Shown: one piece after another, positions 1 through 53,912 of the stretch
How the letters are laid out: the number at the start of each line of letters is the position of its first letter
Numbering within the stretch: position 1 is the first letter of the stretch
Virus record (IMG/VR): IMGVR_UViG_3300025138_000052
Span: 1 to 53,912 of that record
DNA: 53,912 nucleotides
Source of the DNA: a virus
Strand: one strand, 5' to 3'
Made by a program: the position numbers and the translations under genes
Notes under the pieces: model-generated
Databases searched by the model: none
Told to the model about the DNA's origin: nothing
What the model saw: the letters and a program-made list of their open reading frames with translations, nothing else

Positions 1-1
1 G

Positions 2-328
2 TTTGAAAACGAAGTAATTGAATATACTGGGGGAAACAGAACTAATAATATTTTTAATGTAGTTGCAAGAGGTACTTCAGCTCCTTATAGAGGAGTTAGT
101 CCTGAAAAAACAACAGCAAATTTCCATACAGCGGGATCTAAAGTGTATGGTTCTAGACCTGTTACAATGGTACAAACTACTTCCGTTAATGACGCTAATA
201 CAACTGTTACAGAAGAAAATAGTTATTTAGTTCCAGCTCTTGCTATAGGTATGGATTTTGTAGCTGGCACATATTTAGCAGGTGGTGGTTTGCAGTGTAC
301 ATACGGCCCAATAAATGATAGAGCTTAA
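2..328 (+). CDS. Virion structural protein, C-terminal part (5' end outside window)
   Basis: An open frame enters from the left edge and stops at 326-328. The visible 108 residues are rich in T, N, G and V. They include a segment (EVIEYTGG, then VVARGTSAPYRG and a later H) like the 'nEfi.YT..RG..GT...H' pattern seen again in the nozzle protein at 9292, which suggests a shared beta-rich virion module. It lies 2 bases upstream of the adaptor gene, so a head-tail structural role is inferred. An internal ATG at 143 is probably not the true start because the upstream frame is protein-like. The exact family is not identified. Confidence 0.6.
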   Translation, partial: FENEVIEYTGGNRTNNIFNVVARGTSAPYRGVSPEKTTANFHTAGSKVYGSRPVTMVQTTSVNDANTTVTEENSYLVPALAIGMDFVAGTYLAGGGLQCTYGPINDRA

Positions 329-330
329 TT

Positions 331-1080
331 ATGTCAGGATCTTCAAAATATACATATGCAACATTAACTACAGCTATTAGAGACTACACTGAAGTAGATA
401 GTTCAGTATTAACGCAGGGCATAATAGATAATTTTATAATGGCTGCTGAGTTTAGAATTAATCAAGATTGTCCAATGGATGCAGATCGTTTTGTTCAAGA
501 AGGAACTTTGTCTACAGACAATAATACAATCAATGCACCAGCAGGAACTTTATTTGTTAGAGGTGTGGAGGTTTTTAATTCTACTTCAGCCACCACAGGT
601 GATGGAACCTGGTTAGAAAAAAAAGACCAAACTTATTTATCAGAATATACAGATAGATTAACAGGAACAGAAGGTGATTTAACCGGCCAAGATGTAACAG
701 GTTTTCCAAAATATTATGCTATGTTTGGGGGTGCTACTAACACAACAGATACTACCTCAGGGGGTTTATATATAGCTCCTACACCTGATGCAGCTTATAA
801 ATTTAGAATTTACTACAATAAAATGCCAGTAGGATTAGGGTCTGGTTCTGATGGTAATAGTGATACCTATTTAAGCACATATTTTCCTCAAGGTCTATTA
901 TATGCTTGTTTAGTAGAAGCATATGGATTTTTAAAAGGACCAATGGAGATGTTGACATTCTATGAAAATAAATATAAAAGTTCTATACAACAGTTTGCAG
1001 GAATGCAATTAGGAAGACGAAGACGAGATGATTATACTGATGGAACTGTCAGGATACCAGTTAAATCTCCGTCACCCTAA
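331..1080 (+). CDS. Head-tail adaptor (SU10 adaptor-like)
   Basis: A 249-residue protein. The N-terminus (YTYATLTTAIRDYTE, then a helix NFIMAAEFRI) and the C-terminus (AYGFLKGPMEMLTFYENKY, then GRRRRDDYTDG) resemble the adaptor family of SU10-like and related marine podoviruses, which joins the portal to the tail nozzle. This assignment is from memory of the family, not a search. It starts 2 bases after the preceding stop. The next gene has its own strong ribosome site. Confidence 0.6.
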   Translation: MSGSSKYTYATLTTAIRDYTEVDSSVLTQGIIDNFIMAAEFRINQDCPMDADRFVQEGTLSTDNNTINAPAGTLFVRGVEVFNSTSATTGDGTWLEKKDQTYLSEYTDRLTGTEGDLTGQDVTGFPKYYAMFGGATNTTDTTSGGLYIAPTPDAAYKFRIYYNKMPVGLGSGSDGNSDTYLSTYFPQGLLYACLVEAYGFLKGPMEMLTFYENKYKSSIQQFAGMQLGRRRRDDYTDGTVRIPVKSPSP

Positions 1081-1095
1081 ACAAGGAGATTATTT

Positions 1096-1533
1096 ATGGC
1101 AATAACATCGGCAGTATGTAACAGTTTTAAAGCAGAAGTTTTACAAGCAATCCACAATTTTACAGCGTCATCTGGAAACAGTTTTAAATTAGCTTTATAC
1201 ACAAGTTCAGCAACTTTAAATAAATCAACAACAGCGTATAGTACATCAAACGAAATTTCTAACACATCGGGATCTGCTTACACAGCTGGTGGAATAGCAC
1301 TTACAAGTGTTACACCTGCTTTATCTACAGACACTGCATGTTGTGACTTTGCGGATGTTAGTTTTACTTCTGCTTCATTTACAGCTAATGGTTGTTTAAT
1401 ATATAACGATACAAACGCTGATAGAGCAGTTTGTGCAATCGCATTTGGTGGAGATAAAACTGTATCAAGTGGAACATTTACAATTCAATTCCCAGCAGCA
1501 GACGCATCGAACGCAATTCTTCGTATAGCATAA
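1096..1533 (+). CDS. Small beta-rich virion protein
   Basis: A 145-residue protein preceded by AAGGAG at good distance. The sequence (FKLALYTSSATLN, TSNEISNTSGSAYTAGG, LIYNDTNADRAV, SGTFTIQFP) matches a small structural protein commonly found next to adaptor genes in marine phages. Composition is S/T/A rich with few charges, as expected for a decoration, tail-completion or fibre-associated subunit. The precise role is unknown. It heads a run of fibre-type genes with regular AGGAGA ribosome sites. Confidence 0.5.
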   Translation: MAITSAVCNSFKAEVLQAIHNFTASSGNSFKLALYTSSATLNKSTTAYSTSNEISNTSGSAYTAGGIALTSVTPALSTDTACCDFADVSFTSASFTANGCLIYNDTNADRAVCAIAFGGDKTVSSGTFTIQFPAADASNAILRIA

Positions 1534-1546
1534 GGAGGAACTCCTT

Positions 1547-2593
1547 ATGGCATCAACCTGGGGTAATAATACTTGGGGATCCAACGAGTGGGGTGATGAT
1601 AACATTACTGTTATTCTTACCGGACAATCAACAACATCATCAGTAGGTTCACTAGAAGCTTTTAATGAAGAAGGTTGGGGTAGACAAGAATGGGGTAACT
1701 CTGGTTGGGGTGTTGAATATGCTGTACAACTAACAGGTCAACAAGTTACATCATCAACAGGTTCTATTACTACAGAAATTGCAGTGCCATTAACTGGTCT
1801 ATTAACTACATCTGCATTAGGTTCTCTTACATTAGATATAGAAACATTTGTAAATCTGACAGGATTACAGTTACAATCAGAACTTGGAACTTTTGATAAT
1901 GCAGGTACACTAGTCGGTTGGGGTAGAAATGGTTGGGGTGAAGAACCTTATGGAGATTCATTTAATAGTTTAACTCAACTAGCTGGAGTTAGTTCAACAT
2001 CTAGTGTTGGTGCACCTACTTTAGATTTAACATCTGTTACAACTCTTACAGGTCAAAGTGCTACTTCAAGTGTTGGTGCACCTACTTTAGATTTAACATC
2101 TGTTACAACTCTTACAGGTCAAAGTGCTTCAACGGGTTTAGGTTCTTTAAATATTGAAATAGGTGTGCCATTGACAGGGGTTAGTGTAACATCTGCAGTC
2201 GGTGGAATAATTCTTGATGCATTAGAAATTGGTTTAACAGGTGTATCAGCTACATCTTCTGTAGGATCTTTAATATCTGAAATAGGAGTACCATTAACAG
2301 GTGTATCAGCTACATCTTCTGTAGGATCCCTGGTCCCTGAAATAGGTGTACCATTAACTGGAGTCTCAGTAACATCTACAGTGGGTGCAATAACACCTGT
2401 GCCAATGACGGTTGGTCTAGAAGGACAACAAGCTACATCTAGTGTAGGAGAAGTTATTATACTAGGATATCAAGATGTTGATATTGTAGGAAATACAAGT
2501 TATAGTGCGGTCAATAAAACAAATAGTGCAAGTTATTCGGATGTTGACGTGGTAGGAAATACATCGTATACAGACGTAACAAAAGTAGTTTAA
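1547..2593 (+). CDS. Repeat-containing fibre or decoration protein (12 LTG repeats)
   Basis: A 348-residue protein. Residues 1-65 contain WGxxxWG repeats (WGNNTWGSNEWG, later WGRQEWGNSGWG and WGRNGWGEEPYG). From about residue 25 there are about 12 copies of a 20-22 residue unit with core LTGqsaTSSVGs, often followed by EIGVP. Residues near the end repeat a YSDVDVVGNTSY motif. The regular beta-type repeat suggests a fibrous or surface virion protein. The DNA contains a 60-bp exact duplication (2003-2062 and 2069-2128). Ribosome site is AAGGAGG. Family name is not known to me. Confidence 0.5.
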   Translation: MASTWGNNTWGSNEWGDDNITVILTGQSTTSSVGSLEAFNEEGWGRQEWGNSGWGVEYAVQLTGQQVTSSTGSITTEIAVPLTGLLTTSALGSLTLDIETFVNLTGLQLQSELGTFDNAGTLVGWGRNGWGEEPYGDSFNSLTQLAGVSSTSSVGAPTLDLTSVTTLTGQSATSSVGAPTLDLTSVTTLTGQSASTGLGSLNIEIGVPLTGVSVTSAVGGIILDALEIGLTGVSATSSVGSLISEIGVPLTGVSATSSVGSLVPEIGVPLTGVSVTSTVGAITPVPMTVGLEGQQATSSVGEVIILGYQDVDIVGNTSYSAVNKTNSASYSDVDVVGNTSYTDVTKVV

Positions 2594-2608
2594 CGGAGAA
2601 CAGAATTT

Positions 2609-3355
2609 ATGGCATCAACATTCACAGATCTTGGTCTAGAATTAATGGCAACCGGCGAAAACGCTGGTACTTGGGGAACAAAAACTAACGCAAATTTAAG
2701 TTTAATTGAACAGCTTACAGGTGGTTATCTTTCTCAAGCTGTAACTGATTCAGGAACACCGACAGCTCTAACAATAGCAGATGGTGCTTTAACAGGTACT
2801 GCCCAACACAGAGTTATAGAACTTACTGGAACAATATCTGGAAATAGAATTGTAACTTTCCCTTTACTTACAGAAAATATTTACATTATTAAAAATAGCA
2901 CTTCAGGTGCATACACACTACAATTAAAAGCGGTTTCAGGTTCAGGAGCTACTGTTACTTTTTCAGCTACAGATAAAGGATACAAACTTATTTATCTTGA
3001 TGGCGTTGCAACAAACACAGGTGTCTATGATGCAGCTCTATCTCCAGCAGGTACAGTAACAGAAACTGGAACACAAACTTTAACAAATAAAACTTTAACC
3101 GATCCTAAGATAGGTACAAAAATTTTAGATACTAACGGAAATGAATTACTTAATTTAACAGCCACAAGTTCAGCAGTTAATGAACTTACATTAGCTAATG
3201 CGGCAACAGGCAATGCCCCTAAATTTACAGCATCTGGGGGTGATAGTAATATAAATATAAACCTTATTCCGAAAGGAACAGGTGAAGTACAGGCGAATGG
3301 AGTAGGTTTAGCAACAACAGGAAAAGCTATTGCAATGGCAATCGTTTTCGGATAA
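2609..3355 (+). CDS. Tail fibre-like protein
   Basis: A 248-residue protein. The N-terminus (FTDLGLELMATGENAGTWG, TNANLSLIEQLTGGY) is a common phage fibre head. The middle contains TGTQTLTNKTLTDPKIG, a motif found in many tail fibres, and the C-terminus has NINLIPKGTGEVQANG. Such proteins sit at the distal tail and contact the host. It lies between a repeat protein and a small beta-rich protein, each 14-22 bases away. Host receptor cannot be told from sequence. Confidence 0.6.
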   Translation: MASTFTDLGLELMATGENAGTWGTKTNANLSLIEQLTGGYLSQAVTDSGTPTALTIADGALTGTAQHRVIELTGTISGNRIVTFPLLTENIYIIKNSTSGAYTLQLKAVSGSGATVTFSATDKGYKLIYLDGVATNTGVYDAALSPAGTVTETGTQTLTNKTLTDPKIGTKILDTNGNELLNLTATSSAVNELTLANAATGNAPKFTASGGDSNININLIPKGTGEVQANGVGLATTGKAIAMAIVFG

Positions 3356-3376
3356 TATATAACAGGAGATTAAATT

Positions 3377-3742
3377 ATGGCAGCACCAAATATAGTAAAT
3401 GTAACTTCGATTTTAGGTAAATCCGTTCAAGCAGCCTTGGGCACAACTCTTACTACTGAAATACTTGCATGTCCTTCAAATAAAGTATTAAAAATTAATT
3501 CAATTACTATCGCTAACATCGATGGTACTAATGCCGCAGACGTTTCAGTATTTATTACTAAATCTGGAGGATCACCAATCGCAATCGCAAGTACTATCTC
3601 AGTACCAGCAGATGCATCCCTATCTTTAATTGATAAAAATTCTGGTTTCTATTTAGAAGAAGCAGATAATATCGAAGCGGGTGCAAGTGCAACTGGCGAT
3701 TTAACAATCACCATTTCTTACGAAGAAATAGACGACGCATAG
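3377..3742 (+). CDS. Small beta-rich virion protein
   Basis: A 121-residue protein with ribosome site CAGGAGA. It has a beta-sandwich-like pattern (LKINSITIANIDG, VSVFITKSGG, AIASTISVPADASLSLIDK, YEEIDD). The protein at 12301 has the same length and layout (IIIKSILVTSAG, VTVTN, then ISVP/LIVEGG), so the two may be paralogues. Position within the fibre cluster suggests a fibre-associated or decoration subunit. Function is inferred only from context. Confidence 0.45.
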   Translation: MAAPNIVNVTSILGKSVQAALGTTLTTEILACPSNKVLKINSITIANIDGTNAADVSVFITKSGGSPIAIASTISVPADASLSLIDKNSGFYLEEADNIEAGASATGDLTITISYEEIDDA

Positions 3743-3755
3743 GAGGTAATCAGCT

Positions 3756-4784
3756 ATGGCAAATGGCGGAATTATCGGACCAGTCAACGATCCAAGTTCT
3801 ACAACAGCATCAGGAGTATGGAAGACAAATACAGTTTATTGTCAAGTTAAGAATGCCGAATGGCCAACACGAACAGTAGCAATTGATTATTTAGTTGTAG
3901 CTGGTGGTGCAGGAGGTGGTGCAGCTAATGGTGGTGGAGGTGGTGGTGCAGGAGGCTATCGTACATCTTTTCCAGGTGGAACAAAAATTAATTTAAAAGG
4001 AGGTTCTTATTCCATTACAGTTGGAGCAGGTGGAGCAATCGGTAATTTTGGTAATGATTCAATTTTTGATTCTATTACTTCAACGGGTGGTGGAGTTGGA
4101 GGTAAACACAGTTTACCATCTCCTAGTCCAAGCAGAATAGGTGGAGCAGGAGGATCAGGTGGCGGTGGTGGAGGTGGTCCTCAAACAGGTTCAGAACCAG
4201 GATCTCCTGGAGCAGGAAATACTCCTCCAGTCAGTCCTCCTCAGGGTAACGCTGGTGGCCAAGCAGGTTCTAACCCAGGAACTGGGGGTGGATCTGGTGG
4301 AGCTGGTGGTGGTGGAGCATCTGCAGCAGGATCAAATGGTTCACCAGGTACACCACAAGGTGGATCAGGTAATGGTGGAGCAGGAGGTGCAGGTTCTCCA
4401 AATAGTATTTCAGGATCAGCAGTAACTTATGCAGGTGGAGCAGGTGGAGGTAGTGAAAACGGAAATGGTGGAGCAGGTGGAAATGGTGGTGGCGGACCAG
4501 GTGGAAGTGATTTAAAAGATGGACCAGGAGGCCCACCAGCATCAAAAGATGGTATTGCAGGAACAGCTAACACAGGTGGTGGTGGCGGTGGTGGAGGCCT
4601 TGGACCTGGAGGATCAGCAGCTTCTGGAGCAGCTGGAGGTTCAGGAACTATTATTTTAAGAACACCAGGTTCAGTAAATATTTCTGTAGGACCAGGAACA
4701 AATAGTGTTGCTACATTACCAGCGCCAGCAGGTGGATGTAAAGTTGCGACATTTACAGTTTCTGGAACTTTGACCGTTACTTAA
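3756..4784 (+). CDS. Glycine-rich tail/fibre protein
   Basis: A 342-residue protein, mostly poly-Gly with S, A and P. The region YLVVAGGAGGG, then GGYRTSFPGGTKI and SITVGAGG, is the glycine-rich fold that recurs in marine phage fibres. It shares the block NTPPVSPPQGNAGG and the ending ATFTVSGTLT with the gene at 5314, so the two are duplicates of one module. Ribosome site is AGGAGGT. The Leu-rich readings in other frames here are shadows of the GGT/GGA codons. A receptor-binding or particle-surface role is inferred. Confidence 0.55.
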   Translation: MANGGIIGPVNDPSSTTASGVWKTNTVYCQVKNAEWPTRTVAIDYLVVAGGAGGGAANGGGGGGAGGYRTSFPGGTKINLKGGSYSITVGAGGAIGNFGNDSIFDSITSTGGGVGGKHSLPSPSPSRIGGAGGSGGGGGGGPQTGSEPGSPGAGNTPPVSPPQGNAGGQAGSNPGTGGGSGGAGGGGASAAGSNGSPGTPQGGSGNGGAGGAGSPNSISGSAVTYAGGAGGGSENGNGGAGGNGGGGPGGSDLKDGPGGPPASKDGIAGTANTGGGGGGGGLGPGGSAASGAAGGSGTIILRTPGSVNISVGPGTNSVATLPAPAGGCKVATFTVSGTLTVT

Positions 4785-4844
4785 TAAAATGGCAATAGAC
4801 TTTAAACTAATTATAAACTATAATAACAACTAAGGAGAAAAAAT

Positions 4845-5294
4845 ATGGCACATTTTGCAGAATTAGATTCAAACAACGTTGTACAAAGAATTGTTGTTAT
4901 TGGTAATGATATTCCTACAGCGAATGGACCATTAGGAGAAAATGATAAGCATGTAGACGGTGAGTCTTGGTGCATTAATTTTTTTAAAGGTGGAATATGG
5001 AAGCAAACATCTTATAATGGAAATTTCAGAAAACAATATGCTGGAACTGGTTATACATTTGACTTTGCTAAAGATAAATTTATCTCACCACAACCATTTC
5101 CAAGTTGGTCACTAGACTCTAATGATGATTGGCAATCACCTGTTGCTTATCCTACAGTAACTACTTATGGAGATAATGCTCCGTACAGTATTTCTTGGGA
5201 TGAAGATAATCAACAGTGGAAAGCTTTTGATGATCAAAGCAACGAATACGTTTGGGATTCAGAATCATCTAGTTGGTCAGCTACAGGAAATTAA
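4845..5294 (+). CDS. Conserved fibre-cluster protein (cyanophage-type)
   Basis: A 149-residue protein beginning MAHFAELDSNNVVQRIVVI and containing QTSYNGNFRKQYAGTGYTF and FPSWSLDSNDDWQSPVAYP. This is a recognisable family in marine myo- and podoviruses, often next to tail fibre genes; its function is unknown. Ribosome site is AAGGAG. A possible weak promoter (TATAAT at 4819-4824, poor -35) sits in the 60-base gap upstream. Trp/Asp-rich C-terminus (WDEDNQQWKAF, YVWDSESSSW). Confidence 0.5.
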   Translation: MAHFAELDSNNVVQRIVVIGNDIPTANGPLGENDKHVDGESWCINFFKGGIWKQTSYNGNFRKQYAGTGYTFDFAKDKFISPQPFPSWSLDSNDDWQSPVAYPTVTTYGDNAPYSISWDEDNQQWKAFDDQSNEYVWDSESSSWSATGN

Positions 5295-5313
5295 TCTTAA
5301 ATAGGTTTTTTCT

Positions 5314-7050
5314 ATGGCTAAAAGTAACGGAGGCATAATTGGTACAACCAACCAAACTAGTTTTGGTAGATGCACAGTTACATCTAAAACATCCTCTGGA
5401 AATTTAACCACACAACCAGGAACCAGAGTTGTTAAAACAACTATCGTTGCAGGTGGCGGAGGTGGAGGACACGAACGTGCAGGTGGAGCAGGCGCTGGAG
5501 GTTTAAGAAATATAGAACTTAATGTTTCAGGGAATGCTACTGTTCCTATTGTTGTAGGTGCTGGTGGATCAGCTGGGACTTCTTCTGCTTTAGGAGGATG
5601 TGGTACAAACTCATCTTTTAATTCTACTTCTTCTACAGGAGGAGGTGGAGGAGGTTTGGTTCCAAGTACAGCATCAAAACCTGGTGGTTCTGGTGCAGGA
5701 GGTTATGCTGGTAGTACTTCAGGAGGAACAGGAAACGCTGGAGGTTATGCACCTTCAGAAGGAAATGATGGCGGAGACGGATTACCTGGAGTAAATGCAA
5801 GTGGTGGTGGTGGTGGCGCTTCTGCAGTTGGTGGAAATGCAACACCTTCATCCGTTGGAGGAAATGGAGGAGCAGGAACAGATGTATCTTCTGATTTTCC
5901 AACTGCCCCTAACTCTGGTGTTTATGCTGGTGGTGGAGGAGGTGCGGCTTCTAGTGGGCCAGCTTTTACAACAGGAGCAGCAGGTTCAGGAGGAACTGGG
6001 GGTGGTGGAAACGGAACTAATAATGGTAGTGCAGGAGCAGCAGGAACAACTAATACTGGTGGTGGCGGTGGTGGAGGTGGAGTTTTTGGATCACCTTTTA
6101 CTATTGGTGATGGTGGAGCAGGTGGTTCAGGAATCGTATTAGTAAAAGAATTAAATAAAGCTTCAGGTGTGTGGAGCATGCAATCTCAATTTAGTGCAAT
6201 ACAACAAGGAACGTGGCCAGAGTTTTTGGTCGATGTAGATTTTGATTATTTAGTAGTAGCAGGTGGTGGAGGTGGAGCGGCTGGTTTATCAGGTGGAGGT
6301 GGAGCTGGTGGATTTAGAACATCTTTTCCTGGAGGAACAAAAATAACTTTATCAACAGGTGCTCATTCCATTACAGTTGGAGGTGGAGGAGCAGGTAATA
6401 GCAATAATGGTGGTTTTGGTGCTAGTGGAGGTGATTCTGTTTTTTCAACGATAACTTCAGCAGGTGGTGGTGGAGGTTCAGGAGTTTTAAGAGTTGGTAT
6501 CGCAGGAGGCTCTGGAGGAGGAGGTGGTGGTTTTGGTGCTAGCGCTGGTGGAGCAGGTAATACACCTCCTGTAAGTCCCCCTCAAGGTAACGCTGGTGGA
6601 GCAGGTGAAAGTTCAACACCTACTAGATTTGGTGGAGGTGGTGGTGGAGCAGGTGGAACAGGAGCAAGTGGTCCAGGTGCAGATGGTGGAGTAGGTTTAG
6701 CAAATAGTATTTCAGGAAGTTCTGTAAATTATGCAGGTGGAGGAGCAGGTGGAGGACAACCTAATAGTCCCGCAGTGAATCCAAATGGAGCAGGAGGACC
6801 GTTTGGTGGAGGTAATGGAGGTATTGGAATAGGTTCAGCAGGTGGAAATGGTACAGCAAACACTGGAGGAGGAGCAGGTGGATCAGGGCCAGGTGGATGT
6901 CAATCTGGAGGAACTGGAGGATCAGGTATTATTATTGTACAAGCACCCGCACCGCAAGCACCTTTAATTTCTGTAGCACCAGGAACAAATTCATTCGCTT
7001 GTGGAGTAGCAACCTTTACAGTATCTGGAACACTTACTATTAGTAAATAG
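5314..7050 (+). CDS. Large glycine-rich fibre protein with two modules
   Basis: A 578-residue protein made of two glycine-rich modules. The first (about residues 40-280) contains VVKTTIVAGGGGGGH and ends VLVKELNKASGVW. The second (about 310-550) contains FDYLVVAGGGGGAAG, FRTSFPGGTKITL and NTPPVSPPQGNAGG, closely matching the 3756 protein. The C-terminus ATFTVSGTLTISK also matches. It probably arose by fusion or duplication of the 3756-type gene. The ribosome site is weak (TAGGTTTTTTCT). Role as distal fibre is inferred. Confidence 0.55.
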   Translation: MAKSNGGIIGTTNQTSFGRCTVTSKTSSGNLTTQPGTRVVKTTIVAGGGGGGHERAGGAGAGGLRNIELNVSGNATVPIVVGAGGSAGTSSALGGCGTNSSFNSTSSTGGGGGGLVPSTASKPGGSGAGGYAGSTSGGTGNAGGYAPSEGNDGGDGLPGVNASGGGGGASAVGGNATPSSVGGNGGAGTDVSSDFPTAPNSGVYAGGGGGAASSGPAFTTGAAGSGGTGGGGNGTNNGSAGAAGTTNTGGGGGGGGVFGSPFTIGDGGAGGSGIVLVKELNKASGVWSMQSQFSAIQQGTWPEFLVDVDFDYLVVAGGGGGAAGLSGGGGAGGFRTSFPGGTKITLSTGAHSITVGGGGAGNSNNGGFGASGGDSVFSTITSAGGGGGSGVLRVGIAGGSGGGGGGFGASAGGAGNTPPVSPPQGNAGGAGESSTPTRFGGGGGGAGGTGASGPGADGGVGLANSISGSSVNYAGGGAGGGQPNSPAVNPNGAGGPFGGGNGGIGIGSAGGNGTANTGGGAGGSGPGGCQSGGTGGSGIIIVQAPAPQAPLISVAPGTNSFACGVATFTVSGTLTISK

Positions 7051-7065
7051 CTAATTCTAGCTGAC

Positions 7066-7129
7066 TTGACTTTTTTGTTATATATTCTACAAAGAAGAAT
7101 ATAAAGAATATAAAGAATATAAAGAATTT
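7066..7129 (+). promoter_or_regulatory. Promoter-like region with inverted and tandem repeats
   Basis: The 79-base gap before the first oxygenase holds TTGACT (7066-7071) with a possible TACAAA -10 16 bases later. It also has a perfect 8-bp inverted repeat (TATATTCT 7081-7088, AGAATATA 7096-7103), and a 9-bp unit AAAGAATAT repeated about four times (7094-7129) right up to the ATG. Together these suggest a separately controlled transcript for the oxygenase genes. No classical ribosome site is present. Confidence 0.4.
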
Positions 7130-7870
7130 ATGAATTTAACAAATTACTATTGGTATTTTAAATCAGCAATACCTGAACAGGTTTGTGATGATATTATAAA
7201 GTATGGAAATAAACAACGTGAGCAAATTGCGTTGACAGGTGGTCAAACTAAAAAATTAGAAGAGTTAGAAAAAAAAGAAAAAACAAAACCAAAAAAACCT
7301 AAAAAGAAAATAAAAGTTTCAGAAGCAACTGCTCATTTATCAGAGGAAGAGTTAGACGAATTAGATCCAGCAAAAAAATTAGAACAAGAAGAATTAAATG
7401 ATTTACGAAAAAAAAGAGATTCCAATATTGCTTGGCTCAATGATCGTTGGATTTACAAAGAAGTTCAACCCTATGTACATCAAGCAAATGCTAGTGCGGG
7501 ATGGAATTTTCAATGGGATTTTTCTGAGTCTTGTCAGTTTACTAAATACAAATTAAATCAATTTTATGATTGGCATTGTGATTCTTGGGATCAACCTTAT
7601 GCAAATCCAGATAATAAAGATACTCACGGAAAGATTAGAAAGTTATCAGTCACTTGTAGTTTGTCCGATCCAAAAGAATATAAAGGTGGAGAATTAGAGT
7701 TTCAATTTAGAAATACAGATGATCCAAACCCTACTAGACCTTGTCTAGAAATTTTACCCAAAGGCTCTATTGTAGTATTTCCCAGCTTTGTTTGGCATAG
7801 AGTCAAACCCGTAACAGAAGGAACAAGATATTCTTTAGTTATTTGGAACTTAGGATATCCGTTTAAATAA
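7130..7870 (+). CDS. 2-oxoglutarate/Fe(II) oxygenase (P4H/PKHD type)
   Basis: A 246-residue protein with the double-stranded beta-helix iron site. H and D occur in FYDWHCDSWD, the distal H is in SFVWHRVKPV, and the 2-oxoglutarate-binding R is in EGTRYSLVIW. These enzymes hydroxylate proteins or small molecules using O2 and 2-oxoglutarate. A very charged Lys/Glu segment (about residues 40-105) is inserted between the N-terminal helix and the conserved RDSNIAWLNDRW, and looks like a coiled coil. First of three oxygenases; the next starts 1 base after its stop. Substrate is unknown. Confidence 0.8.
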   Translation: MNLTNYYWYFKSAIPEQVCDDIIKYGNKQREQIALTGGQTKKLEELEKKEKTKPKKPKKKIKVSEATAHLSEEELDELDPAKKLEQEELNDLRKKRDSNIAWLNDRWIYKEVQPYVHQANASAGWNFQWDFSESCQFTKYKLNQFYDWHCDSWDQPYANPDNKDTHGKIRKLSVTCSLSDPKEYKGGELEFQFRNTDDPNPTRPCLEILPKGSIVVFPSFVWHRVKPVTEGTRYSLVIWNLGYPFK

Positions 7871-7871
7871 T

Positions 7872-8567
7872 ATGTCTATTAAAGATCCACTATCTACCTC
7901 CCTTTATTTTCAATCGCCTATCTATCATGTAGAAGCACCTGAATGGGTTAAGTCTACTAATAAAGTTTGTGATACTTATATTAATCAAGCAAGAAAAAAT
8001 TTAAAAAAAACAATTAAGGATAGAGAGAAAAAAACTGGTAAAAAAATAGGAGATCATGGATTAAGTTATCATTCTACTTCTTTGATTGGAGACCCTAAAT
8101 TAAAAGAATTACAAAAATATATCGGAGCCACTAGTTGGAATGTGATGGATCATATGGGTTATGATATGTCAGGGTATGAATTATTTTGGACAGAATTTTG
8201 GGTTCAAGAATTTGCAGATAAAGGTGGTGGACATCACGATAGTCATATTCATTATGATAATCATGTCTCTGGATTTTATTTTTTAGAATGTTCTGAAAAT
8301 ACTTCTATGCCTGTGTTTAATGATCCTAGACTTGCTAAAGTTATGACTCAATTACCATTAAAAAAACCAGAAGAGATTTGTTTTGGAAGTGATAAAATTC
8401 ATTACAAGCCAAAGCCTGGAACTATGATCTTTTTCCCTGCATACTTAGAACATCAATATACCGTAGATGATGGAGTAGAACCTTTTCGATTTATACACTT
8501 TAACTTACAAGCGGTGAGGAAAATGATCACTAATACTTTACGAAGCCCAACCAAGGAGAAAAAATGA
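7872..8567 (+). CDS. 2-oxoglutarate/Fe(II) oxygenase (type 5)
   Basis: A 231-residue protein. HDSHIHYDNHVSGFYFLE is the signature of the 2OG-FeII_Oxy_5 type of family (H.H...SG.yYl), followed by PKPGTMIFFPAYLEHQYTV with the distal H. It differs clearly from both neighbours, so this is not a recent triplication. It overlaps the third oxygenase by 4 bases (ATGA), implying coupled translation. Substrate is unknown; host cofactor or protein modification are possibilities. Confidence 0.75.
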   Translation: MSIKDPLSTSLYFQSPIYHVEAPEWVKSTNKVCDTYINQARKNLKKTIKDREKKTGKKIGDHGLSYHSTSLIGDPKLKELQKYIGATSWNVMDHMGYDMSGYELFWTEFWVQEFADKGGGHHDSHIHYDNHVSGFYFLECSENTSMPVFNDPRLAKVMTQLPLKKPEEICFGSDKIHYKPKPGTMIFFPAYLEHQYTVDDGVEPFRFIHFNLQAVRKMITNTLRSPTKEKK

Positions 8568-9220
8568 GTTTTGAGAAAAATGGATACACAGTAATTAAAA
8601 AAGCTATCTCCCCTGAGATTGCTGATTTTGTATACAAATACTTTTTATTAAAAAGAAAAGTAGCTAGAACCTTATTTGACAACAAATACATTTCACCGAT
8701 GACCGAATATTTTGGTGTATGGAATGACGCCCAAGTTCCTGAAACTTATTCTCATTATGGAGACATTGCCATGGAAACTTTACTTACCGAAGTAAAACCT
8801 ATTATGCAAAAACAGACAGGTTTAAAATTAATTGAGACGTATGCATATGCACGAATTTATAAAAAAGGAGATATTTTGCATAAACATAAAGATAGGTTTA
8901 GCTGTGAAATATCTACCACTTTAAATCTAGGTGGAGACGATTGGCCTATTTATATTAACCCAAATAAAAAAGAAGGTGAAGTAGATAATAAAACAGGAGC
9001 TTATAAGCCTTCTAAATCCAAAGGAACTAAAGTAAAATTAAATCCTGGGGATATGTTGGTGTATCGAGGCAATATTTTAGAACATTGGAGAGATGCATTC
9101 AAAGGAACGGATTGCGGACAAGTATTTTTACACTACAATAACAAAGCAACTAAAGGCTCTGAAGATAATAAGTTTGATAAAAGAGAACATTTAGGACTTC
9201 CCGCTTGGTTTAAAAGATGA
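8564..9220 (+). CDS. 2-oxoglutarate/Fe(II) oxygenase-like protein
   Basis: A 218-residue protein with MSFEKNGYTVIKKAIS at the N-terminus, as in phytanoyl/prolyl hydroxylase-like enzymes. LHKHKDRFSCEISTTLNLG supplies HxD, and LNPGDMLVYRGNILEHWRD supplies the distal H; the usual downstream R is not obvious (DCGQVFLHYN). Ribosome site AAGGAGAAAA lies inside the previous gene. Third of three. Just after its stop a protein-like frame without a start continues (see findings). Confidence 0.7.
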   Translation: MSFEKNGYTVIKKAISPEIADFVYKYFLLKRKVARTLFDNKYISPMTEYFGVWNDAQVPETYSHYGDIAMETLLTEVKPIMQKQTGLKLIETYAYARIYKKGDILHKHKDRFSCEISTTLNLGGDDWPIYINPNKKEGEVDNKTGAYKPSKSKGTKVKLNPGDMLVYRGNILEHWRDAFKGTDCGQVFLHYNNKATKGSEDNKFDKREHLGLPAWFKR

Positions 9221-9291
9221 TATAGTTCCCCCACGCTGGGATAGATTTCCACCACACCAATCTGTCCTGGCACCTTATTTAGAGGAGAGTT

Positions 9292-11511
9292 ATGTTACAA
9301 AAATTAGGATTTGCACCAGGATTTAACAAGCAAGTAACCGAGACCGGGGCCGAGGGTCAGTGGTTTGACGGTGATAACGTACGTTTTAGATATGGTTCCC
9401 CAGAAAAAATAGGCGGATGGCAACAGTTAGGAAGTACTAAATTAACTGGTGTAGGAAGAGCTATTCATCATTGGGATGATAATGCGGGTATTAAATATGC
9501 AGCTATAGGAACCAATAGAATTTTATATGCTTATTCAGGGGGTGCCTATTATGATATCCACCCTATTAGAGTTACTTTAACAGGGGCTAATTTTACCAGT
9601 GCATCTAGTCAACCTACCATAACCATAACTACCGGCAGTCCCCATGGATTATTAAAAAACGATATTGTTTTATTTAATAGCGTTTCTGGTCTAAGTGGAT
9701 CTACTTTTACGAACTCGTCTTTTGAAGATCAAAAATTTATGGTTACTTCTATAACTTCGCCTACCGTCTTTGTTATAACCATGGATGCTAATGAGTCCGG
9801 AACTCCTTTAAGTACGGCTGGATCTGCTTCAATTCTTTGTTATTACAGTGTAGGGCCAGCACAGCAATTAGGTGGCTTTGGTTGGGGTACAGGACTATGG
9901 AGCGGTACAGTAGCTGGAACAGCAACAAGTACCTTACAAACAGCTTTAACAGATACAAACACCACTACAATAGTTTTAAACAGTAGCTCCGCGTTTCCGG
10001 GAGCAGGGACCATTCAAATAGGTAATGAATTTATTTCTTATACCAATAATAATACCACTACTAATACTTTAACTGGCGGGGCCAGAGGAGTAGATGGTAC
10101 TACTGCTACAACTCACAGCGCAGGGGATACCGTTACCAATCTTACAAGTTATGCTGGATGGGGTGATCCTTCTTCTACTGACTTTACGATTAATCCTGGT
10201 TTATGGGTATTAGATAATTTTGGTACTAAATTAATAGCACTCATTTATAATGGTAGATGTTTTGAATGGGATGCCTCTGCTGCTAATGCTACCTCTGTTA
10301 GGGCAACATTATTAGCAAATGCTCCTACAGCATCACGCCATGTATTAGTATCCACACCCGATAGACACTTAGTATTCTTTGGAACCGAAACTACAGTGGG
10401 GGATCCTACTACTCAAGACGACATGTTTATTAGATTCTCTTCTCAAGAAAGTATTGATCAAACAGATTCATATACGGTTAAAGCAGAGAACACCGCAGGA
10501 ACACAAAGACTTGCAGACGGTTCTAAAATTATGGGTTCTATTAAAGGTAGAGATTCCATTTATGTATGGACCGATACTGCATTGTTCTTAATGAAATTCG
10601 TAGGACAGCCTTTTACTTTCTCCTTTGAACAAGTAGGTACTAACTGTGGATTGTTTGGAAAGAATGCATGTATTGAAGTAGATGGTTCCGCTTATTGGAT
10701 GTCGGAAAATGGTTTCTTTAATTACGACGGTCAATTAAAATCTATGCCCTGTTTAGTAGAGGACTATGTGTATGATAGTATTAATGATACCTCTAGAGAT
10801 TTAATTAATGCAGGTTTAAATAATTTATTTGGAGAAATTAATTGGTTCTACTGTAGTAATGGATCGGATGTGGTCGACAGATCTGTTACCTATAACTACT
10901 TAGACTCATCAACTCAACGTCCTATATGGACCACATCTAGAATGAATACTGTAACTGTAAATGGACAATCTCGTAAAGTTGGTGTACCGAGAACCGCTTG
11001 GCAAGATTCAGCGGTATTTAATAAACCTCACGCAACCTTTTATGATTCAACAGATAATGCATCTACTGATTGCACTGGTAATACGGACGGTATTACGATA
11101 TACTATAACCACGAAACGGGGACTGATCAAGTTAATGCTGGTGGTATTATTACACCGATACAGGCAAATATATTATCAGGTGATTTTGACATTACTCAAA
11201 AAAGAAGTAATACAGGTCAGACTGTTGGTACACCAGATATCAGAGGAGATGGTCAATACGTTATGAGAATTAGTAGATTTATACCAGATTTCATAAACCA
11301 AACAGGGGACACTCAAGTAAGTTTTACTACTAGGATGTATCCAAATAGTACTCCTCAAACTACCGATTTTGCAATTGATGCAACCACTACTTTTAAAAGT
11401 ACCAGAGTTAGAGCCAGGTCTATTGCATTAAAAGTTTCTAACACAGGTAGCGATCAAGATTGGAAATTAGGTACTTTTAGATTAGATATTTCTCCAGGGG
11501 GTATGAGATAA
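9292..11511 (+). CDS. Tail nozzle / stabilisation protein
   Basis: A 739-residue beta-rich protein starting MLQKLGFAPGFNKQVTETG, then EGQWFDGDNVRFRYGSPEKIGGW. The layout resembles nozzle (tail tubular B-like) or DNA-stabilisation proteins of podoviruses: an N-terminal arm, propeller-like middle (SIKGRDSIYVWTDTALFLM, GFFNYDGQLKSMPC) and a beta C-terminus. Residues about 230-290 carry the 'GNEFISYTN..RGVDGTTATTHSAGD' type module also glimpsed at the left edge of the window. Start has GAGGAGAG. Family assignment is by layout and memory. Confidence 0.55.
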   Translation: MLQKLGFAPGFNKQVTETGAEGQWFDGDNVRFRYGSPEKIGGWQQLGSTKLTGVGRAIHHWDDNAGIKYAAIGTNRILYAYSGGAYYDIHPIRVTLTGANFTSASSQPTITITTGSPHGLLKNDIVLFNSVSGLSGSTFTNSSFEDQKFMVTSITSPTVFVITMDANESGTPLSTAGSASILCYYSVGPAQQLGGFGWGTGLWSGTVAGTATSTLQTALTDTNTTTIVLNSSSAFPGAGTIQIGNEFISYTNNNTTTNTLTGGARGVDGTTATTHSAGDTVTNLTSYAGWGDPSSTDFTINPGLWVLDNFGTKLIALIYNGRCFEWDASAANATSVRATLLANAPTASRHVLVSTPDRHLVFFGTETTVGDPTTQDDMFIRFSSQESIDQTDSYTVKAENTAGTQRLADGSKIMGSIKGRDSIYVWTDTALFLMKFVGQPFTFSFEQVGTNCGLFGKNACIEVDGSAYWMSENGFFNYDGQLKSMPCLVEDYVYDSINDTSRDLINAGLNNLFGEINWFYCSNGSDVVDRSVTYNYLDSSTQRPIWTTSRMNTVTVNGQSRKVGVPRTAWQDSAVFNKPHATFYDSTDNASTDCTGNTDGITIYYNHETGTDQVNAGGIITPIQANILSGDFDITQKRSNTGQTVGTPDIRGDGQYVMRISRFIPDFINQTGDTQVSFTTRMYPNSTPQTTDFAIDATTTFKSTRVRARSIALKVSNTGSDQDWKLGTFRLDISPGGMR

Positions 11512-12134
11512 TGGCAGTTCCTGGTTTTTACAATGCAGCAGATCAAGATTTATACGATCAAGGAGATTATTTTTTACCGCAAGAACAATACAGATTAAAT
11601 TTAGGAACGGACACTGGTGCTCCGAATAGAGTAGAATTTAATCCCTCTCAAGAGGGTATTGGTTCTTTACAGCAATATTACCCCTTTCCCAATTATGGTG
11701 AAGAGGAGGATGATGATGGTAGAGGTAAAGGATTACCTCCTGGACCTAATGCAGGTCTTGGAAACTTACTTGATAGATATGATCAAGCAGGTTATTTCGG
11801 AAGAAATTTAATTAATATGCCAATGAGTATGTTAGCTCCACCATTAGCAGCTCCATTGGCAATGTATAATATGGGTAGAAGTGTATATGATTTTGGTAGA
11901 AAGGTTCTTGGTTATAATAATGATATTGATATTCCAGAGGGGGGAAGTTTTTCAAGAAATCCTGGGCTAGGTTTTTCTAATAGAGATACGGCAGATGTTC
12001 AACAATTTGGTCAAGACGTTATAGATCGTCAAGATTACGAAACTTTTGGAACAGCGAAAGGTGAAACAGCGGCAGAATCAGAGGCAGCAGATGCTGCAGC
12101 ATCCGAAAGTTACTCAGATAGTGAAATGGATTAA
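11511..12134 (+). CDS. Hypothetical virion-region protein
   Basis: A 207-residue protein of unknown family, overlapping the nozzle gene stop by 1 base (TAATG). N-terminus is Tyr/Gln/Asp rich, residues about 62-75 are acidic (YGEEEDDDGRGKG), the middle has a hydrophobic Met/Ala/Pro stretch (MSMLAPPLAAPLAMYNMG), and the C-terminus is acidic Ala/Glu. The amphipathic middle and its place before the internal proteins suggest a minor virion or ejection component. No enzyme motifs. Confidence 0.45.
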   Translation: MAVPGFYNAADQDLYDQGDYFLPQEQYRLNLGTDTGAPNRVEFNPSQEGIGSLQQYYPFPNYGEEEDDDGRGKGLPPGPNAGLGNLLDRYDQAGYFGRNLINMPMSMLAPPLAAPLAMYNMGRSVYDFGRKVLGYNNDIDIPEGGSFSRNPGLGFSNRDTADVQQFGQDVIDRQDYETFGTAKGETAAESEAADAAASESYSDSEMD

Positions 12135-12136
12135 TT

Positions 12137-12301
12137 ATGGCAAAAATTGTACAATCACTAACCAGAGCAAGTAAAGAGTATGAACAAAGAACCTTTCAAT
12201 CTTTAGTCAGGGATCTGGACTCCGTAATCACAAAATTAAATTCTTCTTTTCAGGAAGAAGTAAAACAAGAGATAGAAGCTAAGAGCTTCTTTTTAGAATA
12301 A
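12137..12301 (+). CDS. Small helical protein, 54 aa
   Basis: ATG at 12137, 2 bases after the previous stop; TAA at 12299-12301 overlaps the next ATG (TAATG). The sequence is MAKIVQSLTRASKEYEQRTF, then QSLVRDLDSVITKLNSSFQ and EEVKQEIEAKSFFLE. It is all-helical with heptad-like spacing, so probably a coiled-coil subunit. The tight coupling on both sides supports it being real. Function is unknown; probably virion assembly. Confidence 0.6.
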   Translation: MAKIVQSLTRASKEYEQRTFQSLVRDLDSVITKLNSSFQEEVKQEIEAKSFFLE

Positions 12302-12636
12302 TGGCAGTAGTAAACCAATACAAATTTGTAGGAACAGATAATAATACTACAGGAAATGCATTAACTGTTTTTGCAACAAATAGTCCTTTGGTAAATGAAA
12401 CTATAATTATTAAATCCATTCTAGTTACATCTGCAGGAACACCAGCAGTGACTGTTACAAACAATAGTATCACAGCTATTAAATCTGCAGCATTGACAGC
12501 TAATGTAACCACAGAATTATTAACTCAACCATTAATCGTAGAAGGTGGGTCTGCTTTTACTATACAATCAAGCACTACAGACTCATTTGATTTTGCGGTT
12601 AGCTTTTTAAACATTAAAAAGGAGAAAATAGACTAA
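12301..12636 (+). CDS. Small beta-rich virion protein, 111 aa
   Basis: A beta-sandwich-like protein (YKFVGTDNNTTGNALTVFA, IIIKSILVTSAGTPAVTV, LLTQPLIVEGGSAFTIQ, FDFAVSFLNI). Pattern and length parallel the protein at 3377. Start codon overlaps the previous stop, stop overlaps the next ATG (TAATG). Decoration or fibre-associated role is inferred from the resemblance and from the neighbouring virion genes. Confidence 0.5.
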   Translation: MAVVNQYKFVGTDNNTTGNALTVFATNSPLVNETIIIKSILVTSAGTPAVTVTNNSITAIKSAALTANVTTELLTQPLIVEGGSAFTIQSSTTDSFDFAVSFLNIKKEKID

Positions 12637-12836
12637 TGAAAACTACTATTATAGACGGAAAAGAGATACCTATGTTGGATGCAGCCAACGTTACTACTAC
12701 TTATAGACACAAAGAAACTGGAGAAGTTTTTAAAGAAAGAAAAGACTGGGAAACCAAGGGTTATAAAAAAGAAGATATGGCACAAGACGTAAATGTGATG
12801 ATGCCACCTCTTGATTTGTTTTTAAAAACAAAGTAA
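12636..12836 (+). CDS. Small conserved phage protein, 66 aa
   Basis: MKTTIIDGKEIPMLDAANV, then YRHKETGEVFKERKDWETKGY. The YRHKETGEVFKERKDWE motif is familiar from other marine phages next to nozzle and internal virion genes, with no known function. Translation is coupled to the previous gene by a TAATG overlap, with GGAGAAAA upstream. Charged and soluble. Confidence 0.55.
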   Translation: MKTTIIDGKEIPMLDAANVTTTYRHKETGEVFKERKDWETKGYKKEDMAQDVNVMMPPLDLFLKTK

Positions 12837-12861
12837 AACGTATAGAATAAGGAAAAATTAT

Positions 12862-14166
12862 ATGGCAATAACAAATTCACAACAAGCTAGACAAATGTAC
12901 AACCAAGGCGGATATGCTGATATGGGTCTTATGGCTCCTAGACAGAACTATGGCCTAGGTAGTTTTGTAAAAAAAGCGGTTCGTGGTGTTAAAAAAATTG
13001 CTAAAAGTCCCATAGGTAAAGCTGCTTTGTTATATGCAGGTACTGCAGGACTAGGTTCATTAGCAGCTGGCGGCGGTTTTGGAAGTTTACTTCAAGCGCG
13101 CACATACGCTCCTTCTATGGTAGGTTCTAATTTATTAACAGGTTTAGCTAGAGCCAGAAGTGGTTTAGGTCTTCTTGGTGGTGGTAGTGGTGGTAGTGGA
13201 GGAAGCACTACAGGTAATCCTAGCTTTTTAAGTAAACTAAATCCTTTCGGTAAAAACTTTAGTGGTAAAACGGCTTTTCTTACTGGAGGTGCATTAGCAA
13301 CAGCATTACCTTTTATGATGGGTGGTGATGATGATGAGGTAGAAGAAGTTTCAGAATCATTTACAGGAATGCCTTCTAGTATTCAGGATATAACAGGTCA
13401 AGCAAGAGCTTATTACAGCGGCGGTCCAAAAAACAGCAATTTAAATTTCATGCCACAGAAAAAATTTGTATCAGAAAATTTTTATGCAGCTGACGGTGGT
13501 AGAGCTGGTTATGCTAATGGTATGTTAGTAGATGATGAAGAAGAAGAATTTATGAGATCACGTGCAGGACAATCTTTTAGACAACCACAAACATTTTTAA
13601 ATATGGGTGGTGGTGCAGGGGATCAACAAGCACAACAAATGTTAATGATGGCTTACGCAAAATATAGAAAACAAGGTGGTGATATGCCTTTTGAACAATT
13701 TGTTAAAGCAGTAATGCAGCAACAACAGTCTCAAGGTATGGAACAACCTACCATGGCAGCTAACGGCGGTAGAATTAATGCTGCTGAAGGTGGAATCATG
13801 GACACGGAACAAGCTGAAATGATTGACATGGGTGGACAAGAAAAAGATTTTAGAGAAACTGGTGGGTTTGTAGAAATGGGTGGTGAAGAAAGAGCTGACG
13901 ATGTTCCTGCAAGACTATCTAAAAATGAATTTGTATTCACAGCCGATGCGGTAAGAAACGCAGGCGGTGGAGATATAGACCAAGGTTCAGCAGTTATGCA
14001 AAATTTAATGGATAACTTAGAAGCAGGAGGACAAATTTCTCAAGAGTCACAAGGTTTAGAAGGTGGTGGTGAAGAAGAAATGATGTCGGAAGAAATTGTA
14101 GAAGAACCAAATGGTGCTCAAGCAATGTACGAACAACAACAAGCACTACAATCAAGGATGATATAA
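12862..14166 (+). CDS. Internal virion-type protein with GGR motifs
   Basis: A 434-residue protein. Residues 30-60 are basic then hydrophobic (SFVKKAVRGVKKIAKSPIG followed by an Ala/Gly membrane-like stretch), and a second Ala/Leu/Gly hydrophobic segment lies near 140-152. ADGGRAGYANGM, AANGGRINAAEGGI and GGFVEMGGEERADDVPARL are repeated short motifs shared with other proteins here. LSKNEFVFTADAVRNAGGG is a conserved block in marine phages. The hydrophobic and Gln-rich parts suit an ejection protein. Stop overlaps the next start (TAATG). Confidence 0.5.
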   Translation: MAITNSQQARQMYNQGGYADMGLMAPRQNYGLGSFVKKAVRGVKKIAKSPIGKAALLYAGTAGLGSLAAGGGFGSLLQARTYAPSMVGSNLLTGLARARSGLGLLGGGSGGSGGSTTGNPSFLSKLNPFGKNFSGKTAFLTGGALATALPFMMGGDDDEVEEVSESFTGMPSSIQDITGQARAYYSGGPKNSNLNFMPQKKFVSENFYAADGGRAGYANGMLVDDEEEEFMRSRAGQSFRQPQTFLNMGGGAGDQQAQQMLMMAYAKYRKQGGDMPFEQFVKAVMQQQQSQGMEQPTMAANGGRINAAEGGIMDTEQAEMIDMGGQEKDFRETGGFVEMGGEERADDVPARLSKNEFVFTADAVRNAGGGDIDQGSAVMQNLMDNLEAGGQISQESQGLEGGGEEEMMSEEIVEEPNGAQAMYEQQQALQSRMI

Positions 14167-15074
14167 TGGCATTACCAGATTATTTACAAGATACTTCAAA
14201 AGATTTTGCCCGTCAGGCGACGGCCGCATATTCAGCACCCATTAATACCGATACGTTTACTGGTAGACAGTTTGTTGCTGGACAAGATCCACTGCAAACA
14301 CAAGCAACAGCTTTAGCCACACAAGGTGTTGGTTCTTATCAACCGTATTTACAAGCAGCACAAACTTTTCAAGGACAATCTGCAGGAGCCTTAGGGGATT
14401 CTGCATCTACGGTTGGGGGTCTAAGTTCTTTGACCGGACCTAACGCTTACCAACCTTTTATGTCTCCATATCAAACAGATGTTATTGACGCTACTTTAAG
14501 TGAATATGATAGATCTAGATTAGGTGGACAACAAAGTATTAGAGATGCCGCAGTGTCTTCAGGTAATTTTGGTGGTGGTAGAGAGGGAGCAATGATGGGT
14601 CAATATAATGCAGACTCATTAATAAACAGAGCTGCTTTACAAGCACAGCTATTACAACAAGGATTCACTCAAGCTAATCAATTAGGCCAACAAAATTTTA
14701 CTAATCAACAGAACATAGGTGTTGCACAAAACAATTTAGCAAATGCTTTTGGACAACAAGGAGTTGCTCAAATGGGTCTATCTAATTTTAACCGACAAGG
14801 TATGGGTGCGGACATTAATGCATTAGGTACACTCGGTTCATTAAATAGAGCTCAAGATCAAGCTCTATTAACCGCGGATCAACAAGCAGCCCAGACAGCA
14901 GCGTATGAGCCTTACGCAAGGCTTGGTCGATATGGTGATGCTATAACTGGTTTAGCTGGTGGAGTAGCTGGACAACAATTTCAACAACAAGCTCCTGCGG
15001 ATCCTTACCAAACTGCACTAGGTACAGCTATGGGTATTGGTGGATTGTACGGAAAAATATTTGGTAAATCATAA
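14166..15074 (+). CDS. Internal virion (ejection) protein, Ala/Gln-rich
   Basis: A 302-residue helical protein very rich in Q, A and G. Key parts are MSPYQTDVIDATLSEYDRS, RDAAVSSGNFGGGREG and repeated QLGQQNFTNQQNIG, with a hydrophobic glycine-rich C-terminus (GLAGGVAGQQF). The 'SGxFGGGREG' block recurs in DNA-injection proteins of podoviruses. It overlaps its upstream neighbour and is followed by the next gene after 2 bases. Likely ejected into the host envelope with DNA; this is inference. Confidence 0.55.
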   Translation: MALPDYLQDTSKDFARQATAAYSAPINTDTFTGRQFVAGQDPLQTQATALATQGVGSYQPYLQAAQTFQGQSAGALGDSASTVGGLSSLTGPNAYQPFMSPYQTDVIDATLSEYDRSRLGGQQSIRDAAVSSGNFGGGREGAMMGQYNADSLINRAALQAQLLQQGFTQANQLGQQNFTNQQNIGVAQNNLANAFGQQGVAQMGLSNFNRQGMGADINALGTLGSLNRAQDQALLTADQQAAQTAAYEPYARLGRYGDAITGLAGGVAGQQFQQQAPADPYQTALGTAMGIGGLYGKIFGKS

Positions 15075-15076
15075 TC

Positions 15077-16501
15077 ATGAAAACTTTAAATAGACCAATG
15101 TTTAAATACGGAGGACCCATTAAGGAAGGGGTTATGTCTGGTATTAGAGAACCAAAAAGAAAAGGTGGGTCTATGGGTGAACCACAAGCTATTAACACAG
15201 TAGGAAGTCCTTTGTCACCAATGTCTAGTGATGGCAGAGCTAACTATGCTGCACCATTAATTCCTATTGGAATGGGCATAGCCTCTGGTATTGCAAGAGC
15301 TGCACCTTTAGCATTAAGATATGGAAGACTAGGAATAAATAAATTAAAAAATTTATTTGGTAGAACAGTATATAAACCAGATGTAGGTACAAAAATAGCT
15401 ACTGGAAAAAATAAAGATCCATTTACACCCATTAAAAAAGTTTTTGAACCAAACCAAACTGGTGTGAGTGGATATCTTATGAGATCACCCGAAGCTAAAT
15501 TTCTAACAGGTGCTGGTGGTACGATCTCTAAATATGCAAGTAAGGCTCTAACAGGTGCTGCGAAATCACCTCTTACAATTGGTGGTATTACTTTAGGTTT
15601 TACAGACGCATTTCCTACAGGAAAACCTTTTGGTCCGGATAAATATTTACCAAATGTACTAGGTCAAAGGTTTGACGAGCAAGGTAATAAAATACCTGGC
15701 ACAGGGATATTTAACGATAAAATAAAACCAAAACCTACAGATGATGAAGCTAAAGTTCTAACTGATGCAGAAAAAATAGCTATGGCAGAACAGAAAAAAG
15801 CTAGAATGGAAGGAGCTAAGTTAGCTAAAGAAAAGTTTGCTGCGGAACAAAAAGCAAAGCGTATAGAAGGCTATAGAAAAATTATGGATATTGAAGGTAT
15901 GCAAAAAGATGCTGCTTATGATTCTTTGATTGCAGCTAGTAAAGCTGTAACTAGCGATCCTGACTTTAAAGGAAGTATTAAAGACGGAAGTTTAATTAAT
16001 AAAATCATTGGGTCTACTAGTAAAGCTTTTGATAAACCTAAAGCAACTGAACAAGCAATTAATAGTCTTATTCTTAAAGGCGAGATCCAAAAAGATTTAA
16101 AAAAAGAAGATAAAGGAAGTCAATACCAAGCAGCAAAAAATTATTCAGATGAATTTAACGTTGATATTGGCCAAGCTTATAAAAATTTAGGGTTTGATAA
16201 AAGTAAAAACCTTTCAGAAAATGTACTGATAGCTAATAAAGCTAATAATTCCACAACCGCGACCACTGATACAATCCTTGAAGGTGTGAGATTAACTTAT
16301 GAAGGCGTAGTTCCACAAGTAGTTATTACTGATGCTGAATTAATTGACGCAAAAACTAAAGGTTTAATTAAAAAAGACGCAACGGACATTAAGATTTTTG
16401 AAGACGAAGTTAAAAACAATAAACTAGGTCCTGGCATATATGTTGTAAACAAATCCGTTTTTGCAATTGATGACAACAACCAAAAGAGACAATTAAGATA
16501 G
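15077..16501 (+). CDS. Internal virion-type protein
   Basis: A 474-residue protein starting MKTLNRPMFKYGGPIKEG, then MSGIREPKRKGGSMGEPQ, a signature I recognise from uncultured marine phages (function unknown). Residues about 55-170 contain several hydrophobic/glycine helices (IPIGMGIASGIARAAPLAL). A highly charged Lys/Glu helix follows (about 235-275: EKIAMAEQKKARMEGAKLA). The amphipathic build and place between two ejection-type genes suggest an internal head protein. Confidence 0.5.
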   Translation: MKTLNRPMFKYGGPIKEGVMSGIREPKRKGGSMGEPQAINTVGSPLSPMSSDGRANYAAPLIPIGMGIASGIARAAPLALRYGRLGINKLKNLFGRTVYKPDVGTKIATGKNKDPFTPIKKVFEPNQTGVSGYLMRSPEAKFLTGAGGTISKYASKALTGAAKSPLTIGGITLGFTDAFPTGKPFGPDKYLPNVLGQRFDEQGNKIPGTGIFNDKIKPKPTDDEAKVLTDAEKIAMAEQKKARMEGAKLAKEKFAAEQKAKRIEGYRKIMDIEGMQKDAAYDSLIAASKAVTSDPDFKGSIKDGSLINKIIGSTSKAFDKPKATEQAINSLILKGEIQKDLKKEDKGSQYQAAKNYSDEFNVDIGQAYKNLGFDKSKNLSENVLIANKANNSTTATTDTILEGVRLTYEGVVPQVVITDAELIDAKTKGLIKKDATDIKIFEDEVKNNKLGPGIYVVNKSVFAIDDNNQKRQLR

Positions 16502-16514
16502 GAGTAATTAATCC

Positions 16515-19500
16515 ATGAGTATTTTAATGGACCGGTTAAACAAATCATCACAACCACAAAATAAAATAGGTGTAATAGAATCCATGTTATCGGGCGTAGC
16601 GTCTGGTGTTATTGCAATACCAAAAGGTTTCTTTTCATTAGGCGCAAGTCTTATGGATCTTGGTGTTGACAGCGGTAAAGCTGCTGCAGTTGAAGCATGG
16701 TTTGATGACCTTACAGAATTTGATGAAAAAGCAGAGGCAACCGCTGCAGGAAAAATTACAGAACTAATTGTTAATATTGGTATTCCAGGTGGTATCGCGT
16801 ACAAAGGTGCAAGTAATTTAGCTAAGACTTCTATGCTTGCAGCTAAAAATAAAAAATATGTTAAATTAAATGATCCAGCGTTAATCAAAGCAGGTCAAGA
16901 TGCTGTATCCTTAACCGCACAAGGTCAAGGTAGGGCTTTTATGGCCGGTGCATTAGGTGGAGGTTTGGCGGAAGGTGTTTTTGTTGGTGATGTAGAAGAG
17001 GCTGGAACCTTTGGAGACTTACTAGGTGGCCCAACTGAAATAAATAGAATTGACACGGATCCAAATGCAACAAGAGAAATATTAAATAGAATTAAATTTG
17101 GTACAGAGGGTGCATTATTTACAGGTGTGCTTGGTGGTGCAGGTAAAGTTATTAAAAAAATAACAAACAGAAACAAAGGATTAGACACGGCTAACTCTGG
17201 GATTGATAGATTGATAGATAAAGTGGTAACAGGGTTCAGGGCACGTAGTGGTAAAACACAAGAGTTTTTTGATATAGAAAGACAGACAATAGGAGCGCGA
17301 GCAATTGATGCGATTGGTACTAAAAATTTAGCTAGAGAGTTAGACATGGATATTGATCGAGTATTTCCTTTCTTTAGAAACATAGGAAAAACACAAACTG
17401 CAAAGCGAAGAAATGAATTTTTAGAGGAGCTATCCGACGCACTAGTATCTGGTACTCCTACACTTACTCGTGAAGGACAAAAAAGAGTTTTAAATGCAGA
17501 AGGTAAAGAATTATTTAAAGCTAGTGCAAAATCCCCCAGAGCTGAAGAGTTACTTATACAACAAATGAAGCAAGCAGATTTAAATCAATATACGGAAGTA
17601 ATAGACAGCAATAGAATGATAGCACAATTTGGAGATATGGATGCTGGTTCCATACAACGAATAAAAGACACAATTAAAGAATTTGCACCTAATGCACAAA
17701 CTGCTGAAGAACTAGAAAGATCTATTCTTGGTGGATTATCTGCTATGCGAATTAAATGGTCAAATTTATTTACTGACTTGGGTAGTGTCGTAGATCCAGA
17801 AGATTTAATAAAATTTAAAGATAAATTTGGTAAGAAATTTAAAGGTTATATTGGTAGTACATATGATATATTTCAAGAAAAAAGTATTATACCTTTTTTA
17901 AGATATAAACCTGCAGCTCAAGCAGTTGAAAATGCAAAAAACTTATTTAAGGCTAGCGCAAAAGAAGCAGGTAAAGATCTTACAGATTTAGAAGCAGAAC
18001 AAATAGTTAGTGGTATTTTAAGAGCGCCTATAATGCCAAAAGGATTTAGAGCAGATAAACCTTCAGATGCTTTATTTAAAGCTCCAGAATTTTTTGTAAA
18101 TAGAACTGTGTTAGATGACGCTCTTACAAGATCTGGTGAAAATATAATATCAATTGGAGATTTAAAATCAGCAGCAGATAGAAAAGTGTTTGATGATCTA
18201 TTTGGTAAACAAAAAAATCCGATGCAAACTATGATAGGTGGTATGGCTAAACTATCTTTAATTACAAGAAGTAATTTATTTTATAATAATCTTATAAAAA
18301 AGAACGATGACATTATTACTAATTGGAAAGCAGCTGCAGATAAAACAACTGTACCACAACCTATGTTTGCAAGATCAGAAGGAGAAGCCAGACAATTTTT
18401 TGGTGAAGCTTCTTTCAGAAGAATAGAACCTATTGATCCTGCACAAACTTTAAATGTAAATATTAGAGCTCAATCAAGTAATCCATTTGGAGATATTATG
18501 AAACCTTTCTATGCAAGAGATGGTATTGCAGATGCTATGGAGCAAGTTTCTAAAAATTCAAATAAAAAAGGAACCCTTACTAGGCTATATGAAAGTTTAA
18601 TCTTATACCCTAAAGCTACTTCACAGATAGCTAAAACAATCTTATCGCCAGTCACACACTTACGTAACTTTGTAAGTGCTGCAGCTTTTGCTGCAGCAAA
18701 CGGTCTCTTACCTGCAGCAGATCCTGCTGCGATTAAACAGGCATATCAAGCATTGCAAACAGGATTAAAAGGTACAAGACAACAGAATGAATTATACGAA
18801 GAACTACTAGAACTAGGTGTTGTAAATTCTAGCGTAAGACTTGGAGATTTATCTAGACTGTTAAAAGACGTAAATTTTGGTGAAACAATGACATCAACTA
18901 AAGGTATGAGATTACTATTAAAACCATTATCAAAACTCAAATCATCAGCACAAGATTTATACACAGCCGAAGATGATTTTTGGAAAATATACTCATGGGC
19001 TATAGAAAAATCTAGATTAGAAGAAGCTTTTAAAAAAATTGGTGTAACAAGAGGACAGTTTTTTAAACGTAATGGTGTAGACGTAAGACTCGATGATCAA
19101 TTTTTAAAAGAAGAAGCAGCTGACATTGTAAGAAACAATATACCTAATTATGATTACGTATCTGATTTTGTAAAAAGTTTAAGAAAGCTACCTATTGGTA
19201 ACTTCGTATCATTCCCAGCAGAAATAGCTAGAACAGGTACAAATATTGTAAGACGAGCATTAAGAGAAATAAGTGAAACCATAACTTTAGCTGATGGTAG
19301 AGTTGTAAAACCTATGGAAAGCATAGGTTACACAAGATTATTTGGTTTTACTACAACGGTAGCAGCTGTACCAGTGGCTACAACAGCTGCTTTCCAGGCA
19401 TTGTATGATGTGACTGATGAAGAAAGAGAGGCTATTAGAAGATTTGCAGCTAAATGGTCTAAGAACTCTACACTACTTCCTATTAAAGATAAAAATGGTA

Positions 19501-20570
19501 ATTTTAAATATGTAGATTTTAGTCATGCTAATGCATACGATACATTACTTAGACCTTTACAAACTGTAATTAATTCAGTGCAGGATGGTAGAACTGATAA
19601 CGATGGTATTATGGATGATTTTTCAAAAGGTATGTTTGTAGCAATGAAAGAGTTTGGTGAGCCATTTATATCAGAATCTATTTGGACTGAAGCGATGTTT
19701 GATATTTTTATAAGAGGTGGAAGATCAAGACAGGGTTTTCAAATCTACAGTGACCAAGACACAGATGGAGATCGTAATCGTAAAATATTTGCACACTTAG
19801 TAGAAGCGCAAATGCCTTTCTCAGCTAACCAATTAAAAAGATTAGATAGATCTATAGAATCTGTTGATGTATTAACTAAAGGTAAATACGATGAGTATGG
19901 ACAAGACTTTGAATTTGGAGATGAGTTTCAAGGACTGTTTGGATTTAGACCGGTGTCAGTTAATCCACAAAGAACAATGAATTTTAAAGTTGCTGATTAT
20001 CAAAAAGGTGTTAGGGATTCTAGAGGTCTGTTTACTAGAGTTTCATTGAAAGGTGGACCTATTGAGTCAAGAGAAGTCGTTGATGCATATTTAAATGCAA
20101 ACCGTGCTTTATTTGGTGTGAAAAAAAATTTAAAAAAAGACATAGAAGCAGCAAATCTTTTAAATATAGGTGAAACAAACCTAAGAAATTCATTAGATAG
20201 AATTTCAAATGCAGAAGTAAGCTCTATAGTAAATGGTGTATATAGACCTCTTACAATATCTTTAGATGTTCAAAGATCTTTTGCAGATAATGCAGCAAAA
20301 ATAGGTCAGGTCAATCCTTTGTTAGAAGCCTTGCCCATAATAGAAAATTTAAGAAATCAGCTTTCTACTTTTAATTTAGACCTGCCTGAATTACCGACCT
20401 TAGCAAACCCTTTGATGCCTATTATGCAAGATACACCTATTACTCCTAATACTGTTGCAGCAGGTAGTGCAAGTATAGATACTGATGCTTTACAAAACCA
20501 AGTATCGGGTAACAATTTAAATGGAATGACAACACAACAAAAAATAGATATACTTTTTAAAGGAAACTAA
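16515..20570 (+). CDS. Giant internal virion / ejection protein, 1351 aa
   Basis: The largest gene. The N-terminus (about residues 20-60) has amphipathic hydrophobic segments (GVASGVIAIPKGFFSLGASL), with others at about 140-155. The middle is long, helical and charged, and ISPVTHLRNF... followed by an Ala-rich stretch and a later VAAVPVATTAAFQAL segment resemble the large internal proteins that cross the envelope during DNA ejection. No lysozyme or protease motif was identified. Ribosome site GGAG is suitably placed. It closes the virion block. Confidence 0.6.
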   Translation: MSILMDRLNKSSQPQNKIGVIESMLSGVASGVIAIPKGFFSLGASLMDLGVDSGKAAAVEAWFDDLTEFDEKAEATAAGKITELIVNIGIPGGIAYKGASNLAKTSMLAAKNKKYVKLNDPALIKAGQDAVSLTAQGQGRAFMAGALGGGLAEGVFVGDVEEAGTFGDLLGGPTEINRIDTDPNATREILNRIKFGTEGALFTGVLGGAGKVIKKITNRNKGLDTANSGIDRLIDKVVTGFRARSGKTQEFFDIERQTIGARAIDAIGTKNLARELDMDIDRVFPFFRNIGKTQTAKRRNEFLEELSDALVSGTPTLTREGQKRVLNAEGKELFKASAKSPRAEELLIQQMKQADLNQYTEVIDSNRMIAQFGDMDAGSIQRIKDTIKEFAPNAQTAEELERSILGGLSAMRIKWSNLFTDLGSVVDPEDLIKFKDKFGKKFKGYIGSTYDIFQEKSIIPFLRYKPAAQAVENAKNLFKASAKEAGKDLTDLEAEQIVSGILRAPIMPKGFRADKPSDALFKAPEFFVNRTVLDDALTRSGENIISIGDLKSAADRKVFDDLFGKQKNPMQTMIGGMAKLSLITRSNLFYNNLIKKNDDIITNWKAAADKTTVPQPMFARSEGEARQFFGEASFRRIEPIDPAQTLNVNIRAQSSNPFGDIMKPFYARDGIADAMEQVSKNSNKKGTLTRLYESLILYPKATSQIAKTILSPVTHLRNFVSAAAFAAANGLLPAADPAAIKQAYQALQTGLKGTRQQNELYEELLELGVVNSSVRLGDLSRLLKDVNFGETMTSTKGMRLLLKPLSKLKSSAQDLYTAEDDFWKIYSWAIEKSRLEEAFKKIGVTRGQFFKRNGVDVRLDDQFLKEEAADIVRNNIPNYDYVSDFVKSLRKLPIGNFVSFPAEIARTGTNIVRRALREISETITLADGRVVKPMESIGYTRLFGFTTTVAAVPVATTAAFQALYDVTDEEREAIRRFAAKWSKNSTLLPIKDKNGNFKYVDFSHANAYDTLLRPLQTVINSVQDGRTDNDGIMDDFSKGMFVAMKEFGEPFISESIWTEAMFDIFIRGGRSRQGFQIYSDQDTDGDRNRKIFAHLVEAQMPFSANQLKRLDRSIESVDVLTKGKYDEYGQDFEFGDEFQGLFGFRPVSVNPQRTMNFKVADYQKGVRDSRGLFTRVSLKGGPIESREVVDAYLNANRALFGVKKNLKKDIEAANLLNIGETNLRNSLDRISNAEVSSIVNGVYRPLTISLDVQRSFADNAAKIGQVNPLLEALPIIENLRNQLSTFNLDLPELPTLANPLMPIMQDTPITPNTVAAGSASIDTDALQNQVSGNNLNGMTTQQKIDILFKGN

Positions 20571-20571
20571 C

Positions 20572-20760
20572 ATGACAAAAAACGCCTTACAAAAAATAGA
20601 AGATCACGAAAAACTTTGCAGAATTATGCAAAAACAAACTCACGACAAAATTCTAAAGCTTGAGACCCAAATTAATAGAGTAGAAAGTATATTACTAATA
20701 TCTGTTGGAGCCTTGATCACTGGTATGGCCAGCATGATCTTTATGTTAATCACAAAATAG
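20572..20760 (+). CDS. Small membrane protein, candidate holin
   Basis: A 62-residue protein: an N-terminal coiled-coil helix (MTKNALQKIEDHEKLCRIMQ, then LETQINRVESILL) followed by one transmembrane segment (SVGALITGMASMIFMLI). This resembles XhlA-like or other single-span holin-type proteins. It starts 1 base after the 1351-residue gene and sits 8 bases before the M15 peptidase, which supports a lysis role. Other single-span proteins at 31652-32664 are rivals. Confidence 0.5.
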   Translation: MTKNALQKIEDHEKLCRIMQKQTHDKILKLETQINRVESILLISVGALITGMASMIFMLITK

Positions 20761-20767
20761 GAGTTTT

Positions 20768-21259
20768 ATGAAACTTTCAAAAAATTTCACTAAAGCAGAG
20801 CTGTGCAAGTCCCAAACAGCTACCAGAATGGGCCTAAACAACAACCCCACGGACGATCAGACCGAAAATTTGAGATTGCTCTGTGAGAGGGTCCTACAGC
20901 CCATTAGAGACCATTTCAACCAAATAGTGAGTATATCATCGGGGTTTAGGGACCCTATTTTGTCCCGTAAGATAGGTAGCTCTGAAAAATCACAGCACTG
21001 TCGTGGCGAAGCGGCAGATTTTGAAATATTTGGAGTACCTAATCATGAGGTCAGCGATTGGATTAAACAGAATTTAATGTTTGACCAGTTGATATTAGAA
21101 TTTTATAAGCCAGGTGAACCTAACTCAGGATGGATACACGTGAGCTACTGTAAAGAAATTAATAGAAACAGAAAAGAATATTTAATGGCACTTCTAATAG
21201 ATGGAAAGGTAACTTACAAACCAGTCTCGGGACTATCCACTGATCGTTATGTCAAATAA
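20768..21259 (+). CDS. Endolysin, M15-type zinc peptidase
   Basis: A 163-residue protein: LSKNFTKAELCKSQTA, SISSGFRDPILSRKIGSSEK, then SQHCRGEAADFEIFG with Zn ligands H and D spaced as in the M15 family, and a third ligand H in GWIHVSY. Such enzymes cut peptide crosslinks in peptidoglycan. No signal peptide, so it would need the neighbouring membrane protein to exit. Length fits the M15_3 type. Ribosome site AGGAGTTTT. The next gene overlaps its last 11 bases. Confidence 0.85.
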   Translation: MKLSKNFTKAELCKSQTATRMGLNNNPTDDQTENLRLLCERVLQPIRDHFNQIVSISSGFRDPILSRKIGSSEKSQHCRGEAADFEIFGVPNHEVSDWIKQNLMFDQLILEFYKPGEPNSGWIHVSYCKEINRNRKEYLMALLIDGKVTYKPVSGLSTDRYVK

Positions 21260-21812
21260 CATACTTTTACATAAACATTTAATTATTAGAGCTGAGGTCA
21301 ACAAACCGCCTTTATTAGTATCCTATTTAGAAACTTGGCTTAAAAATTTTATTGAATCTATTAAGATGAAATTATTTATGGGACCTTTTGTAAAATATTG
21401 TTCAATGCCTGGTAATAGAGGTGTTACTGCTGTTGCAATTATAGAAACTTCACATATTGCTATGCACGTTTGGGATGAAGTATCTCCTGCACTTATGCAA
21501 TTTGACGTATACTCTTGTAGTAATATTGATCCAAAAGAAATATGCAATAAGATTAAAAAAGATTTTGATATCGTTAAAATTGAATATAAATTTTTAGATA
21601 GAGAAAAAAATTTAAGAGATATAGCAGGAGGAACTTTTAAACCTTTGTCCAATTACAATGAGAAAATGAAAACGAAAAAGGAAAAGATATTGTTTAAAAG
21701 TAGAAAAGAAGTAGATATTAATGGAAACGGCACCACTGGATATACGATCAAGGAAGGTCCTCAAAAAGGAAGAGTTCTTAAACACATTATAATTCCTAGT
21801 AAAAATACTTAG
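21249..21812 (+). CDS. speD: S-adenosylmethionine decarboxylase-like protein
   Basis: A 187-residue protein. IIETSHIAMHVWDEVSP and QFDVYSC match the self-cleaving AdoMet decarboxylase core: S68 would become the pyruvoyl group, with H73 and C90 as the assisting residues. The residue before the serine is Thr rather than the usual Glu, and two residues are inserted before the Cys. In known enzymes the product feeds spermidine synthesis; cyanophages carry this gene. A Lys-rich C-terminal extension (about residues 135-187) is extra. It may be active or a divergent family member. Tail-to-tail with the helicase, stops overlapping by 4 bases. Confidence 0.7.
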   Translation: MSNNILLHKHLIIRAEVNKPPLLVSYLETWLKNFIESIKMKLFMGPFVKYCSMPGNRGVTAVAIIETSHIAMHVWDEVSPALMQFDVYSCSNIDPKEICNKIKKDFDIVKIEYKFLDREKNLRDIAGGTFKPLSNYNEKMKTKKEKILFKSRKEVDINGNGTTGYTIKEGPQKGRVLKHIIIPSKNT

Positions 21813-23242
21813 ATCCAATCCTTTAGTTCTTCACCCATAATTTGACTAGCGATATTTACTTTTTTCTTTAAAGCTTTAACAATCCTAGCATCTACCGTAT
21901 CTTCACAATAAATATCTATGTAAGTCATGGGAAAGTATTGTCCAATACGATCTATCCTTGCTTCTGACTGTTGACGTTTTTCAAGATCATAACCATTAGA
22001 GTAGTACACCATCGTTGAAGCTGCAGTTAATGTAATACCGTAACCACCGGTTTGAGTAGTACCAATAAAGAATCGTACCGGAGAATCAAGGTCCTGGAAT
22101 TTTCTTATATTTTCTTGACGGTCTTTCATAGGTGTCAATCCGTAATAATCTACAAAACTATTTTCGCCAAACTTTTTAGATACTTCCTGGATAATCCTAT
22201 TAACATCTCTTTGCCAGTGGGCCCATATAACAACTTTACCTTCTACTTCTTCAAGGACGTTTATTAACTCTGGTAATCGGTTAGAATCTAAATCTTTAAT
22301 AGTACCATCGTCTGCAGTAAAATGACCGCAGGTAATTTGTTGCAGTCTCATTAATTGAGTCATAACGGTAGCAGTAGTCATCATCTTACCATCCATTTGC
22401 GCCAAAGCTAAAGTCTTCATTTGTAAATAAAGTTTTTTCTGTTCTGCAGATAATGTAACTAATCGTTTTACAAAAGTTTTAGGCGGTAAATCTAAACAAT
22501 CTTCTTTTAAAACCCTATATGAAAAAGCTTTTAGTTTTTCAGAGAGCTCTGGAAGATGTTGATACCCTGTAACTATTTGAACGGATTTTCCTCCGAAGTT
22601 AGCGGTCTTCATAATAGCGTATCTGGTCCTAAACGTATAATAAGAAGTGTGTCCCAGTAATTCTTTTTTAAGAAACTCACATTGTTTATATAAATCAAGT
22701 GGAGATTTGGTTACTGGAGAACCAGTTAAAATTCTTCTATAAGCTGCATGTTCACCAAGAGCACATATATTTTTAGTTCTTTTAGCGTCTGGGTTTTTAA
22801 TAGTAGTAGACTCATCAATAGCCATCATAGTTCTATGACATCTTAAAAATCTTGCTGCAAATTCTACACCTTTTTTAGTAGAAAAAGCTTCTACATTCAT
22901 ATTGAGAATATGTAAGTCGTGCCCTGGTTCAAATAATTTATTTAATTCTTTTTGTTGTTTTTGATTAATTAAAGCTTGCCACAAAACTGATTTATGTTCA
23001 ATGTGATCTGGTAAATGTGTAGGTATTTCACCGTCATACCAATTTTTATACACACCTTTAGGTGAAACAATTAACACACCATTGATCTTACCTGCATCAT
23101 ATAACATGGCAATATTATCAATAAGTACCTTAGATTTACCTGTACCCATTTCCATAAAGTATGCAAAATAAGGTTTTTCCCATGAAAGCTCTAAAGCTTT
23201 TATTTGATGTGCGTATGGCTTAGTCTTAAATTTATAGTTCAT
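21809..23242 (-). CDS. SNF2/DEAD-type superfamily 2 helicase
   Basis: A 477-residue helicase. Walker A is FMEMGTGKSKVLI, the DExH position is MAIDESTTIKN, and the C-terminal half has GTTQTGGYGITLTAAS and QSEARIDRIGQ (motifs V and VI). It likely remodels DNA during replication or recombination. An upstream GTG at 23269 would lie in front of the transcription start predicted from the divergent promoter, so ATG 23242 is preferred (RBS AGAAAG). It is on the minus strand against all of its neighbours. Confidence 0.8.
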   Translation of the reverse strand: MNYKFKTKPYAHQIKALELSWEKPYFAYFMEMGTGKSKVLIDNIAMLYDAGKINGVLIVSPKGVYKNWYDGEIPTHLPDHIEHKSVLWQALINQKQQKELNKLFEPGHDLHILNMNVEAFSTKKGVEFAARFLRCHRTMMAIDESTTIKNPDAKRTKNICALGEHAAYRRILTGSPVTKSPLDLYKQCEFLKKELLGHTSYYTFRTRYAIMKTANFGGKSVQIVTGYQHLPELSEKLKAFSYRVLKEDCLDLPPKTFVKRLVTLSAEQKKLYLQMKTLALAQMDGKMMTTATVMTQLMRLQQITCGHFTADDGTIKDLDSNRLPELINVLEEVEGKVVIWAHWQRDVNRIIQEVSKKFGENSFVDYYGLTPMKDRQENIRKFQDLDSPVRFFIGTTQTGGYGITLTAASTMVYYSNGYDLEKRQQSEARIDRIGQYFPMTYIDIYCEDTVDARIVKALKKKVNIASQIMGEELKDWI

Positions 23243-23262
23243 AATTATTTTATTCTTTCTAG

Positions 23263-23300
23263 TTGACACAAGATATATAATATCCTATATCTATTGTCAA
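23263..23300. promoter_or_regulatory. Overlapping divergent promoter pair
   Basis: Forward: TTGACA (23263-23268), 17 bases, TATATC (23286-23291). Reverse: TTGACA (23300-23295), 17 bases, TATATC (23277-23272). The two -10/-35 sets overlap, with near dyad symmetry. An ATCCTA box is at 23282-23287. The forward start would fall about at the ATG at 23300, and the reverse start about 23 bases upstream of ATG 23242. Confidence 0.7.
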
Positions 23301-23665
23301 TGACAGAAAGCAAGAAAATAGTATACGTAATCCAAGAGTTGCCTGGTACAAAAATAGGTGCTCCTAAAATTAATATTATGAGTGCGAGTAAGTATGGTGA
23401 GTTTAAATTTTTACTCCCAGAATTTTCTCAAATAATATTTTCACCGGGACCATTGATTTTTAAACTTAGAAAACTTCTACAGGATTATACTGAGAACGAT
23501 TATTTATTATTGACGGGAGACCCTGCAATCATAGGTGTAACTTGTTCTATTGTTTCTGACATGACAAACGGTAGATACAATTTATTAAAATGGGACAAGC
23601 AAGATAGAATGTATTATCCGATTGCAATTAACCTACACGAGAAAGGAAAAGTACAAGATGAATAA
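23300..23665 (+). CDS. Hypothetical early protein, 121 aa
   Basis: A 121-residue protein (MTESKKIVYVIQELPGTKIG, LLLTGDPAIIGVTCSIVSD, YNLLKWDKQDRMYYPI). Similar short proteins with LTGDPAIIG are common in marine phages; no function is known. An alternative TTG start at 23294 is less likely. The ATG lies 8 bases after the -10 with no ribosome site, so the message may be leaderless. Its end overlaps the next gene by 8 bases. Confidence 0.6.
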   Translation: MTESKKIVYVIQELPGTKIGAPKINIMSASKYGEFKFLLPEFSQIIFSPGPLIFKLRKLLQDYTENDYLLLTGDPAIIGVTCSIVSDMTNGRYNLLKWDKQDRMYYPIAINLHEKGKVQDE

Positions 23666-24215
23666 TACAATAAACTTTGAGGCAGATCAAAGAGAAAATC
23701 TGGACTCAGTAAATGAAGCTGGTAGTTTAGCTGAACAAGTTGTGAAGCTAGAAAAATTAGAAGGGGAACTTCTAATGAAAGAAGGGGAATTAAAAGAACT
23801 TAAAAGAAAAATTGATTTAATTTCCTCGGAAGTCATTCCTACAATGATGCAGGAAATGAATATCTCTACATTGAAATTAGCAGACGGGACTTCGGTAGAA
23901 GTTAAACCTGTCTACGGTGCATCTATACCTGCAGATAAAAAGGAAGATGCATATACATGGCTTCGTGAGAACGGACTGGGTGATCTTATCAAAAATGAGA
24001 TAACCGTTGCTTTTGGTCGTTCCGAAGATAACAAGGCACAGCAATATGCTGTCCTTGCACAAGGTCAAGGGTATGAACCTGTCCAGAAATTAAAGGTTGA
24101 ACCCATGACACTTAAAGCACTGGTCAGGGAGCGTGTCGAGGCTGGACTTGATATGCCCTCTGATTTATTTAACTTGTTCACGAGCAACAGAACAAAAATA
24201 ACAAGGAACAAATAA
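23658..24215 (+). CDS. Coiled-coil protein of replication block
   Basis: A 185-residue protein; start ATG 23658 is supported by GAAAGGAAAA upstream, while TTG 23622 is not. The N-terminal half is coiled coil (VVKLEKLEGELLMKEGELKE), and the C-terminal half is globular (LKLADGTSVEVKPVYGASI, DLIKNEITVAFGRSEDNKA, PMTLKALVRERVEAGLDMP). The family is common beside the next gene in marine podoviruses; function is unknown. Slightly more GC-rich than its neighbours. Possibly a DNA-binding accessory factor. Confidence 0.5.
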   Translation: MNNTINFEADQRENLDSVNEAGSLAEQVVKLEKLEGELLMKEGELKELKRKIDLISSEVIPTMMQEMNISTLKLADGTSVEVKPVYGASIPADKKEDAYTWLRENGLGDLIKNEITVAFGRSEDNKAQQYAVLAQGQGYEPVQKLKVEPMTLKALVRERVEAGLDMPSDLFNLFTSNRTKITRNK

Positions 24216-24217
24216 CC

Positions 24218-24985
24218 ATGAATGAAGTAACAGAAAAAAAGTCTGCCTCTCTTCCAGCAAATATGTTTGAAGAAGATGCAGCAAAAGGTTTAGGCAATAT
24301 AGGTCAAGAAGACTTAGCCTTACCTTTTCTTAAGATCCTAGGACAGTTATCACCTGAAGTAAATAAAAGGGATGGTAAACATGTTGAAGGAGCAGAACCT
24401 GGAATGATTTTCAATTCAGTGACTGGAGATTTATACGATGGGGTAAAAGGCATTAATGTCATACCTTCATTTTATAAACTAGAGTACATTGAGTGGAAAG
24501 ACAGAGGAGATGGACCAGGTGCACCAGTGATGGTACACGACTCATCTTCAGATATAATGTCACAAACAAAAACAGATGCTAACTATAAAGATAGATTACC
24601 TAGTGGTAACTATATTGAAAAGACAGCGTCTCATTTTGTGATCATTCAAGGAGATAGTCCACAAACAGCTTTGATTTCTATGAAATCTACTCAATTAAAA
24701 ATTAGTAGAAAATGGAACTCAATGATGTCTGGCATAAAGCTAAAAGGTAAAAACGGTTTATATACACCGGCATCTTTTAGCCATATTTACAAACTAAAAA
24801 CTACTCAAATGTCTAATGACAAGGGAACCTGGTTTGGATGGGAAGTAAATAAAGTGGGTCCAGTTACCGATGCAAGTACCTATCAACAAGCTAAAGCATT
24901 TTCAGAAAGTATTTCAAAAGGTTCTGTGAAAGCAAAGCATGGTGAAGAGAAACCAAAGGTCTCAGAAGCAGCAAGCATTATATAA
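24218..24985 (+). CDS. Conserved replication-block protein, possible ssDNA-binding
   Basis: A 255-residue protein. DLALPFLKILGQLSPEVNK, then a globular middle (GVKGINVIPSFYKLEYIEW, FVIIQGDSPQTALISMKST) and a Lys/Glu-rich tail. Placed 2 bases after the coiled-coil gene and before primase, where T7-like phages often carry ssDNA-binding or recombination helpers. It lacks the typical acidic tail of SSBs. Function is a guess from context. Confidence 0.45.
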   Translation: MNEVTEKKSASLPANMFEEDAAKGLGNIGQEDLALPFLKILGQLSPEVNKRDGKHVEGAEPGMIFNSVTGDLYDGVKGINVIPSFYKLEYIEWKDRGDGPGAPVMVHDSSSDIMSQTKTDANYKDRLPSGNYIEKTASHFVIIQGDSPQTALISMKSTQLKISRKWNSMMSGIKLKGKNGLYTPASFSHIYKLKTTQMSNDKGTWFGWEVNKVGPVTDASTYQQAKAFSESISKGSVKAKHGEEKPKVSEAASII

Positions 24986-25008
24986 TACCCTAGAGGTATG
25001 TGCACATT

Positions 25009-25038
25009 GCGGACCGGGTGGGCGACTAAACGGTCCGC
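25009..25038 (+). promoter_or_regulatory. Stem-loop in leader of primase gene
   Basis: GCGGACCG (25009-25016) pairs perfectly with CGGTCCGC (25031-25038) around a 14-base loop. A smaller hairpin (ATACC/GGTAT, 24985-24999) precedes it. The pair sits in a 68-base gap before the primase ribosome site. This G+C-rich structure in an AT-rich genome is probably an RNA control element or attenuator, not a terminator (no U tract). Confidence 0.5.
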
Positions 25039-25053
25039 ATAGACAGGATAGGT

Positions 25054-26694
25054 ATGGAAAAAAAGTATATAAAGTATTTTGATGGATACAGAATGGCCTA
25101 TGGAACAGCCAATCTTAAAAATGCTCAACGTGATCCAGATAGTGGAAAGTTAAAACTACCTAAAGGAGACTACGGCTGGGTTCATCAAGAGCTAACAGAT
25201 CAAATTTATGAGAAGCACCTTAGCGGAGAATTATCTGTAGGTGTACAAGCATGTAATGAAAACTCGGAAGCAAGATTTGGTGTTATAGATGTTGACCCTA
25301 AGAATTATACAGACTTTGATATAAAATTTATTATAGATAGAATACAAGAATATAAATTACCTTTAATACCAGTACTATCTAAAAGCGGCGGCATTCATCT
25401 GTATTTATTTATGAATTCTTTTATCTTAGCGACTAATATAGTTTCATTTTTAAGTAATTTACTACCAATATTTAAACTACCTCCTAACTGTGAAATTTTT
25501 CCTAAACAGACACAGTTAACCAAGGATCCGGAAACAGGGAATATAAAACCAGGACAGTTTATAAACTTACCTTATTTTAAAAAGTCAGAAAGGGTTGCAA
25601 TTAATTTAGATGGAAAACCTTTTACCTTTGAACAGTTTATAGCGGTTATAGAGAGTAATGTAGTTAGTGAACAGGGTTTAAAGGATATAACAAGCAGCAT
25701 TGAGAACAGAGACTTAGAAGGTGTTGATGAAGAATTTAATGAAGGACCCCCTTGTTTAGCCCATCTTAGTAAAATAATGAAAAGCCCAGGTTTTGATGGC
25801 AAGGATAGGTTTATGTATAATTACCATGTTTTTGTAAAAATGAAGTACCCAGATAGCTGGCAGCAAAAAGTTATGAATGCGCCTGTAAAATATTTTGAAA
25901 CGGTTCATGCAAATGCCTGGGACAAACAAACTTTAAATAGCAAAGTTAGGTCATGGGCTAAGTCTGAAAAAGGTTACACCTGTACTCAAAGTCCTATTAG
26001 TGATTATTGTAAAAAAGGAATATGTGTTAAAAAACAATTCGGTATACTGGCAGGATCTAAAGGATCATACCCCGTATTAACTAACTTAAGAAAAATTGAT
26101 ATTGAACCAGATCCAGAGTACGAATTTGATGTAACTAAACCAGATGGCATTGGTAAGGCTACAGTGTATTGTAAAAATATTGAACACCTTACTGATCAAC
26201 GTAAACGTAGAAACTCTATAGCAAGAGCTGCAGGTTTTCCTCCTCCAATAATAAAAGGAGCAGAGGATCAAACTGTTTTGGAAGCTTTATTTAATACACA
26301 AACTATTGTAAATCCACCTGTAGGTACTTCACCGAAAGAAAAATTACATGATGTAATACATGCAAAAATAAATGGACCTAAAGCTATGAACGATGCAGCA
26401 TTTAAATCTGGTACTGTATTAGTGGAAGACGGTTATGCATACTTTAAATTTGAAAAGTTTTACGACAAACTTAGATCTAAAAATTGGAAATACACAGAAG
26501 ACAAAACAGGAGTTATGATGAAAAATAATTATAAGAACTGTGGTATACAATTTTTAGAACAGAAAAGGTTTCCTACAAAAGAAAAAGGAAAATATAATAC
26601 TCCTACCAAGAATGTAGTTTCTATTAGTATAGAAGAATTTGAAGACGTAAAAATTAATCACACGCAAATTAAACATAACACGGAGATAATGTAA
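25054..26694 (+). CDS. Archaeo-eukaryotic-type primase
   Basis: A 546-residue protein. The AEP core is visible: GVIDVD (D79, D81) as metal ligands, SKSGGIHLYLF (109-119) as the nucleotide-binding motif, and CEIFPKQTQ followed by GQFINLPYF (about 146-175). C234, C310, C319 and C324 could form a PriL-like Fe-S or zinc site (YTCTQSPISDYCKKGIC). It synthesises RNA or DNA primers. Its stop overlaps the next gene by 1 base. Leader hairpin upstream, ribosome site AGGATAGGT. Confidence 0.8.
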   Translation: MEKKYIKYFDGYRMAYGTANLKNAQRDPDSGKLKLPKGDYGWVHQELTDQIYEKHLSGELSVGVQACNENSEARFGVIDVDPKNYTDFDIKFIIDRIQEYKLPLIPVLSKSGGIHLYLFMNSFILATNIVSFLSNLLPIFKLPPNCEIFPKQTQLTKDPETGNIKPGQFINLPYFKKSERVAINLDGKPFTFEQFIAVIESNVVSEQGLKDITSSIENRDLEGVDEEFNEGPPCLAHLSKIMKSPGFDGKDRFMYNYHVFVKMKYPDSWQQKVMNAPVKYFETVHANAWDKQTLNSKVRSWAKSEKGYTCTQSPISDYCKKGICVKKQFGILAGSKGSYPVLTNLRKIDIEPDPEYEFDVTKPDGIGKATVYCKNIEHLTDQRKRRNSIARAAGFPPPIIKGAEDQTVLEALFNTQTIVNPPVGTSPKEKLHDVIHAKINGPKAMNDAAFKSGTVLVEDGYAYFKFEKFYDKLRSKNWKYTEDKTGVMMKNNYKNCGIQFLEQKRFPTKEKGKYNTPTKNVVSISIEEFEDVKINHTQIKHNTEIM

Positions 26695-26876
26695 TGAACT
26701 GTTGGCACTGTCAGAACGAATTAATATGGGGAGGAGATCAAGATATAGAAGATAATGAGGATTACGATATTGTAAGTAATTTATCCTGTCCAAATTGTCA
26801 TTGTCATGTTGAGGTATATCACCCCTCATCAAAATTAATTAAAGAGTATAAAGATTATGAGAAAAAACCAAAATAA
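26694..26876 (+). CDS. Small zinc-ribbon protein, 60 aa
   Basis: MNCWHCQNEL and LSCPNCHCHVEV carry two CxxC pairs that should bind one zinc. The linker is acidic (DQDIEDNEDYD). It overlaps the primase stop by 1 base and the helicase start by 1 base (TAATG), so it is translated with the replication genes, possibly as an accessory for nucleic-acid binding. Confidence 0.6.
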   Translation: MNCWHCQNELIWGGDQDIEDNEDYDIVSNLSCPNCHCHVEVYHPSSKLIKEYKDYEKKPK

Positions 26877-28354
26877 TGAGCACTAGAAAAATATACGGGC
26901 CTCCGGGAACAGGGAAAACAACCAGGCTTATTAATTATGTAAGGACTTTAGTTAAGTTTGGTACACCCATAGATAAAATAGGTTACTTTGCATTTACTAA
27001 GAAAGCTGCAGAAGAAGCCATAGATAGAACTCTAGATCTATATCCAAAATATAATAGAAAAGATTTAAAATATTTTAGGACTTTGCATTCCCTGGCTTTT
27101 ACTCAGTTGGGAATGAAAAAAAGTAATGTAATGCAAGACGAACATTACGAAGACATAGGTAGAAAATTAGGGATAGAAGTTACCGTTTATTCTAATGGGG
27201 AAGAGAAGACAGGATTTGTAGATTCAGACAGTGAATATTTTAATATAATTAATGCAGCTAGAATAAAAAATATAACCATAGAAGAAGAATACAATACTGA
27301 TATGTACTCACAAGACATAGACAAGCACTTACTAAAAATTTTAAAAGACGAAGTAGACAATTATAAGGCAGCATATGGCCTGGTAGATTTCACAGATATG
27401 ATTGAAAAATTTAATGTGTCCGAATTGTGTCCGAAATATGATGTAGTATTTATTGATGAGGCACAGGATTTATCGCCAATACAGTGGAAAATGTACGATA
27501 TACTTAAGAAAAACTCAAAACATATTATATTAGCAGGAGACGACGATCAAGCCATTTATGGCTGGGCGGGTGCAGATGTTTCTAGGTTTCAAAGCGAACC
27601 AGCAAAAGACATTATCTTGCCACAATCTTACCGCATTCCAGGAGCTGTACAAGATTTAGCAAATTGTATTTTAAATAGAATCCCTGATCATAGAAGAATT
27701 AAAAAACAGTGGTCTCCCAGGCCTGAGAAGGGCTACGTTGAATATGTAACTTCTATAGAGAACTTACCCCTACACTCTGGTGACTGGCTTATATTATCGC
27801 GCACTAATGATAAACTTAAAAAATTAGCACCTGAATTAAAAGATAAAGGAGTATATTTTGAAATAAAAAACAAGAAAAGCTACAGGACTCGACTGTATAA
27901 GTCAATACAGGATTATACACGTTGGACCAAGGGTGATGACCTTTCTTTATCTGAATGTAAGGATTTATTTGAGTTTCTAGAATTAAATATAGATCTAAAA
28001 GAAGAGCGTATGTATGACTTAAAAGAGTTTGGTTGTAGTGCTACTGATCATTGGTATGAAATATTTAAAGCCGACCCAGAAGAGTGTTTATATATTAGGG
28101 AAATGATTCGCAATGGAGAAAAACTTTCTCAAGGTTCTAGAATAAAACTATCTACAATACATGCAGCTAAAGGAGGTGAAGCAAATAATGTTTTAATTAT
28201 TTTAGACAACACTAAAAAAATAAGAGAAGCAATTGATAAAAGTTTAGATAAACAAGACGAAGAACACAGGGTTTGGTACGTAGGGGTTACTCGTACAAAA
28301 CAAAACTTATACATAATGGAATCTAAAAGGGAGGACCATGGTTATGACATCTAA
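26876..28354 (+). CDS. UvrD/Rep-like SF1 helicase
   Basis: A 492-residue helicase. Motif I is YGPPGTGKTTRLI, II VVFIDEAQDL, III GDDDQAIYGWAGAD, IV SYRIP, V STIHAAKGGEANNVLII, VI VWYVGVTRTKQNL. Shorter than E. coli UvrD, so the 1B/2B accessory parts are reduced, like phage Dda-type helicases. Works 3'-5' or 5'-3' on single-stranded DNA to open the fork. Overlaps the DUF3310-like gene. Confidence 0.85.
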   Translation: MSTRKIYGPPGTGKTTRLINYVRTLVKFGTPIDKIGYFAFTKKAAEEAIDRTLDLYPKYNRKDLKYFRTLHSLAFTQLGMKKSNVMQDEHYEDIGRKLGIEVTVYSNGEEKTGFVDSDSEYFNIINAARIKNITIEEEYNTDMYSQDIDKHLLKILKDEVDNYKAAYGLVDFTDMIEKFNVSELCPKYDVVFIDEAQDLSPIQWKMYDILKKNSKHIILAGDDDQAIYGWAGADVSRFQSEPAKDIILPQSYRIPGAVQDLANCILNRIPDHRRIKKQWSPRPEKGYVEYVTSIENLPLHSGDWLILSRTNDKLKKLAPELKDKGVYFEIKNKKSYRTRLYKSIQDYTRWTKGDDLSLSECKDLFEFLELNIDLKEERMYDLKEFGCSATDHWYEIFKADPEECLYIREMIRNGEKLSQGSRIKLSTIHAAKGGEANNVLIILDNTKKIREAIDKSLDKQDEEHRVWYVGVTRTKQNLYIMESKREDHGYDI

Positions 28355-28562
28355 AACATATGACAAACAAATTGGTGGAACACATTATCAGAAATATAAA
28401 ATACAACCAAGTAAATTTGTGATTGAGAACGAATTGCTATATCCAGAAGGGTGTGCTATAAAGTACATCATAAGACATAGAGACAAAGGAAAGAAACAAG
28501 ACTTAGAAAAAGCTATTCATTTTATAGAAATGATAATTGAAAGAGATTATGGAACCAAATAA
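28344..28562 (+). CDS. DUF3310-like protein
   Basis: A 72-residue protein: YDKQIGGTHYQKYKIQPSK, then CAIKYIIRHRDKGKKQDLEKA. This is the DUF3310 family, widespread in phages and with no proven function. Two ATGs (28338 and 28344) are in frame; GGGAGG lies at a normal distance from the second, so 28344 is preferred. It overlaps the helicase by 11 bases. Confidence 0.75.
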   Translation: MTSKTYDKQIGGTHYQKYKIQPSKFVIENELLYPEGCAIKYIIRHRDKGKKQDLEKAIHFIEMIIERDYGTK

Positions 28563-28625
28563 TCATATACCATCTTACATGGGTTTGTTTACTTGCCTAA
28601 TGATTCTTTGTTATCTACTGGCATC

Positions 28626-28802
28626 ATGAAAAACGATAACACTTTTTTACAATTAAGATTAAAGCTACAGGCTGCCATTGAAAGAGTAGAGAAACTTTAT
28701 AATGAAAATCAGGTAATGAAAAGAAGATTACTTAAATATGAAAAACGTAATATGACTCATTACAATAATAAGAAAGGTTTAAATGAAAGTACCGGCGTTT
28801 AA
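28626..28802 (+). CDS. Small coiled-coil protein, 58 aa
   Basis: MKNDNTFLQLRLKLQAAIER, then VEKLYNENQVMKRRLLKYEKR. A basic amphipathic helix with heptads. A TTG start at 28593 is possible but poorly supported. The last 20 bases overlap the start of the DNA polymerase gene, as expected for a small polymerase-linked protein. The role is unknown. Confidence 0.45.
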   Translation: MKNDNTFLQLRLKLQAAIERVEKLYNENQVMKRRLLKYEKRNMTHYNNKKGLNESTGV

Positions 28803-30639
28803 AGCACAAACCGAGTGGGTATTACCCACCGAATTTCCTGATTTAAGAGATGTTGACGAAATTGCAATTGACTTAGAAACAAGAGATCCAGATTTAATTA
28901 AAAAAGGATCGGGAGCAATTATAGGTAACGGAGAAGTTATTGGGATAGCTGTAGCAACAGCTCATTACAAAGGTTATTTTCCTATCAACCATCACGGTGG
29001 TGGAAACATGGACCGCAAGAAAGTTCTAGAATGGTTTCAAGATATTTTAAAATCAACTTCTACTAAAATATTTCACAATGCAATGTATGATGTATGTTGG
29101 ATCAAGGCAATGGGACTAAAGATTAATGGTAGAATTGTGGACACTATGATTGCCGCAGCAGTGACCGATGAAAATAGATTTAGATATGATCTTAATAGTT
29201 TATCATGGAAGTATAATGGTTATGGCAAAAGTGAGGCAGGTTTAAGTGAAGCTGCAGCAGAGTGGGGCATAGATCCAAAATCTGAAATGTATAAATTACC
29301 GTCTCTAAGTGTTGGTGCTTATGCTGAACGTGATGCCGAAGCAACATTTGATTTATGGCAACATATGAAGAGAGAGGTAATAGAACAAGACTTGGAATCT
29401 ATTATGAATTTAGAAACAGATTTATTTCCATGTTTAGTTGATATGAGGTTTAAAGGTGTACGAGTAGATGTAGAAGCTGCACATAAACTCAAGAAAACTT
29501 TGATAGAAGAGGAGAAAGATATACTAACTGCAATAGAAAAGGAAACGAATGTTAGACCACAGATTTGGGCCGCAAGAAGTATATCAGAAGTATTTGAGAA
29601 TTTAAAAATACCTTTTGATAGAACAGAAAAAACAGATGCACCTAGTTTTACTAAGAACTTTTTACAAGAACATGAGCATCCTGTAGTTAATATGATTGCA
29701 AAAGCTAGGGAGGTTAATAAAGCACATACCACTTTTATAGATTCTATTTTACGTTATGAACACAAAGGTAGAATTCATGCAGAGATAAATCAATTAAGAA
29801 ATGCAGGGGGTGGAACTGTGACTGGTAGATTCTCGTATCAGAATCCAAACTTGCAGCAAATTCCAGCAAGAAACAAGGACCTAGGACCTAAAATTAGATC
29901 CTTATTTATACCCGAAGAAGAATGTAAATGGGGATGTTTTGATTACTCTCAACAAGAACCACGATTAGTAGTACACTATGCTTCGTTATATAAATTACCT
30001 TCCGTGTATGATGTGGTAGATGCTTACAAGGATGATCCAGATTCAGACTTTCACCAGACAGTGGCCGACATGGCGGAGATAAAAAGAACACAAGCTAAAA
30101 CAATTAACTTAGGTTTGTTTTATGGAATGGGTAAAGGTAAATTACAAGCAGAGCTAGGAGTATCTAAAGACAAAGCTGCCGAATTGTTTGATACCTATCA
30201 CTCAAGAGTACCTTTTGTTAAACAGTTGATGGAGAAGGCTACTAATAGGGCTCAGGACCGTGGACAAATCAGAACCTTATTAGGTAGACTATGTAGATTT
30301 CATTTATGGGAACCAAATAGTTATGGAATGCATAAGTCTATGACACATGAAGATGCACTCCAGGAACATGGACCAGGGATTAAAAGAGCCTACACTTACA
30401 AAGCTTTAAATAAATTAATTCAAGGTAGTGCAGCGGATATGACTAAAAAAGCTATGTTGGATTTGTATAATGAAGGTATTATACCACACATACAAATTCA
30501 TGATGAGTTGTGTGTATCAATTGAAAATGACGCGCAAGCAAAAAAGGTAGTTGAGATAATGGAACAAGCTGTTACATTGGAAGTACCAAATAAAGTTGAT
30601 TACGAGCACGGTACTAACTGGGGAACTATAAACAACTAA
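28783..30639 (+). CDS. polA: Family A DNA polymerase
   Basis: A 618-residue T7-like enzyme. The 3'-5' exonuclease has AIDLETRD (D30, E32), IFHNAMYDVCWI and YAERDAEATFDLW. The polymerase has motif A (GCFDYSQQEPRLVVHY), motif B (RTQAKTINLGLFYGM) and motif C (IQIHDELCVS). The residue equivalent to E. coli F762 is Leu443. No 5'-nuclease domain. Main replicative polymerase, fed by the upstream primase and helicase. Stop overlaps the next start by 1 base. Confidence 0.92.
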   Translation: MKVPAFKAQTEWVLPTEFPDLRDVDEIAIDLETRDPDLIKKGSGAIIGNGEVIGIAVATAHYKGYFPINHHGGGNMDRKKVLEWFQDILKSTSTKIFHNAMYDVCWIKAMGLKINGRIVDTMIAAAVTDENRFRYDLNSLSWKYNGYGKSEAGLSEAAAEWGIDPKSEMYKLPSLSVGAYAERDAEATFDLWQHMKREVIEQDLESIMNLETDLFPCLVDMRFKGVRVDVEAAHKLKKTLIEEEKDILTAIEKETNVRPQIWAARSISEVFENLKIPFDRTEKTDAPSFTKNFLQEHEHPVVNMIAKAREVNKAHTTFIDSILRYEHKGRIHAEINQLRNAGGGTVTGRFSYQNPNLQQIPARNKDLGPKIRSLFIPEEECKWGCFDYSQQEPRLVVHYASLYKLPSVYDVVDAYKDDPDSDFHQTVADMAEIKRTQAKTINLGLFYGMGKGKLQAELGVSKDKAAELFDTYHSRVPFVKQLMEKATNRAQDRGQIRTLLGRLCRFHLWEPNSYGMHKSMTHEDALQEHGPGIKRAYTYKALNKLIQGSAADMTKKAMLDLYNEGIIPHIQIHDELCVSIENDAQAKKVVEIMEQAVTLEVPNKVDYEHGTNWGTINN

Positions 30640-31007
30640 TGTTTTTAATAGACACTTATTTAGATAAAAGCAAAATACAAGGTATAGGAGTGTTTGCAAA
30701 TGAAAACATAAAAAAAGGTCAATTGATAAAAGAAGTTAGACCAGATTTTGAAATAGAATTTAATAAAGATAACCTTCCTAAAATACCTTTGGCTCTTGCA
30801 AAATTTATTGACACGCACGGTTATGAAAGAGAGTTGGGATCTAAAATTTTAGTTATGGGAATTGATAATGAAAAATATTTAAATCACAGTAAGGATCCAT
30901 CAGTTAATGATGAGGGTATTGCCTTAAAAAATATAAAAATAGGCGACGAAATAACTATAGACTATAGGGAATTTGATGATAGCATTGAAAAATTATGTCT
31001 TACTTAA
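30639..31007 (+). CDS. SET-domain protein (lysine methyltransferase-like)
   Basis: A 122-residue minimal SET domain: QGIGVFANENIKKGQLI for the first strand and SAM pocket, YLNHSKDPS for the NHS motif, IKIGDEITIDYREF for the catalytic DY. The post-SET cysteine cluster is absent. SET enzymes methylate lysines on proteins; targets could be phage or host DNA-binding proteins. Directly after the polymerase (TAATG) and overlapped by the next gene by 13 bases. Confidence 0.75.
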   Translation: MFLIDTYLDKSKIQGIGVFANENIKKGQLIKEVRPDFEIEFNKDNLPKIPLALAKFIDTHGYERELGSKILVMGIDNEKYLNHSKDPSVNDEGIALKNIKIGDEITIDYREFDDSIEKLCLT

Positions 31008-31639
31008 ATGCAAATATACCACCAACATACGCCCAAATAAGGAAAGAATATTTATATGACTGTAAAAAACATCATGGAGAAGTTGAAGACTGTATTATCT
31101 TCGGTATCACCAGCATGGGAAGCCGTGCAATACTATGGCACGCTCTTATGGAAAACGGTGCAGTATTCTATCGCCTGCCTATTAGCGCATTTATCCAACG
31201 TGGTTTCAAAGTCGAAGACGTACCACGAAGACGATTGGATGAACTGGAGCTTTGGAATTCTTTTAGTTATTATCCTGCTGTTACTAGTTGGAATCTTTTA
31301 AGCGCAGCTTCAGGAAAATACATAGGAAAAGATAAGAAATGGCATTCTGGTAAATATTTATTTACTGTTGACTGGGCACACCCAGATGCTAATATGCTAG
31401 ATACTGATCATTCAGAGATCCCACACGAACATAAGTGTGCACACATCATCGCTTTAGATGATGGAAACTATGCGGCCCAACCAAACAATAGATGCATTTG
31501 GGACCTACCTTCATTCACGGTAAAAGATAATACTCCTGATTGGAAAGTACAAACTAATGAATGGAATGTAGAAGACACCGGAGCCTGGAAAACTGAAAAC
31601 ACAGATAATTTCTTCTATGAAATAGAGGAAAAAAAATGA
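30995..31639 (+). CDS. Conserved marine phage protein, 214 aa
   Basis: A 214-residue protein with no assigned function (EVEDCIIFGITSMGSRAILW, HALMENGAVFYRLPISAF, MLDTDHSEIPHEHKCAHII, NNRCIWDLPSFT). The sequence is aromatic and globular, without signal or transmembrane parts. Similar proteins occur in other marine phages next to polymerase. The H-rich EIPHEHKCAH segment could bind metal. Confidence 0.5.
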   Translation: MSYLNANIPPTYAQIRKEYLYDCKKHHGEVEDCIIFGITSMGSRAILWHALMENGAVFYRLPISAFIQRGFKVEDVPRRRLDELELWNSFSYYPAVTSWNLLSAASGKYIGKDKKWHSGKYLFTVDWAHPDANMLDTDHSEIPHEHKCAHIIALDDGNYAAQPNNRCIWDLPSFTVKDNTPDWKVQTNEWNVEDTGAWKTENTDNFFYEIEEKK

Positions 31640-31651
31640 GGAATATAAGTT

Positions 31652-31951
31652 ATGAACATTGCAGAACTATTCAAAAAGAATTTTGTATTAGTGCCGGTTA
31701 TAGCATCTGTGCTGTTCGGAACGTTTACTGGTGTTAAGTACGTAGTTAATTTAACAGACACAATTAATTCTAATCAAATTCAGATAGTAAATCTTCAAAG
31801 AGATTTAAAAGTTGCTGCAAATAAAATTACAGATCAAAACACAAGACTAACTTCTGCGGAATCTACGTGGCAGATGGCAGAGAATCTTTATCGACAGCTC
31901 GCCGACCAGGTACGGGAACATAGCTACGATATAAAAGATTTAAATAGGTAG
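31652..31951 (+). CDS. Membrane-anchored coiled-coil protein (spanin-like?)
   Basis: A 99-residue protein: a single N-terminal transmembrane helix (NFVLVPVIASVLFGTFTGV) followed by a periplasmic coiled coil (IVNLQRDLKVAANKITDQN). This is the shape of an inner-membrane spanin. It has no lipoprotein partner overlapping it, though the next two genes encode exported proteins. Another option is a small anchor for another process. Confidence 0.45.
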   Translation: MNIAELFKKNFVLVPVIASVLFGTFTGVKYVVNLTDTINSNQIQIVNLQRDLKVAANKITDQNTRLTSAESTWQMAENLYRQLADQVREHSYDIKDLNR

Positions 31952-31970
31952 TCATATGGAGAGTCTTAGG

Positions 31971-32483
31971 ATGAACTACAAATTTACTGCATTATTAATT
32001 ATAATGATAACACTACTAGCTTTTTTTGGTGGACCTGCACATAGTAAAAACGAGTATCTTAATGAGTATGGTGCAAGATGTGGAGATTTTGAAACTAGAG
32101 TAGAGAAAGAAGATAGAAATAATGATTATAGACATTATAGTAACAACAATAATTACGATAGTGATAGTGAAAATTATAGATTAAGTTTTACTTACAGAAA
32201 ATATTTAGGTGTAGATTGTAAAACTATAAAAGAAAATGTAGATTTAAAACAACAACTAGAGTTGATGAAGATGTGTGGTAGAGTTAATAACAATCCTAGT
32301 CTTGCACAAAATAAAAATTTTAAATTATTAGTATCAAAGTGTAGAGGTGTTACCCCAATAACTGATAGAGATAGACCAGATAATTCTAAAAGTGCCTGGG
32401 ATGATTTAAAAGAGACTTATAAAAAAGAAAACCCAGATATTAAATTAATGGGTGATAAATTTATAGGACCTAAAAATGAATAG
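31971..32483 (+). CDS. Exported protein with signal peptide, 170 aa
   Basis: MNYKFTALLIIMITLLAFFG then GPAHSKNE is a clear signal peptide, so the mature protein is periplasmic. It contains four Cys (CGDFE, VDCKT, MKMCGR, SKCRG), likely disulphides, and an Asn/Asp/Tyr-rich segment. ATG 31956 is an alternative in-frame start; GGAG sits better for 31971. Function unknown; perhaps envelope disruption or superinfection control. Confidence 0.5.
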   Translation: MNYKFTALLIIMITLLAFFGGPAHSKNEYLNEYGARCGDFETRVEKEDRNNDYRHYSNNNNYDSDSENYRLSFTYRKYLGVDCKTIKENVDLKQQLELMKMCGRVNNNPSLAQNKNFKLLVSKCRGVTPITDRDRPDNSKSAWDDLKETYKKENPDIKLMGDKFIGPKNE

Positions 32484-32664
32484 GAAGACTAACACGATGC
32501 TAATTGCTTTACTGGGCACCATTTTAATGGGGTTAGCCACGTGGACACTGGTCACACTAATAGAATTGTCAACCATCGTGGCCATGCTACAGCAAGAAAT
32601 GATGGACCTGGACAAGGTAATAGGTCGAATCTATTCTCATATGGATCGCATAGCAGATAGATGA
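32476..32664 (+). CDS. Small membrane protein, 62 aa
   Basis: A single transmembrane helix (LIALLGTILMGLATWTLVT) followed by an acidic coiled coil (QQEMMDLDKVIGRIYSHMD). The opposite arrangement to the candidate holin at 20572. It overlaps both neighbours (8 and 4 bases). Could be a holin/antiholin or membrane anchor. Confidence 0.5.
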   Translation: MNRKTNTMLIALLGTILMGLATWTLVTLIELSTIVAMLQQEMMDLDKVIGRIYSHMDRIADR

Positions 32665-32873
32665 AATTTATATTAATTATTTATGCCTGCTCTGTTGTTT
32701 ACGGAGCTTGTGGTGAAGGGGTACAGGACTTAGAATTGTATGATACTCATAAAGAATGTATGTTAGCTGGCTATCAAACATCTATTGATGCTATTAATAC
32801 TTTAGAAGAATCTTTGATTAATCAAGAAAAAATATTTTATAAATTTAATTGTTTATTCACATCTAATTCTTAG
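32661..32873 (+). CDS. Small exported Cys-containing protein, 70 aa
   Basis: A short signal-like N-terminus (MKFILIIYACSVVYGACGEG) with a Cys after GA, which weakly resembles a lipoprotein site. Further Cys at CMLAGYQ and CLFTS. The KEC.LAGY and YKFNC patterns are known to me from other marine phage small proteins. Function unknown; envelope location is inferred. Confidence 0.5.
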   Translation: MKFILIIYACSVVYGACGEGVQDLELYDTHKECMLAGYQTSIDAINTLEESLINQEKIFYKFNCLFTSNS

Positions 32874-32908
32874 TGTGATAAATAAAAGTATAACAATAAG
32901 GATAACTC

Positions 32909-33061
32909 ATGGGACAACCACTAACAGGCAAATGCAGTAAATGTGCAGAAGATTTTTTTATAACAGATAATCAATTTTTTTGTGATAAATGTAAACCAAA
33001 GAAAAAAGAAACACTTGATGATCTTGACAAAGACAGCGATGAATGTTTAAGTTGTCAATAA
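32909..33061 (+). CDS. Small zinc-finger protein, 50 aa
   Basis: ATG at 32909 with AAGGATAA upstream; TAA overlaps the next ATG. CSKCAEDFFITDNQFFCDKC gives two CxxC pairs, ending with an additional CLSCQ. This is a compact zinc ribbon. Overlap with 33061 implies coupled expression. Confidence 0.65.
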   Translation: MGQPLTGKCSKCAEDFFITDNQFFCDKCKPKKKETLDDLDKDSDECLSCQ

Positions 33062-33276
33062 TGAAAGTTCAATTTAATAAATTAGACATCGTGCATGGTA
33101 TATGTCCTACTTGTGAGGAACAAGTTTTGCTAATAAGTCTTAGTATGGATTTTTATAAGTGTGTCGAATGTGGTGCAGAACTACAGCAACATGTTAATGG
33201 AAAGATTAGTTATTTACCTGTCGTACACACCACCAAAAAAAAGAACTCTTTAGTGAAAAATTTGTTTGAAGAATAA
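33061..33276 (+). CDS. Small zinc-ribbon protein, 71 aa
   Basis: MKVQFNKLDIVHGICPTCEE and YKCVECGAELQQHVNGKISY: CxxC...CxxC zinc ribbon followed by a beta stretch. The start at 33061 overlaps the previous stop; an upstream in-frame TTG/ATG-like codon at 33043 is not needed. Stop overlaps the next start (TAATG). Small zinc proteins of this shape recur in marine phages. Confidence 0.65.
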   Translation: MKVQFNKLDIVHGICPTCEEQVLLISLSMDFYKCVECGAELQQHVNGKISYLPVVHTTKKKNSLVKNLFEE

Positions 33277-33404
33277 TGGCTAAGACTAAAGGAGACGAGT
33301 TTACACCTAGAACAAAAAACCGTAAACGTCCGGGAAGACACACAAAAAGCCTTAATAAAAGCCAAAAATTGAGCTATAAAAAATATCGAGGACAAGGGCG
33401 TTGA
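33276..33404 (+). CDS. Small basic protein, 42 aa
   Basis: MAKTKGDEFTPRTKNRKRPG, then RHTKSLNKSQKLSYKKYRG. Very basic, overlapping the previous stop (TAATG). Its last codons contain the -35 of the next promoter. The RPGRHTKSLNKS motif is conserved in related phages as far as I recall. Probably nucleic-acid binding. Confidence 0.55.
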   Translation: MAKTKGDEFTPRTKNRKRPGRHTKSLNKSQKLSYKKYRGQGR

Positions 33405-33429
33405 CAATTATCATATAATATCCTATAAA
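33401..33429 (+). promoter_or_regulatory. Sigma-70 promoter with 10-bp spaced boxes
   Basis: TTGACA (33401-33406), 17 bases, TATAAA (33424-33429). Within it ATCATA (33410-33415) and ATCCTA (33420-33425) are 10 bp apart. The -35 overlaps the end of the previous gene. Confidence 0.7.
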
Positions 33430-33450
33430 TAAAACATGAAAGGAACTTAT

Positions 33451-33666
33451 ATGATAAAAGAACTAATAACATACAATCGTGGATTAAAAAACTTTGTTGA
33501 AGGAAAAATAATCCAATACATGGGAATACCATTTGAAGAACAAAATTCAGAACCTTTGTTTAACATAATTAATAAATATTTAGACGAAGCAGAAATCATA
33601 CAACTAAGAATAAATACTCTAGAAAGGATGGCCGATGTCGCAAAGAAAAGTAACACTAGTTTGTAA
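33451..33666 (+). CDS. Small helical protein, 71 aa
   Basis: MIKELITYNRGLKNFVEGKI, then a helix-rich remainder with NKYLDEAEIIQLRINTLER. ATG 33451 has AAAGGA at 6 bases; an ATG at 33436 sits only 6 bases after the -10 and would be leaderless. No known function. Overlaps the next gene by 32 bases. Confidence 0.5.
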   Translation: MIKELITYNRGLKNFVEGKIIQYMGIPFEEQNSEPLFNIINKYLDEAEIIQLRINTLERMADVAKKSNTSL

Positions 33667-33823
33667 GAATATATCACAAAAACAGTGGTCTAATCTTATC
33701 TTAGAATTGAACCTGATGAAAAAAGCCTGGGCTCCTTACGCAGGAATAAATATAGAAGGACACGGGATCAAGAAAATAATTGATTGGGGCACGAATAGTA
33801 CTTCTGAAAAATATAAAGTGTAA
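33635..33823 (+). CDS. Small phage protein, 62 aa
   Basis: MSQRKVTLVCKNISQKQWSN, then LILELNLMKKAWAPYAGINI, GIKKIIDWG. The LxLNLMKKAWxxYG and GIKKIIDWG blocks are recurring in other marine phage proteins that I recall. Ribosome site GAAAGGAT is within the preceding gene. Basic; function unknown. Confidence 0.5.
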   Translation: MSQRKVTLVCKNISQKQWSNLILELNLMKKAWAPYAGINIEGHGIKKIIDWGTNSTSEKYKV

Positions 33824-34042
33824 ATGAAAGAATTAATTATACTTATTTTAATGTATGACGGCACGTTAATACATCAAAAATTAACATTACCACCTATAAA
33901 TATATCTGTTCATGAATGCTTAGAATTCTCAGATAAATACAGAGAACGCCATAGTATTTATAAAACATTTGAGGACCCTAAAAAAAATGGGCATTATTTA
34001 AAAGATGGTAGAGGGACTATTCAAGGTTTTATATGCCAGTGA
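33824..34042 (+). CDS. Small exported-like protein, 72 aa
   Basis: MKELIILILMYDGTLIHQKL, with SVHECLEFSDKYRERHS and DGRGTIQGFIC. Hydrophobic N-terminus is only weakly signal-like. It begins immediately after the previous stop. The HECLEF...GTIQGFIC pattern with two Cys is typical for a family in marine phages with no known function. Confidence 0.5.
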   Translation: MKELIILILMYDGTLIHQKLTLPPINISVHECLEFSDKYRERHSIYKTFEDPKKNGHYLKDGRGTIQGFICQ

Positions 34043-34052
34043 ATATAAAAGA

Positions 34053-34087
34053 TTGACATTACAGTTATATAGGATATATCCTATATT
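34053..34087 (+). promoter_or_regulatory. Promoter with perfect 20-bp palindrome (operator)
   Basis: TTGACA (34053-34058), 16 bases, TATATC (34075-34080). Superimposed is the perfect palindrome 34067-34086: the half ATATAGGATA followed by its complement TATCCTATAT. TAGGAT and ATCCTA are thus back to back. The ribbon-helix-helix gene begins 28 bases later, so this looks like an autoregulatory operator. Confidence 0.75.
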
Positions 34088-34114
34088 ATATAAACAAATG
34101 AAAGAGGTAAACAA

Positions 34115-34288
34115 ATGACCGATATAACTAAATATAAAAATATATCTTTAAAACATATAGACTATAATCTGATCGATAAAATAAGAAGGGTTTTAGTTCC
34201 TAATATGATTCTAAGTAGATCACAAACAGTAAGCATTATTATTAATGAGAAAGCGAAGAAATTAAATGGAAAACTTAAAAAAGCCTAA
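34115..34288 (+). CDS. Ribbon-helix-helix type regulator, 57 aa
   Basis: Start ATG 34115 with AAAGAGG upstream. MTDITKYKNISLKHIDYNLI, DKIRRVLVPNMI, LSRSQTVSIIINEKAKKL. The beta strand (NISLKHID), helix A, turn and helix B (SRSQTVSIIINEKAKKL) match the Arc/MetJ/CopG fold, which binds tandem or inverted boxes as dimers of dimers. Directly downstream of the 34067-34086 palindrome. Likely represses or tunes the ATCCTA-box promoters. DNA contact by the N-terminal strand is expected but not proven. Confidence 0.6.
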   Translation: MTDITKYKNISLKHIDYNLIDKIRRVLVPNMILSRSQTVSIIINEKAKKLNGKLKKA

Positions 34289-34457
34289 AGCAATATGCCC
34301 TACGTGTAGGGGAAATGGTTATATTAAAGTACCTTTTGAGTTAACTAGAGAATATGTGACTGCACAATGTACGGTGTGTCATAGTCAAGGTGAGATTGAC
34401 GAAGATAAGATTAAAGATATTGTCATAGACTCAGATGGTTTTCACAGCCTACAATAA
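34266..34457 (+). CDS. Small DnaJ-type zinc finger protein, 63 aa
   Basis: CPTCRGNGYIKVPF and CTVCHSQGEIDEDK are the CxxCxGxG half-repeats of DnaJ zinc fingers. Overlaps the regulator by 23 bases and the next gene by 1 base (TAATG). No J domain. Possibly binds nucleic acid or protein clients. Confidence 0.65.
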   Translation: MENLKKPKAICPTCRGNGYIKVPFELTREYVTAQCTVCHSQGEIDEDKIKDIVIDSDGFHSLQ

Positions 34458-34714
34458 TGAAAAAGGTATTTAAAGTGAGTGAAGAAGATATAAAAAGAAT
34501 ACAGGAACAACAAAGAGGACCCTTGGATTTAGAACAAAGGATCGAGGACCTTATCAAACAAAAAGAATATTTGCAGTTCCAGTGTCGTAAGGCAGCGACG
34601 GCGATACTAGAGCAAGAAGTTAAATATAACTCTTTAGTTAAAGAGTTTGATAAATTAAATGAAGAAAATGATAATTTAAAAATTGTACTTTCTAATCAAA
34701 AGGATGCCAAATAA
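34457..34714 (+). CDS. Coiled-coil protein, 85 aa
   Basis: Nearly all coiled coil (EEDIKRIQEQQRGPLDLEQR, IEDLIKQKEYLQFQC, KEFDKLNEENDNLKIVL). Starts at the TAATG overlap with the zinc-finger gene; ends overlapping the nuclease start. No enzyme motif. Possibly a dimerising partner for the adjacent zinc finger or nuclease. Confidence 0.55.
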   Translation: MKKVFKVSEEDIKRIQEQQRGPLDLEQRIEDLIKQKEYLQFQCRKAATAILEQEVKYNSLVKEFDKLNEENDNLKIVLSNQKDAK

Positions 34715-35024
34715 AAAACAAATAAAAGGTGAGCGTGCTGAGCTAATTGCTGCTGAGTATTTTATGGATTTAGGATATTTAGTAGCTCGTAACATGTCGA
34801 GTAATGGCACCGTTGATTTAGTCTTAGTGGACGAAGATGATACAGGAGGAATTATTTTAGTAGATGTAAAAGCTTTTTCGGTTCGAGCTAAAACTGGATG
34901 GAAAGTTGGTAGAGTTCTTACTGACAAACAAAAAAAATTAAACGTACAATTAATTTTTGTTAACTTGGATACTAAAAAAGTATCTTTTGATCATATAGAT
35001 ATGGATAGAAAGGATTTAAATTAA
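34704..35024 (+). CDS. PD-(D/E)XK nuclease-like protein
   Basis: A 106-residue protein: GERAELIAAEYFMDLGY (E at the start of the helix), GTVDLVLVDEDDTGG (catalytic D), then ILVDVKAFSVRAKT (D-x-K). This is the pattern of small Holliday-junction or VSR-like nucleases. ATG 34704 is preferred to TTG 34683. Likely resolves or trims phage DNA. Confidence 0.65.
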   Translation: MPNKKQIKGERAELIAAEYFMDLGYLVARNMSSNGTVDLVLVDEDDTGGIILVDVKAFSVRAKTGWKVGRVLTDKQKKLNVQLIFVNLDTKKVSFDHIDMDRKDLN

Positions 35025-35031
35025 AACTATT

Positions 35032-35175
35032 ATGGGTACCAATCCAGTAGCAAAGCACTTAAATAAGTTTAACAAGCCGAAGAGGATTGAAGACAAACGT
35101 TATAAAAAACAAATAAAAAGAATGATGAAAGAGTTACAAGAACAACAGGAGGCATATAAAAAACAATATGAGTAG
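35032..35175 (+). CDS. Small basic protein, 47 aa
   Basis: MGTNPVAKHLNKFNKPKRIE, then DKRYKKQIKRMMKELQEQQE. A basic helix-forming peptide starting 7 bases after the nuclease. Its stop lies within the next gene (8-base overlap). Conserved pattern MGxNPVAKHLNKFNKPK recalls a small marine phage protein. Function unknown. Confidence 0.55.
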   Translation: MGTNPVAKHLNKFNKPKRIEDKRYKKQIKRMMKELQEQQEAYKKQYE

Positions 35176-35389
35176 AGAAAAAGGACGTAAATGGGACGGC
35201 AGATCTAGAATTCCTGATGATACCTACCGGAAAAATTGGGAAGATATTTTTAATTGTACTAAAGAAAAAAAGAAAAAACAATATAATGATTTTGATTCTT
35301 TTGATTCTAATTGGAGTACTTCTTATAAGGAAAAAGAATTAGATCCTGAGTCTCAAGAATATATTGACAGTTTAAAAGATAAACTATAA
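35168..35389 (+). CDS. Small phage protein, 73 aa
   Basis: MSREKGRKWDGRSRIPDDTY, then a highly charged tail with KEKKKKQYNDFDSFDSNW. MSREKGRKWDGRSRIP is a recognisable motif in related phages. It overlaps the preceding tiny gene. The function is unknown. Confidence 0.6.
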   Translation: MSREKGRKWDGRSRIPDDTYRKNWEDIFNCTKEKKKKQYNDFDSFDSNWSTSYKEKELDPESQEYIDSLKDKL

Positions 35390-35416
35390 ACTATAATTAG
35401 AAAGTGAGGAATAACT

Positions 35417-35599
35417 ATGAGTAATACATACACAGATAAGTTTAAAGAAGATCTATTTGAAAATCTATTGGAAGAAATACAGGAAAGATGTTTTGTAGGA
35501 TTAGATGCACTTGATGAACCTGTCTTTTCAAAAACGGATGAAGAAATTGAAGTAGAGGCTTCTGAGTTAGTAAATAATTTAGAAGTGGAACTTGAGTAA
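35417..35599 (+). CDS. Small acidic protein, 60 aa
   Basis: MSNTYTDKFKEDLFENLLEE, then IQERCFVGLDALDEPVFSKT with a strongly acidic C-terminus. GTGAGGA ribosome site. Acidic small phage proteins can mimic DNA or inhibit host enzymes, but no such family is recognised here. Confidence 0.5.
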   Translation: MSNTYTDKFKEDLFENLLEEIQERCFVGLDALDEPVFSKTDEEIEVEASELVNNLEVELE

Positions 35600-35730
35600 T
35601 TACAGAATAGAACGTGGGAGATTTCCTATGGGGATAGTGGTAGGTTCCTGACAATTAATGTCGACGTTGGTTCGGGGCCTTCGTTCTTGTTTTTTTTACC
35701 CGTTAAATTAACTACTACCACAACTAACCT
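35600..35730. other. Non-coding gap of 131 bases
   Basis: No gene longer than 8 codons. It has a T8 tract (35690-35697) after a G+C-richer stretch (GGTTCGGGGCCTTCG). GTGGTAG near 35640 could pair with CTACCAC near 35717. I do not see a full tRNA or a clear terminator hairpin, but a small structured RNA is possible. Confidence 0.3.
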
Positions 35731-35904
35731 ATGAAAAAGAAAATATATACTAAAGAAACGTACAACAAGATTTTGCTGATACATAGCCAGTGGATGAAAA
35801 AAAATGAATATGATAATTGGAAAGAATGTGAGCGAGCAAGTAAAGACCGATTGAAATTGAGTTTTGCAGATAGAGTTAAGAAGCCGAATAATGTTAATAA
35901 ATAA
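35731..35904 (+). CDS. Small basic protein, 57 aa
   Basis: MKKKIYTKETYNKILLIHSQ, WMKKNEYDNWKECERASKDR. Basic, helical, overlapping the RecB-like gene by 14 bases. No obvious ribosome site (CTAACCT). No family recognised; overlap and context support it. Confidence 0.4.
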   Translation: MKKKIYTKETYNKILLIHSQWMKKNEYDNWKECERASKDRLKLSFADRVKKPNNVNK

Positions 35905-36571
35905 ACTTTATCAATACCCTAAGTCTATGCGTTCTGTGGTTAATGGTGGCAGACACTATGATATAGACGGTGATAAATTACCGAGCGTGACTACGATACT
36001 TTCAGCTTGTCAGACGGATGAAAAGAAAGCTTCTCTTGCAGCCTGGAAAGCTAGGTTGGGAGAAAAAGCTGCGGATGAGGTCAGGGATACTGCAGCCACT
36101 CGTGGAACCGCTATGCACACGTTTCTAGAGGGATATATTGACGGCACCGGGCACATGGACCTAACACCCCTGGGTAGACAAGCGGCTGTCATGGCCAACA
36201 AGATTATAGAACAAGGGCTCGGGGACCTGGAAGAAGTGTGGGGGCAAGAAGTAACTTTATATTACCCTGACCTCTATGCAGGGGCCACGGATATTGTAGG
36301 CATATATGATGGACAACCTGCAATTGTAGATTTTAAACAAAGCAACAAACCAAAAAGAAGAGAGTGGATAACTGATTATTTTGAACAGCTAGCAGCTTAT
36401 GCAATGGCACATAATCAAGTCTATGATACTAAAATACAGTCTGGAGTCATTTTAATGTGCACAAAAGATTATCTATTTCAGAAGTTTGAGGTGTCTGGAA
36501 TGGAATTTGTAAGGCATAAACACTCTTTTTTACGTAAAATAGACCAATATTATAAAATTGTATCTTCTTGA
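35891..36571 (+). CDS. RecB/Cas4-like PD-(D/E)XK exonuclease
   Basis: A 226-residue protein. TRGTAMHTFLEGYI, YAGATDIVGIYDGQPAIVDF (catalytic D), then DFKQSNKP (K of the D-x-K), and YFEQLAAYAMAHN (QxxxY) make the RecB-type nuclease. It likely digests host or phage DNA ends during recombination and replication. Start ATG 35891 is chosen because the core YQYPKSMRSVVNGGRHYDID follows at once. Upstream TTG 35864 is possible. Confidence 0.8.
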   Translation: MLINKLYQYPKSMRSVVNGGRHYDIDGDKLPSVTTILSACQTDEKKASLAAWKARLGEKAADEVRDTAATRGTAMHTFLEGYIDGTGHMDLTPLGRQAAVMANKIIEQGLGDLEEVWGQEVTLYYPDLYAGATDIVGIYDGQPAIVDFKQSNKPKRREWITDYFEQLAAYAMAHNQVYDTKIQSGVILMCTKDYLFQKFEVSGMEFVRHKHSFLRKIDQYYKIVSS

Positions 36572-36800
36572 AAAGACCCTCCAGATACAATTATTGATCA
36601 ATGAAGTCAGTAAAACTGCGGGTTATAGGCGATTTAAATAATTGTATACTGATTTCTGTATAAAAAATAAAAAACTTTTTTATTTTTTTTTAAAACAGGG
36701 TACAAAAGGTACAAAAGCTAGAATTGTTATATACCAACACTTATTCGCTCAAATTTGTATCCTGGAGCAGGATACAATTGGATACAAAAGATACAATTGT
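36557..36800. repeat. GATACAA iteron-like repeat region
   Basis: The 325-base gap 36572-36896 has no convincing gene. GGTACAAAA occurs at 36699-36707 and 36708-36716 (9-bp period); GATACAA at 36594, 36771, 36781 and 36790 (9-10 bp periods), and the complement TTGTATC at 36755 and near 36557. TTGTATCCTG (36755-36764) and CAGGATACAA (36768-36777) form a perfect 10-bp inverted repeat with a 3-base loop. Resembles initiator- or regulator-binding iterons. Confidence 0.5.
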
Positions 36801-36882
36801 ACTAAAAACATAACAATACCAACGACTTAAGGGGCGCGAGACAACTTTTTTACATTTTTCAAATGAAAAATATCTGAGAGAA

Positions 36883-36891
36883 TGTTATACT
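36883..36891 (+). promoter_or_regulatory. Extended -10 promoter
   Basis: TGTTATACT gives an extended -10 (TG-n-TATACT) 5 bases before ATG 36897. No good -35 is visible. The transcript would begin at or next to the start codon. Confidence 0.45.
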
Positions 36892-36896
36892 AACGT

Positions 36897-37232
36897 ATGA
36901 TTAAATCTAGGAGTAAGAAAAGAAAAACAAAGAACAAAAAAATAATACCCCTTAATTCTAAAGCCTCCACAGACGATATATCCAGGTACCCTTTCGTTGA
37001 AATAGAATGGTTTGATATTGAGTCAGATGCAAACTGGGTCGAAACAAAAGATTTAAGTGTAACAAAATTACCTCTATGTGTTTCAACAGGATATTTATTT
37101 AGTCAAAAGAAAGGTGTTACAAGAATTTTTTCTGATTATATTAAATCAAAAAACAAACCCACATTTGAAAATATTAGTGGAACAACAATAATACCTACTT
37201 CTGTTATTCAGTCGATTCGGAAGATTCGTTAG
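36897..37232 (+). CDS. Conserved phage protein, 111 aa
   Basis: Very basic N-terminus (RSKKRKTKNKKII), then SRYPFVEIEWFDIESDANWV, CVSTGYLFSQKKGVTRIFSD and a GTTIIPTSVIQSIRKIR end. The YPFVEIEWxDI...GYLFSQKKGxTRIF pattern is recurrent in phages; its function is unknown. No ribosome site. The last 29 bases overlap, antisense, the end of the small terminase gene. Confidence 0.6.
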   Translation: MIKSRSKKRKTKNKKIIPLNSKASTDDISRYPFVEIEWFDIESDANWVETKDLSVTKLPLCVSTGYLFSQKKGVTRIFSDYIKSKNKPTFENISGTTIIPTSVIQSIRKIR

Positions 37233-37722
37233 TTTCTGGTGCGGTTAAAGATTCTAATCTGTCTTTTTGTATTTCTTTAATACGTTTTATTTCTTCTAAT
37301 TTTTCAGCTCTAGTTAGATCATTTAAATTGCCATGAATATGTATATCCATGAATTGACCGGTTGCTTTACCTATTAAATTCTCAAACCCTAATGCCTTAT
37401 CAATCTTACCTTGTTGTACTAATTTCTCAGATAACACTTGCTGTCTTCTAACATAGTTATTTTTTGTTACTGTAAATGATCTGTTAACTTCATTTGATCT
37501 AGCCTGTAAGTACCTTTGAATTTTTGGGTTTTGCATGAGCTCCGACCCTTCTATTCTAGCTCGTTTAGGTTCGTATCCAGCTTGTATGGCCGCCTCTGTT
37601 CTAGTAGTCCTGCCTTCATTCATGATTAAATACTCACAAAATCTACGCTGCATTTCTGTAAGCTCTATTGGATAAGCCGCCTTTTTCTTGACAATTTCTT
37701 GACTCATACTTGCTTTATACAT
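37204..37722 (-). CDS. terS: Terminase small subunit
   Basis: A 172-residue protein: LTEMQRRFCEYLIMNEGR, TEAAIQAGYEPKRARIEGSE, LMQNPKIQRYLQAR are the helix-turn-helix part typical of Terminase_2. The C-terminal half is coiled coil. It binds the packaging site and recruits TerL, which lies 5 kb away and on the other strand. Start ATG 37722 is close to a -10; ATG 37707 is an alternative. Confidence 0.75.
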   Translation of the reverse strand: MYKASMSQEIVKKKAAYPIELTEMQRRFCEYLIMNEGRTTRTEAAIQAGYEPKRARIEGSELMQNPKIQRYLQARSNEVNRSFTVTKNNYVRRQQVLSEKLVQQGKIDKALGFENLIGKATGQFMDIHIHGNLNDLTRAEKLEEIKRIKEIQKDRLESLTAPETNESSESTE

Positions 37723-37755
37723 AATATCTTATATAAACACAATATATGAAAGCAA
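37710..37755. promoter_or_regulatory. Symmetric divergent promoters between terS and 37746
   Basis: Forward: TTGCTT (37710-37715), 16 bases, TATAAA (37732-37737), 8 bases to ATG 37746. Reverse: TTGCTT (37755-37750), 16 bases, TATAAG (37733-37728), 5 bases to ATG 37722. Each -35 lies inside the opposing gene. Both messages would be almost leaderless. Confidence 0.55.
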
Positions 37756-37973
37756 AAGAATTAAGACAATATTTAGACAAATTCTTAACATCTCCCGCAG
37801 CTCAACAAGCTAGAGTTCAGTTTGAATTACCTAATGGTGAAAAATTAGACCTGTACGAAATTCAATTATTGGAAACTAGAATAATTGGTGATAGAGACAC
37901 GCACATTTTAAATTTAAAAGGAATTAAAAGAGGCGGCACTTGGAAGATGCCAAAGATTATCTCTAAATTATAG
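37746..37973 (+). CDS. Small phage protein, 75 aa
   Basis: MKAKELRQYLDKFLTSPAAQ, then QVQFELPNGEKLDLYEIQ-like beta segment and GIKRGGTWKMPKI. Resembles small 'MTIKELREYLD' proteins of unknown function in many phages. ATG lies 8 bases after a -10 with no ribosome site. Followed by the nuclease gene after 11 bases. Confidence 0.5.
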   Translation: MKAKELRQYLDKFLTSPAAQQARVQFELPNGEKLDLYEIQLLETRIIGDRDTHILNLKGIKRGGTWKMPKIISKL

Positions 37974-37984
37974 CAGAGGTTACC

Positions 37985-38422
37985 TTGGCTAAATTAGAGA
38001 AAGATTTGTGGTGTGAAGTTAAAAAATTTAAGAGCAAGATTAATTGGACAAGGCTGGAAAACCGTTGTTTATTTGGGACTCCTGACGTACTGGGTTACAA
38101 TAATAATGGACACTTTTTTCTTGTAGAGCTGAAGGTAACATCAGGTAACAAAATACGCTTTTCACCCCACCAAATAGCCTTTTTCGTACGTCATCCAAAA
38201 AACTCATTTGTCCTTGTTGCCCGGTCCCAGAAACCAGAACCAGGTTCAGAACCAGGTTCAGGAAAAAACAAAAATCGAAAAACAGGGCGGGCCCACCCTA
38301 AGCTTGTGCGCTTGTACCCTGGTTCCAGGATCCTGGAGCTTGTAGACTTAGGCCTCCAGCTTGAACCCTTGGCTTGTGGGCTTGAGGACTGCTTCGCCTT
38401 GCTTGAGGGCTTGGGAGCTTGA
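37985..38422 (+). CDS. VRR-NUC/resolvase-like nuclease with repeat insertion
   Basis: A 145-residue protein from a TTG start with AGAGG 5 bases upstream. LENRCLFGTPDVLGYNNNG (D), HFFLVELKVTSGNKI (E-x-K) and FSPHQIAFFVRHPKNSFVLV form a PD-(D/E)XK nuclease. Residues about 79-100 (KPEPGSEPGSG, then TGRAHP) come from G+C-rich repeat DNA, including one 15-bp element in frame. The remainder (LVRLYPGSRILELVDLGLQL) looks like the native end of the family. Confidence 0.65.
   Translation: MAKLEKDLWCEVKKFKSKINWTRLENRCLFGTPDVLGYNNNGHFFLVELKVTSGNKIRFSPHQIAFFVRHPKNSFVLVARSQKPEPGSEPGSGKNKNRKTGRAHPKLVRLYPGSRILELVDLGLQLEPLACGLEDCFALLEGLGA
38285..38299 (+). repeat. G-rich near-palindrome, copy 1 (in CDS)
   Basis: GGGCGGGCCCACCCT, inside the nuclease gene, in frame (encodes GRAHP). 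Symmetric about GGGCCC except at position 4 (C opposite A). Confidence 0.8.
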
Positions 38423-38430
38423 CGACTTAC

Positions 38431-38445
38431 GGGAGGGCCCACCCT
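38431..38445 (+). repeat. G-rich near-palindrome, copy 2
   Basis: GGGAGGGCCCACCCT followed by a T tract to 38452, 8 bases after the nuclease stop. Preceded by GCTTG repeats. Confidence 0.8.
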
Positions 38446-38452
38446 TTTTTTT

Positions 38453-38474
38453 AAGCTTGCACCCTTGCAAGCTT
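38453..38474. terminator. Stem-loop, candidate terminator between convergent genes
   Basis: AAGCTTGCA (38453-38461) and TGCAAGCTT (38466-38474) form a perfect 9-bp stem with loop CCCT. It lies between the rightward nuclease gene and the leftward GP88-like gene, and could stop transcription, though it has no typical U tract of its own. Confidence 0.45.
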
Positions 38475-38540
38475 GTGGCCCAGCCCCCTGGCGGTTTATT
38501 ATTTTCATTGATTATTTTGATTAGATTTTTAAGTTTCATA

Positions 38541-39152
38541 TTAATGAACCCCGTAAGCTATGTTTTTGATATCAGGGTCCCAGCAATTTCTACAATCTCC
38601 ACAATTGCCGCCTTGAGTTGGAGCCGGGCAGGTTGCATCTTTCGTTACTACGGTTGAAGTATTGCTCCAGGTACCAGCGGATGGCTGGTCGATCATAGTC
38701 ATAGATAAACGAATAATCAAATTTTTTGGGCATCTGGTTAAATGGTCCTTGATCCAGGCTTCTCGAGTTGGCATCCAATGCTGCATATCAGGCGTTAACC
38801 TACAAACGGCAAAAATTTTGTTTAGGTGGTCCAGGTCCTGGACGTCGCCGGCATCGTGCCATCTGAAAACTTTATGCTTTGAAACGGCTTCAGAATTAAT
38901 TACAACGGCCATAGCCTCCACCCATAACGGGTTTTTTATAGACTCAAGCCTTTTATATTGTGCTTGTACAATTGCAGGGAATCTTACATAATTATTTTTT
39001 AATGCATAGCAGCCCTCGCAAACGCTGTTAGGAATCAACCTAAGTTTGGCACCCGTTTTACATTCCGCTGCCGGGATCCCGTAAGCATAGCCCGGCATTT
39101 TCTCCGGCTTGCTCAATGATACTATTATTTTTTTTGCTTCTTTTATATTCAT
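38541..39152 (-). CDS. GP88-like cysteine-rich phage protein
   Basis: A 203-residue protein. MPGYAYGIPAAECKTGAKL, SVCEGCYALKNNYVRFP, VFRWHDAGDVQDLDHLNKIF and a C-terminal cysteine set (CPAPTQGGNCGDCRNC) match the GP88 family of phage proteins, which is widespread and of unknown activity; Cys spacing suggests a metal or Fe-S centre. Leftward gene with its own promoter (39208-39180). The C-terminal reading in other frames here is shadow. Confidence 0.7.
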   Translation of the reverse strand: MNIKEAKKIIVSLSKPEKMPGYAYGIPAAECKTGAKLRLIPNSVCEGCYALKNNYVRFPAIVQAQYKRLESIKNPLWVEAMAVVINSEAVSKHKVFRWHDAGDVQDLDHLNKIFAVCRLTPDMQHWMPTREAWIKDHLTRCPKNLIIRLSMTMIDQPSAGTWSNTSTVVTKDATCPAPTQGGNCGDCRNCWDPDIKNIAYGVH

Positions 39153-39179
39153 GTTTTTATATCCTTTTGATTTATATTC

Positions 39180-39208
39180 ATCCTACAATATCCCAGAACC
39201 CCTGTCAA
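39180..39208 (-). promoter_or_regulatory. Leftward promoter with tandem boxes
   Basis: On the minus strand TTGACA (39208-39203), 17 bases, TAGGAT (39185-39180). On the plus strand ATCCTA (39180-39185) and ATCCCA (39190-39195) are 10 bp apart. Drives the GP88-like gene. Confidence 0.65.
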
Positions 39209-39230
39209 GCTTGAACGCTTGCAGCCTTAC

Positions 39231-39245
39231 GGGAGGGCCCACCCT
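39231..39245 (+). repeat. G-rich near-palindrome, copy 3
   Basis: GGGAGGGCCCACCCT, end of the first tandem unit. Confidence 0.85.
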
Positions 39246-39271
39246 GAGAGCTTGAACGCTTGCAGCCTTAC

Positions 39272-39286
39272 GGGAGGGCCCACCCT
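39272..39286 (+). repeat. G-rich near-palindrome, copy 4
   Basis: GGGAGGGCCCACCCT, end of the second tandem unit, followed by seven more T. Confidence 0.85.
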
Positions 39287-39304
39287 TTTTTTTAAAAAAT
39301 TTTC

Positions 39305-39333
39305 CCGCATCAGTTGCATAGCAACCAATGCGG
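39305..39333 (-). terminator. Two-part stem-loop, leftward terminator
   Basis: CCGCAT/ATGCGG outer stem, a CA/CA internal loop, GTTGC/GCAAC inner stem and an ATA loop. On the minus strand it comes 22 bases after the stop of the 39356 gene and is followed shortly by an A4T6 tract, so it should end the leftward operon. TTTT also follows on the plus strand. Confidence 0.6.
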
Positions 39334-39355
39334 TTTTCCAACAGATTGGAATTCA

Positions 39356-39613
39356 TTAATCTAGAAGCGTGTAATATTGCTCAGTAAAATGGACCTGGAA
39401 CCAATGGATCCCCTTCCTTACAATATCATAATCTTCAGCTAGTTCAGCCTCCTTGATGGTGTCGTATACCGCGACCGCGTAACGGGGCAGCTCGCAGGAC
39501 TCACCGCTGTAAGGGTTGGTAACCTCCTCCATCCCAAACTTAGATGCTGGATCAGTCATCATAATTTTAAAGGGCAGCTTTTCAGCTGGTTTAAATATTT
39601 CTTTTAGTTTCAT
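39356..39613 (-). CDS. Small phage protein, 85 aa
   Basis: MKLKEIFKPAEKLPFKIMMT, then CELPRYAVAVYDTIKEAELA, GIHWFQVHFTEQYYTLLD. The aromatic C-terminus resembles a recurrent family in marine phages. ATG overlaps the upstream stop (ATGA), with GGAGGT as ribosome site. Third gene of the leftward operon. Confidence 0.6.
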   Translation of the reverse strand: MKLKEIFKPAEKLPFKIMMTDPASKFGMEEVTNPYSGESCELPRYAVAVYDTIKEAELAEDYDIVRKGIHWFQVHFTEQYYTLLD

Positions 39614-39780
39614 AGATTACCTCCTTGTATATCTTCAATCGTTGAATCATTATTTAAAGCTAAAATAATTTTTTCTTTTAAATTAGCGCTATCCTCCTGA
39701 ATACCTTCAGGAGGGGGCTCGTCTATGTTACAGTCTAGCCAGGTTAACACCATGTCAATGATGGCTTTTTCTTTAGTCAT
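39610..39780 (-). CDS. Small acidic protein, 56 aa
   Basis: MTKEKAIIDMVLTWLDCNID, EPPPEGIQEDSANLKEKIIL, ALNNDSTIEDIQGGNL. ATG 39780 with GGAGGC upstream; TGA overlaps the next ATG. Helical and acidic. Translation coupled to both neighbours. The function is unknown. Confidence 0.65.
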   Translation of the reverse strand: MTKEKAIIDMVLTWLDCNIDEPPPEGIQEDSANLKEKIILALNNDSTIEDIQGGNL

Positions 39781-39928
39781 TTTTAGCCTCCTTATTTTTG
39801 AGCATCTCTAATCTAGCATCTATTTCTTTAATGCTGTTTTGACTCTCAATGATTACTTTCATTAAGGCTATTTTATAGCAGTACAACTCGATTTGATTAC
39901 TGTCTTTTGTAACAAGTTCAACTTTCAT
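39773..39928 (-). CDS. Small helical protein, 51 aa
   Basis: MKVELVTKDSNQIELYCYKI, ALMKVIIESQNSIKEIDARL, ending EMLKNKEAKND. A helical protein with AGAAGGG upstream. First gene of a leftward operon, overlapping the next by 8 bases, under the promoter at 39984-39958. Similar heading to other marine phage helical micro-proteins. Confidence 0.6.
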   Translation of the reverse strand: MKVELVTKDSNQIELYCYKIALMKVIIESQNSIKEIDARLEMLKNKEAKND

Positions 39929-39957
39929 TTTTTTCCCTTCTGTTTAATTAGATCTTC

Positions 39958-39984
39958 AGTATAGGATATTATAGGATCTGTCAA
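39958..39984 (-). promoter_or_regulatory. Leftward promoter with tandem boxes
   Basis: On the minus strand TTGACA (39984-39979), 15 bases, TATACT (39963-39958). TAGGAT at 39962-39967 and 39972-39977 (plus strand) are 10 bp apart. Short spacer is unusual. Confidence 0.6.
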
Positions 39985-40003
39985 CTATTTATTTTCCCTG
40001 GTC

Positions 40004-40012
40004 TGTGGATAA
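40004..40012 (-). promoter_or_regulatory. DnaA box
   Basis: TGTGGATAA, exact complement of the DnaA consensus TTATCCACA, 16 bases before G-rich element copy 5. In the divergent gap between leftward and rightward operons. Confidence 0.6.
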
Positions 40013-40028
40013 CTCTTAAAAATTATAT

Positions 40029-40043
40029 GGGAGGGCCCACCCT
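40029..40043 (+). repeat. G-rich near-palindrome, copy 5
   Basis: GGGAGGGCCCACCCT, followed by GCTTGAGAGCTTGC. Confidence 0.85.
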
Positions 40044-40065
40044 GCTTGAGAGCTTGCTAATATTT

Positions 40066-40080
40066 GGGAGGGCCCACCCT
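40066..40080 (+). repeat. G-rich near-palindrome, copy 6
   Basis: GGGAGGGCCCACCCT, followed by GCTTGCAGCCTTAC. Confidence 0.85.
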
Positions 40081-40102
40081 GCTTGCAGCCTTACTATTAT
40101 CT

Positions 40103-40117
40103 GGGCGGGCCCACCCT
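40103..40117 (+). repeat. G-rich near-palindrome, copy 7
   Basis: GGGCGGGCCCACCCT followed by an A8 run. Copies 5, 6 and 7 are spaced by exactly 37 bp. Confidence 0.85.
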
Positions 40118-40161
40118 AAAAAAAATAAATTTAAATGCAACTATAAAGTGAAAAAATAGAC

Positions 40162-40190
40162 TTGACATATATCCTACAATATCCTATAAG
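40162..40190 (+). promoter_or_regulatory. Sigma-70 promoter with tandem ATCCTA
   Basis: TTGACA (40162-40167), 17 bases, TATAAG (40185-40190). ATCCTA at 40171-40176 and 40181-40186, 10 bp apart. Drives the rightward operon. Confidence 0.75.
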
Positions 40191-40212
40191 AAATACGGTT
40201 GCAAGGGTGGTC

Positions 40213-40290
40213 ATGAAAGACGGCAAAGTCGAGGGTAGCCCGAAATTGTGTTTTGAAAAACTTTCACATAAGAAACACGGCAACCACTAA
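40213..40290 (+). CDS. Leader peptide, 25 aa
   Basis: ATG 40213 after AAGGGTGG. MKDGKVEGSPKLCFEKLSHK then KHGNH. The leader runs from the promoter to ATG 40310, flanked by GGTTGC near 40198 and GCAACC near 40280, which could pair. It may be an attenuating peptide, or chance; no family is known. Confidence 0.35.
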   Translation: MKDGKVEGSPKLCFEKLSHKKHGNH

Positions 40291-40309
40291 ATAAACAGAA
40301 AGGAAAAAA

Positions 40310-40894
40310 ATGAAACCAATACGATCAAATGAACTAGAATTTTTTAAAGAATTAATTAATTCTAAATTCACAGATAAACAACGGTCACTTGATACTGAAA
40401 TAAACATTGAGGCAGAAAAGCTATCCGATAAAAGAAAAGGTGCTTTTGCTTCGGAGTGTGGTGTCAGTAAAGAGTTGAAAGCGTTGGAGCAAGCAGATAA
40501 AAAATATAGGGACTTTATAAGAACTAAAGACCAAGCAGAAAGACTACTTTTAGATAAAGTGGCTTTGATTGGTACTTCCTTGTCCGAGAAGCTAGGACGG
40601 TTGTCCAAGAATAGAGACTGGAACGACAGCTTTCACGATTTTAGTCCTAAGGAAGACGGCGTTGAATTTTTTATTACACGCCTAGATAATGCTTGTTATC
40701 GAGAAGCAGAAAGACACGTTAAAAAAGGGCATAAGTTATTTAATGCTTTAAAAGAAAAAAAGGACAATTGTAAATTAATTGTTCACACTGGAAGCGACAT
40801 ACAAACCACTGTTCAAACGCTTCAAACTGAAATGGGTAGCGCAGATATAAGGTTATCTATTCCTGATAAACTTTTACAGATAGCTGTAAAATAA
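40310..40894 (+). CDS. Helical phage protein, 194 aa
   Basis: A helical, charged protein (MKPIRSNELEFFKELINSKF, LSDKRKGAFASECG, KEDGVEFFITRLDNACYREA, SDIQTTVQTLQTEMG). AGAAAGGA as ribosome site. No enzyme motif. Its first part resembles 'MKPIRTNELxYF' proteins in related phages as I recall. Ends just before another tandem-box promoter. Confidence 0.5.
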   Translation: MKPIRSNELEFFKELINSKFTDKQRSLDTEINIEAEKLSDKRKGAFASECGVSKELKALEQADKKYRDFIRTKDQAERLLLDKVALIGTSLSEKLGRLSKNRDWNDSFHDFSPKEDGVEFFITRLDNACYREAERHVKKGHKLFNALKEKKDNCKLIVHTGSDIQTTVQTLQTEMGSADIRLSIPDKLLQIAVK

Positions 40895-40898
40895 GCAC

Positions 40899-40932
40899 TT
40901 GACATCCCTATCCTATTGGTTATAGGATAGGG
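40899..40932 (+). promoter_or_regulatory. Promoter with 11-bp inverted repeat
   Basis: TTGACA (40899-40904) then -10 TATAGG or TAGGAT (40921-40928). CCCTATCCTAT (40906-40916) and ATAGGATAGGG (40922-40932) are a perfect inverted repeat around 5 bases. A likely operator between -35 and -10. Confidence 0.65.
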
Positions 40933-40952
40933 TAACAACAGAAAGGTAAAAA

Positions 40953-41126
40953 ATGAACGATAAAAAAGCAGAAGCATTAGTTGATATTATGGCTAAGCAA
41001 AATAAGTTAATACTTTCAACTAGAGAACGATTAATTATATTAGAGCAAAAAAACAGAGCCCTAACTATTTTTACAGTGGTGTTATCTTTTTGCTTAATCA
41101 TTGGATTGGGGGTTATCAATGGTTAA
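40953..41126 (+). CDS. Small membrane protein, 57 aa
   Basis: MNDKKAEALVDIMAKQNKLI, then a helix and a C-terminal transmembrane segment (ALTIFTVVLSFCLIIGLGV). GAAAGGT ribosome site. N-in/C-out tail-anchored shape. Overlaps the next gene by 8 bases. Function unknown. Confidence 0.6.
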   Translation: MNDKKAEALVDIMAKQNKLILSTRERLIILEQKNRALTIFTVVLSFCLIIGLGVING

Positions 41127-41322
41127 TGGTGAAAGATTTATTATTACTTACTATGCTAAAAAGCATGGTAAGTTTGTCGATAGGCGCGGAACGTGGGATT
41201 TGAAATGCCGTTATTGGTTTTCAAAAACTATGCAACCATTAGTAACTTATTTTGATTTAGACGCTAATAGTTATAGGACTGCTTCGGGTTCGTATAGAGT
41301 GAAACGGGGACAAGATGTATAG
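41119..41322 (+). CDS. Small phage protein, 67 aa
   Basis: MVNGERFIITYYAKKHGKFV, DRRGTWDLKCRYWFSKT, FDLDANSYRTASGSYRV. An aromatic, basic beta-type protein; 'YFDLDANxYRtA' is a recurrent motif in small marine phage proteins. Start at 41119, within the preceding gene; a TTG at 41101 is less likely. Function unknown. Confidence 0.55.
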   Translation: MVNGERFIITYYAKKHGKFVDRRGTWDLKCRYWFSKTMQPLVTYFDLDANSYRTASGSYRVKRGQDV

Positions 41323-41440
41323 TTTAACATCTCTAATAGCTATTGCTCTATTTACCTTTGGTATATTTGTAATAGCTTTGTGTATGCTTCTAAATCATTT
41401 AGAGGATATTAACTATCAAGAAAGGAAAGGAAAACGATGA
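41315..41440 (+). CDS. Small membrane protein, 41 aa
   Basis: MYSLTSLIAIALFTFGIFVI, ALCMLLNHLEDINYQERKGK. One or two transmembrane spans, short charged tail. Starts inside the preceding gene and overlaps the next one by 4 bases (ATGA). Function unknown. Confidence 0.55.
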   Translation: MYSLTSLIAIALFTFGIFVIALCMLLNHLEDINYQERKGKR

Positions 41441-41595
41441 AAAAAATAAAATCATGGGCTATCGTTGTTGAGTGGGTTGAGAGGGTAGATGATAACGAAA
41501 CTTGGAACACAGAAACTATTACAGAAATTCCAAATGATGTTTCTCAACCAATAGATGATTGGTTAACTGAATATGAAAGTGAGGAAAACAAATGA
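41437..41595 (+). CDS. Small acidic protein, 52 aa
   Basis: MKKIKSWAIVVEWVERVDDN, then NTETITEIPNDVSQPIDDWL, TEYESEENK. ATGA overlap at both ends, with AGGAAAGGAAAACG upstream. The last 6 residues (ESEENK) recur in the next gene and are encoded by the repeated junction sequence. Confidence 0.6.
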   Translation: MKKIKSWAIVVEWVERVDDNETWNTETITEIPNDVSQPIDDWLTEYESEENK

Positions 41596-41747
41596 AACGA
41601 ATAAAAATATATGTTGAGGGTGGTGTAGTGCAAGATGTTATTTTTGAAGGGTTAATAAAAGATGAAGAAATGACTTATGAAGTTATTGACTATGATGAAA
41701 TAGACGCTACAAAAAATAAAAAAACAGAAAGTGAGGAAAACAAATGA
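41592..41747 (+). CDS. Small acidic protein, 51 aa
   Basis: MKRIKIYVEGGVVQDVIFEG, LIKDEEMTYEVIDYDEIDAT, ending KNKKTESEENK. Beta-alpha-like with an acidic middle. Same junction as the previous gene (GTGAGGAAAACAAATGA). Overlaps by ATGA at both ends. Confidence 0.6.
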   Translation: MKRIKIYVEGGVVQDVIFEGLIKDEEMTYEVIDYDEIDATKNKKTESEENK

Positions 41748-41953
41748 AACTAAAAACAGAAACATTTGAAATGACTGTGAAAGATAAAAAAGTAGAAGTC
41801 ACTCATCAAGGATTTAAATCATTCAAGGAACAGAAAGAAGGTTTAAACCAAGTAAAGGAGTGTATAGAAGAATCTATTAGTCAGGAAGAAAAGAAAGACG
41901 GATTTATTCCCTATAATAACTTTGAGTGTTCAGTTAGTTGGAAGTTAATATAA
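41744..41953 (+). CDS. Small phage protein, 69 aa
   Basis: MKLKTETFEMTVKDKKVEVT, HQGFKSFKEQKEGLNQVKEC, FECSVSWKLI. Beta start then helix. Last gene of the ATGA chain. A large stem-loop begins 6 bases after its stop, likely ending transcription or protecting the RNA. The function is unknown. Confidence 0.6.
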   Translation: MKLKTETFEMTVKDKKVEVTHQGFKSFKEQKEGLNQVKECIEESISQEEKKDGFIPYNNFECSVSWKLI

Positions 41954-41958
41954 TTTAA

Positions 41959-42002
41959 ACTACATCTAGTATGTCAAGCATTATCTACATACTAGATGTA
42001 GT
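41959..42002. terminator. Perfect 15-bp stem-loop downstream of micro-gene operon
   Basis: ACTACATCTAGTATG (41959-41973) pairs fully with 41988-42002 around a 14-base loop. The stem is AT-rich and there is no U tract directly after; G-rich element copy 8 with T8 follows 24 bases on. Terminator or RNA-stabilising structure. Confidence 0.5.
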
Positions 42003-42005
42003 GGC

Positions 42006-42014
42006 TTGTGGATT
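42006..42014 (-). promoter_or_regulatory. Near-consensus DnaA box
   Basis: TGTGGATTA, one mismatch to the DnaA box complement, 11 bases before G-rich element copy 8. Confidence 0.4.
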
Positions 42015-42025
42015 AAAATTTTATT

Positions 42026-42040
42026 GGGCGGGCCCACCCT
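42026..42040 (+). repeat. G-rich near-palindrome, copy 8
   Basis: GGGCGGGCCCACCCT followed by seven more T. Confidence 0.85.
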
Positions 42041-42057
42041 TTTTTTTATTTAAGAAG

Positions 42058-42066
42058 TTATCCACA
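42058..42066 (+). promoter_or_regulatory. DnaA box
   Basis: TTATCCACA, a perfect DnaA consensus, 17 bases after G-rich element copy 8. Confidence 0.6.
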
Positions 42067-42095
42067 GACCGATGAAAATAAAATTAAATTAGTTC

Positions 42096-42123
42096 TTGTT
42101 TATCCTATTAGATCCTATATAAC
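42096..42123 (+). promoter_or_regulatory. Promoter-like site with tandem ATCCTA
   Basis: Weak -35 TTGTTT (42096-42101), 16 bases, TATAAC (42118-42123). ATCCTA at 42102-42107 and 42112-42117 are 10 bp apart. Confidence 0.5.
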
Positions 42124-42150
42124 TTTACTTAACAACAGAAAGGAAAACAA

Positions 42151-42501
42151 ATGCCACTAGAAGTACACTACGTAAACGACAAATCTTGGAACCCGGAAAC
42201 TGAAAAGTTTGACGATCCAAAATTAAGAAATGAGGCGGATGATATTGGTCACATATTAATGTTGATTGGTATTACTGAGGTAACTGATCAGACAATCCCA
42301 GAGATCATAATCAGAAGCATGATTTTGGACAGGGTGTATAATAACAAGGAAAGAAAACCTGAAGTGTTCACTGCTCCTTTACAAAGACACATAGGTTTAA
42401 AAATTGAGGGAAAATGGGCGGGCAACGAGACTCGTTGGAAGTTCACATCTCGTATTGCCAAAGGTATGATGCATGATATTGCTAACACGGTGTTGAACTA
42501 A
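42151..42501 (+). CDS. Conserved phage protein, 116 aa
   Basis: MPLEVHYVNDKSWNPETEKF, NEADDIGHILMLIGITEVTD, VFTAPLQRHIGLK, RIAKGMMHDIANTVLN. Helical and soluble with no recognised enzyme motif. AAAGGAAAA ribosome site under a tandem-box promoter. Similar 'TIPEIIIRSMILDRVYN' proteins exist in marine phages. Followed by a strong hairpin. Confidence 0.5.
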   Translation: MPLEVHYVNDKSWNPETEKFDDPKLRNEADDIGHILMLIGITEVTDQTIPEIIIRSMILDRVYNNKERKPEVFTAPLQRHIGLKIEGKWAGNETRWKFTSRIAKGMMHDIANTVLN

Positions 42502-42508
42502 CCCAGCT

Positions 42509-42534
42509 GGGGGTATGTAGAAAGGCATACCCCC
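42509..42534. terminator. Hairpin after 42151 gene
   Basis: GGGGGTATG (42509-42517) and CATACCCCC (42526-42534) form a perfect 9-bp stem with an 8-base loop. Starts 8 bases after the stop. No U tract. Confidence 0.55.
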
Positions 42535-42564
42535 ACATATAGTGTCTATCACTTTATAGTTGTA

Positions 42565-42573
42565 TGTGGATAA
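42565..42573 (-). promoter_or_regulatory. DnaA box
   Basis: TGTGGATAA, complement of the consensus DnaA box, 9 bases before G-rich element copy 9. Confidence 0.6.
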
Positions 42574-42582
42574 AAGAATACT

Positions 42583-42597
42583 GGGCGGGCCCACCCC
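42583..42597 (+). repeat. G-rich near-palindrome, copy 9
   Basis: GGGCGGGCCCACCCC, differing only in the last base. The rightmost copy, upstream of terL. Confidence 0.8.
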
Positions 42598-42674
42598 CAA
42601 TGTATGTAGTATTCAATAGAGGTACCAGACCGATCCATTACAAGTATTGACTTTATAAAAGTCGACCCCCCTTT

Positions 42675-42703
42675 TTGACAGATAGGGATCCTAAGCCTAG
42701 TAT
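42675..42703 (+). promoter_or_regulatory. Promoter for terminase/head genes
   Basis: TTGACA (42675-42680), 17 bases, TAGTAT (42698-42703). No clear tandem ATCCTA, only one GATCCTA (42688-42693). The leader is about 45 bases to terL. A hairpin GACTTT/AAAGTC (about 42649-42662) precedes it. Confidence 0.6.
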
Positions 42704-42756
42704 ATATAGACTAATACACATAGTTAAGGTAAAAGTTTTGAAAACATATTAATAAT

Positions 42757-44235
42757 ATGCAAAAAAATATTACAAAAAATTTAGATGGATTGACTCCAGA
42801 TGAAAGTGCTAAATTACTAGAGCTTGAACGCAGCGTTGCTTTAGATGAGGCTCGCCCAAATATTACAAAAAATTTTTTAAGTTTTGTCAAATATGTTTGG
42901 CCAGAATTCATTGAAGGTTCTCACCACAAAATTATTAATAAAAAATTTAACGATTTGGCTAAGGGTAAGATCAAACGTCTTATTATCAATATGCCACCAA
43001 GACATACCAAATCAGAATTTGCATCCTATCTATTACCTGCATGGATGATTGGAAAAAACCCAAAGCTAAAAATTATTCAAGCTACTCACACAGCAGACTT
43101 AGCCATTGACTTTGGACGTAAGACCAAGAACTTGGTTGACCAAGATGATTATAAAGAACTTTTTGAAACCAGACTACAGGAAGATAGTCAGGCAGCAGGG
43201 AAATGGAAAACCGATCAAGGAGGTGAATACTTTGCAGCCGGTGTAGGTGGAGCAATCACGGGTCGTGGTGCCGATTTATTGATTATTGATGACCCACATA
43301 AAGAACAAGATATTAGAGCTGACAGTAAAGCTTTTGAAAAAGCTATGAACTGGTATACGGCTGGTCCACGTCAACGTTTACAACCTGGTGGAGCTATCGT
43401 TATTGTAATGACAAGATGGTCTACCAAAGATGTAACCGGACAATTATTAAAAGCACAGAGTGAAGAAGGATCAGATCAATGGGATGTAGTGGAATTACCA
43501 GCCCTGCTCCCCGATGGAAAACCCGTGTGGCCTGAGTTCTGGACGGCGCAAGAATTACTTAAGACGAAAGCATCTATTCCAGTTACTAACTGGAATGCAC
43601 AATACATGCAACAACCGACCGGGGACGAGGGAGCTTTAATTAAAAGAGAATGGTGGAAAGACTGGACTTCCAAATATCCACCGCCAACCGAATATATTAT
43701 TCAATCTTATGACACCGCGTTTACCAAAGGAACCAAATCAGATTACAGTGCTATTACCACTTGGGGTGTTTTTACCACGGAAGAGGGTGGACAGAATTTA
43801 ATATTGATGGATGCTTTTAAAGCTCGATATGAATTTCCAGAGCTTAGACGTTTTGCTTATCAACAATATTTAGATTGGAAACCGGATATGGTAATCATTG
43901 AAGCCAAAGCTTCGGGTCTACCTTTAACCCATGAGCTTAGACAAATGGATATCCCTGTTATTAACTTCACTCCTTCACGTGGAAATGATAAACATGTACG
44001 TGTGAATTCTGTTGCACCTTTATTTGAATCTGGTAAGATATGGGCTCCAATGCATGAACATTTTGCTCAAGAGGTAGTTGAGGAATGTGCGTCGTTCCCT
44101 TTTGGGGAACATGATGACTATGTAGATAGTACCACACAGGCGATCATGCGTATTAGACAGGGTGGTATGGTTCGACATCCTGAAGATTATAAAGATGAAC
44201 CGGTAGTAAGAGGCGAAATAAAATATTATGGTTAA
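42757..44235 (+). CDS. terL: Terminase large subunit
   Basis: A 492-residue motor/nuclease. ATPase: Walker A PPRHTKS (80-86), Walker B LLIIDDP (174-180), and an arginine-rich RWSTKD near 220. RNase H-like nuclease: QSYDTAF (D319), MVIIEAKASG (E382), and HDDYVDS (452-458). Cuts and pumps concatemeric DNA into the prohead with TerS (37204, other strand). Weak ribosome site. The next gene overlaps its end by 8 bases. Confidence 0.92.
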   Translation: MQKNITKNLDGLTPDESAKLLELERSVALDEARPNITKNFLSFVKYVWPEFIEGSHHKIINKKFNDLAKGKIKRLIINMPPRHTKSEFASYLLPAWMIGKNPKLKIIQATHTADLAIDFGRKTKNLVDQDDYKELFETRLQEDSQAAGKWKTDQGGEYFAAGVGGAITGRGADLLIIDDPHKEQDIRADSKAFEKAMNWYTAGPRQRLQPGGAIVIVMTRWSTKDVTGQLLKAQSEEGSDQWDVVELPALLPDGKPVWPEFWTAQELLKTKASIPVTNWNAQYMQQPTGDEGALIKREWWKDWTSKYPPPTEYIIQSYDTAFTKGTKSDYSAITTWGVFTTEEGGQNLILMDAFKARYEFPELRRFAYQQYLDWKPDMVIIEAKASGLPLTHELRQMDIPVINFTPSRGNDKHVRVNSVAPLFESGKIWAPMHEHFAQEVVEECASFPFGEHDDYVDSTTQAIMRIRQGGMVRHPEDYKDEPVVRGEIKYYG

Positions 44236-45283
44236 TAAAACTTTATTAGAAATTGCAGTAAAACTAGCTCAAAGGCTTGGTGCTAATCCATCCAAGTTCC
44301 TCGGCACCAAAACAAACGTTGATTTCCTGGGATCAGGGCCCAAGGATGGAATGCTATTTCAACAAAACATTAACCCAGAAGCATATTTAAAAATTGGTAA
44401 AGAAAAAGTATTACCCATGATTGAGGATTCTATGGGCTATTTTTCTGGTGGTAAATTAAACAATGTTCAAGGACAGAAATTAATAGATAATATGAACGTC
44501 ATGCTAGACCTTGAGAAAAAAATGCCTCAGTTACCAGGGACCGGGGGACTGGGATCTCTAAAAGAGACTCCTGAGATAGCTTCCGTACTACCGGGTCCAG
44601 AAGCAGGATACAAATTTTCAAAACCTATGTCTACTAGAGATAAATTTAAAAAAGCATATAGAGATGGTGATCTCACTGGAAATAGAAAAGGCCGTCAAAA
44701 TGCAGTGGATCTATCTCCTAATGCACCACCAGGTACAATACCCGCTCCTAAACAAAAAGGTAATAAATATTCCAAAGCATTTGCAGCAGCTTCTAGTTTA
44801 GATATGCAAGGCAAACCTTTAACACAAGTATATAAAAATATAGCTAAGATAAAAAAGGAAGAGGATGCTAGTAAACAAGTATTAAAATCATCACTTGAGC
44901 AACAAAGCATCATTAGTGAATATTTAGAAACATTAGCTTTCTACAGACAAAAATTTGGAGCGAAAAAAGGTCCTGTTCAATTGAACAAAGATTATAAAAA
45001 ATTTTTCCCTGAAAAATTTAAATTCCTTTTCCCTGAAAAAAAAGCAGAAGGCGGAAGAATAGGATTTTCAAATGCAGGTATTGTTCCAGGAACTAATAAC
45101 AAACTTCGGTATAGTAAAAATTTAATGCAAGAATATAAAGCAAATGTAGATGAAGGATATGAAGGATCGGTTGATGATTATATTAGAGAATTTTATGGTG
45201 AACAATATTTAGATCCAAGTTATGCTAAAGGCGGAAGAGTAGGTTTTTCAAAAGGCGGTCTTGCTAAAATCTTGGAGTTGTAA
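44228..45283 (+). CDS. Conserved head-region protein with GGR motifs
   Basis: A 351-residue basic protein. The N-terminal part (MVNKTLLEIAVKLAQRLGAN, GYFSGGKLNNVQGQKLIDN) is helical; the C-terminus has AEGGRIGFSNAG and AKGGRVGFSKGGLAKILEL. These short GGRxGF motifs recur in other proteins here. Position between TerL and portal suggests a head or packaging factor. Start overlaps terL; the stop overlaps the next start (TAATG). Confidence 0.5.
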   Translation: MVNKTLLEIAVKLAQRLGANPSKFLGTKTNVDFLGSGPKDGMLFQQNINPEAYLKIGKEKVLPMIEDSMGYFSGGKLNNVQGQKLIDNMNVMLDLEKKMPQLPGTGGLGSLKETPEIASVLPGPEAGYKFSKPMSTRDKFKKAYRDGDLTGNRKGRQNAVDLSPNAPPGTIPAPKQKGNKYSKAFAAASSLDMQGKPLTQVYKNIAKIKKEEDASKQVLKSSLEQQSIISEYLETLAFYRQKFGAKKGPVQLNKDYKKFFPEKFKFLFPEKKAEGGRIGFSNAGIVPGTNNKLRYSKNLMQEYKANVDEGYEGSVDDYIREFYGEQYLDPSYAKGGRVGFSKGGLAKILEL

Positions 45284-45990
45284 TGATTCAGCCTCTTGAA
45301 AGCTCGGATCAAATTCTTGCAGATGCATTAGGAGAAGACGGTATTGGTCTTGTAAAAGAATTTAGAAACGATGATTCTAGTACTTATTTATCTAACGAGA
45401 GACAGCAAAAAAGTATGTTAATAGATATGTTGGTAAAACCAATAGTATCTCCAACGGCAGCAACAGAACAATCTAGTGTATTAGATCAACAGCTTCCCGT
45501 TATGGGTGCAGCCACAGTAGGCGGTGCCGCATCAGGTGGAGAAGAACTTTTTAAAGATCGTACAGGGGTTCGTTCTAATTCAAAATTTGTAGGTCCTCTC
45601 AAAAAAGGGGTTAGTAAAACTAGGGCAGCTTTAGGTCCTGTTAAAGGAGTCCTTGGAAAAGGATTAGCTACGAGCTTAATGCCAGCAGCACTACTACCGG
45701 TAGCAGCCATGGATCTTACTAATCAAGTAAGAGAAGGAGATTCTACTTTAGATATTGCTACCAACCCAATGAATTATTTAGGACCTGCTTTTTCAGGTTC
45801 CCTGGTTAAGGAAGCCACAGCTTTCTCCAGTCCTACTGCATCCAGTATCATGCGACTAGGAATTAGTCCAAAGGTATTAAAAACGGTATCTAGAAGATTT
45901 GGATTACCGGGTCTTGCAATATCTTCTGGTATTAGTGGGTATGAGATGTTTGATAATTATAGAAAAGGAAAAGGTTTATTTGATGATTAA
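45283..45990 (+). CDS. Hypothetical head-region protein, 235 aa
   Basis: A 235-residue protein with Ala/Gly/Leu hydrophobic stretches (VMGAATVGGAASGGEELF, GLATSLMPAALLPVAAMDL) and a basic end. It overlaps the 44228 gene by 1 base and the following tiny gene by 8 bases. Amphipathic character suggests an internal or membrane-active virion protein. No family recognised. Confidence 0.45.
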   Translation: MIQPLESSDQILADALGEDGIGLVKEFRNDDSSTYLSNERQQKSMLIDMLVKPIVSPTAATEQSSVLDQQLPVMGAATVGGAASGGEELFKDRTGVRSNSKFVGPLKKGVSKTRAALGPVKGVLGKGLATSLMPAALLPVAAMDLTNQVREGDSTLDIATNPMNYLGPAFSGSLVKEATAFSSPTASSIMRLGISPKVLKTVSRRFGLPGLAISSGISGYEMFDNYRKGKGLFDD

Positions 45991-46168
45991 AAATAAAACT
46001 TTAGTTAAAAATATGGAGTATGTTAAATTTGATAAAATACCACCATTAAAAGGACCTAGCCCACAGGGGTTGAATGTTTCAATAAAACAAAGTACAACAG
46101 TGATGAACTCGGAGAATATAAATGGCGGATATAGACAAAGCGTTACCAAACGTAGAAACAGAAATTAA
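45983..46168 (+). CDS. Small basic protein, 61 aa
   Basis: MIKNKTLVKNMEYVKFDKIP, PLKGPSPQGLNVSIKQSTT. The KIPPLKGPxPQGL motif is common in marine phages between head genes. It starts inside the preceding stop region and its last 47 bases overlap the portal start in another frame. Function unknown. Confidence 0.55.
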   Translation: MIKNKTLVKNMEYVKFDKIPPLKGPSPQGLNVSIKQSTTVMNSENINGGYRQSVTKRRNRN

Positions 46169-48635
46169 AACACCCAGCGACGAGGAACTAGCAACAGTAG
46201 AACAAGAAACCCTTGAAGCTCAAATAGGTCCTGATGATATTGACATTACCGAAGAAGAAGATGGAAGTGCTACTATTAATTTTGATCCAGCAGCTGTTAA
46301 TCAAGCGGGTGGTGAAGGTCACGGAGACAACTTAGCAGAATTATTACCAGAAGATGTATTAGGAAAACTATCTTCTGAACTTGCAGAAAATTATCAAACG
46401 TATAAAGCAGCTAGATCGGACTGGGAAAAAGGTTATACTCAAGGATTAGATCTTTTAGGATTTAAATATGAAAATCCTGCTCAACCTTTTCAAGGTGCTT
46501 CGGGTGCAACTCACCCTGTACTAGCAGAAGCGGTAACACAGTTTCAAGCCCAGGCGTACAAAGAATTACTACCAGCTACCGGACCGGTAAGCACTCAATC
46601 TTTAGGATTACCCTCTAGACAAAAAGAAGAACAGTCTAATCGTGTAAAAGAATTCATGAACTATCAGCTCATGGATGTGATGAAAGAGTATGAACCCGAG
46701 TTCGACCAAATGCTTTTTTATCTGCCTCTCAGCGGCTCTGCTTTTAAGAAAGTTTACTATGATGAACTACTTGGTAGAGCCGTATCTAAATTTGTTCCAG
46801 CCGATGATATTTTAGTTCCTTACACCGCATCTTCTATTTCAGATTCTGAAGCAGTGGTTCATGTTATTAAAATGTCAGAGAACGATTTAAGAAAAAAACA
46901 AGTAGCAGGTTTTTATAAGGATATAGAATTACAACCTGGCTACAACGAAGAAACGGAAGTAGAAAAAAAAGAAAGAGATCTAGAAGGTTTAACAAGAACT
47001 AAAGACGAAGATGTATTTACCGTTTTAGAAATTCATACGGATTTAGATTTAGAAGGTTTTGAAGACAAAGACTCCACAGGAGAAAACACAGGAATTAAAC
47101 TTCCTTATATTGTAACCTTAGAGTTAGGTAGTTCAGAAATATTATCTATTAGAAGAAATTATTTACCAAATGATCCGTTAAAAAAGAAACAAGAATATTT
47201 TGTACACTTTAAATTTTTACCTGGAATGGGTTTTTATGGTTTTGGTTTAATTCACATGATTGGTGGATTATCTAGAACAGCAACCACTGCATTAAGACAG
47301 TTATTGGATGCGGGTACGTTAAGTAACCTGCCTTCAGGATTCAAACAACGTGGAATACGTGTAAGAGACGAGGCTCAGTCTATACAGCCCGGCGAATTCA
47401 GAGATGTAGATGCACCTGGTGGAAGTATCAAGGATGCATTTATGCCTTTACCATTTAAAGAACCGTCACAAACTTTATTACAGTTGATGGGCATAGTGGT
47501 TTCGGCAGGGCAGAGATTTGCCTCCATCGCTGACATGCAGGTCGGTGATGGCAACCAACAGGCGGCTGTTGGAACGACTATAGCTCTCTTAGAACGTGGT
47601 TCAAGGGTCATGTCAGCGATCCACAAAAGATTATATGTGGCAATGAAAAGTGAGTTTCAGTTATTGGCTGGAGTATTTAAAACTTATTTACCCCCAGAAT
47701 ATCCCTATGACGTAATAGGTGGACAAAGAAATATTAAAGTTACAGATTTTGATGACAAAGTAGATATTTTACCTATTGCAGACCCTAATATTTTTTCTCA
47801 GTCACAAAGAATATCCCTTGCACAAACAGAATTACAACTTGCACAGTCAAACCCTGGAATGCATAATTTATATGAGGCATACAGACATATGTATGAAGCA
47901 ATTGGTGTAAAAAATATTGATCAAATCTTACCACCACCTCAACCACCAAGTCCCATAGACCCTGCTAGTGAAAATATTTTAGCAATGTCTAATAAACCTT
48001 TTCAAGCTTTTAAAGGACAAGACCATCAAGCTCATATTACAACCCATTTAAATTTTATGGCTAGTAATGTTGCAAGAAATTCACCGGTGGTAATGGCTAA
48101 TTTAGAAAAAAACATATTTGAACACATATCTATGATGGCACAAGAGCAATTAGAGGTAGAATTTAGAGAAGAAATACAAAAATTAATGATGCTACAACAA
48201 CAAATACAACAAAATCCACAAATGGGACAAAATCCACAAGTTCAACAACAGATGATGCAAATGTCAATGGCTTTAGAGTCTAGAAAAGCTAAACTAATTG
48301 CAGAATCTACAGAAGAATTTAAAAATGAAGAGGCTAAAATCAGTGGAGAGTACGGTGGAGACCCTATTGCTAAACTTAAAGCAAGAGAACTTGATTTAAG
48401 AGCTATGGATAACAGTGCTAAACGGGAGCAAGAAGAAGAAAAGATTAATATTGATAAAATGAAAGCTATGATGAACCAAGGTCAGTTTGACAGAAAATTA
48501 GATCAAGCAGAAGAGCTTGCAGAACTTAGAGCGGATACCTCTTTAGAGAAGACTCAGATGGGAATTGACGCTAAAAGAGAAAATGACTTTATGAAACAAA
48601 TGGACGTTAGGATCTTGAAAGGTCCGAGAAGATAG
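46122..48635 (+). CDS. Portal protein (SU10/P22-like)
   Basis: An 837-residue protein with an acidic N-terminus, then LLGFKYENPAQPFQGASGAT, PATGPVSTQSLGLPSRQKEE, LFYLPLSGSAFKKVYYDE, and in the second half GFYGFGLIHMIGGLSRTATT and SIADMQVGDGNQQAAVGTT. This matches large portal proteins of podoviruses such as SU10. The Gln/Met-rich C-terminus (about 690-835) is a helical barrel/tail. Forms the dodecameric ring through which DNA passes. Confidence 0.85.
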   Translation: MADIDKALPNVETEIKTPSDEELATVEQETLEAQIGPDDIDITEEEDGSATINFDPAAVNQAGGEGHGDNLAELLPEDVLGKLSSELAENYQTYKAARSDWEKGYTQGLDLLGFKYENPAQPFQGASGATHPVLAEAVTQFQAQAYKELLPATGPVSTQSLGLPSRQKEEQSNRVKEFMNYQLMDVMKEYEPEFDQMLFYLPLSGSAFKKVYYDELLGRAVSKFVPADDILVPYTASSISDSEAVVHVIKMSENDLRKKQVAGFYKDIELQPGYNEETEVEKKERDLEGLTRTKDEDVFTVLEIHTDLDLEGFEDKDSTGENTGIKLPYIVTLELGSSEILSIRRNYLPNDPLKKKQEYFVHFKFLPGMGFYGFGLIHMIGGLSRTATTALRQLLDAGTLSNLPSGFKQRGIRVRDEAQSIQPGEFRDVDAPGGSIKDAFMPLPFKEPSQTLLQLMGIVVSAGQRFASIADMQVGDGNQQAAVGTTIALLERGSRVMSAIHKRLYVAMKSEFQLLAGVFKTYLPPEYPYDVIGGQRNIKVTDFDDKVDILPIADPNIFSQSQRISLAQTELQLAQSNPGMHNLYEAYRHMYEAIGVKNIDQILPPPQPPSPIDPASENILAMSNKPFQAFKGQDHQAHITTHLNFMASNVARNSPVVMANLEKNIFEHISMMAQEQLEVEFREEIQKLMMLQQQIQQNPQMGQNPQVQQQMMQMSMALESRKAKLIAESTEEFKNEEAKISGEYGGDPIAKLKARELDLRAMDNSAKREQEEEKINIDKMKAMMNQGQFDRKLDQAEELAELRADTSLEKTQMGIDAKRENDFMKQMDVRILKGPRR

Positions 48636-48659
48636 TGTATAAATAACCAAGGAGAAAAT

Positions 48660-48881
48660 ATGACAAATAAAACATTTTTTACAAGGAATAACCCAAAGTA
48701 CGTTGGTGAAGTTGTGTCGGATACGCCTAAAGCGGATTCCACTAACACACTAAATACTAATGCAGATGGATTTTCCCAAGAAGTAGAAATTAAAGTTCCT
48801 TTAGGACAACCAACTGTGAATAAAGTTAGTGGCCAAAAGAGAATGTTAGCTTCTAAAAAATCTACTTGTAAGTGGTACTAA
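48660..48881 (+). CDS. Small conserved protein, 73 aa
   Basis: MTNKTFFTRNNPKYVGEVVS, then DGFSQEVEIKVPLGQPTVNK, VSGQKRMLASKKSTCKWY. AAGGAGAAAA ribosome site. Gln/Lys-rich, with a conserved GQKRMLASK..CKWY end seen in related phages as I recall. Probably a head-assembly factor. Confidence 0.55.
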   Translation: MTNKTFFTRNNPKYVGEVVSDTPKADSTNTLNTNADGFSQEVEIKVPLGQPTVNKVSGQKRMLASKKSTCKWY

Positions 48882-48884
48882 CTC

Positions 48885-49262
48885 ATGTGGTTTTCGGCAA
48901 TTAAATTAGCCGTTTCTGCAGGAAGTCACATCTATAAAAAGAAACAAGAAACTAAAATGATGATGGCAAATGCACAAGCCAAGCATGCAGAAAAAATGGC
49001 GAACGGGGAATTAGAATACTCGGGAAAACTTTTAGAATCTAGAAATTCAGACTGGAAAGACGAATTTATTTTGATTTTACTTTCGGTGCCTATCGTAATG
49101 TTAGGATGGTCCGTATGGTCAGACAATCCCGTACATATGGAGAAAATGGAGTTATTTTTTGTCCATTTTGGTAATTTACCCTTATGGTATCAAACAATTT
49201 TTGTAGGTGTAATTGCGAGCGTTTATGGACTTAAAGCAACACACTTGATAAAAGGTAAATAG
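48885..49262 (+). CDS. Membrane protein, candidate holin, 125 aa
   Basis: An N-terminal amphipathic part (HIYKKKQETKMMMANAQAKH), then two transmembrane segments (FILILLSVPIVMLGWSVWS and YQTIFVGVIASVYGLKATH) flanking MELFFVHFGNLPLW. A charged end (LIKGK). This is a recurrent membrane protein in marine phages; a holin role is proposed only by its shape. Far from the endolysin. Confidence 0.5.
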   Translation: MWFSAIKLAVSAGSHIYKKKQETKMMMANAQAKHAEKMANGELEYSGKLLESRNSDWKDEFILILLSVPIVMLGWSVWSDNPVHMEKMELFFVHFGNLPLWYQTIFVGVIASVYGLKATHLIKGK

Positions 49263-49302
49263 TAGTATAAAAAACGTATTAAAATAACTTAAGGTATACA
49301 TT

Positions 49303-49731
49303 ATGAGTTTAAAGAAAAAATTAAAAAAAGCGGCTAAAGCAGCAGCAGTAGTTGGAGGAGCATTCCTTGCTTCTAAAGCTCTTGGAAATAAAAAAAGAGA
49401 CAAGGCCATTGATTCAGGAATAAAAGCAGCAGACGCTGACAAAGGTTCTGACATGTCTCCTATGACACCAAAACCTAAACCATCAACACCATCAACACCT
49501 AAAAAAAAGAAAGCAACCATTGCAGGTGATTATAGTGGTATTGTAGATTATGGTGCAGATATAGATGTATCTGGCCCATCTACTCCCAGAAAAAAAATGA
49601 CACCTGGTCCAAAATCAATACCTCTTATACCAAATGCCGGTTTTAAATCTGGTGGAAGAGTTAAATCAAAAATTAAAGGCTGTGGAAAAGCACTAAGAGG
49701 CTTTGGTAGAGCAATGAAGGGGAGAAAATAA
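49303..49731 (+). CDS. Basic protein with GGR motif, 142 aa
   Basis: A basic protein: MSLKKKLKKAAKAAAVVGGA (hydrophobic alanine-rich helix), then a Pro/Ser/Thr linker (PKPKPSTPSTPKKKK) and FKSGGRVKSKIKGCGKALRG, GRAMKGRK at the end. First of nine small basic genes between the membrane protein and the GroES-like region. AAGGTATACATT ribosome region. Probably DNA-binding inside the head. Confidence 0.5.
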   Translation: MSLKKKLKKAAKAAAVVGGAFLASKALGNKKRDKAIDSGIKAADADKGSDMSPMTPKPKPSTPSTPKKKKATIAGDYSGIVDYGADIDVSGPSTPRKKMTPGPKSIPLIPNAGFKSGGRVKSKIKGCGKALRGFGRAMKGRK

Positions 49732-49946
49732 TGGCTAATCCAAGATTCAATACACAAGTTACTAATGTTAGAGGTAAAACAAATACAACTAAAAAAAGAG
49801 TTAAAAAAAACATGGGCGGTTCTATGAACCCAGCTATGGCAAGAAGAGATATGGCTTCAGGATATTATCCATCTGATATGGGTATGGAAGGCGGCGCTAT
49901 GTATAAAAAAGGTGGCCGTGTTATGAAAAAGAAAAAGAAAAAATAA
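49731..49946 (+). CDS. Small basic protein, 71 aa
   Basis: MANPRFNTQVTNVRGKTNTT, KKRVKKNMGGSMNPAMARRD, and a tail YKKGGRVMKKKKKK. Start overlaps the previous stop (TAATG). Extremely basic C-terminus and the GGR motif. Likely packaged or DNA-binding. Confidence 0.55.
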   Translation: MANPRFNTQVTNVRGKTNTTKKRVKKNMGGSMNPAMARRDMASGYYPSDMGMEGGAMYKKGGRVMKKKKKK

Positions 49947-50053
49947 TGTTAAAAAAAATAAAAGAAAAAATATGTGAATTGTTTTGTAAACTATTTGGTA
50001 TTACACAATGTTTGTGTGATCACGAATGCGAATGTAAAAAGGATAAAAAATAA
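49946..50053 (+). CDS. Tiny Cys-rich protein, 35 aa
   Basis: ATG 49946 overlapping the previous TAA. MLKKIKEKICELFCKLFGIT, QCLCDHECECKKDKK. An amphipathic basic helix followed by CLCDHECEC, a likely zinc knuckle. Stop overlaps the next ATG. Confidence 0.55.
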   Translation: MLKKIKEKICELFCKLFGITQCLCDHECECKKDKK

Positions 50054-50205
50054 TGCCTGGAAAAATGATGATGAAAAGACCTATGATGAAAAAAGGTGGA
50101 AAAGCTTTAAAAAAAGTTAAGCCAAATCAAAAAGGTTTAAAAAAATTGCCCAGAAAAGTTAGAAACAAAATGGGTTTTATGAAAAACGGCGGAAGAGCTA
50201 AGTAA
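50053..50205 (+). CDS. Small Lys/Met-rich basic protein, 50 aa
   Basis: MPGKMMMKRPMMKKGGKALK, then PRKVRNKMGFMKNGGRAK. TAATG overlap at both ends. Carries the GGR motif near the end. Nearly one third Lys/Arg. Confidence 0.6.
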   Translation: MPGKMMMKRPMMKKGGKALKKVKPNQKGLKKLPRKVRNKMGFMKNGGRAK

Positions 50206-50336
50206 TGGCCGGTAAAGGTTTGTACGCAAACATCCACGCTAAAAGAAAACGTGGTGGTAAAATGAGAAAGAAAGGTGCAAAAGGTGCACCAAAAGCAAAA
50301 GATTTTAAAAGAGCAAAACAAACAGCGAGATCATAA
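50205..50336 (+). CDS. Small basic protein (GLYANIHAKRKR family), 43 aa
   Basis: MAGKGLYANIHAKRKRGGKM, RKKGAKGAPKAKDFKRAKQT. The GLYANIHAKRKR...KMRKxGAKGAP signature is widespread in marine phages, usually near the portal. TAATG overlap at both ends. Function unproven; DNA binding is likely. Confidence 0.75.
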   Translation: MAGKGLYANIHAKRKRGGKMRKKGAKGAPKAKDFKRAKQTARS

Positions 50337-50647
50337 TGACTAAACTTTGTCCTAGAGGAAAAGCAGCAGCGAAAAGAAAATTTTCGGTATACCCTTCAGC
50401 ATATGCAAACGCATATGCCTCTAAGATTTGTGCAGGTAAAATTAAAGACCCATCTGGAGTTAAGAGAAAAGATTTTAAAGGACGTAAACCAGCAGCTATG
50501 GGTGGTACGATGAGAACCGGTTACATGGGTGGTGGACTTACAGAAGCTACAGCTAAATTAAAAAGACAAGGATTAAAACGTGGTGGCATAGCCACAGGTT
50601 GCGGTAAGGTCATGTCAAATAGAAGAAAGATTACTAAAGTATATTAA
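50336..50647 (+). CDS. Small basic protein, 103 aa
   Basis: MTKLCPRGKAAAKRKFSVYP, SAYANAYASKICAGKIKDPS, GYMGGGLTEATAKLKRQGLK. The CPRGKAAAKRKFxVYPSAYANAYAS.IC block is a recurrent phage family. C-terminus has a GGI/GCGK motif. Start overlaps the preceding stop. Probably binds DNA or structural proteins. Confidence 0.65.
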   Translation: MTKLCPRGKAAAKRKFSVYPSAYANAYASKICAGKIKDPSGVKRKDFKGRKPAAMGGTMRTGYMGGGLTEATAKLKRQGLKRGGIATGCGKVMSNRRKITKVY

Positions 50648-50651
50648 CACC

Positions 50652-50912
50652 ATGGCAAAAAATGGGCTAGATAAATGGTTCAAACAAAAATGGGTAGATA
50701 TTGGTTCTAAAAAAAAGAACGGCTCATTTGCAAAATGTGGTCGTTCCAAACAGAAAGCAGACTCGAAACGAGCTTATCCAAAGTGCGTGCCACTTGCAAA
50801 AGCAAGATCTATGTCTTCATCTCAAAGAGCTTCTGCTGTAAAAAGAAAAAGAGCAGCAGGAAACACGGGTCCTAAACCAACTAACGTTAAAACAATTGTG
50901 AGGAAAAAATAA
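50652..50912 (+). CDS. Small basic protein, 86 aa
   Basis: MAKNGLDKWFKQKWVDIGSK, then FAKCGRSKQKADSKRAYPKC, SSSQRASAVKRKRAA. GLxKWFxxKWVDI...CGRSK..YPKCVP is a recurrent phage family (function unknown). Two Cys could form a pair or metal site. Ends in a TAATG overlap with the next gene. Confidence 0.7.
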   Translation: MAKNGLDKWFKQKWVDIGSKKKNGSFAKCGRSKQKADSKRAYPKCVPLAKARSMSSSQRASAVKRKRAAGNTGPKPTNVKTIVRKK

Positions 50913-51040
50913 TGGTAAAAGAATTAAAAAAAGTAATTAAAGGTTTAAAGAAAGCTTCTAAATTACACGCAGGACAAGCTAAGCTAGTTAAAAAACATAT
51001 CAAAAAAATGAAGGGCAATAATGGTAAGAGCAGCAGATAA
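50912..51040 (+). CDS. Small basic helical protein, 42 aa
   Basis: MVKELKKVIKGLKKASKLHA, GQAKLVKKHIKKMKGNNGKS. An almost pure Lys/Leu helix (KxLKKASKLHAGQA.LVKKHIKKM). Starts at a TAATG overlap, ends 20 bases inside the next gene in another frame. DNA-binding is likely. Confidence 0.65.
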   Translation: MVKELKKVIKGLKKASKLHAGQAKLVKKHIKKMKGNNGKSSR

Positions 51041-51305
51041 TATGCCTGCAAGAAATAAAAAAAACTTTAGACCAACAAAGTCTGGAGCAGGAATGACACA
51101 AGCTGGTGTTGCCGCTTATCGAAGAAAAAACCCTGGAAGTAAATTAAAAACAGCGGTGACTGGCAAAGTCAAACCAGGATCTAAATCTGCAAATAGACGT
51201 AAGTCTTACTGTGCACGTAGTGCAGGACAAATGAAAAAATTTCCCAAAGCTGCAAAAGACCCTAATTCAAGGCTTCGCCAAGCACGCAAAAGATGGAAAT
51301 GTTAA
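51021..51305 (+). CDS. Small basic protein, 94 aa
   Basis: MVRAADNMPARNKKNFRPTK, SGAGMTQAGVAAYRRKNPGS, KLKTAVTGKVKPGSKSANRR, FPKAAKDPNSRLRQARKRWK. GAGMTxAGVxAYRRxNPGSKLxTAVTGKV is a recurrent phage family of unknown function. pI is very high. Last of the basic block. Confidence 0.7.
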   Translation: MVRAADNMPARNKKNFRPTKSGAGMTQAGVAAYRRKNPGSKLKTAVTGKVKPGSKSANRRKSYCARSAGQMKKFPKAAKDPNSRLRQARKRWKC

Positions 51306-51324
51306 AAAATAGAGAGGTAGTATA

Positions 51325-51561
51325 ATGGACGACATGAGTTATGTAGACAAGATAAGAAAAGTTATTAAAATGAGACATGATGATATAGTTTCTGCTCTAG
51401 CATCAGGAGCTGTTGACAACATGGAAAAATATCAATATATGTTAGGACAAATACGAACATATCAGTATTTAAGTCAGGAAATATCCAACCTGTTAAACAA
51501 AAAGGAGCAAAATGAACAAGACGGAACCATTATTAACCTCAACTCAAAACCAAAAAATTGA
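51325..51561 (+). CDS. Coiled-coil protein, 78 aa
   Basis: A helical protein (MDDMSYVDKIRKVIKMRHDD, YQYMLGQIRTYQYLSQEISN). GAGGTAG upstream. Its last 50 bases overlap the GroES-like gene start in another frame. The pattern LVxxRHDDI...YQYMLGQIRTYQ..SQEIS occurs in other phages before a co-chaperonin. Role unknown. Confidence 0.55.
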   Translation: MDDMSYVDKIRKVIKMRHDDIVSALASGAVDNMEKYQYMLGQIRTYQYLSQEISNLLNKKEQNEQDGTIINLNSKPKN

Positions 51562-51949
51562 GTTACCCGATAAGAAATTAGTAGGTGTAAAACCTATAGA
51601 AAAAAAATCAGATGAAATTGGGAAAACTCCAAAGCCTACGGGTTGGAGACTTTTAGTTTTACCTTTTAAACAAAAAGAAAAAACTAAAGGTGGAATATTA
51701 TTATCCGATGTAACAGTAGAAAGATCTCAAGTAGCATCAACTTGCGGTCTAGTTTTAGATTTGGGCCCACACTGTTATGATAAAGAAAGATACCCAGAAG
51801 GTCCCTGGTGTAAGAAAGGTGATTGGATTATATTTGCAAGATATGCAGGATCACGAATTAAAATAGATGGGGGTGAAATAAGACTTCTCAATGATGATGA
51901 AGTTTTAGCAACTGTGGAAAACCCTGAAGATATATTCCACGAATTTTAA
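51512..51949 (+). CDS. GroES-like co-chaperonin
   Basis: A 145-residue protein: PTGWRLLVLPFKQKEKTKGG, ILLSDVTVERSQVASTCGLV, WCKKGDWIIFARYAGSRIKI, LLNDDEVLATVENPEDI. The mobile-loop region and the GD.iifa..ag..i form of Cpn10 are recognisable, with an N-terminal extension of about 40 residues. Phage co-chaperonins (T4 gp31) help the host GroEL fold the capsid protein. Start overlaps the coiled-coil gene; precedes scaffold by 14 bases. AAGGAGCAAA ribosome site. Confidence 0.8.
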   Translation: MNKTEPLLTSTQNQKIELPDKKLVGVKPIEKKSDEIGKTPKPTGWRLLVLPFKQKEKTKGGILLSDVTVERSQVASTCGLVLDLGPHCYDKERYPEGPWCKKGDWIIFARYAGSRIKIDGGEIRLLNDDEVLATVENPEDIFHEF

Positions 51950-51963
51950 CCATAGGAGAAACT

Positions 51964-53001
51964 ATGCCACTAAACGAAGACGATAAAACAGTTGAACTAG
52001 ATGTAACCGGACCAGGTGCTACTGTTGAACTGCCAGATACAGAAACTGAAAATGAAACCGATAAAAAGGAGAACAATAATGAGCCGACTGTTGCTTACGA
52101 TAATGAGTCCAATGATACACCTGAGAAACCTGATGAGCAGTTGGATGTTCGAGATGAAAAGAACCAGGGAGGCGAGGTTGTACAGAAAGTTCCTGAAGAT
52201 GGGGATAGTAAACAGAAAAACAACTCTAAAGATGTTGAAGAATACTCTGAAGGGGTTAAGAAAAGAATAGCAAAATTAACCAAGAAGATGCGAGAAGCAG
52301 AGAGACAGCGAGAAGAAGCTGTATCTTATGCACAGCGTGTCAAGGCGGAAAGAGATAGATATGAAGCTACAGCTACATCTTTAGATAAAAATTATGCTAC
52401 CGAAATGGAGGGTAGAATTTCTTCTTCTCTTGCAGCAGCTCAAGCAAAACTTGCAGCAGCAAGAGTTAATGATGATGCAAAAGCAGAAGTAGAAGCATTA
52501 ACGTCTATTTCTCAATTAGGTTATGAACAAGGTAAACTTGCTGAATTAAAAACTCAACATCAAATGCAGGAAACTGCTGAAAAAGAAAAACTTGTTCAAC
52601 CAGAATATCAACAGCAGCCAATACAACCAGCACCTGCGGCAAGAGACCCTAAAGCAGAAGCTTGGGCTGACAATAATGAGTGGTTTGGCAAAGATAATGC
52701 TATGACTTATACAGCATTTGATTTACATAGAAAACTTACCGAAGAAGAGGGAATGGACCCACAATCAGATGATTATTATTCTGAGGTGGATAAAAGAATA
52801 AGACTTGAATTCCCCCACAAATTTGATAAGATAGAACAACAGACTAGTAAACCTACACAAAACGTTGCCTCTGCAACGCGTAGTTCAAAGACAGGTCGCA
52901 AAACTGTGAAGCTCACACCGACACAGGTAACAATAGCTAGAAAGCTAGGTGTGCCACTAGAAGAGTATGCGAAACAACTTATAATCACGAAGGAGGCATA
53001 A
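51964..53001 (+). CDS. Scaffolding protein
   Basis: A 345-residue protein: acidic N-terminus with ELDVTGPGATVELPDTE, then a long coiled coil (residues about 95-205: KKRIAKLTKKMREAERQREE, ISSSLAAAQAKLAAARVN), a Pro/Gln linker and a basic C-terminus (SSKTGRKTVKLTPTQVTIAR). This is the typical scaffold of podoviruses, acting as an internal template for the prohead. Located between GroES-like and capsid-type genes. ATAGGAGAA ribosome site. Confidence 0.75.
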   Translation: MPLNEDDKTVELDVTGPGATVELPDTETENETDKKENNNEPTVAYDNESNDTPEKPDEQLDVRDEKNQGGEVVQKVPEDGDSKQKNNSKDVEEYSEGVKKRIAKLTKKMREAERQREEAVSYAQRVKAERDRYEATATSLDKNYATEMEGRISSSLAAAQAKLAAARVNDDAKAEVEALTSISQLGYEQGKLAELKTQHQMQETAEKEKLVQPEYQQQPIQPAPAARDPKAEAWADNNEWFGKDNAMTYTAFDLHRKLTEEEGMDPQSDDYYSEVDKRIRLEFPHKFDKIEQQTSKPTQNVASATRSSKTGRKTVKLTPTQVTIARKLGVPLEEYAKQLIITKEA

Positions 53002-53006
53002 AGCAT

Positions 53007-53495
53007 ATGACAAACAATAAACCAACTCGTGCGAGTCAAACTAAAAGTGATTCTACAAAAGTAGAATCAAAATCAAAATCGGTTGCACCAAAAGTACAAC
53101 CTAAAGTTTGGTCTCCACCATCGTACTTAGATACGCCCAACGCGCCAAATGGATTTAGACACAGATGGGTCAGGACAGAAATTATGGGGTTTGTCGACAC
53201 CAAAAACATACAAGGACGCTTAAGGTCTGGGTATGAATTAGTAAGAGCCGACGAATATCCTAGTGAGGACTTTCCAACAATCACAGACGGCAAATACGCA
53301 GGGGTAATCGGGCACGGAGGCCTTGTGCTGACAAGGGTACCGGAAGAGATCGCGCAGTCAAGAGAAAATTATTACGCTAGAGAAGCTAATGATCAAATGA
53401 CAGCAATTGATAACGATCTTATGAAGGAACAGCATAAGGGAATGCCTATTAATATTGATAGGGATTCTCGTACAACCTTCGGTGGCAAAAAGTAA
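53007..53495 (+). CDS. Conserved head-region protein, 162 aa
   Basis: A Lys/Ser-rich N-terminus, then GFRHRWVRTEIMGFVDTKNI, QGRLRSGYELVRADEYPSED, GHGGLVLTRVPEEIAQSREN and a C-terminal RTTFGGKK. 'FRHRWxR....F.D.....KR...GYE.V' is a family recurrent in phages next to scaffold. Ribosome site GGAGG. Function unknown; perhaps a head-assembly or scaffold accessory. Confidence 0.6.
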   Translation: MTNNKPTRASQTKSDSTKVESKSKSVAPKVQPKVWSPPSYLDTPNAPNGFRHRWVRTEIMGFVDTKNIQGRLRSGYELVRADEYPSEDFPTITDGKYAGVIGHGGLVLTRVPEEIAQSRENYYAREANDQMTAIDNDLMKEQHKGMPINIDRDSRTTFGGKK

Positions 53496-53530
53496 TTTTA
53501 CTTTAAACCAACGAAATTTAAAAATAAACC

Positions 53531-53559
53531 GTGACTGGAGGCCCGCAAGGGTAGGTCAC
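53531..53559 (+). promoter_or_regulatory. Stem-loop with GCAA loop upstream of capsid-type gene
   Basis: GTGAC (53531-53535) pairs with GTCAC (53555-53559), and inside it CCC-GCAA-GGG (53542-53551) forms a GNRA-type tetraloop. The ribosome site AAGGAGAAAA begins 2 bases later. May protect or control the message. Confidence 0.5.
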
Positions 53560-53575
53560 ATAAGGAGAAAACAAT

Positions 53576-53912
53576 ATGGCTAATGCGTCAACAGTTGGGT
53601 TTGGTTACAGACCCATTAAAATGGTTGGTCAGGCATATAATAACGCTGGACTTTCAGAGTACAGTGTTGCTGCTTCTTCTGCTTTAATTTCGCACGCATG
53701 TATGGTGCAATTAACAGCAAATGGAGTAGTACTCGAATCAACAAACGGGATTCCGAATAATCTCGGTACCTTGAATGGAGTATTTTATACTGATGCAACT
53801 TCAAATAAACCAACGTTTAGTAACTTTTCACCAGCAAGTAATACTGCGACTGATATAGTAGCTTTTGTAAACGATAATCCTCAACAAATGTTTGAGATTA
53901 TGTCTGCAGATA
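53576..53912 (+). CDS. Virion structural protein, capsid or decoration type (3' end outside window)
   Basis: At least 112 residues to the window end. MANASTVGFGYRPIKMVGQA, YNNAGLSEYSVAASSALISH, NGVFYTDATSNKPTFSNFSP, FVNDNPQQMFEIMSA. This type is common in marine phages directly downstream of scaffold and could be the major head protein or a decoration protein; the length is not visible. Strong AAGGAG. The window starts inside another structural gene, so more head genes may lie between. Confidence 0.55.
   Translation, partial: MANASTVGFGYRPIKMVGQAYNNAGLSEYSVAASSALISHACMVQLTANGVVLESTNGIPNNLGTLNGVFYTDATSNKPTFSNFSPASNTATDIVAFVNDNPQQMFEIMSAD

Follow-up and report, generated by a model that had tools for sequence, protein, structure and literature searches.

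The window, by which we mean the whole 53,912 nucleotides of IMG/VR virus record IMGVR_UViG_3300025138_000052, carries short ATCCTA boxes that recur at exactly 10 bp in its promoter regions. We propose that a phage-encoded repressor of the ribbon-helix-helix (RHH) type, which would also control its own gene, binds these ATCCYA boxes and probably occludes about seven to nine host-type early promoters. The boxes keep a fixed spacing, are placed in promoters, are conserved in relatives, are absent from structural genes and co-occur with the regulator gene.

Phage identity

The terL of the window has 64% identity with its counterpart in Pelagibacter phage HTVC027P, and gene order is common to the two; on these sequence grounds we classify the window as a HTVC023P-type pelagiphage, a relative of known SAR11 viruses. 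Megablast of the box region against phages gave no matches. Contigs with genes of the P0001 family, to which the 57-aa regulator belongs, are also included in SAR11 single-cell assemblies. One phage protein encoded in the window (30639-31007) contains a SET domain (Pfam PF00856, E 2.6e-9), which is unusual for a phage.

Boxes and promoters in the window

Exact direct ATCCTA pairs at 10 bp occur three times in the window and in none of the shuffled sequences, namely at 39962/39972 (minus strand), 40171/40181 (plus) and 42102/42112 (plus). With at most one mismatch there are five such pairs, compared to a shuffle mean of 0.35 (maximum 3 in 60 shuffles), and all five lie in non-coding DNA between genes. 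Two near pairs have one mismatch each (33410 is ATCATA and 39190 is ATCCCA), inverted pairs are present at 34070/34078 and 40910/40923, and every box coordinate given by the sequence-only reading, including the single box at 23282, proved correct. When up to three mismatches were allowed, 64 pairs were counted against 65 and the window had no excess, so the claim is good for close matches only. Non-coding DNA makes up 7.6% of the window and contains 14 of the 41 exact boxes, where 3.1 are expected. ATCCTA was chosen by eye, and higher fixed-spacing pair counts are reached by simple-sequence 6-mers, so independent genomes provide the real test.

The boxes had been described as sitting between -35 and -10 or over the -10. 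This is the case for nine of the ten non-coding promoters with a perfect TTGACA, which have a box in the spacer or at the -10; it fails for the pair at 42102, which has no TTGACA. Upstream of the ORFs at 33436-34042, a TTGACA-17-TATAAA promoter (33401..33429, plus strand) holds the pair 33410/33420 in its spacer, the first box being ATCATA. The promoter of the regulator gene follows (34053..34083, plus), with inverted boxes at 34070-34075 (minus) and 34078-34083 (plus) over its -10. On the minus strand, the promoter of 38541-39152 (39180..39208) has the pair 39180/39190 in the spacer and over the -10 TAGGAT, and the promoter of its HTVC027P ortholog gp33 (54%) is likewise boxed. The leftward cluster 39928-39356 is preceded by a minus-strand promoter (39958..39984) with the exact pair 39962/39972, and a TTGACA-17-TATAAG promoter before 40310-40894 (40162..40190, plus) has the exact pair 40171/40181 in its spacer. 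Convergent boxes at 40910 (plus) and 40923 (minus) occupy the promoter before 40953-41953 (40899..40928, plus). Lastly, the exact pair before ORF 42151-42501 (42102..42117, plus) is accompanied by a -10 TATATA, and it is TTCTTG, not a TTGACA -35, that stands 17 bp upstream of it.

In the replication module, two face-to-face promoters (23263 on the plus and 23300 on the minus strand; 23263..23300) enclose the single box 23282-23287. Such overlapping promoters with one common box are kept in some relatives; loci L313, L314, L319 and L353 contain face-to-face TTGAC..TATAGAACATCCTATA..GTCAA with one box, roughly 950 bp ahead of the gp03 homologue. In HTVC027P the promoter at 388, directly upstream of gp02, is boxed. 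Since boxed promoters were found upstream of the replication module in only about one third of the relatives scanned, some of them probably by chance, this feature is not universal. Separate from the ATCCTA boxes, a cluster of TGTATCC/GGATACA words (TTTGTATCCTGGAGCAGGATACAATTGGATACAAAAGATACAA) at 36755-36800 is perhaps the site of another regulator.

Conservation of the pair in related phages

Related IMG/VR contigs were chosen either by the regulator gene or by terL. The regulator-chosen set, 80 loci kept from at least 518 relatives (868 kb, with the regulator's own promoter left out), contains 29 distinct direct ATCCYA pairs at 10 bp and 0-3 at other spacings. In the 6 kb upstream of terL in the terL-chosen loci (203 kb), 35 distinct pairs at 10 bp were found and at most two at any other spacing, and 10 bp is the only enriched spacing of ATCCYA pairs in related contigs. 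The 504 kb of terL and downstream structural genes of the terL-chosen relatives contain no 10-bp pair at all. Pairs are thus not equally frequent inside genes, nor are they missing from related phages, and the sequence-only claim of a phage regulon linked to promoters, its pairs invariably 10 bp apart, is borne out, since relatives keep the pair and gene interiors are without it.

Promoter context points the same way. Scanning the collection for TTGAC with a 10-bp pair gave at least 120 matches compared to 13 for an 11-bp control, the regulator gene being nearby in nine of these 13. In an unbiased count of 6-mers after non-coding TTGAC, ATCCCA ranked first and ATCCTA third; 163 of 469 TTGAC sites were boxed, against 10 for a control box. 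Among 57 distinct pairs, about 20 lie away from any TTGAC; the remainder keep to a few fixed offsets from it, occur in both orientations and fall within the spacer or near the -10. Because the distance from TTGAC to the pair takes only few values and both orientations occur, the pair resembles an operator and not a core promoter element. In seven long relatives the boxed TTGAC sites number 2-8 ahead of terL and 0-1 beyond it. Some of the counts are raised by homology between promoters, as an unrelated control 6-mer occurred in 36 of 61 regulator upstream regions.

The cultured relatives HTVC027P and HTVC023P and the genome 023Pt_psg01 have boxed promoters, and strict ATCCYA pairs at 10 bp were absent from the 30 kb read of these three. 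HTVC010P and HTVC011P, SAR11 phages of other types, had neither pairs nor boxed promoters. Judged from the contigs compared, this control system appears to be common to hundreds of related ocean viruses.

The putative regulator

The regulator gene (34115..34288, plus strand) encodes the 57-aa putative RHH protein P0001, which has relatives in IMG/VR and an ortholog in HTVC027P, gp21 (60%). P0001 itself gave no Pfam matches in a profile search. Its ortholog in 023Pt_psg01 matches Pfam RHH_1 with E 0.0023 and 18.3 bits, below the gathering cut-off of 20.5, and distant family members have weak matches to PHROGs 'Arc-like repressor' families. Structure models of P0001 contain helices at 14-27 and 35-50; as a monomer the protein forms no N-terminal strand in them. 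In Foldseek searches, PDB and viral models yielded weak matches and no confident RHH, and a profile search of PDB sequences retrieved no RHH chains. When the model was re-aligned to the Foldseek candidates, the five rows at Z>=2 were TraM, an antitoxin, Arc, a putative transcription factor and omega (1irq), with Z 3.2-4.5 and a top Z of 4.5. Another structure comparison placed the MazE-mt1 complex on top (Z 3.3). Support for the RHH fold is thus modest, and P0001 is a putative, probably RHH-type, protein.

Three lines of evidence connect P0001 to the boxes, as the sequence-only reading had supposed when it named the RHH protein as binder: its position, the site in its own promoter and its co-occurrence with the pattern. 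The inverted pair over the -10 of its own promoter (34070/34078) is also present in most relatives: ATCCYA occurs in 48 of 61 distinct regulator upstream regions, and in 35 of those 48 as an inverted pair at 8 bp, compared to 7% of random windows. The same operator recurs at several other promoters, where it overlaps the contacts of RNA polymerase. The regulator gene is present in all 11 terL loci whose upstream part exceeds 7.5 kb and in 14 of 17 IMG/VR contigs of at least 16 kb searched for the 10-bp pattern, and it was not found in the two 11-bp control contigs searched. These observations suggest that P0001 would bind the boxes.

The terL leader and expression timing

A division of early and late genes by the boxes had been suggested on the ground that the terL promoter at 42675 lacks the pair. 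This argument fails. The stretch before terL (42675..42703, plus strand) is TTGACA-like and holds an exact ATCCTA at 42688; its TTGACA is unconserved, relatives having GGGATCCTAAG/GGGGTCCCAAG without TTGACA. The box at 42688 is part of a different conserved element that lies outside the regulon, and we rejected 42675 as a late promoter free of boxes. Most relatives, about 30 of the 52 distinct terL loci, have a same-strand 10-bp pair (at most one mismatch) without TTGAC upstream of terL, at a distance of 213-317 bp, so early promoters are not the only places where pairs occur. A box is also present at the replication-module promoter (23282). What stands of the division is that structural genes have no pairs and that two boxed genes of HTVC027P, gp33 and gp34, are expressed early to middle, with transcripts peaking 6-9 h after infection (PMC12753301). 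Both have boxes in their promoters, and their timing fits early firing followed by later shut-off. HTVC027P lacks its own RNA polymerase and relies on the host enzyme; none of its early genes has a known function, and its expression clusters make up a mosaic that lacks an explanation (PMC12753301).

The leader has further conserved features. In L234, L244:114, L288:3404 and other terL loci the -35-less pair is often followed by a TGCA-N5-TGCATA palindrome, and in relatives the pair sits directly after a terminator-like hairpin. The long conserved leader in the window (42600-42757) includes TAGAGGTACCA, CCCCC..AAAGGGRTCCYAAG and a conserved AT-rich stretch ending TTTTGAAAACATATT, and is possibly a packaging site or a late promoter. 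Nine copies of GGGNGGGCCCACCC, mostly intergenic, cluster at 38285-42596 in the terS-terL region (expected 0.03), and many relatives also have copies of this element scattered ahead of terL.

The leader pairs allow for a dual role of the 57-aa protein, which would act as repressor at the early promoters with TTGACA, from box pairs in their spacer or -10, and as activator of the late terL operon by way of the -35-less pair. Lytic SAR11 phages would then obtain an early-to-late programme with host RNA polymerase only. The TTGAC-less pairs, often with the palindrome, argue for this role, as does the window pair at 42102, which also lacks TTGACA. However, the leader pair follows the terminator-like hairpin of the early operon and could be a weak repressed promoter or an element of the packaging region, and the pair in the window is 655 bp from terL and precedes ORF 42151. 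Such a switch would work as lambda CII or phi29 p4 do at other promoters, and we consider it doubtful.

Proposed mechanism and alternative explanations

In the repressor model that we prefer, P0001 dimers would bind ATCCYA boxes, arranged as 10-bp direct repeats or close inverted repeats, at about seven to nine promoters of the host-sigma70 type, either between -35 and -10 or over the -10, and occupied boxes would block host RNA polymerase. After phage entry the early promoters would fire and the repressor would accumulate until it shuts off the boxed promoters together with its own. Since a promoter with consensus -35 and -10 works without an activator, and a site within its spacer or over its -10 blocks polymerase, repression is the likely sign. 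Binding by P0001, repression and timing are the steps that we infer.

It is unlikely that another phage protein or a host regulator binds the boxes and that the RHH gene is a mere target. The phage does encode several conserved small proteins of unassigned function, and binding by P0001 is deduced. Nevertheless, boxes and regulator gene occur together, the gene has a conserved inverted site of its own, and the two SAR11 phages of other types have no boxes. A role of the boxes as operators of a CI-like lysogeny (immunity) repressor seems very improbable. A repressor over nearly all early promoters could maintain lysogeny, and distant members of the P0001 family are found on longer contigs assigned to SAR11 genomes; however, no integrase is present among the window genes scanned and HTVC027P is described as lytic (PMC12753301). 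A function of the boxes as core promoter element for SAR11 host RNA polymerase, which their presence in the spacer and at the -10 of most strong promoters might imply, is already unlikely and deserves hardly any credence, because offset and orientation to TTGAC vary while the pair spacing is constant at 10 bp, and because HTVC010P and HTVC011P do without boxes.

Comparison with known systems

The proposed repressor resembles Arc of phage P22 as a small phage-encoded RHH-type repressor at promoters, a likeness reflected in the weak PHROGs matches and in the re-alignment to Arc. The target of Arc is the ant/arc region of P22; the operators described here are dispersed over seven to nine promoters, and Arc has no significant sequence match to P0001. 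The omega repressor of plasmid pSM19035 is an RHH protein that uses short direct and inverted repeats at several promoters and reads contiguous 7-bp heptads; the boxes in the window differ in being 6 bp long and 10 bp apart, or inverted at 8 bp, and in belonging to a phage and not a plasmid. P2 C and lambda CII are also phage regulators that bind direct repeats, CII being an activator. Direct-repeat binding by omega has been cited before, and the P2 C sites flank a -10; P2 C differs in being a helix-turn-helix protein with repeats 22 bp apart (PMC4752584).

HTVC027P and the HTVC023P-type phages share with the window the gene order, the regulator ortholog (gp21, 60%) and boxed promoters at corresponding genes, but gp21 is annotated as hypothetical. 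A description of the regulator or operator was not found in the pelagiphage papers available outside subscription. HTVC023P-type pelagiphages are widespread in the ocean, and their SAR11 hosts are the most abundant ocean bacteria. A named regulator with a defined operator would offer a testable explanation of gene timing in phages that use host RNA polymerase only, and the operator pattern allows prediction of early genes from sequence in uncultured relatives. Repressor regulons encoded by phages are already known; what this case adds is the protein family, the operator pattern and the host group, each of them new.

Follow-up and report, generated by a model that had tools for sequence, protein, structure and literature searches.

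A Predicted Ribbon-Helix-Helix Repressor and Its Candidate Half-Site Code at Host-Type Promoters of an HTVC023P-Type Pelagiphage

Main Finding and Virus Record

In this study, we believe that a 57-aa protein, predicted to be of the ribbon-helix-helix (RHH) type, is an autoregulated dimeric repressor that controls several non-structural promoters of a lytic HTVC023P-type pelagiphage dependent on host RNA polymerase, and we assign this reading a probability of roughly 0.77. Binding by a dimer, repression rather than activation, and an effect on timing are what we infer from a symmetric site in the promoter of the gene, its conservation in relatives, its recurrence at other promoters, the 10-bp phasing of its half-sites, and the association of these half-sites with the gene.

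The 53,912-nucleotide DNA analyzed here (the window) is a virus record of 53.9 kb that carries genes for a family A DNA polymerase and a terminase as well as portal-like genes, all named by resemblance; the polymerase and terminase genes were also checked by search, and the portal-like genes were identified by resemblance only. Judged by terminase and polymerase (64%), the closest named relative is Pelagibacter phage HTVC027P, followed by psg01, HTVC023P, and DSL-LC04. HTVC027P is described as lytic and as encoding no RNA polymerase (PMC12753301), and HTVC023P-type pelagiphages are called widespread (PMC9599517). A search of the window for an integrase gave no match, with its positive control positive. 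The search of the window for a phage RNA polymerase also gave no match, but its positive control was silent too, and the absence of this enzyme is not concluded. Rfam families and tRNAs were not found in the window.

The 57-aa Protein

34115–34288, + strand: 57-aa regulator, predicted RHH (ORF, fold model, remote homology)

An earlier note on this DNA had ascribed an RHH pattern to this protein, and the assignment is supported by an AlphaFold model, by a VIA alignment led by RHH proteins, and by a homologue in psg01 that matches RHH_1 weakly. The AlphaFold2 model, built with 38 sequences, had a mean pLDDT of 82.6 and placed helices at residues 14–27 and 35–50 behind an N-terminal ribbon segment, and in size and location these agree with the two helices that come after the beta-strand in RHH proteins. 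The monomer model also had a short helix at residues 5–9, where the ribbon ought to start, which can happen in monomer models. When 163 chains were realigned with the model by VIA-align, the best rows were TraM, ParB of pCXC100, Arc, Rv0298, and MazE6, and we take the top nine rows and NikR at rank 11 to be RHH proteins. The VIA-align Z was low throughout (best 4.2), as is expected given so small a domain. Foldseek with the monomer model returned nothing at E ≤ 1e-3; the histones at the top of its matches had E above 1 and were not used.

The protein of the window had no match in Pfam, PHROGs, or NCBIfam, and its only good match among annotated phages was gp21 of HTVC027P (51%, E 1e-7). Relatives were present on at least 518 IMG/VR stretches in one scan, and the best 80 from each of two IMG/VR scans were taken. 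The family HMM matched one small protein of psg01 (E 4e-4) and one of HTVC023P (E 1e-3), both chosen by eye before the HMM scored them. The positional homologue in psg01 matched Pfam RHH_1 with an E of 0.0023 and 18.3 bits, just below the cut-off of 20.5. A profile search of PDB sequences gave seven chains with E up to 10; neither Arc nor any other RHH protein was among these, and no significant similarity to Arc was found. Because the model, the VIA alignments, the family HMM, and the RHH_1 match of psg01 combine, the predicted fold is very likely RHH. Residues N9 and S11 are nearly invariant across the family, and residues 9, 11, and 13 would presumably face the DNA, by comparison with Arc. 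Ribosomal_L50 was the best Pfam row over 40 family members (14 members, E down to 1.2e-5); it is probably spurious, the model and context being unlike those of a ribosomal protein.

The Operator in the Promoter of the RHH Gene

34053–34058, + strand: −35 box TTGACA of the RHH operon promoter (sequence)
34067–34086, no strand: perfect 20-bp palindrome ATATAGGATATATCCTATAT, candidate autoregulatory operator (sequence, conservation in relatives)

A perfect 20-bp palindrome at 34067–34086 had previously been reported in the promoter ahead of the 57-residue ORF (34115–34288), and both positions proved exact, with TTGACA at 34053–34058. The half-sites are TAGGA (34070–34074) and TCCTA (34079–34083), 9 bp apart, and two candidate −10 elements lie inside the palindrome, namely TATATC (spacer 16) and TATCCT (spacer 18). 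The gene therefore has the symmetric operator overlapping its own promoter by which autoregulated RHH repressors are recognized. Among the 10 perfect palindromes of at least 14 bp in the window, this is the longest. Its size by itself is borderline (approximately 1 in 20 per window) because 60 first-order Markov copies of the window averaged 0.05 palindromes of at least 20 bp. However, the palindrome is well beyond chance because at least one half-site is conserved in 56 of 58 non-redundant promoter regions of relatives.

For this comparison, regions with fewer than 100 upstream bases were dropped, near-identical promoters were collapsed before counting, and 149 regions were reduced to 58, each separated from the others by more than 20 differences over 80 positions. 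The contig L003, which encodes an identical protein and carries the same palindromic site, was excluded from both motif training and the count, being identical to the window. Expectation maximization on 63 non-redundant regions, with the window excluded, gave the symmetric motif ATATGGGATATATCCCATAT upstream of the relatives' genes at a constant position, which either overlaps the −35 and −10 elements or falls in the space separating them. The half-site TCYYA/TRRGA lay no more than 38 nt from a TTGAC[AT] box in the 56 regions, and the two misses were L160 (no half-site) and L068 (no TTGAC box). A dyad of 7–10 bp was present in 25 regions (window included), a dyad of 17–21 bp in one, and a single half-site in 30, so that the dyad class accounts for under half of the regions. 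The perfect palindrome is a special case of a degenerate half-site code. The arrangement had been interpreted as that of an autoregulated Arc/CopG-type repressor. Given the fold model, the psg01 homology, and the operator conserved before relatives, an autoregulated RHH repressor is still the best reading, but by sequence the protein belongs to neither the Arc nor the CopG family.

Repression is what we expect of this protein because the half-sites sit between the −35 and −10 elements or on the −10 element. It seems unlikely that the protein is instead mainly an activator or a dual regulator that brings host RNA polymerase to its promoters. Such a role would suit the reports that HTVC027P uses host RNA polymerase throughout, with transcripts that rise late (PMC12753301), and that AvtR both activates and represses (PMC5569661). 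However, a protein bound at these positions should block the polymerase, and the sites include the promoter of the 57-aa gene itself. A dual action, with activation as well as repression, is possible.

Half-Sites at Other Promoters of the Window

33401–33427, + strand: TTGACA promoter with half-site TCCTA (33421–33425), ahead of ORF 33436–33666 (motif search)
23263–23300, no strand: two divergent TTGACA promoters that overlap (23263 +, 23300 −) and enclose one ATATCCTATA (motif search)
39180–39208, − strand: TTGACA-17-TAGGAT with 10-bp direct repeat TGGGA/TAGGA, ahead of ORF 38541–39152 (motif search, orthologues)
39958–39984, − strand: TTGACA with 10-bp direct repeat TCCTA/TCCTA, ahead of ORF 39773–39928 (motif search)
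40162–40188, + strand: TTGACA with 10-bp direct repeat TCCTA/TCCTA, upstream of ORF 40310–40894 (motif search)
40899–40932, + strand: TTGACA with inverted half-sites (11-bp perfect arms, 5-bp spacer), ahead of ORF 40953 (motif search, orthologues)
42103–42117, + strand: 10-bp direct repeat TCCTA/TCCTA without consensus −35 box, ahead of ORF 42151–42501 (motif search)
37699–37733, + strand: weaker candidate, TTGACT with degenerate half-site TCTTA, ahead of ORF 37746–37973 (motif search)

The same half-sites recur at other promoters of the window, a point absent from the earlier note, and the palindrome is part of a broader regulatory code in this phage. The word ATATCCTATA recurs beside other TTGACA boxes. 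On either strand, ATCCTATA was found in 7 of the 60 TTGAC[AT] windows of the record, versus a mean of 0.07 for permuted words, and none of 400 permutations reached 7. The regex detected seven TTGAC elements, every one within the non-structural part (20.6–42.7 kb). In relatives, the 8-mers most enriched after TTGAC[AT] were TAGGATAA, GGATATTA, ATATAGGA, and ATCCTATA, and not TATAAT.

The divergent promoters at 23263–23300 precede ORF 23300–23665 (+) and a helicase-like ORF ending at 21809 (−), and this site is not conserved in L126. ORF 38541–39152 is the orthologue of gp33 of HTVC027P. In many relatives, its orthologues have two half-sites 10 bp apart with varying bases (TGGGA/TAGGA, TAAGA/TAGGA, TGAGA/TAGGA), and the remaining orthologues have one half-site or none. 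At the position of the weaker candidate, several relatives have TGGGA or TCCTA.

The spacing of the half-sites was phased. As in the promoter comparison, near-identical promoters were merged before the enriched 8-mers and the pairs were counted. Pairs of TCCYA in the same orientation occurred 28 times at exactly 10 bp and at most 3 times at every other spacing; random windows at the same loci gave 2.2, and control words gave at most 6 pairs at any one spacing. Behind the 10-bp repeats (41 windows, of which 6 have no ORF) lie unrelated ORFs that form 21 clusters, and some of these ORFs may be spurious. Because the downstream ORFs fall into 21 unrelated clusters, common descent of one promoter does not explain the repeats.

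Association of the Half-Sites with the RHH Gene

The 8-mer half-site was present in 13 of 133 TTGAC windows of gene-bearing sequence (the window plus bases 1–50000 of the 57595 of HTVC027P), together with six pairs. In four pelagiphages that lack the gene but infect the same host (HTVC010P, HTVC011P, and HTVC019P whole, and bases 1–89900 of the 147284 of HTVC008M), it was present in 1 of 238, with no pair; one half-site was found in HTVC008M, which is without the RHH gene. Two phages with a diverged RHH gene were intermediate (bases 1–50000 of each): psg01 had the 8-mer in 3 of 52 TTGAC windows, and HTVC023P had it in 0 of 45, with a 7-mer in 4.

Nine SAR11 assemblies with an RHH relative (single-cell or metagenome, approximately 7.8 Mb) were searched with two patterns. 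Of the 12 matches, 8 were on contigs with the RHH gene (G001:C7, G003:C6, G004:C20) and 4 were elsewhere; the backwards control pattern gave 4 matches in all. In G001, G003, and G004 alone, 8 of 9 matches fell on approximately 5% of the sequence. In 12 longer phage records, there were 20 pattern matches, including some at the promoter of the RHH gene itself, versus 5 for the backwards pattern. Because these records differ and two have no match at all, the regulon size varies; the patterns miss degenerate sites.

These counts bear on the idea that the TCCTA/TAGGA words are an unusual host-type promoter, that is, an extended or variant −10 element, and that the RHH gene merely has one. The half-sites do commonly overlap the −10 position, for example in TTGACA-17-TAGGAT, and TATAWT commonly comes after TCC. 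However, the SAR11 assemblies are nearly without the pattern off the RHH contigs (4 of the 12 matches), the four gene-free pelagiphages have it in only 1 of 238 windows, and a −10 element leaves the second half-site at exactly 10 bp and the dyads in both orientations unexplained. We therefore consider a variant promoter distinctly improbable and retain the reading as operators of an RHH repressor. The words as a general SAR11 promoter element were likewise set aside, with the SAR11 matches concentrated on RHH contigs and the low count in the gene-free pelagiphages.

In HTVC023P (L085), four promoters, at 7936, 13014, 15159, and 16551, have ATGGGATA near the −10 element, and the diverged RHH gene is at 8538. 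They probably reflect the same regulation in a diverged state. The first motif regex overlooked them, and the permutation count picks them up.

A role as lysogeny repressor was also considered for temperate relatives, and the TCYYA dyad was absent before the distant RHH relatives of L002 and L095–L099. The relative in L002 (3001–3252) belongs to a temperate-type marine phage and lies beside an integrase and an RNA polymerase; it is preceded by the inverted repeat ATGTTC...GAACAT, which differs from TCYYA. An INPHARED search with the L002 protein matched no other record. The relatives L095–L099 are on SAR11 contigs.

The Neighboring 63-aa Gene

34266–34457, + strand: 63-aa zinc-finger-like protein with two CxxC pairs (ORF, weak PHROG matches)

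The start of this ORF overlaps the 3′ end of the RHH gene, and the two presumably share an operon. In 43 of 56 distinct relatives, the gene next after the RHH gene encodes a protein of the same kind. Its PHROG matches are weak and include Q-like antiterminators (E 0.004), and it may be a second transcription factor. A toxin–antitoxin pair, with the RHH protein as antitoxin and the overlapping 63-aa protein as toxin, would agree with this conserved small overlapping partner and with the RHH antitoxin structures high in the VIA-align ranking, but is very improbable, for the partner is zinc-finger-like and is a different one in 12 of 56 relatives, the PADLOC search matched neither the RHH protein nor its neighbors and no recognizable toxin gene adjoins it, and candidate operators stand at many unrelated genes.

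Proposed Regulation and Comparison with Known Systems

For the autoregulated RHH repressor, we propose that each dimer would use its N-terminal beta-ribbon to read the 5-bp half-site TCYYA (TRRGA in reverse), and that two dimers would bind cooperatively where half-sites are approximately one helical turn apart, either as dyads (7–9 bp) or as direct repeats (exactly 10 bp). At its own promoter, where the half-sites form a palindrome over the −10 region, accumulating repressor would turn off its own operon. Other host-type promoters in the non-structural region carry the same code, and there the repressor would hold down transcription once early infection is over. Direct or inverted half-sites at a distance of roughly one turn, between the −35 and −10 elements or on the −10 element, fit cooperative RHH dimers that block host polymerase, as in omega and F55.

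Small RHH repressors are familiar in phages. For example, Arc and Mnt are encoded by the temperate phage P22, and their operator differs from TCYYA; the structure of Arc is among the VIA-align matches of our model, with no sequence similarity found. The repeats of ParR-type centromeres are 10 bp. Further likenesses are found outside bacteriophages. F55 of SSV1 is a 6.3-kDa viral RHH dimer that binds tandem repeats and thereby represses its own promoter as well as several early ones; unlike the present case, it maintains the lysogenic state in an archaeon, and its repeat word is ATAGATAG (PMC5569661), whereas the window phage has no integrase match, a relative described as obligately lytic, and the half-site TCYYA. 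Similarly, SvtR and AvtR of archaeal viruses are RHH regulators with sites at their own promoter and several further viral sites, but they have other operator words and archaeal promoters, and AvtR is a fused tandem RHH (PMC5569661). Omega (ParB) of pSM19035 binds one RHH dimer per short non-palindromic repeat, with the repeats in either orientation over several promoters and with low affinity for one repeat and high affinity for two; it differs in its 7-bp spacing, its arrays of 7–10 repeats, and its partition role (PMC9499535). Virus-encoded RHH regulators with several sites are thus already known (F55, SvtR, AvtR), and what seems new is this RHH family, its half-site code, and its occurrence in a lytic bacteriophage that encodes no polymerase. 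No article on pelagiphage together with ribbon-helix-helix was found in the literature searched, with subscription journals and preprints outside the scope.

According to RNA-seq of HTVC027P, the temporal clusters of this phage are mosaic, all early genes are of unknown function, and an extra temporal cluster consists of two genes, gp33 and gp34, which are high at 6–9 h (PMC12753301). Promoters are not mentioned in the main text of that paper, nor in a second pelagiphage paper. Before the expression data were consulted, we had flagged six HTVC027P promoters, those before gp02, gp21, gp33, gp34, gp36, and gp38. The chance that both gp33 and gp34 are among six flagged of 87 features is 0.004 if they are independent; the two genes adjoin, lie on the same strand, and may be cotranscribed, and the agreement is weak support for this reason.

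We would suggest only tentatively, as an idea that is more doubtful than probable, that HTVC023P-type pelagiphages have as their central timing regulator a single 57-aa RHH repressor, which reads helically phased half-sites at scattered host-type promoters and takes the place of a phage polymerase or sigma factor. If this is true, the mosaic nature of the temporal clusters in HTVC027P would come down to the choice of promoters that bear the half-sites, perhaps with a contribution from the conserved zinc-finger partner. The hosts are the ocean's most abundant bacteria, and the protein is a candidate for how polymerase-less viruses time their genes. With a named regulator and a defined operator word, the question of gene timing in HTVC027P becomes testable.

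Other Elements near the Promoters

Two further kinds of element were observed near these promoters. At 37699–37745 of the window, an TTGACTCATACTTGC motif lies upstream of ORF 37746, and ACTTGC is conserved there in many relatives; this region may stand for a second class of promoter, marked by a TTGC box. At 38191–38508 and 39183–39356, GC-rich, repeat-like stretches with GGGCGGGCCC and CAAGC words stand before minus-strand genes and are possibly terminators or leader hairpins; words like GGGCGGGCCC/CAAGC also precede the orthologues in many relatives.

Follow-up and report, generated by a model that had tools for sequence, protein, structure and literature searches.

The window studied here, a stretch of 53,912 bases of viral DNA, carries nine copies of the repeat GGG(A/C)GGGCCCACCC(T/C), every one on the plus strand. 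Our best explanation, to which we give a probability of roughly 45%, is that a phage protein controls the promoters of the terminase block through this repeat, which would be its asymmetric operator. The window comes from a pelagiphage related to HTVC027P and 023Pt_psg01; it shares the TerS/GP88/TerL block with HTVC027P and is 64% identical to it in TerL, PolA and portal alike. The block is bordered on the left by the terminase small subunit gene TerS (37204-37722, minus strand; PHROG and Pfam matches) and on the right by the large subunit gene TerL (42757-44235, plus strand), and includes a GP88-family gene (PF17338) at 38541-39152 on the minus strand. Among the relatives that carry the motif, one (TerL 79%) comes from a SAR11 single-cell genome, as a contig of 59.5 kb; for the window phage itself a SAR11 host is presumed.

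The sequence-only reading had listed nine plus-strand copies together with the T and A tracts that follow some of them, and a scan of the window returned exactly these. Copy 1 (38285-38299, C type at position 4) lies at a convergent junction, where a nuclease-like gene running rightward meets the 3' end of the GP88 gene running leftward, and copy 2 (38431-38445, A type) is followed by a T tract. Copy 3 (39231-39245, A type) is located upstream of a leftward promoter, 22 bp from its -35 box with two GCTTG units between, and copy 4 (39272-39286, A type), 41 bp from copy 3 and again followed by a T tract, is part of a local direct duplication (39206-39245 and 39247-39286). Copies 5 and 6 (40029-40043 and 40066-40080, both A type) lie 37 bp apart in the divergent control region, the former adjoining a DnaA-box-like TTATCCACA, and copy 7 (40103-40117, C type), another 37 bp on, precedes an A tract. 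Copy 8 (42026-42040, C type) is found between rightward genes, followed by a T tract and TTATCCACA. Copy 9 (42583-42597, C type, last base C) has the TerL start 174 bp downstream and keeps its position in nearly all relatives. Searching both strands of the 53,912 bases with up to two mismatches yielded zero additional copies, the sole extra match being copy 38285 read in reverse, with 0.03 copies expected by chance; a similar density elsewhere in the genome, which had been proposed as a refutation, was not seen.

Lack of conservation in the nearest relatives had been posed beforehand as a possible refutation, and the repeat is conserved there. It lies directly upstream of TerL in 97 of 100 dereplicated clade relatives and was found only between the TerS and TerL genes; 90 of 92 contigs have it no further than 400 bp from TerL, at 138 sites altogether. 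Thirteen high-GC IMG/VR matches were left out, being single-copy and taken as chance G+C-rich 15-mers. Ten positions of the core are invariant or almost so while the flanks vary, and both core and place are kept across phages with TerL proteins about 60-65% identical. In a sister clade, the core occurs at homologous places but is extended rightward instead of leftward. Orientation is uniform within all 82 multi-copy contigs and equals the TerL strand in 90 of 90 loci, some of them overlapping; 425 distinct sites read forward and none is reversed except perfect palindromes, which strongly supports the earlier description of the repeat as directional. The asymmetry had been placed at position 4 (A or C opposite A) and is real, but position 4 is unconstrained (C > A > T > G) whereas position 11 is A without exception. 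Motif orientation is identical between (-,-), (-,+), (+,-) and (+,+) gene pairs and hence follows the genome, not the gene. Since one genome orientation is kept whatever the strand of nearby genes, the motif is the asymmetric core GGGCCCACCC rather than a near-palindrome with interchangeable halves, and its palindrome-like appearance is secondary.

The same observations bear on the proposal of a small mobile repeat, that is, a selfish or passive element without function, spread through local duplication. The direct duplication at copies 3 and 4 would fit such an element, but the fixed place and invariant core across divergent phages, the restriction to one block and the differently extended core at homologous places in the sister clade do not. 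Copies occupy one 4-6 kb block and share no flanks except the GCTTG repeats, the rest of the phage is free of them, and within motif-bearing phage contigs we saw none at unrelated places or in random orientation. SAR11 genomes likewise contain no copies except one isolated match. We disfavour this proposal and consider it extremely improbable. A host motif is disfavoured as well: 195 of 197 SAR11-family genomes have no copy, and of the two exceptions one is the phage contig itself, the other a lone match on a contig that carries no phage block genes.

An RNA element on the rightward strand, for example an intrinsic terminator or an antitermination hairpin of the put/nut kind, would explain the polarity, as RNA elements are directional by nature, and three of the nine window copies have T8 at their 3' side. 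Against this, the hairpin did not exceed shuffles in stability (z -0.4 and +0.9), a mismatch between positions 4 and 11 is preferred to a pair, and among copies away from TerL a T tract follows 9 of 135 and an A tract 55 of 135. We regard an RNA element as very unlikely, and a terminator hairpin was disfavoured because no fold was stabler than shuffles and T tracts are rare.

The operator reading draws on promoter geometry. Copies not proximal to TerL cap GCTTG repeats of 7/8 bases that reach the -35 box of leftward promoters. Before the GP88 gene, the leftward promoter TTGACA-N17-TAGGAT has its -35 box at 39203-39208 (minus strand) and its -10 box at 39180-39185, and a rightward sigma70-like promoter, TTGACA-N17-TATAAG, lies at 40162-40190 on the plus strand. 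The motif is present within 70 bp upstream of 54 of 119 leftward sigma70-like promoters compared with 4 of 75 rightward ones, and at least two GCTTG units accompany 64 of 119 and 0 of 75, respectively. The distance from motif to -35 box shows a period of 7.25-7.5 bp (R 0.46, a value that 0 of 5000 simulations reached), in agreement with GCTTG units spaced 7/8 bp apart. A conserved -35/-10-like pair, judged by eye, is also found between TerL and the GGGRTCC element described below. Because motifs and leftward promoters are crowded into one intergenic space, location explains part of their association. Copies 38285 and 38431 have no adjoining leftward promoter, and one is missing at most TerL-proximal sites. 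In HTVC027P, where the gene block and the GCTTG repeats recur but the motif is absent, the block genes gp30, gp33 (GP88 homologue) and gp34 form temporal classes of their own, and every early gene is of unknown function (PMC12753301).

We infer that the core is the recognition site of a phage-encoded protein and most likely serves as its operator within the control region that separates the two terminase genes. Binding would take place upstream of those leftward promoters that drive the GP88-side genes, the site separated from the -35 box by the GCTTG repeats, and also at the TerL promoter region; it may then set the timing and direction of block transcription. In weighing an operator, we counted in favour the invariant core, uniform orientation, leftward-promoter geometry, 7.25-7.5 bp period, TerL-side -35/-10-like pair, near-absence in SAR11 genomes and the HTVC027P temporal classes (PMC12753301), and against it the genome-wise orientation, copies without a leftward promoter, the shared intergenic space and the motif-less HTVC027P block. 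The earlier suggestion of an origin, packaging or transcription element was the right class of explanation, although no choice had been made among the three.

Packaging recognition is possible but unlikely. Here, TerS would bind the sites as parts of a pac-type region, and their polarity would reflect packaging that proceeds in one direction from a point between terS and terL. Their restriction to the TerS-TerL interval and accumulation close to TerL point in this direction, and the TerL-side sites adjoin a unique pair of elements enclosing AT-rich DNA: AGAGGTACC (42618-42626, plus strand), present once per genome and upstream of TerL in three clades, and GGGRTCC (in the window GGGATCC, 42685-42691, plus strand), 65-67 bp further downstream in the window clade and 63-65 bp in the HTVC027P clade. 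The arrangement resembles the spaced TerS sites of cos/pac regions. Near-complete contigs share no ends and look circular, which is consistent with headful packaging. However, the motif is invariant even though TerS proteins of motif-bearing phages fall to about 30% identity among themselves, and eight copies occur in a phage whose TerS has 72% identity to the TerS of HTVC027P, a phage without the motif. No accumulation of contig ends was seen there, and a 4-kb spread of copies is unusual for pac. Sequence comparison, co-occurrence and trees revealed no TerS-motif co-variation. The contigs likewise gave no indication of fixed genome ends at the site.

A replication origin seems similarly doubtful. 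Motifs and GCTTG repeats would serve as iteron-like initiator sites, accompanied by host DnaA boxes and by A/T tracts as the melting region. The copies are direct repeats like iterons, an A6+ tract follows 55 of the 135 copies away from TerL, and up to 100 bp from a motif the density of TTATCCACA is 12 times that of the remaining block (15 in 44 kb vs 9 in 309 kb; scrambled controls 0-4). All three block TTATCCACA boxes of the window (40004-40012, minus strand; 42058-42066, plus strand; 42565-42573, minus strand) have a copy no more than about 25 bp away. Yet such a box occurs near the motif in just 13 of 92 contigs, motif spacing is irregular and no initiator gene was identified. Third-position GC skew gave no clear switch at the block and is uninformative as an origin test.

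Returning to the operator, a 62-residue phage protein (33635-33823, plus strand) is a weak candidate for its reader. The family occurs in every motif-bearing contig reaching its place and also in four contigs whose block has no motif, and the protein model (pLDDT 85) matched no PDB fold. Co-occurrence and trees gave no support to TerS as reader; no protein tree (TerL, TerS, GP88, nuclease, exonuclease) pointed to a particular partner. The protein following TerL (44228-45283), specific to motif-bearing genomes, was dropped because it resembles a virion protein and contains GGRxGF repeats. More speculatively, and with a rather low likelihood, the motif could be a strictly polar 10-bp DNA code employed in lineages, so far uncultured, that belong to a highly abundant type of ocean phage, and read by a new small phage protein such as the 62-residue family that would tie transcription direction, replication and packaging together in one terminase-flanked block; sister lineages would use other one-strand repeats instead (GCTTGNN in the HTVC027P clade, AACTAACAA in the HTVC023P clade).

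Of all marine bacterial groups SAR11 is the most abundant and, to our knowledge, little is known about the control of early genes, replication and packaging in its phages. The sequence GGGCGGGCCCACCC was not found in the literature searched, nor did a search on pelagiphage packaging sites and intergenic palindromes return a relevant paper. A site that is invariant, points one way and keeps its place could be used as a short bait for the reader protein and as a marker to tell HTVC023P-type lineages apart, and it provides a map of the control region that can be tested.

By TerL, PolA, portal and gene order, the window phage groups with the HTVC023P-type pelagiphages (PMC9599517), whose two cultured members, HTVC023P and HTVC027P, lack the motif. 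Compared with known elements, lambda cosB R sites and the SPP1 and P22 pac sites are also directional and near terminase genes, and the TerL-side motif sites, comparably, adjoin a conserved two-part element enclosing AT-rich DNA; unlike them, the motif has up to nine copies over 4 kb, is invariant despite TerS divergence and gives no sign of fixed ends. The iteron origins lambda ori, P1 oriR and RK2 oriV likewise combine direct repeats with nearby DnaA boxes and A/T tracts, whereas here spacing is irregular, copies form two separate clusters and DnaA boxes are in the minority. REP/BIME palindromes are similarly short, G+C-rich, palindrome-like and intergenic, but the motif forms no two-orientation BIMEs, has fixed polarity and is limited to one phage block. 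For the operators/stoperators of cluster A mycobacteriophages, the consensus occurs here at chance level without enrichment, and no repressor homologue was identified. Those of L5 and TipsytheTRex (PMC9283540) are also many copies of a short asymmetric site, found at promoters and in narrow gaps between genes, and their orientation is likewise important; they are 13-mers, genome-wide and oriented by transcription, whereas the motif is a 10-14-mer, held in one block and oriented by the genome.

The 15-bp motif GGG(A/C)GGGCCCACCC(T/C) occurs nine times between 38285 and 42597, with copies starting at 38285, 38431, 39231, 39272, 40029, 40066, 40103, 42026 and 42583, all on the plus strand and exactly where the sequence-only reading had placed them. 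That reading had noticed no copy elsewhere, and the window has no tenth copy at up to two mismatches (chance expectation 0.03); the tracts it had described were recovered, T8 after three copies and an A tract after one. The G+C content of the motif region is 33-42%. In the window, which is an IMG/VR virus record, the array is flanked by the leftward TerS gene (37204-37722) and the rightward TerL gene (42757-44235), which Pfam and PHROGs identified together with genes for an SU10-like portal, DNA polymerase A and a GP88-family protein. The TerL protein shares 64% identity with those of HTVC027P and 023Pt_psg01, and less with that of HTVC023P. The protein encoded directly after TerL (44228-45283), found in motif-bearing genomes and missing from HTVC027P and HTVC023P, combines a conserved 92-residue N-terminus with C-terminal GGRxGF repeats.

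An IMG/VR scan returned the motif in at least 120 loci, mostly metagenomic fragments; such exact-motif scans favour intact cores. Among the matches listed, 107 loci were of low G+C and 105 of these matched genes of the window phage type; the record of one of the remaining two (L066) does so as well, giving 106/107. All 82 multi-copy loci among the listed low-G+C matches show a single orientation, and the motif lies on the TerL strand in 90/90 loci with a TerL match, some of which overlap. Only one relative was found in bacterial genomes, a contig of 59.5 kb from the SAR11 single cell AG-422-I02; it carries four motif copies, with zero in the remainder of that genome, and 195 of 197 SAR11-family genomes had no copies. 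Pooling all loci yielded 358 distinct forward sites in the window-type and 67 in the 023Pt-type group, counts that include related sequences and thus non-independent events; the 17 apparent reversals were each the perfect palindrome GGGTGGGCCCACCC. Position 11 is always A, but position 4 varies among C, A and T, with G a rare fourth form. This difference, and the absence of a flipped form among pooled sites although the palindromic intermediate occurs, argue that motif orientation is kept. Invariance, polarity and phage-only distribution fit an asymmetric, sequence-specific DNA target that a phage protein would recognise.

In 023Pt_psg01, five sites reading GGGCCCACCC-N-CCC are present at homologous places and in one common orientation. 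A group of related contigs has such sites too, with a CTTG/CTCG box in front of them. The common core is therefore GGGCCCACCC, extended leftward by GGGN in one lineage and rightward by NCCC in the other. The distribution of the core on the TerL tree requires three changes: the window clade has it, apart from a loss in L220, as do L063 and 023Pt, and it is missing from the remaining HTVC027P clade and the HTVC023P clade. In a sample drawn partly from exact-motif scans and partly from TerL searches, the 14-mer was found in the 400 bp before TerL in 97/100 window-clade, 2/60 HTVC027P-clade and 0/57 HTVC023P-clade members. The TerS-TerL block of the HTVC027P clade carries another one-strand repeat, GCTTGNNGCTTG (215 forward, 0 reverse), and that of the HTVC023P clade, for example L130, carries AACTAACAA (87 forward, 0 reverse, 50 blocks).

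Upstream of TerL, ATAGAGGTACCA and GGG(A/G)TCC form a unique pair separated by AT-rich DNA (42618-42691). Its position is shared across clades, by L129, L130 and the majority of TerL-upstream loci, so that its conservation reaches further than that of the motif. AGAGGTACC, present once per genome, was found within 400 bp upstream of TerL in 94/100 window-clade, 50/60 HTVC027P-clade and 53/57 HTVC023P-clade members; it lies 65-67 bp from GGGRTCC in window-clade members, against 63-65 bp in the HTVC027P clade. L220, which has a window-clade TerL but a rearranged block with TerS on the same strand 1.9 kb from TerL, lacks the motif, AGAGGTACC and GGGRTCC together. The pair could be a pac/cos site or late-promoter operators. 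A packaging role for the motif itself is favoured by its location and by this unique TerL-proximal element; the divergence of TerS and contig ends that show no pile-up speak against it, and we consider it less likely than transcription control.

TerL-proximal sites (within 400 bp) number 138, in 90/92 contigs, and another 114 sites, in 48 contigs, lie between the 5' end of the leftward GP88-family gene (38541-39152 in the window) and the first rightward gene. At sites distant from TerL, GCTTG boxes stand 8-9, 15-17 and 23-24 bp before the motif. The motif lies within 70 bp upstream of 54/119 leftward but only 4/75 rightward promoters, predicted as matches to TTGACA-N15-19-TANNNT. The distance from -35 box to motif has a period of 7.25-7.5 bp (0/5000 simulations as high), and a 10.5-bp period was not seen; the reason is that a GCTTG array begins at the -35 box and has the motif as its cap. 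These one-strand GCTTGNN direct repeats of seven or eight bases, which start from the -35 boxes of leftward promoters, occur in the window clade (38300-39290 and 40040-40100 in the window) and the HTVC027P clade, and at 16499-17446 of L129. Some relatives carry a conserved TGTGGATAAC(C/T)TAAATTAA about 0.7-1 kb upstream of TerL. The DnaA-box-like TTATCCACA lies close to the motif at 40004-40012, 42058-42066 and 42565-42573, and its density in the vicinity of motifs is 12 times that in the rest of the block. These boxes and the A tracts favour a replication origin, and their rarity and the irregular spacing speak against it; we consider this role as likely as packaging.

A protein of 62-76 residues (33635-33823 in the window) is a candidate reader: a comparison of genomes found it in 8/8 that bear the motif and in 023Pt_psg01, but neither in four genomes of the HTVC027P clade nor in HTVC023P. 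It is present in 15/15 motif-bearing contigs reaching its place, and also in four contigs (L420, L423, L469 and L487) whose covered block has no motif; it is thus at most necessary but not sufficient. An AlphaFold2 model predicts two helices (pLDDT 85), with zero Foldseek matches in the PDB. As the protein was chosen after comparison of many, its association with the motif is a lead only.

Sequence alone does not separate transcription, packaging and origin roles, which a single control block could unite. Transcription control is the best single account of the motif, at a probability of 0.45. We prefer it based on the promoter geometry and on the cultured pelagiphage HTVC027P, in which genes of this block form temporal classes of their own (PMC12753301).
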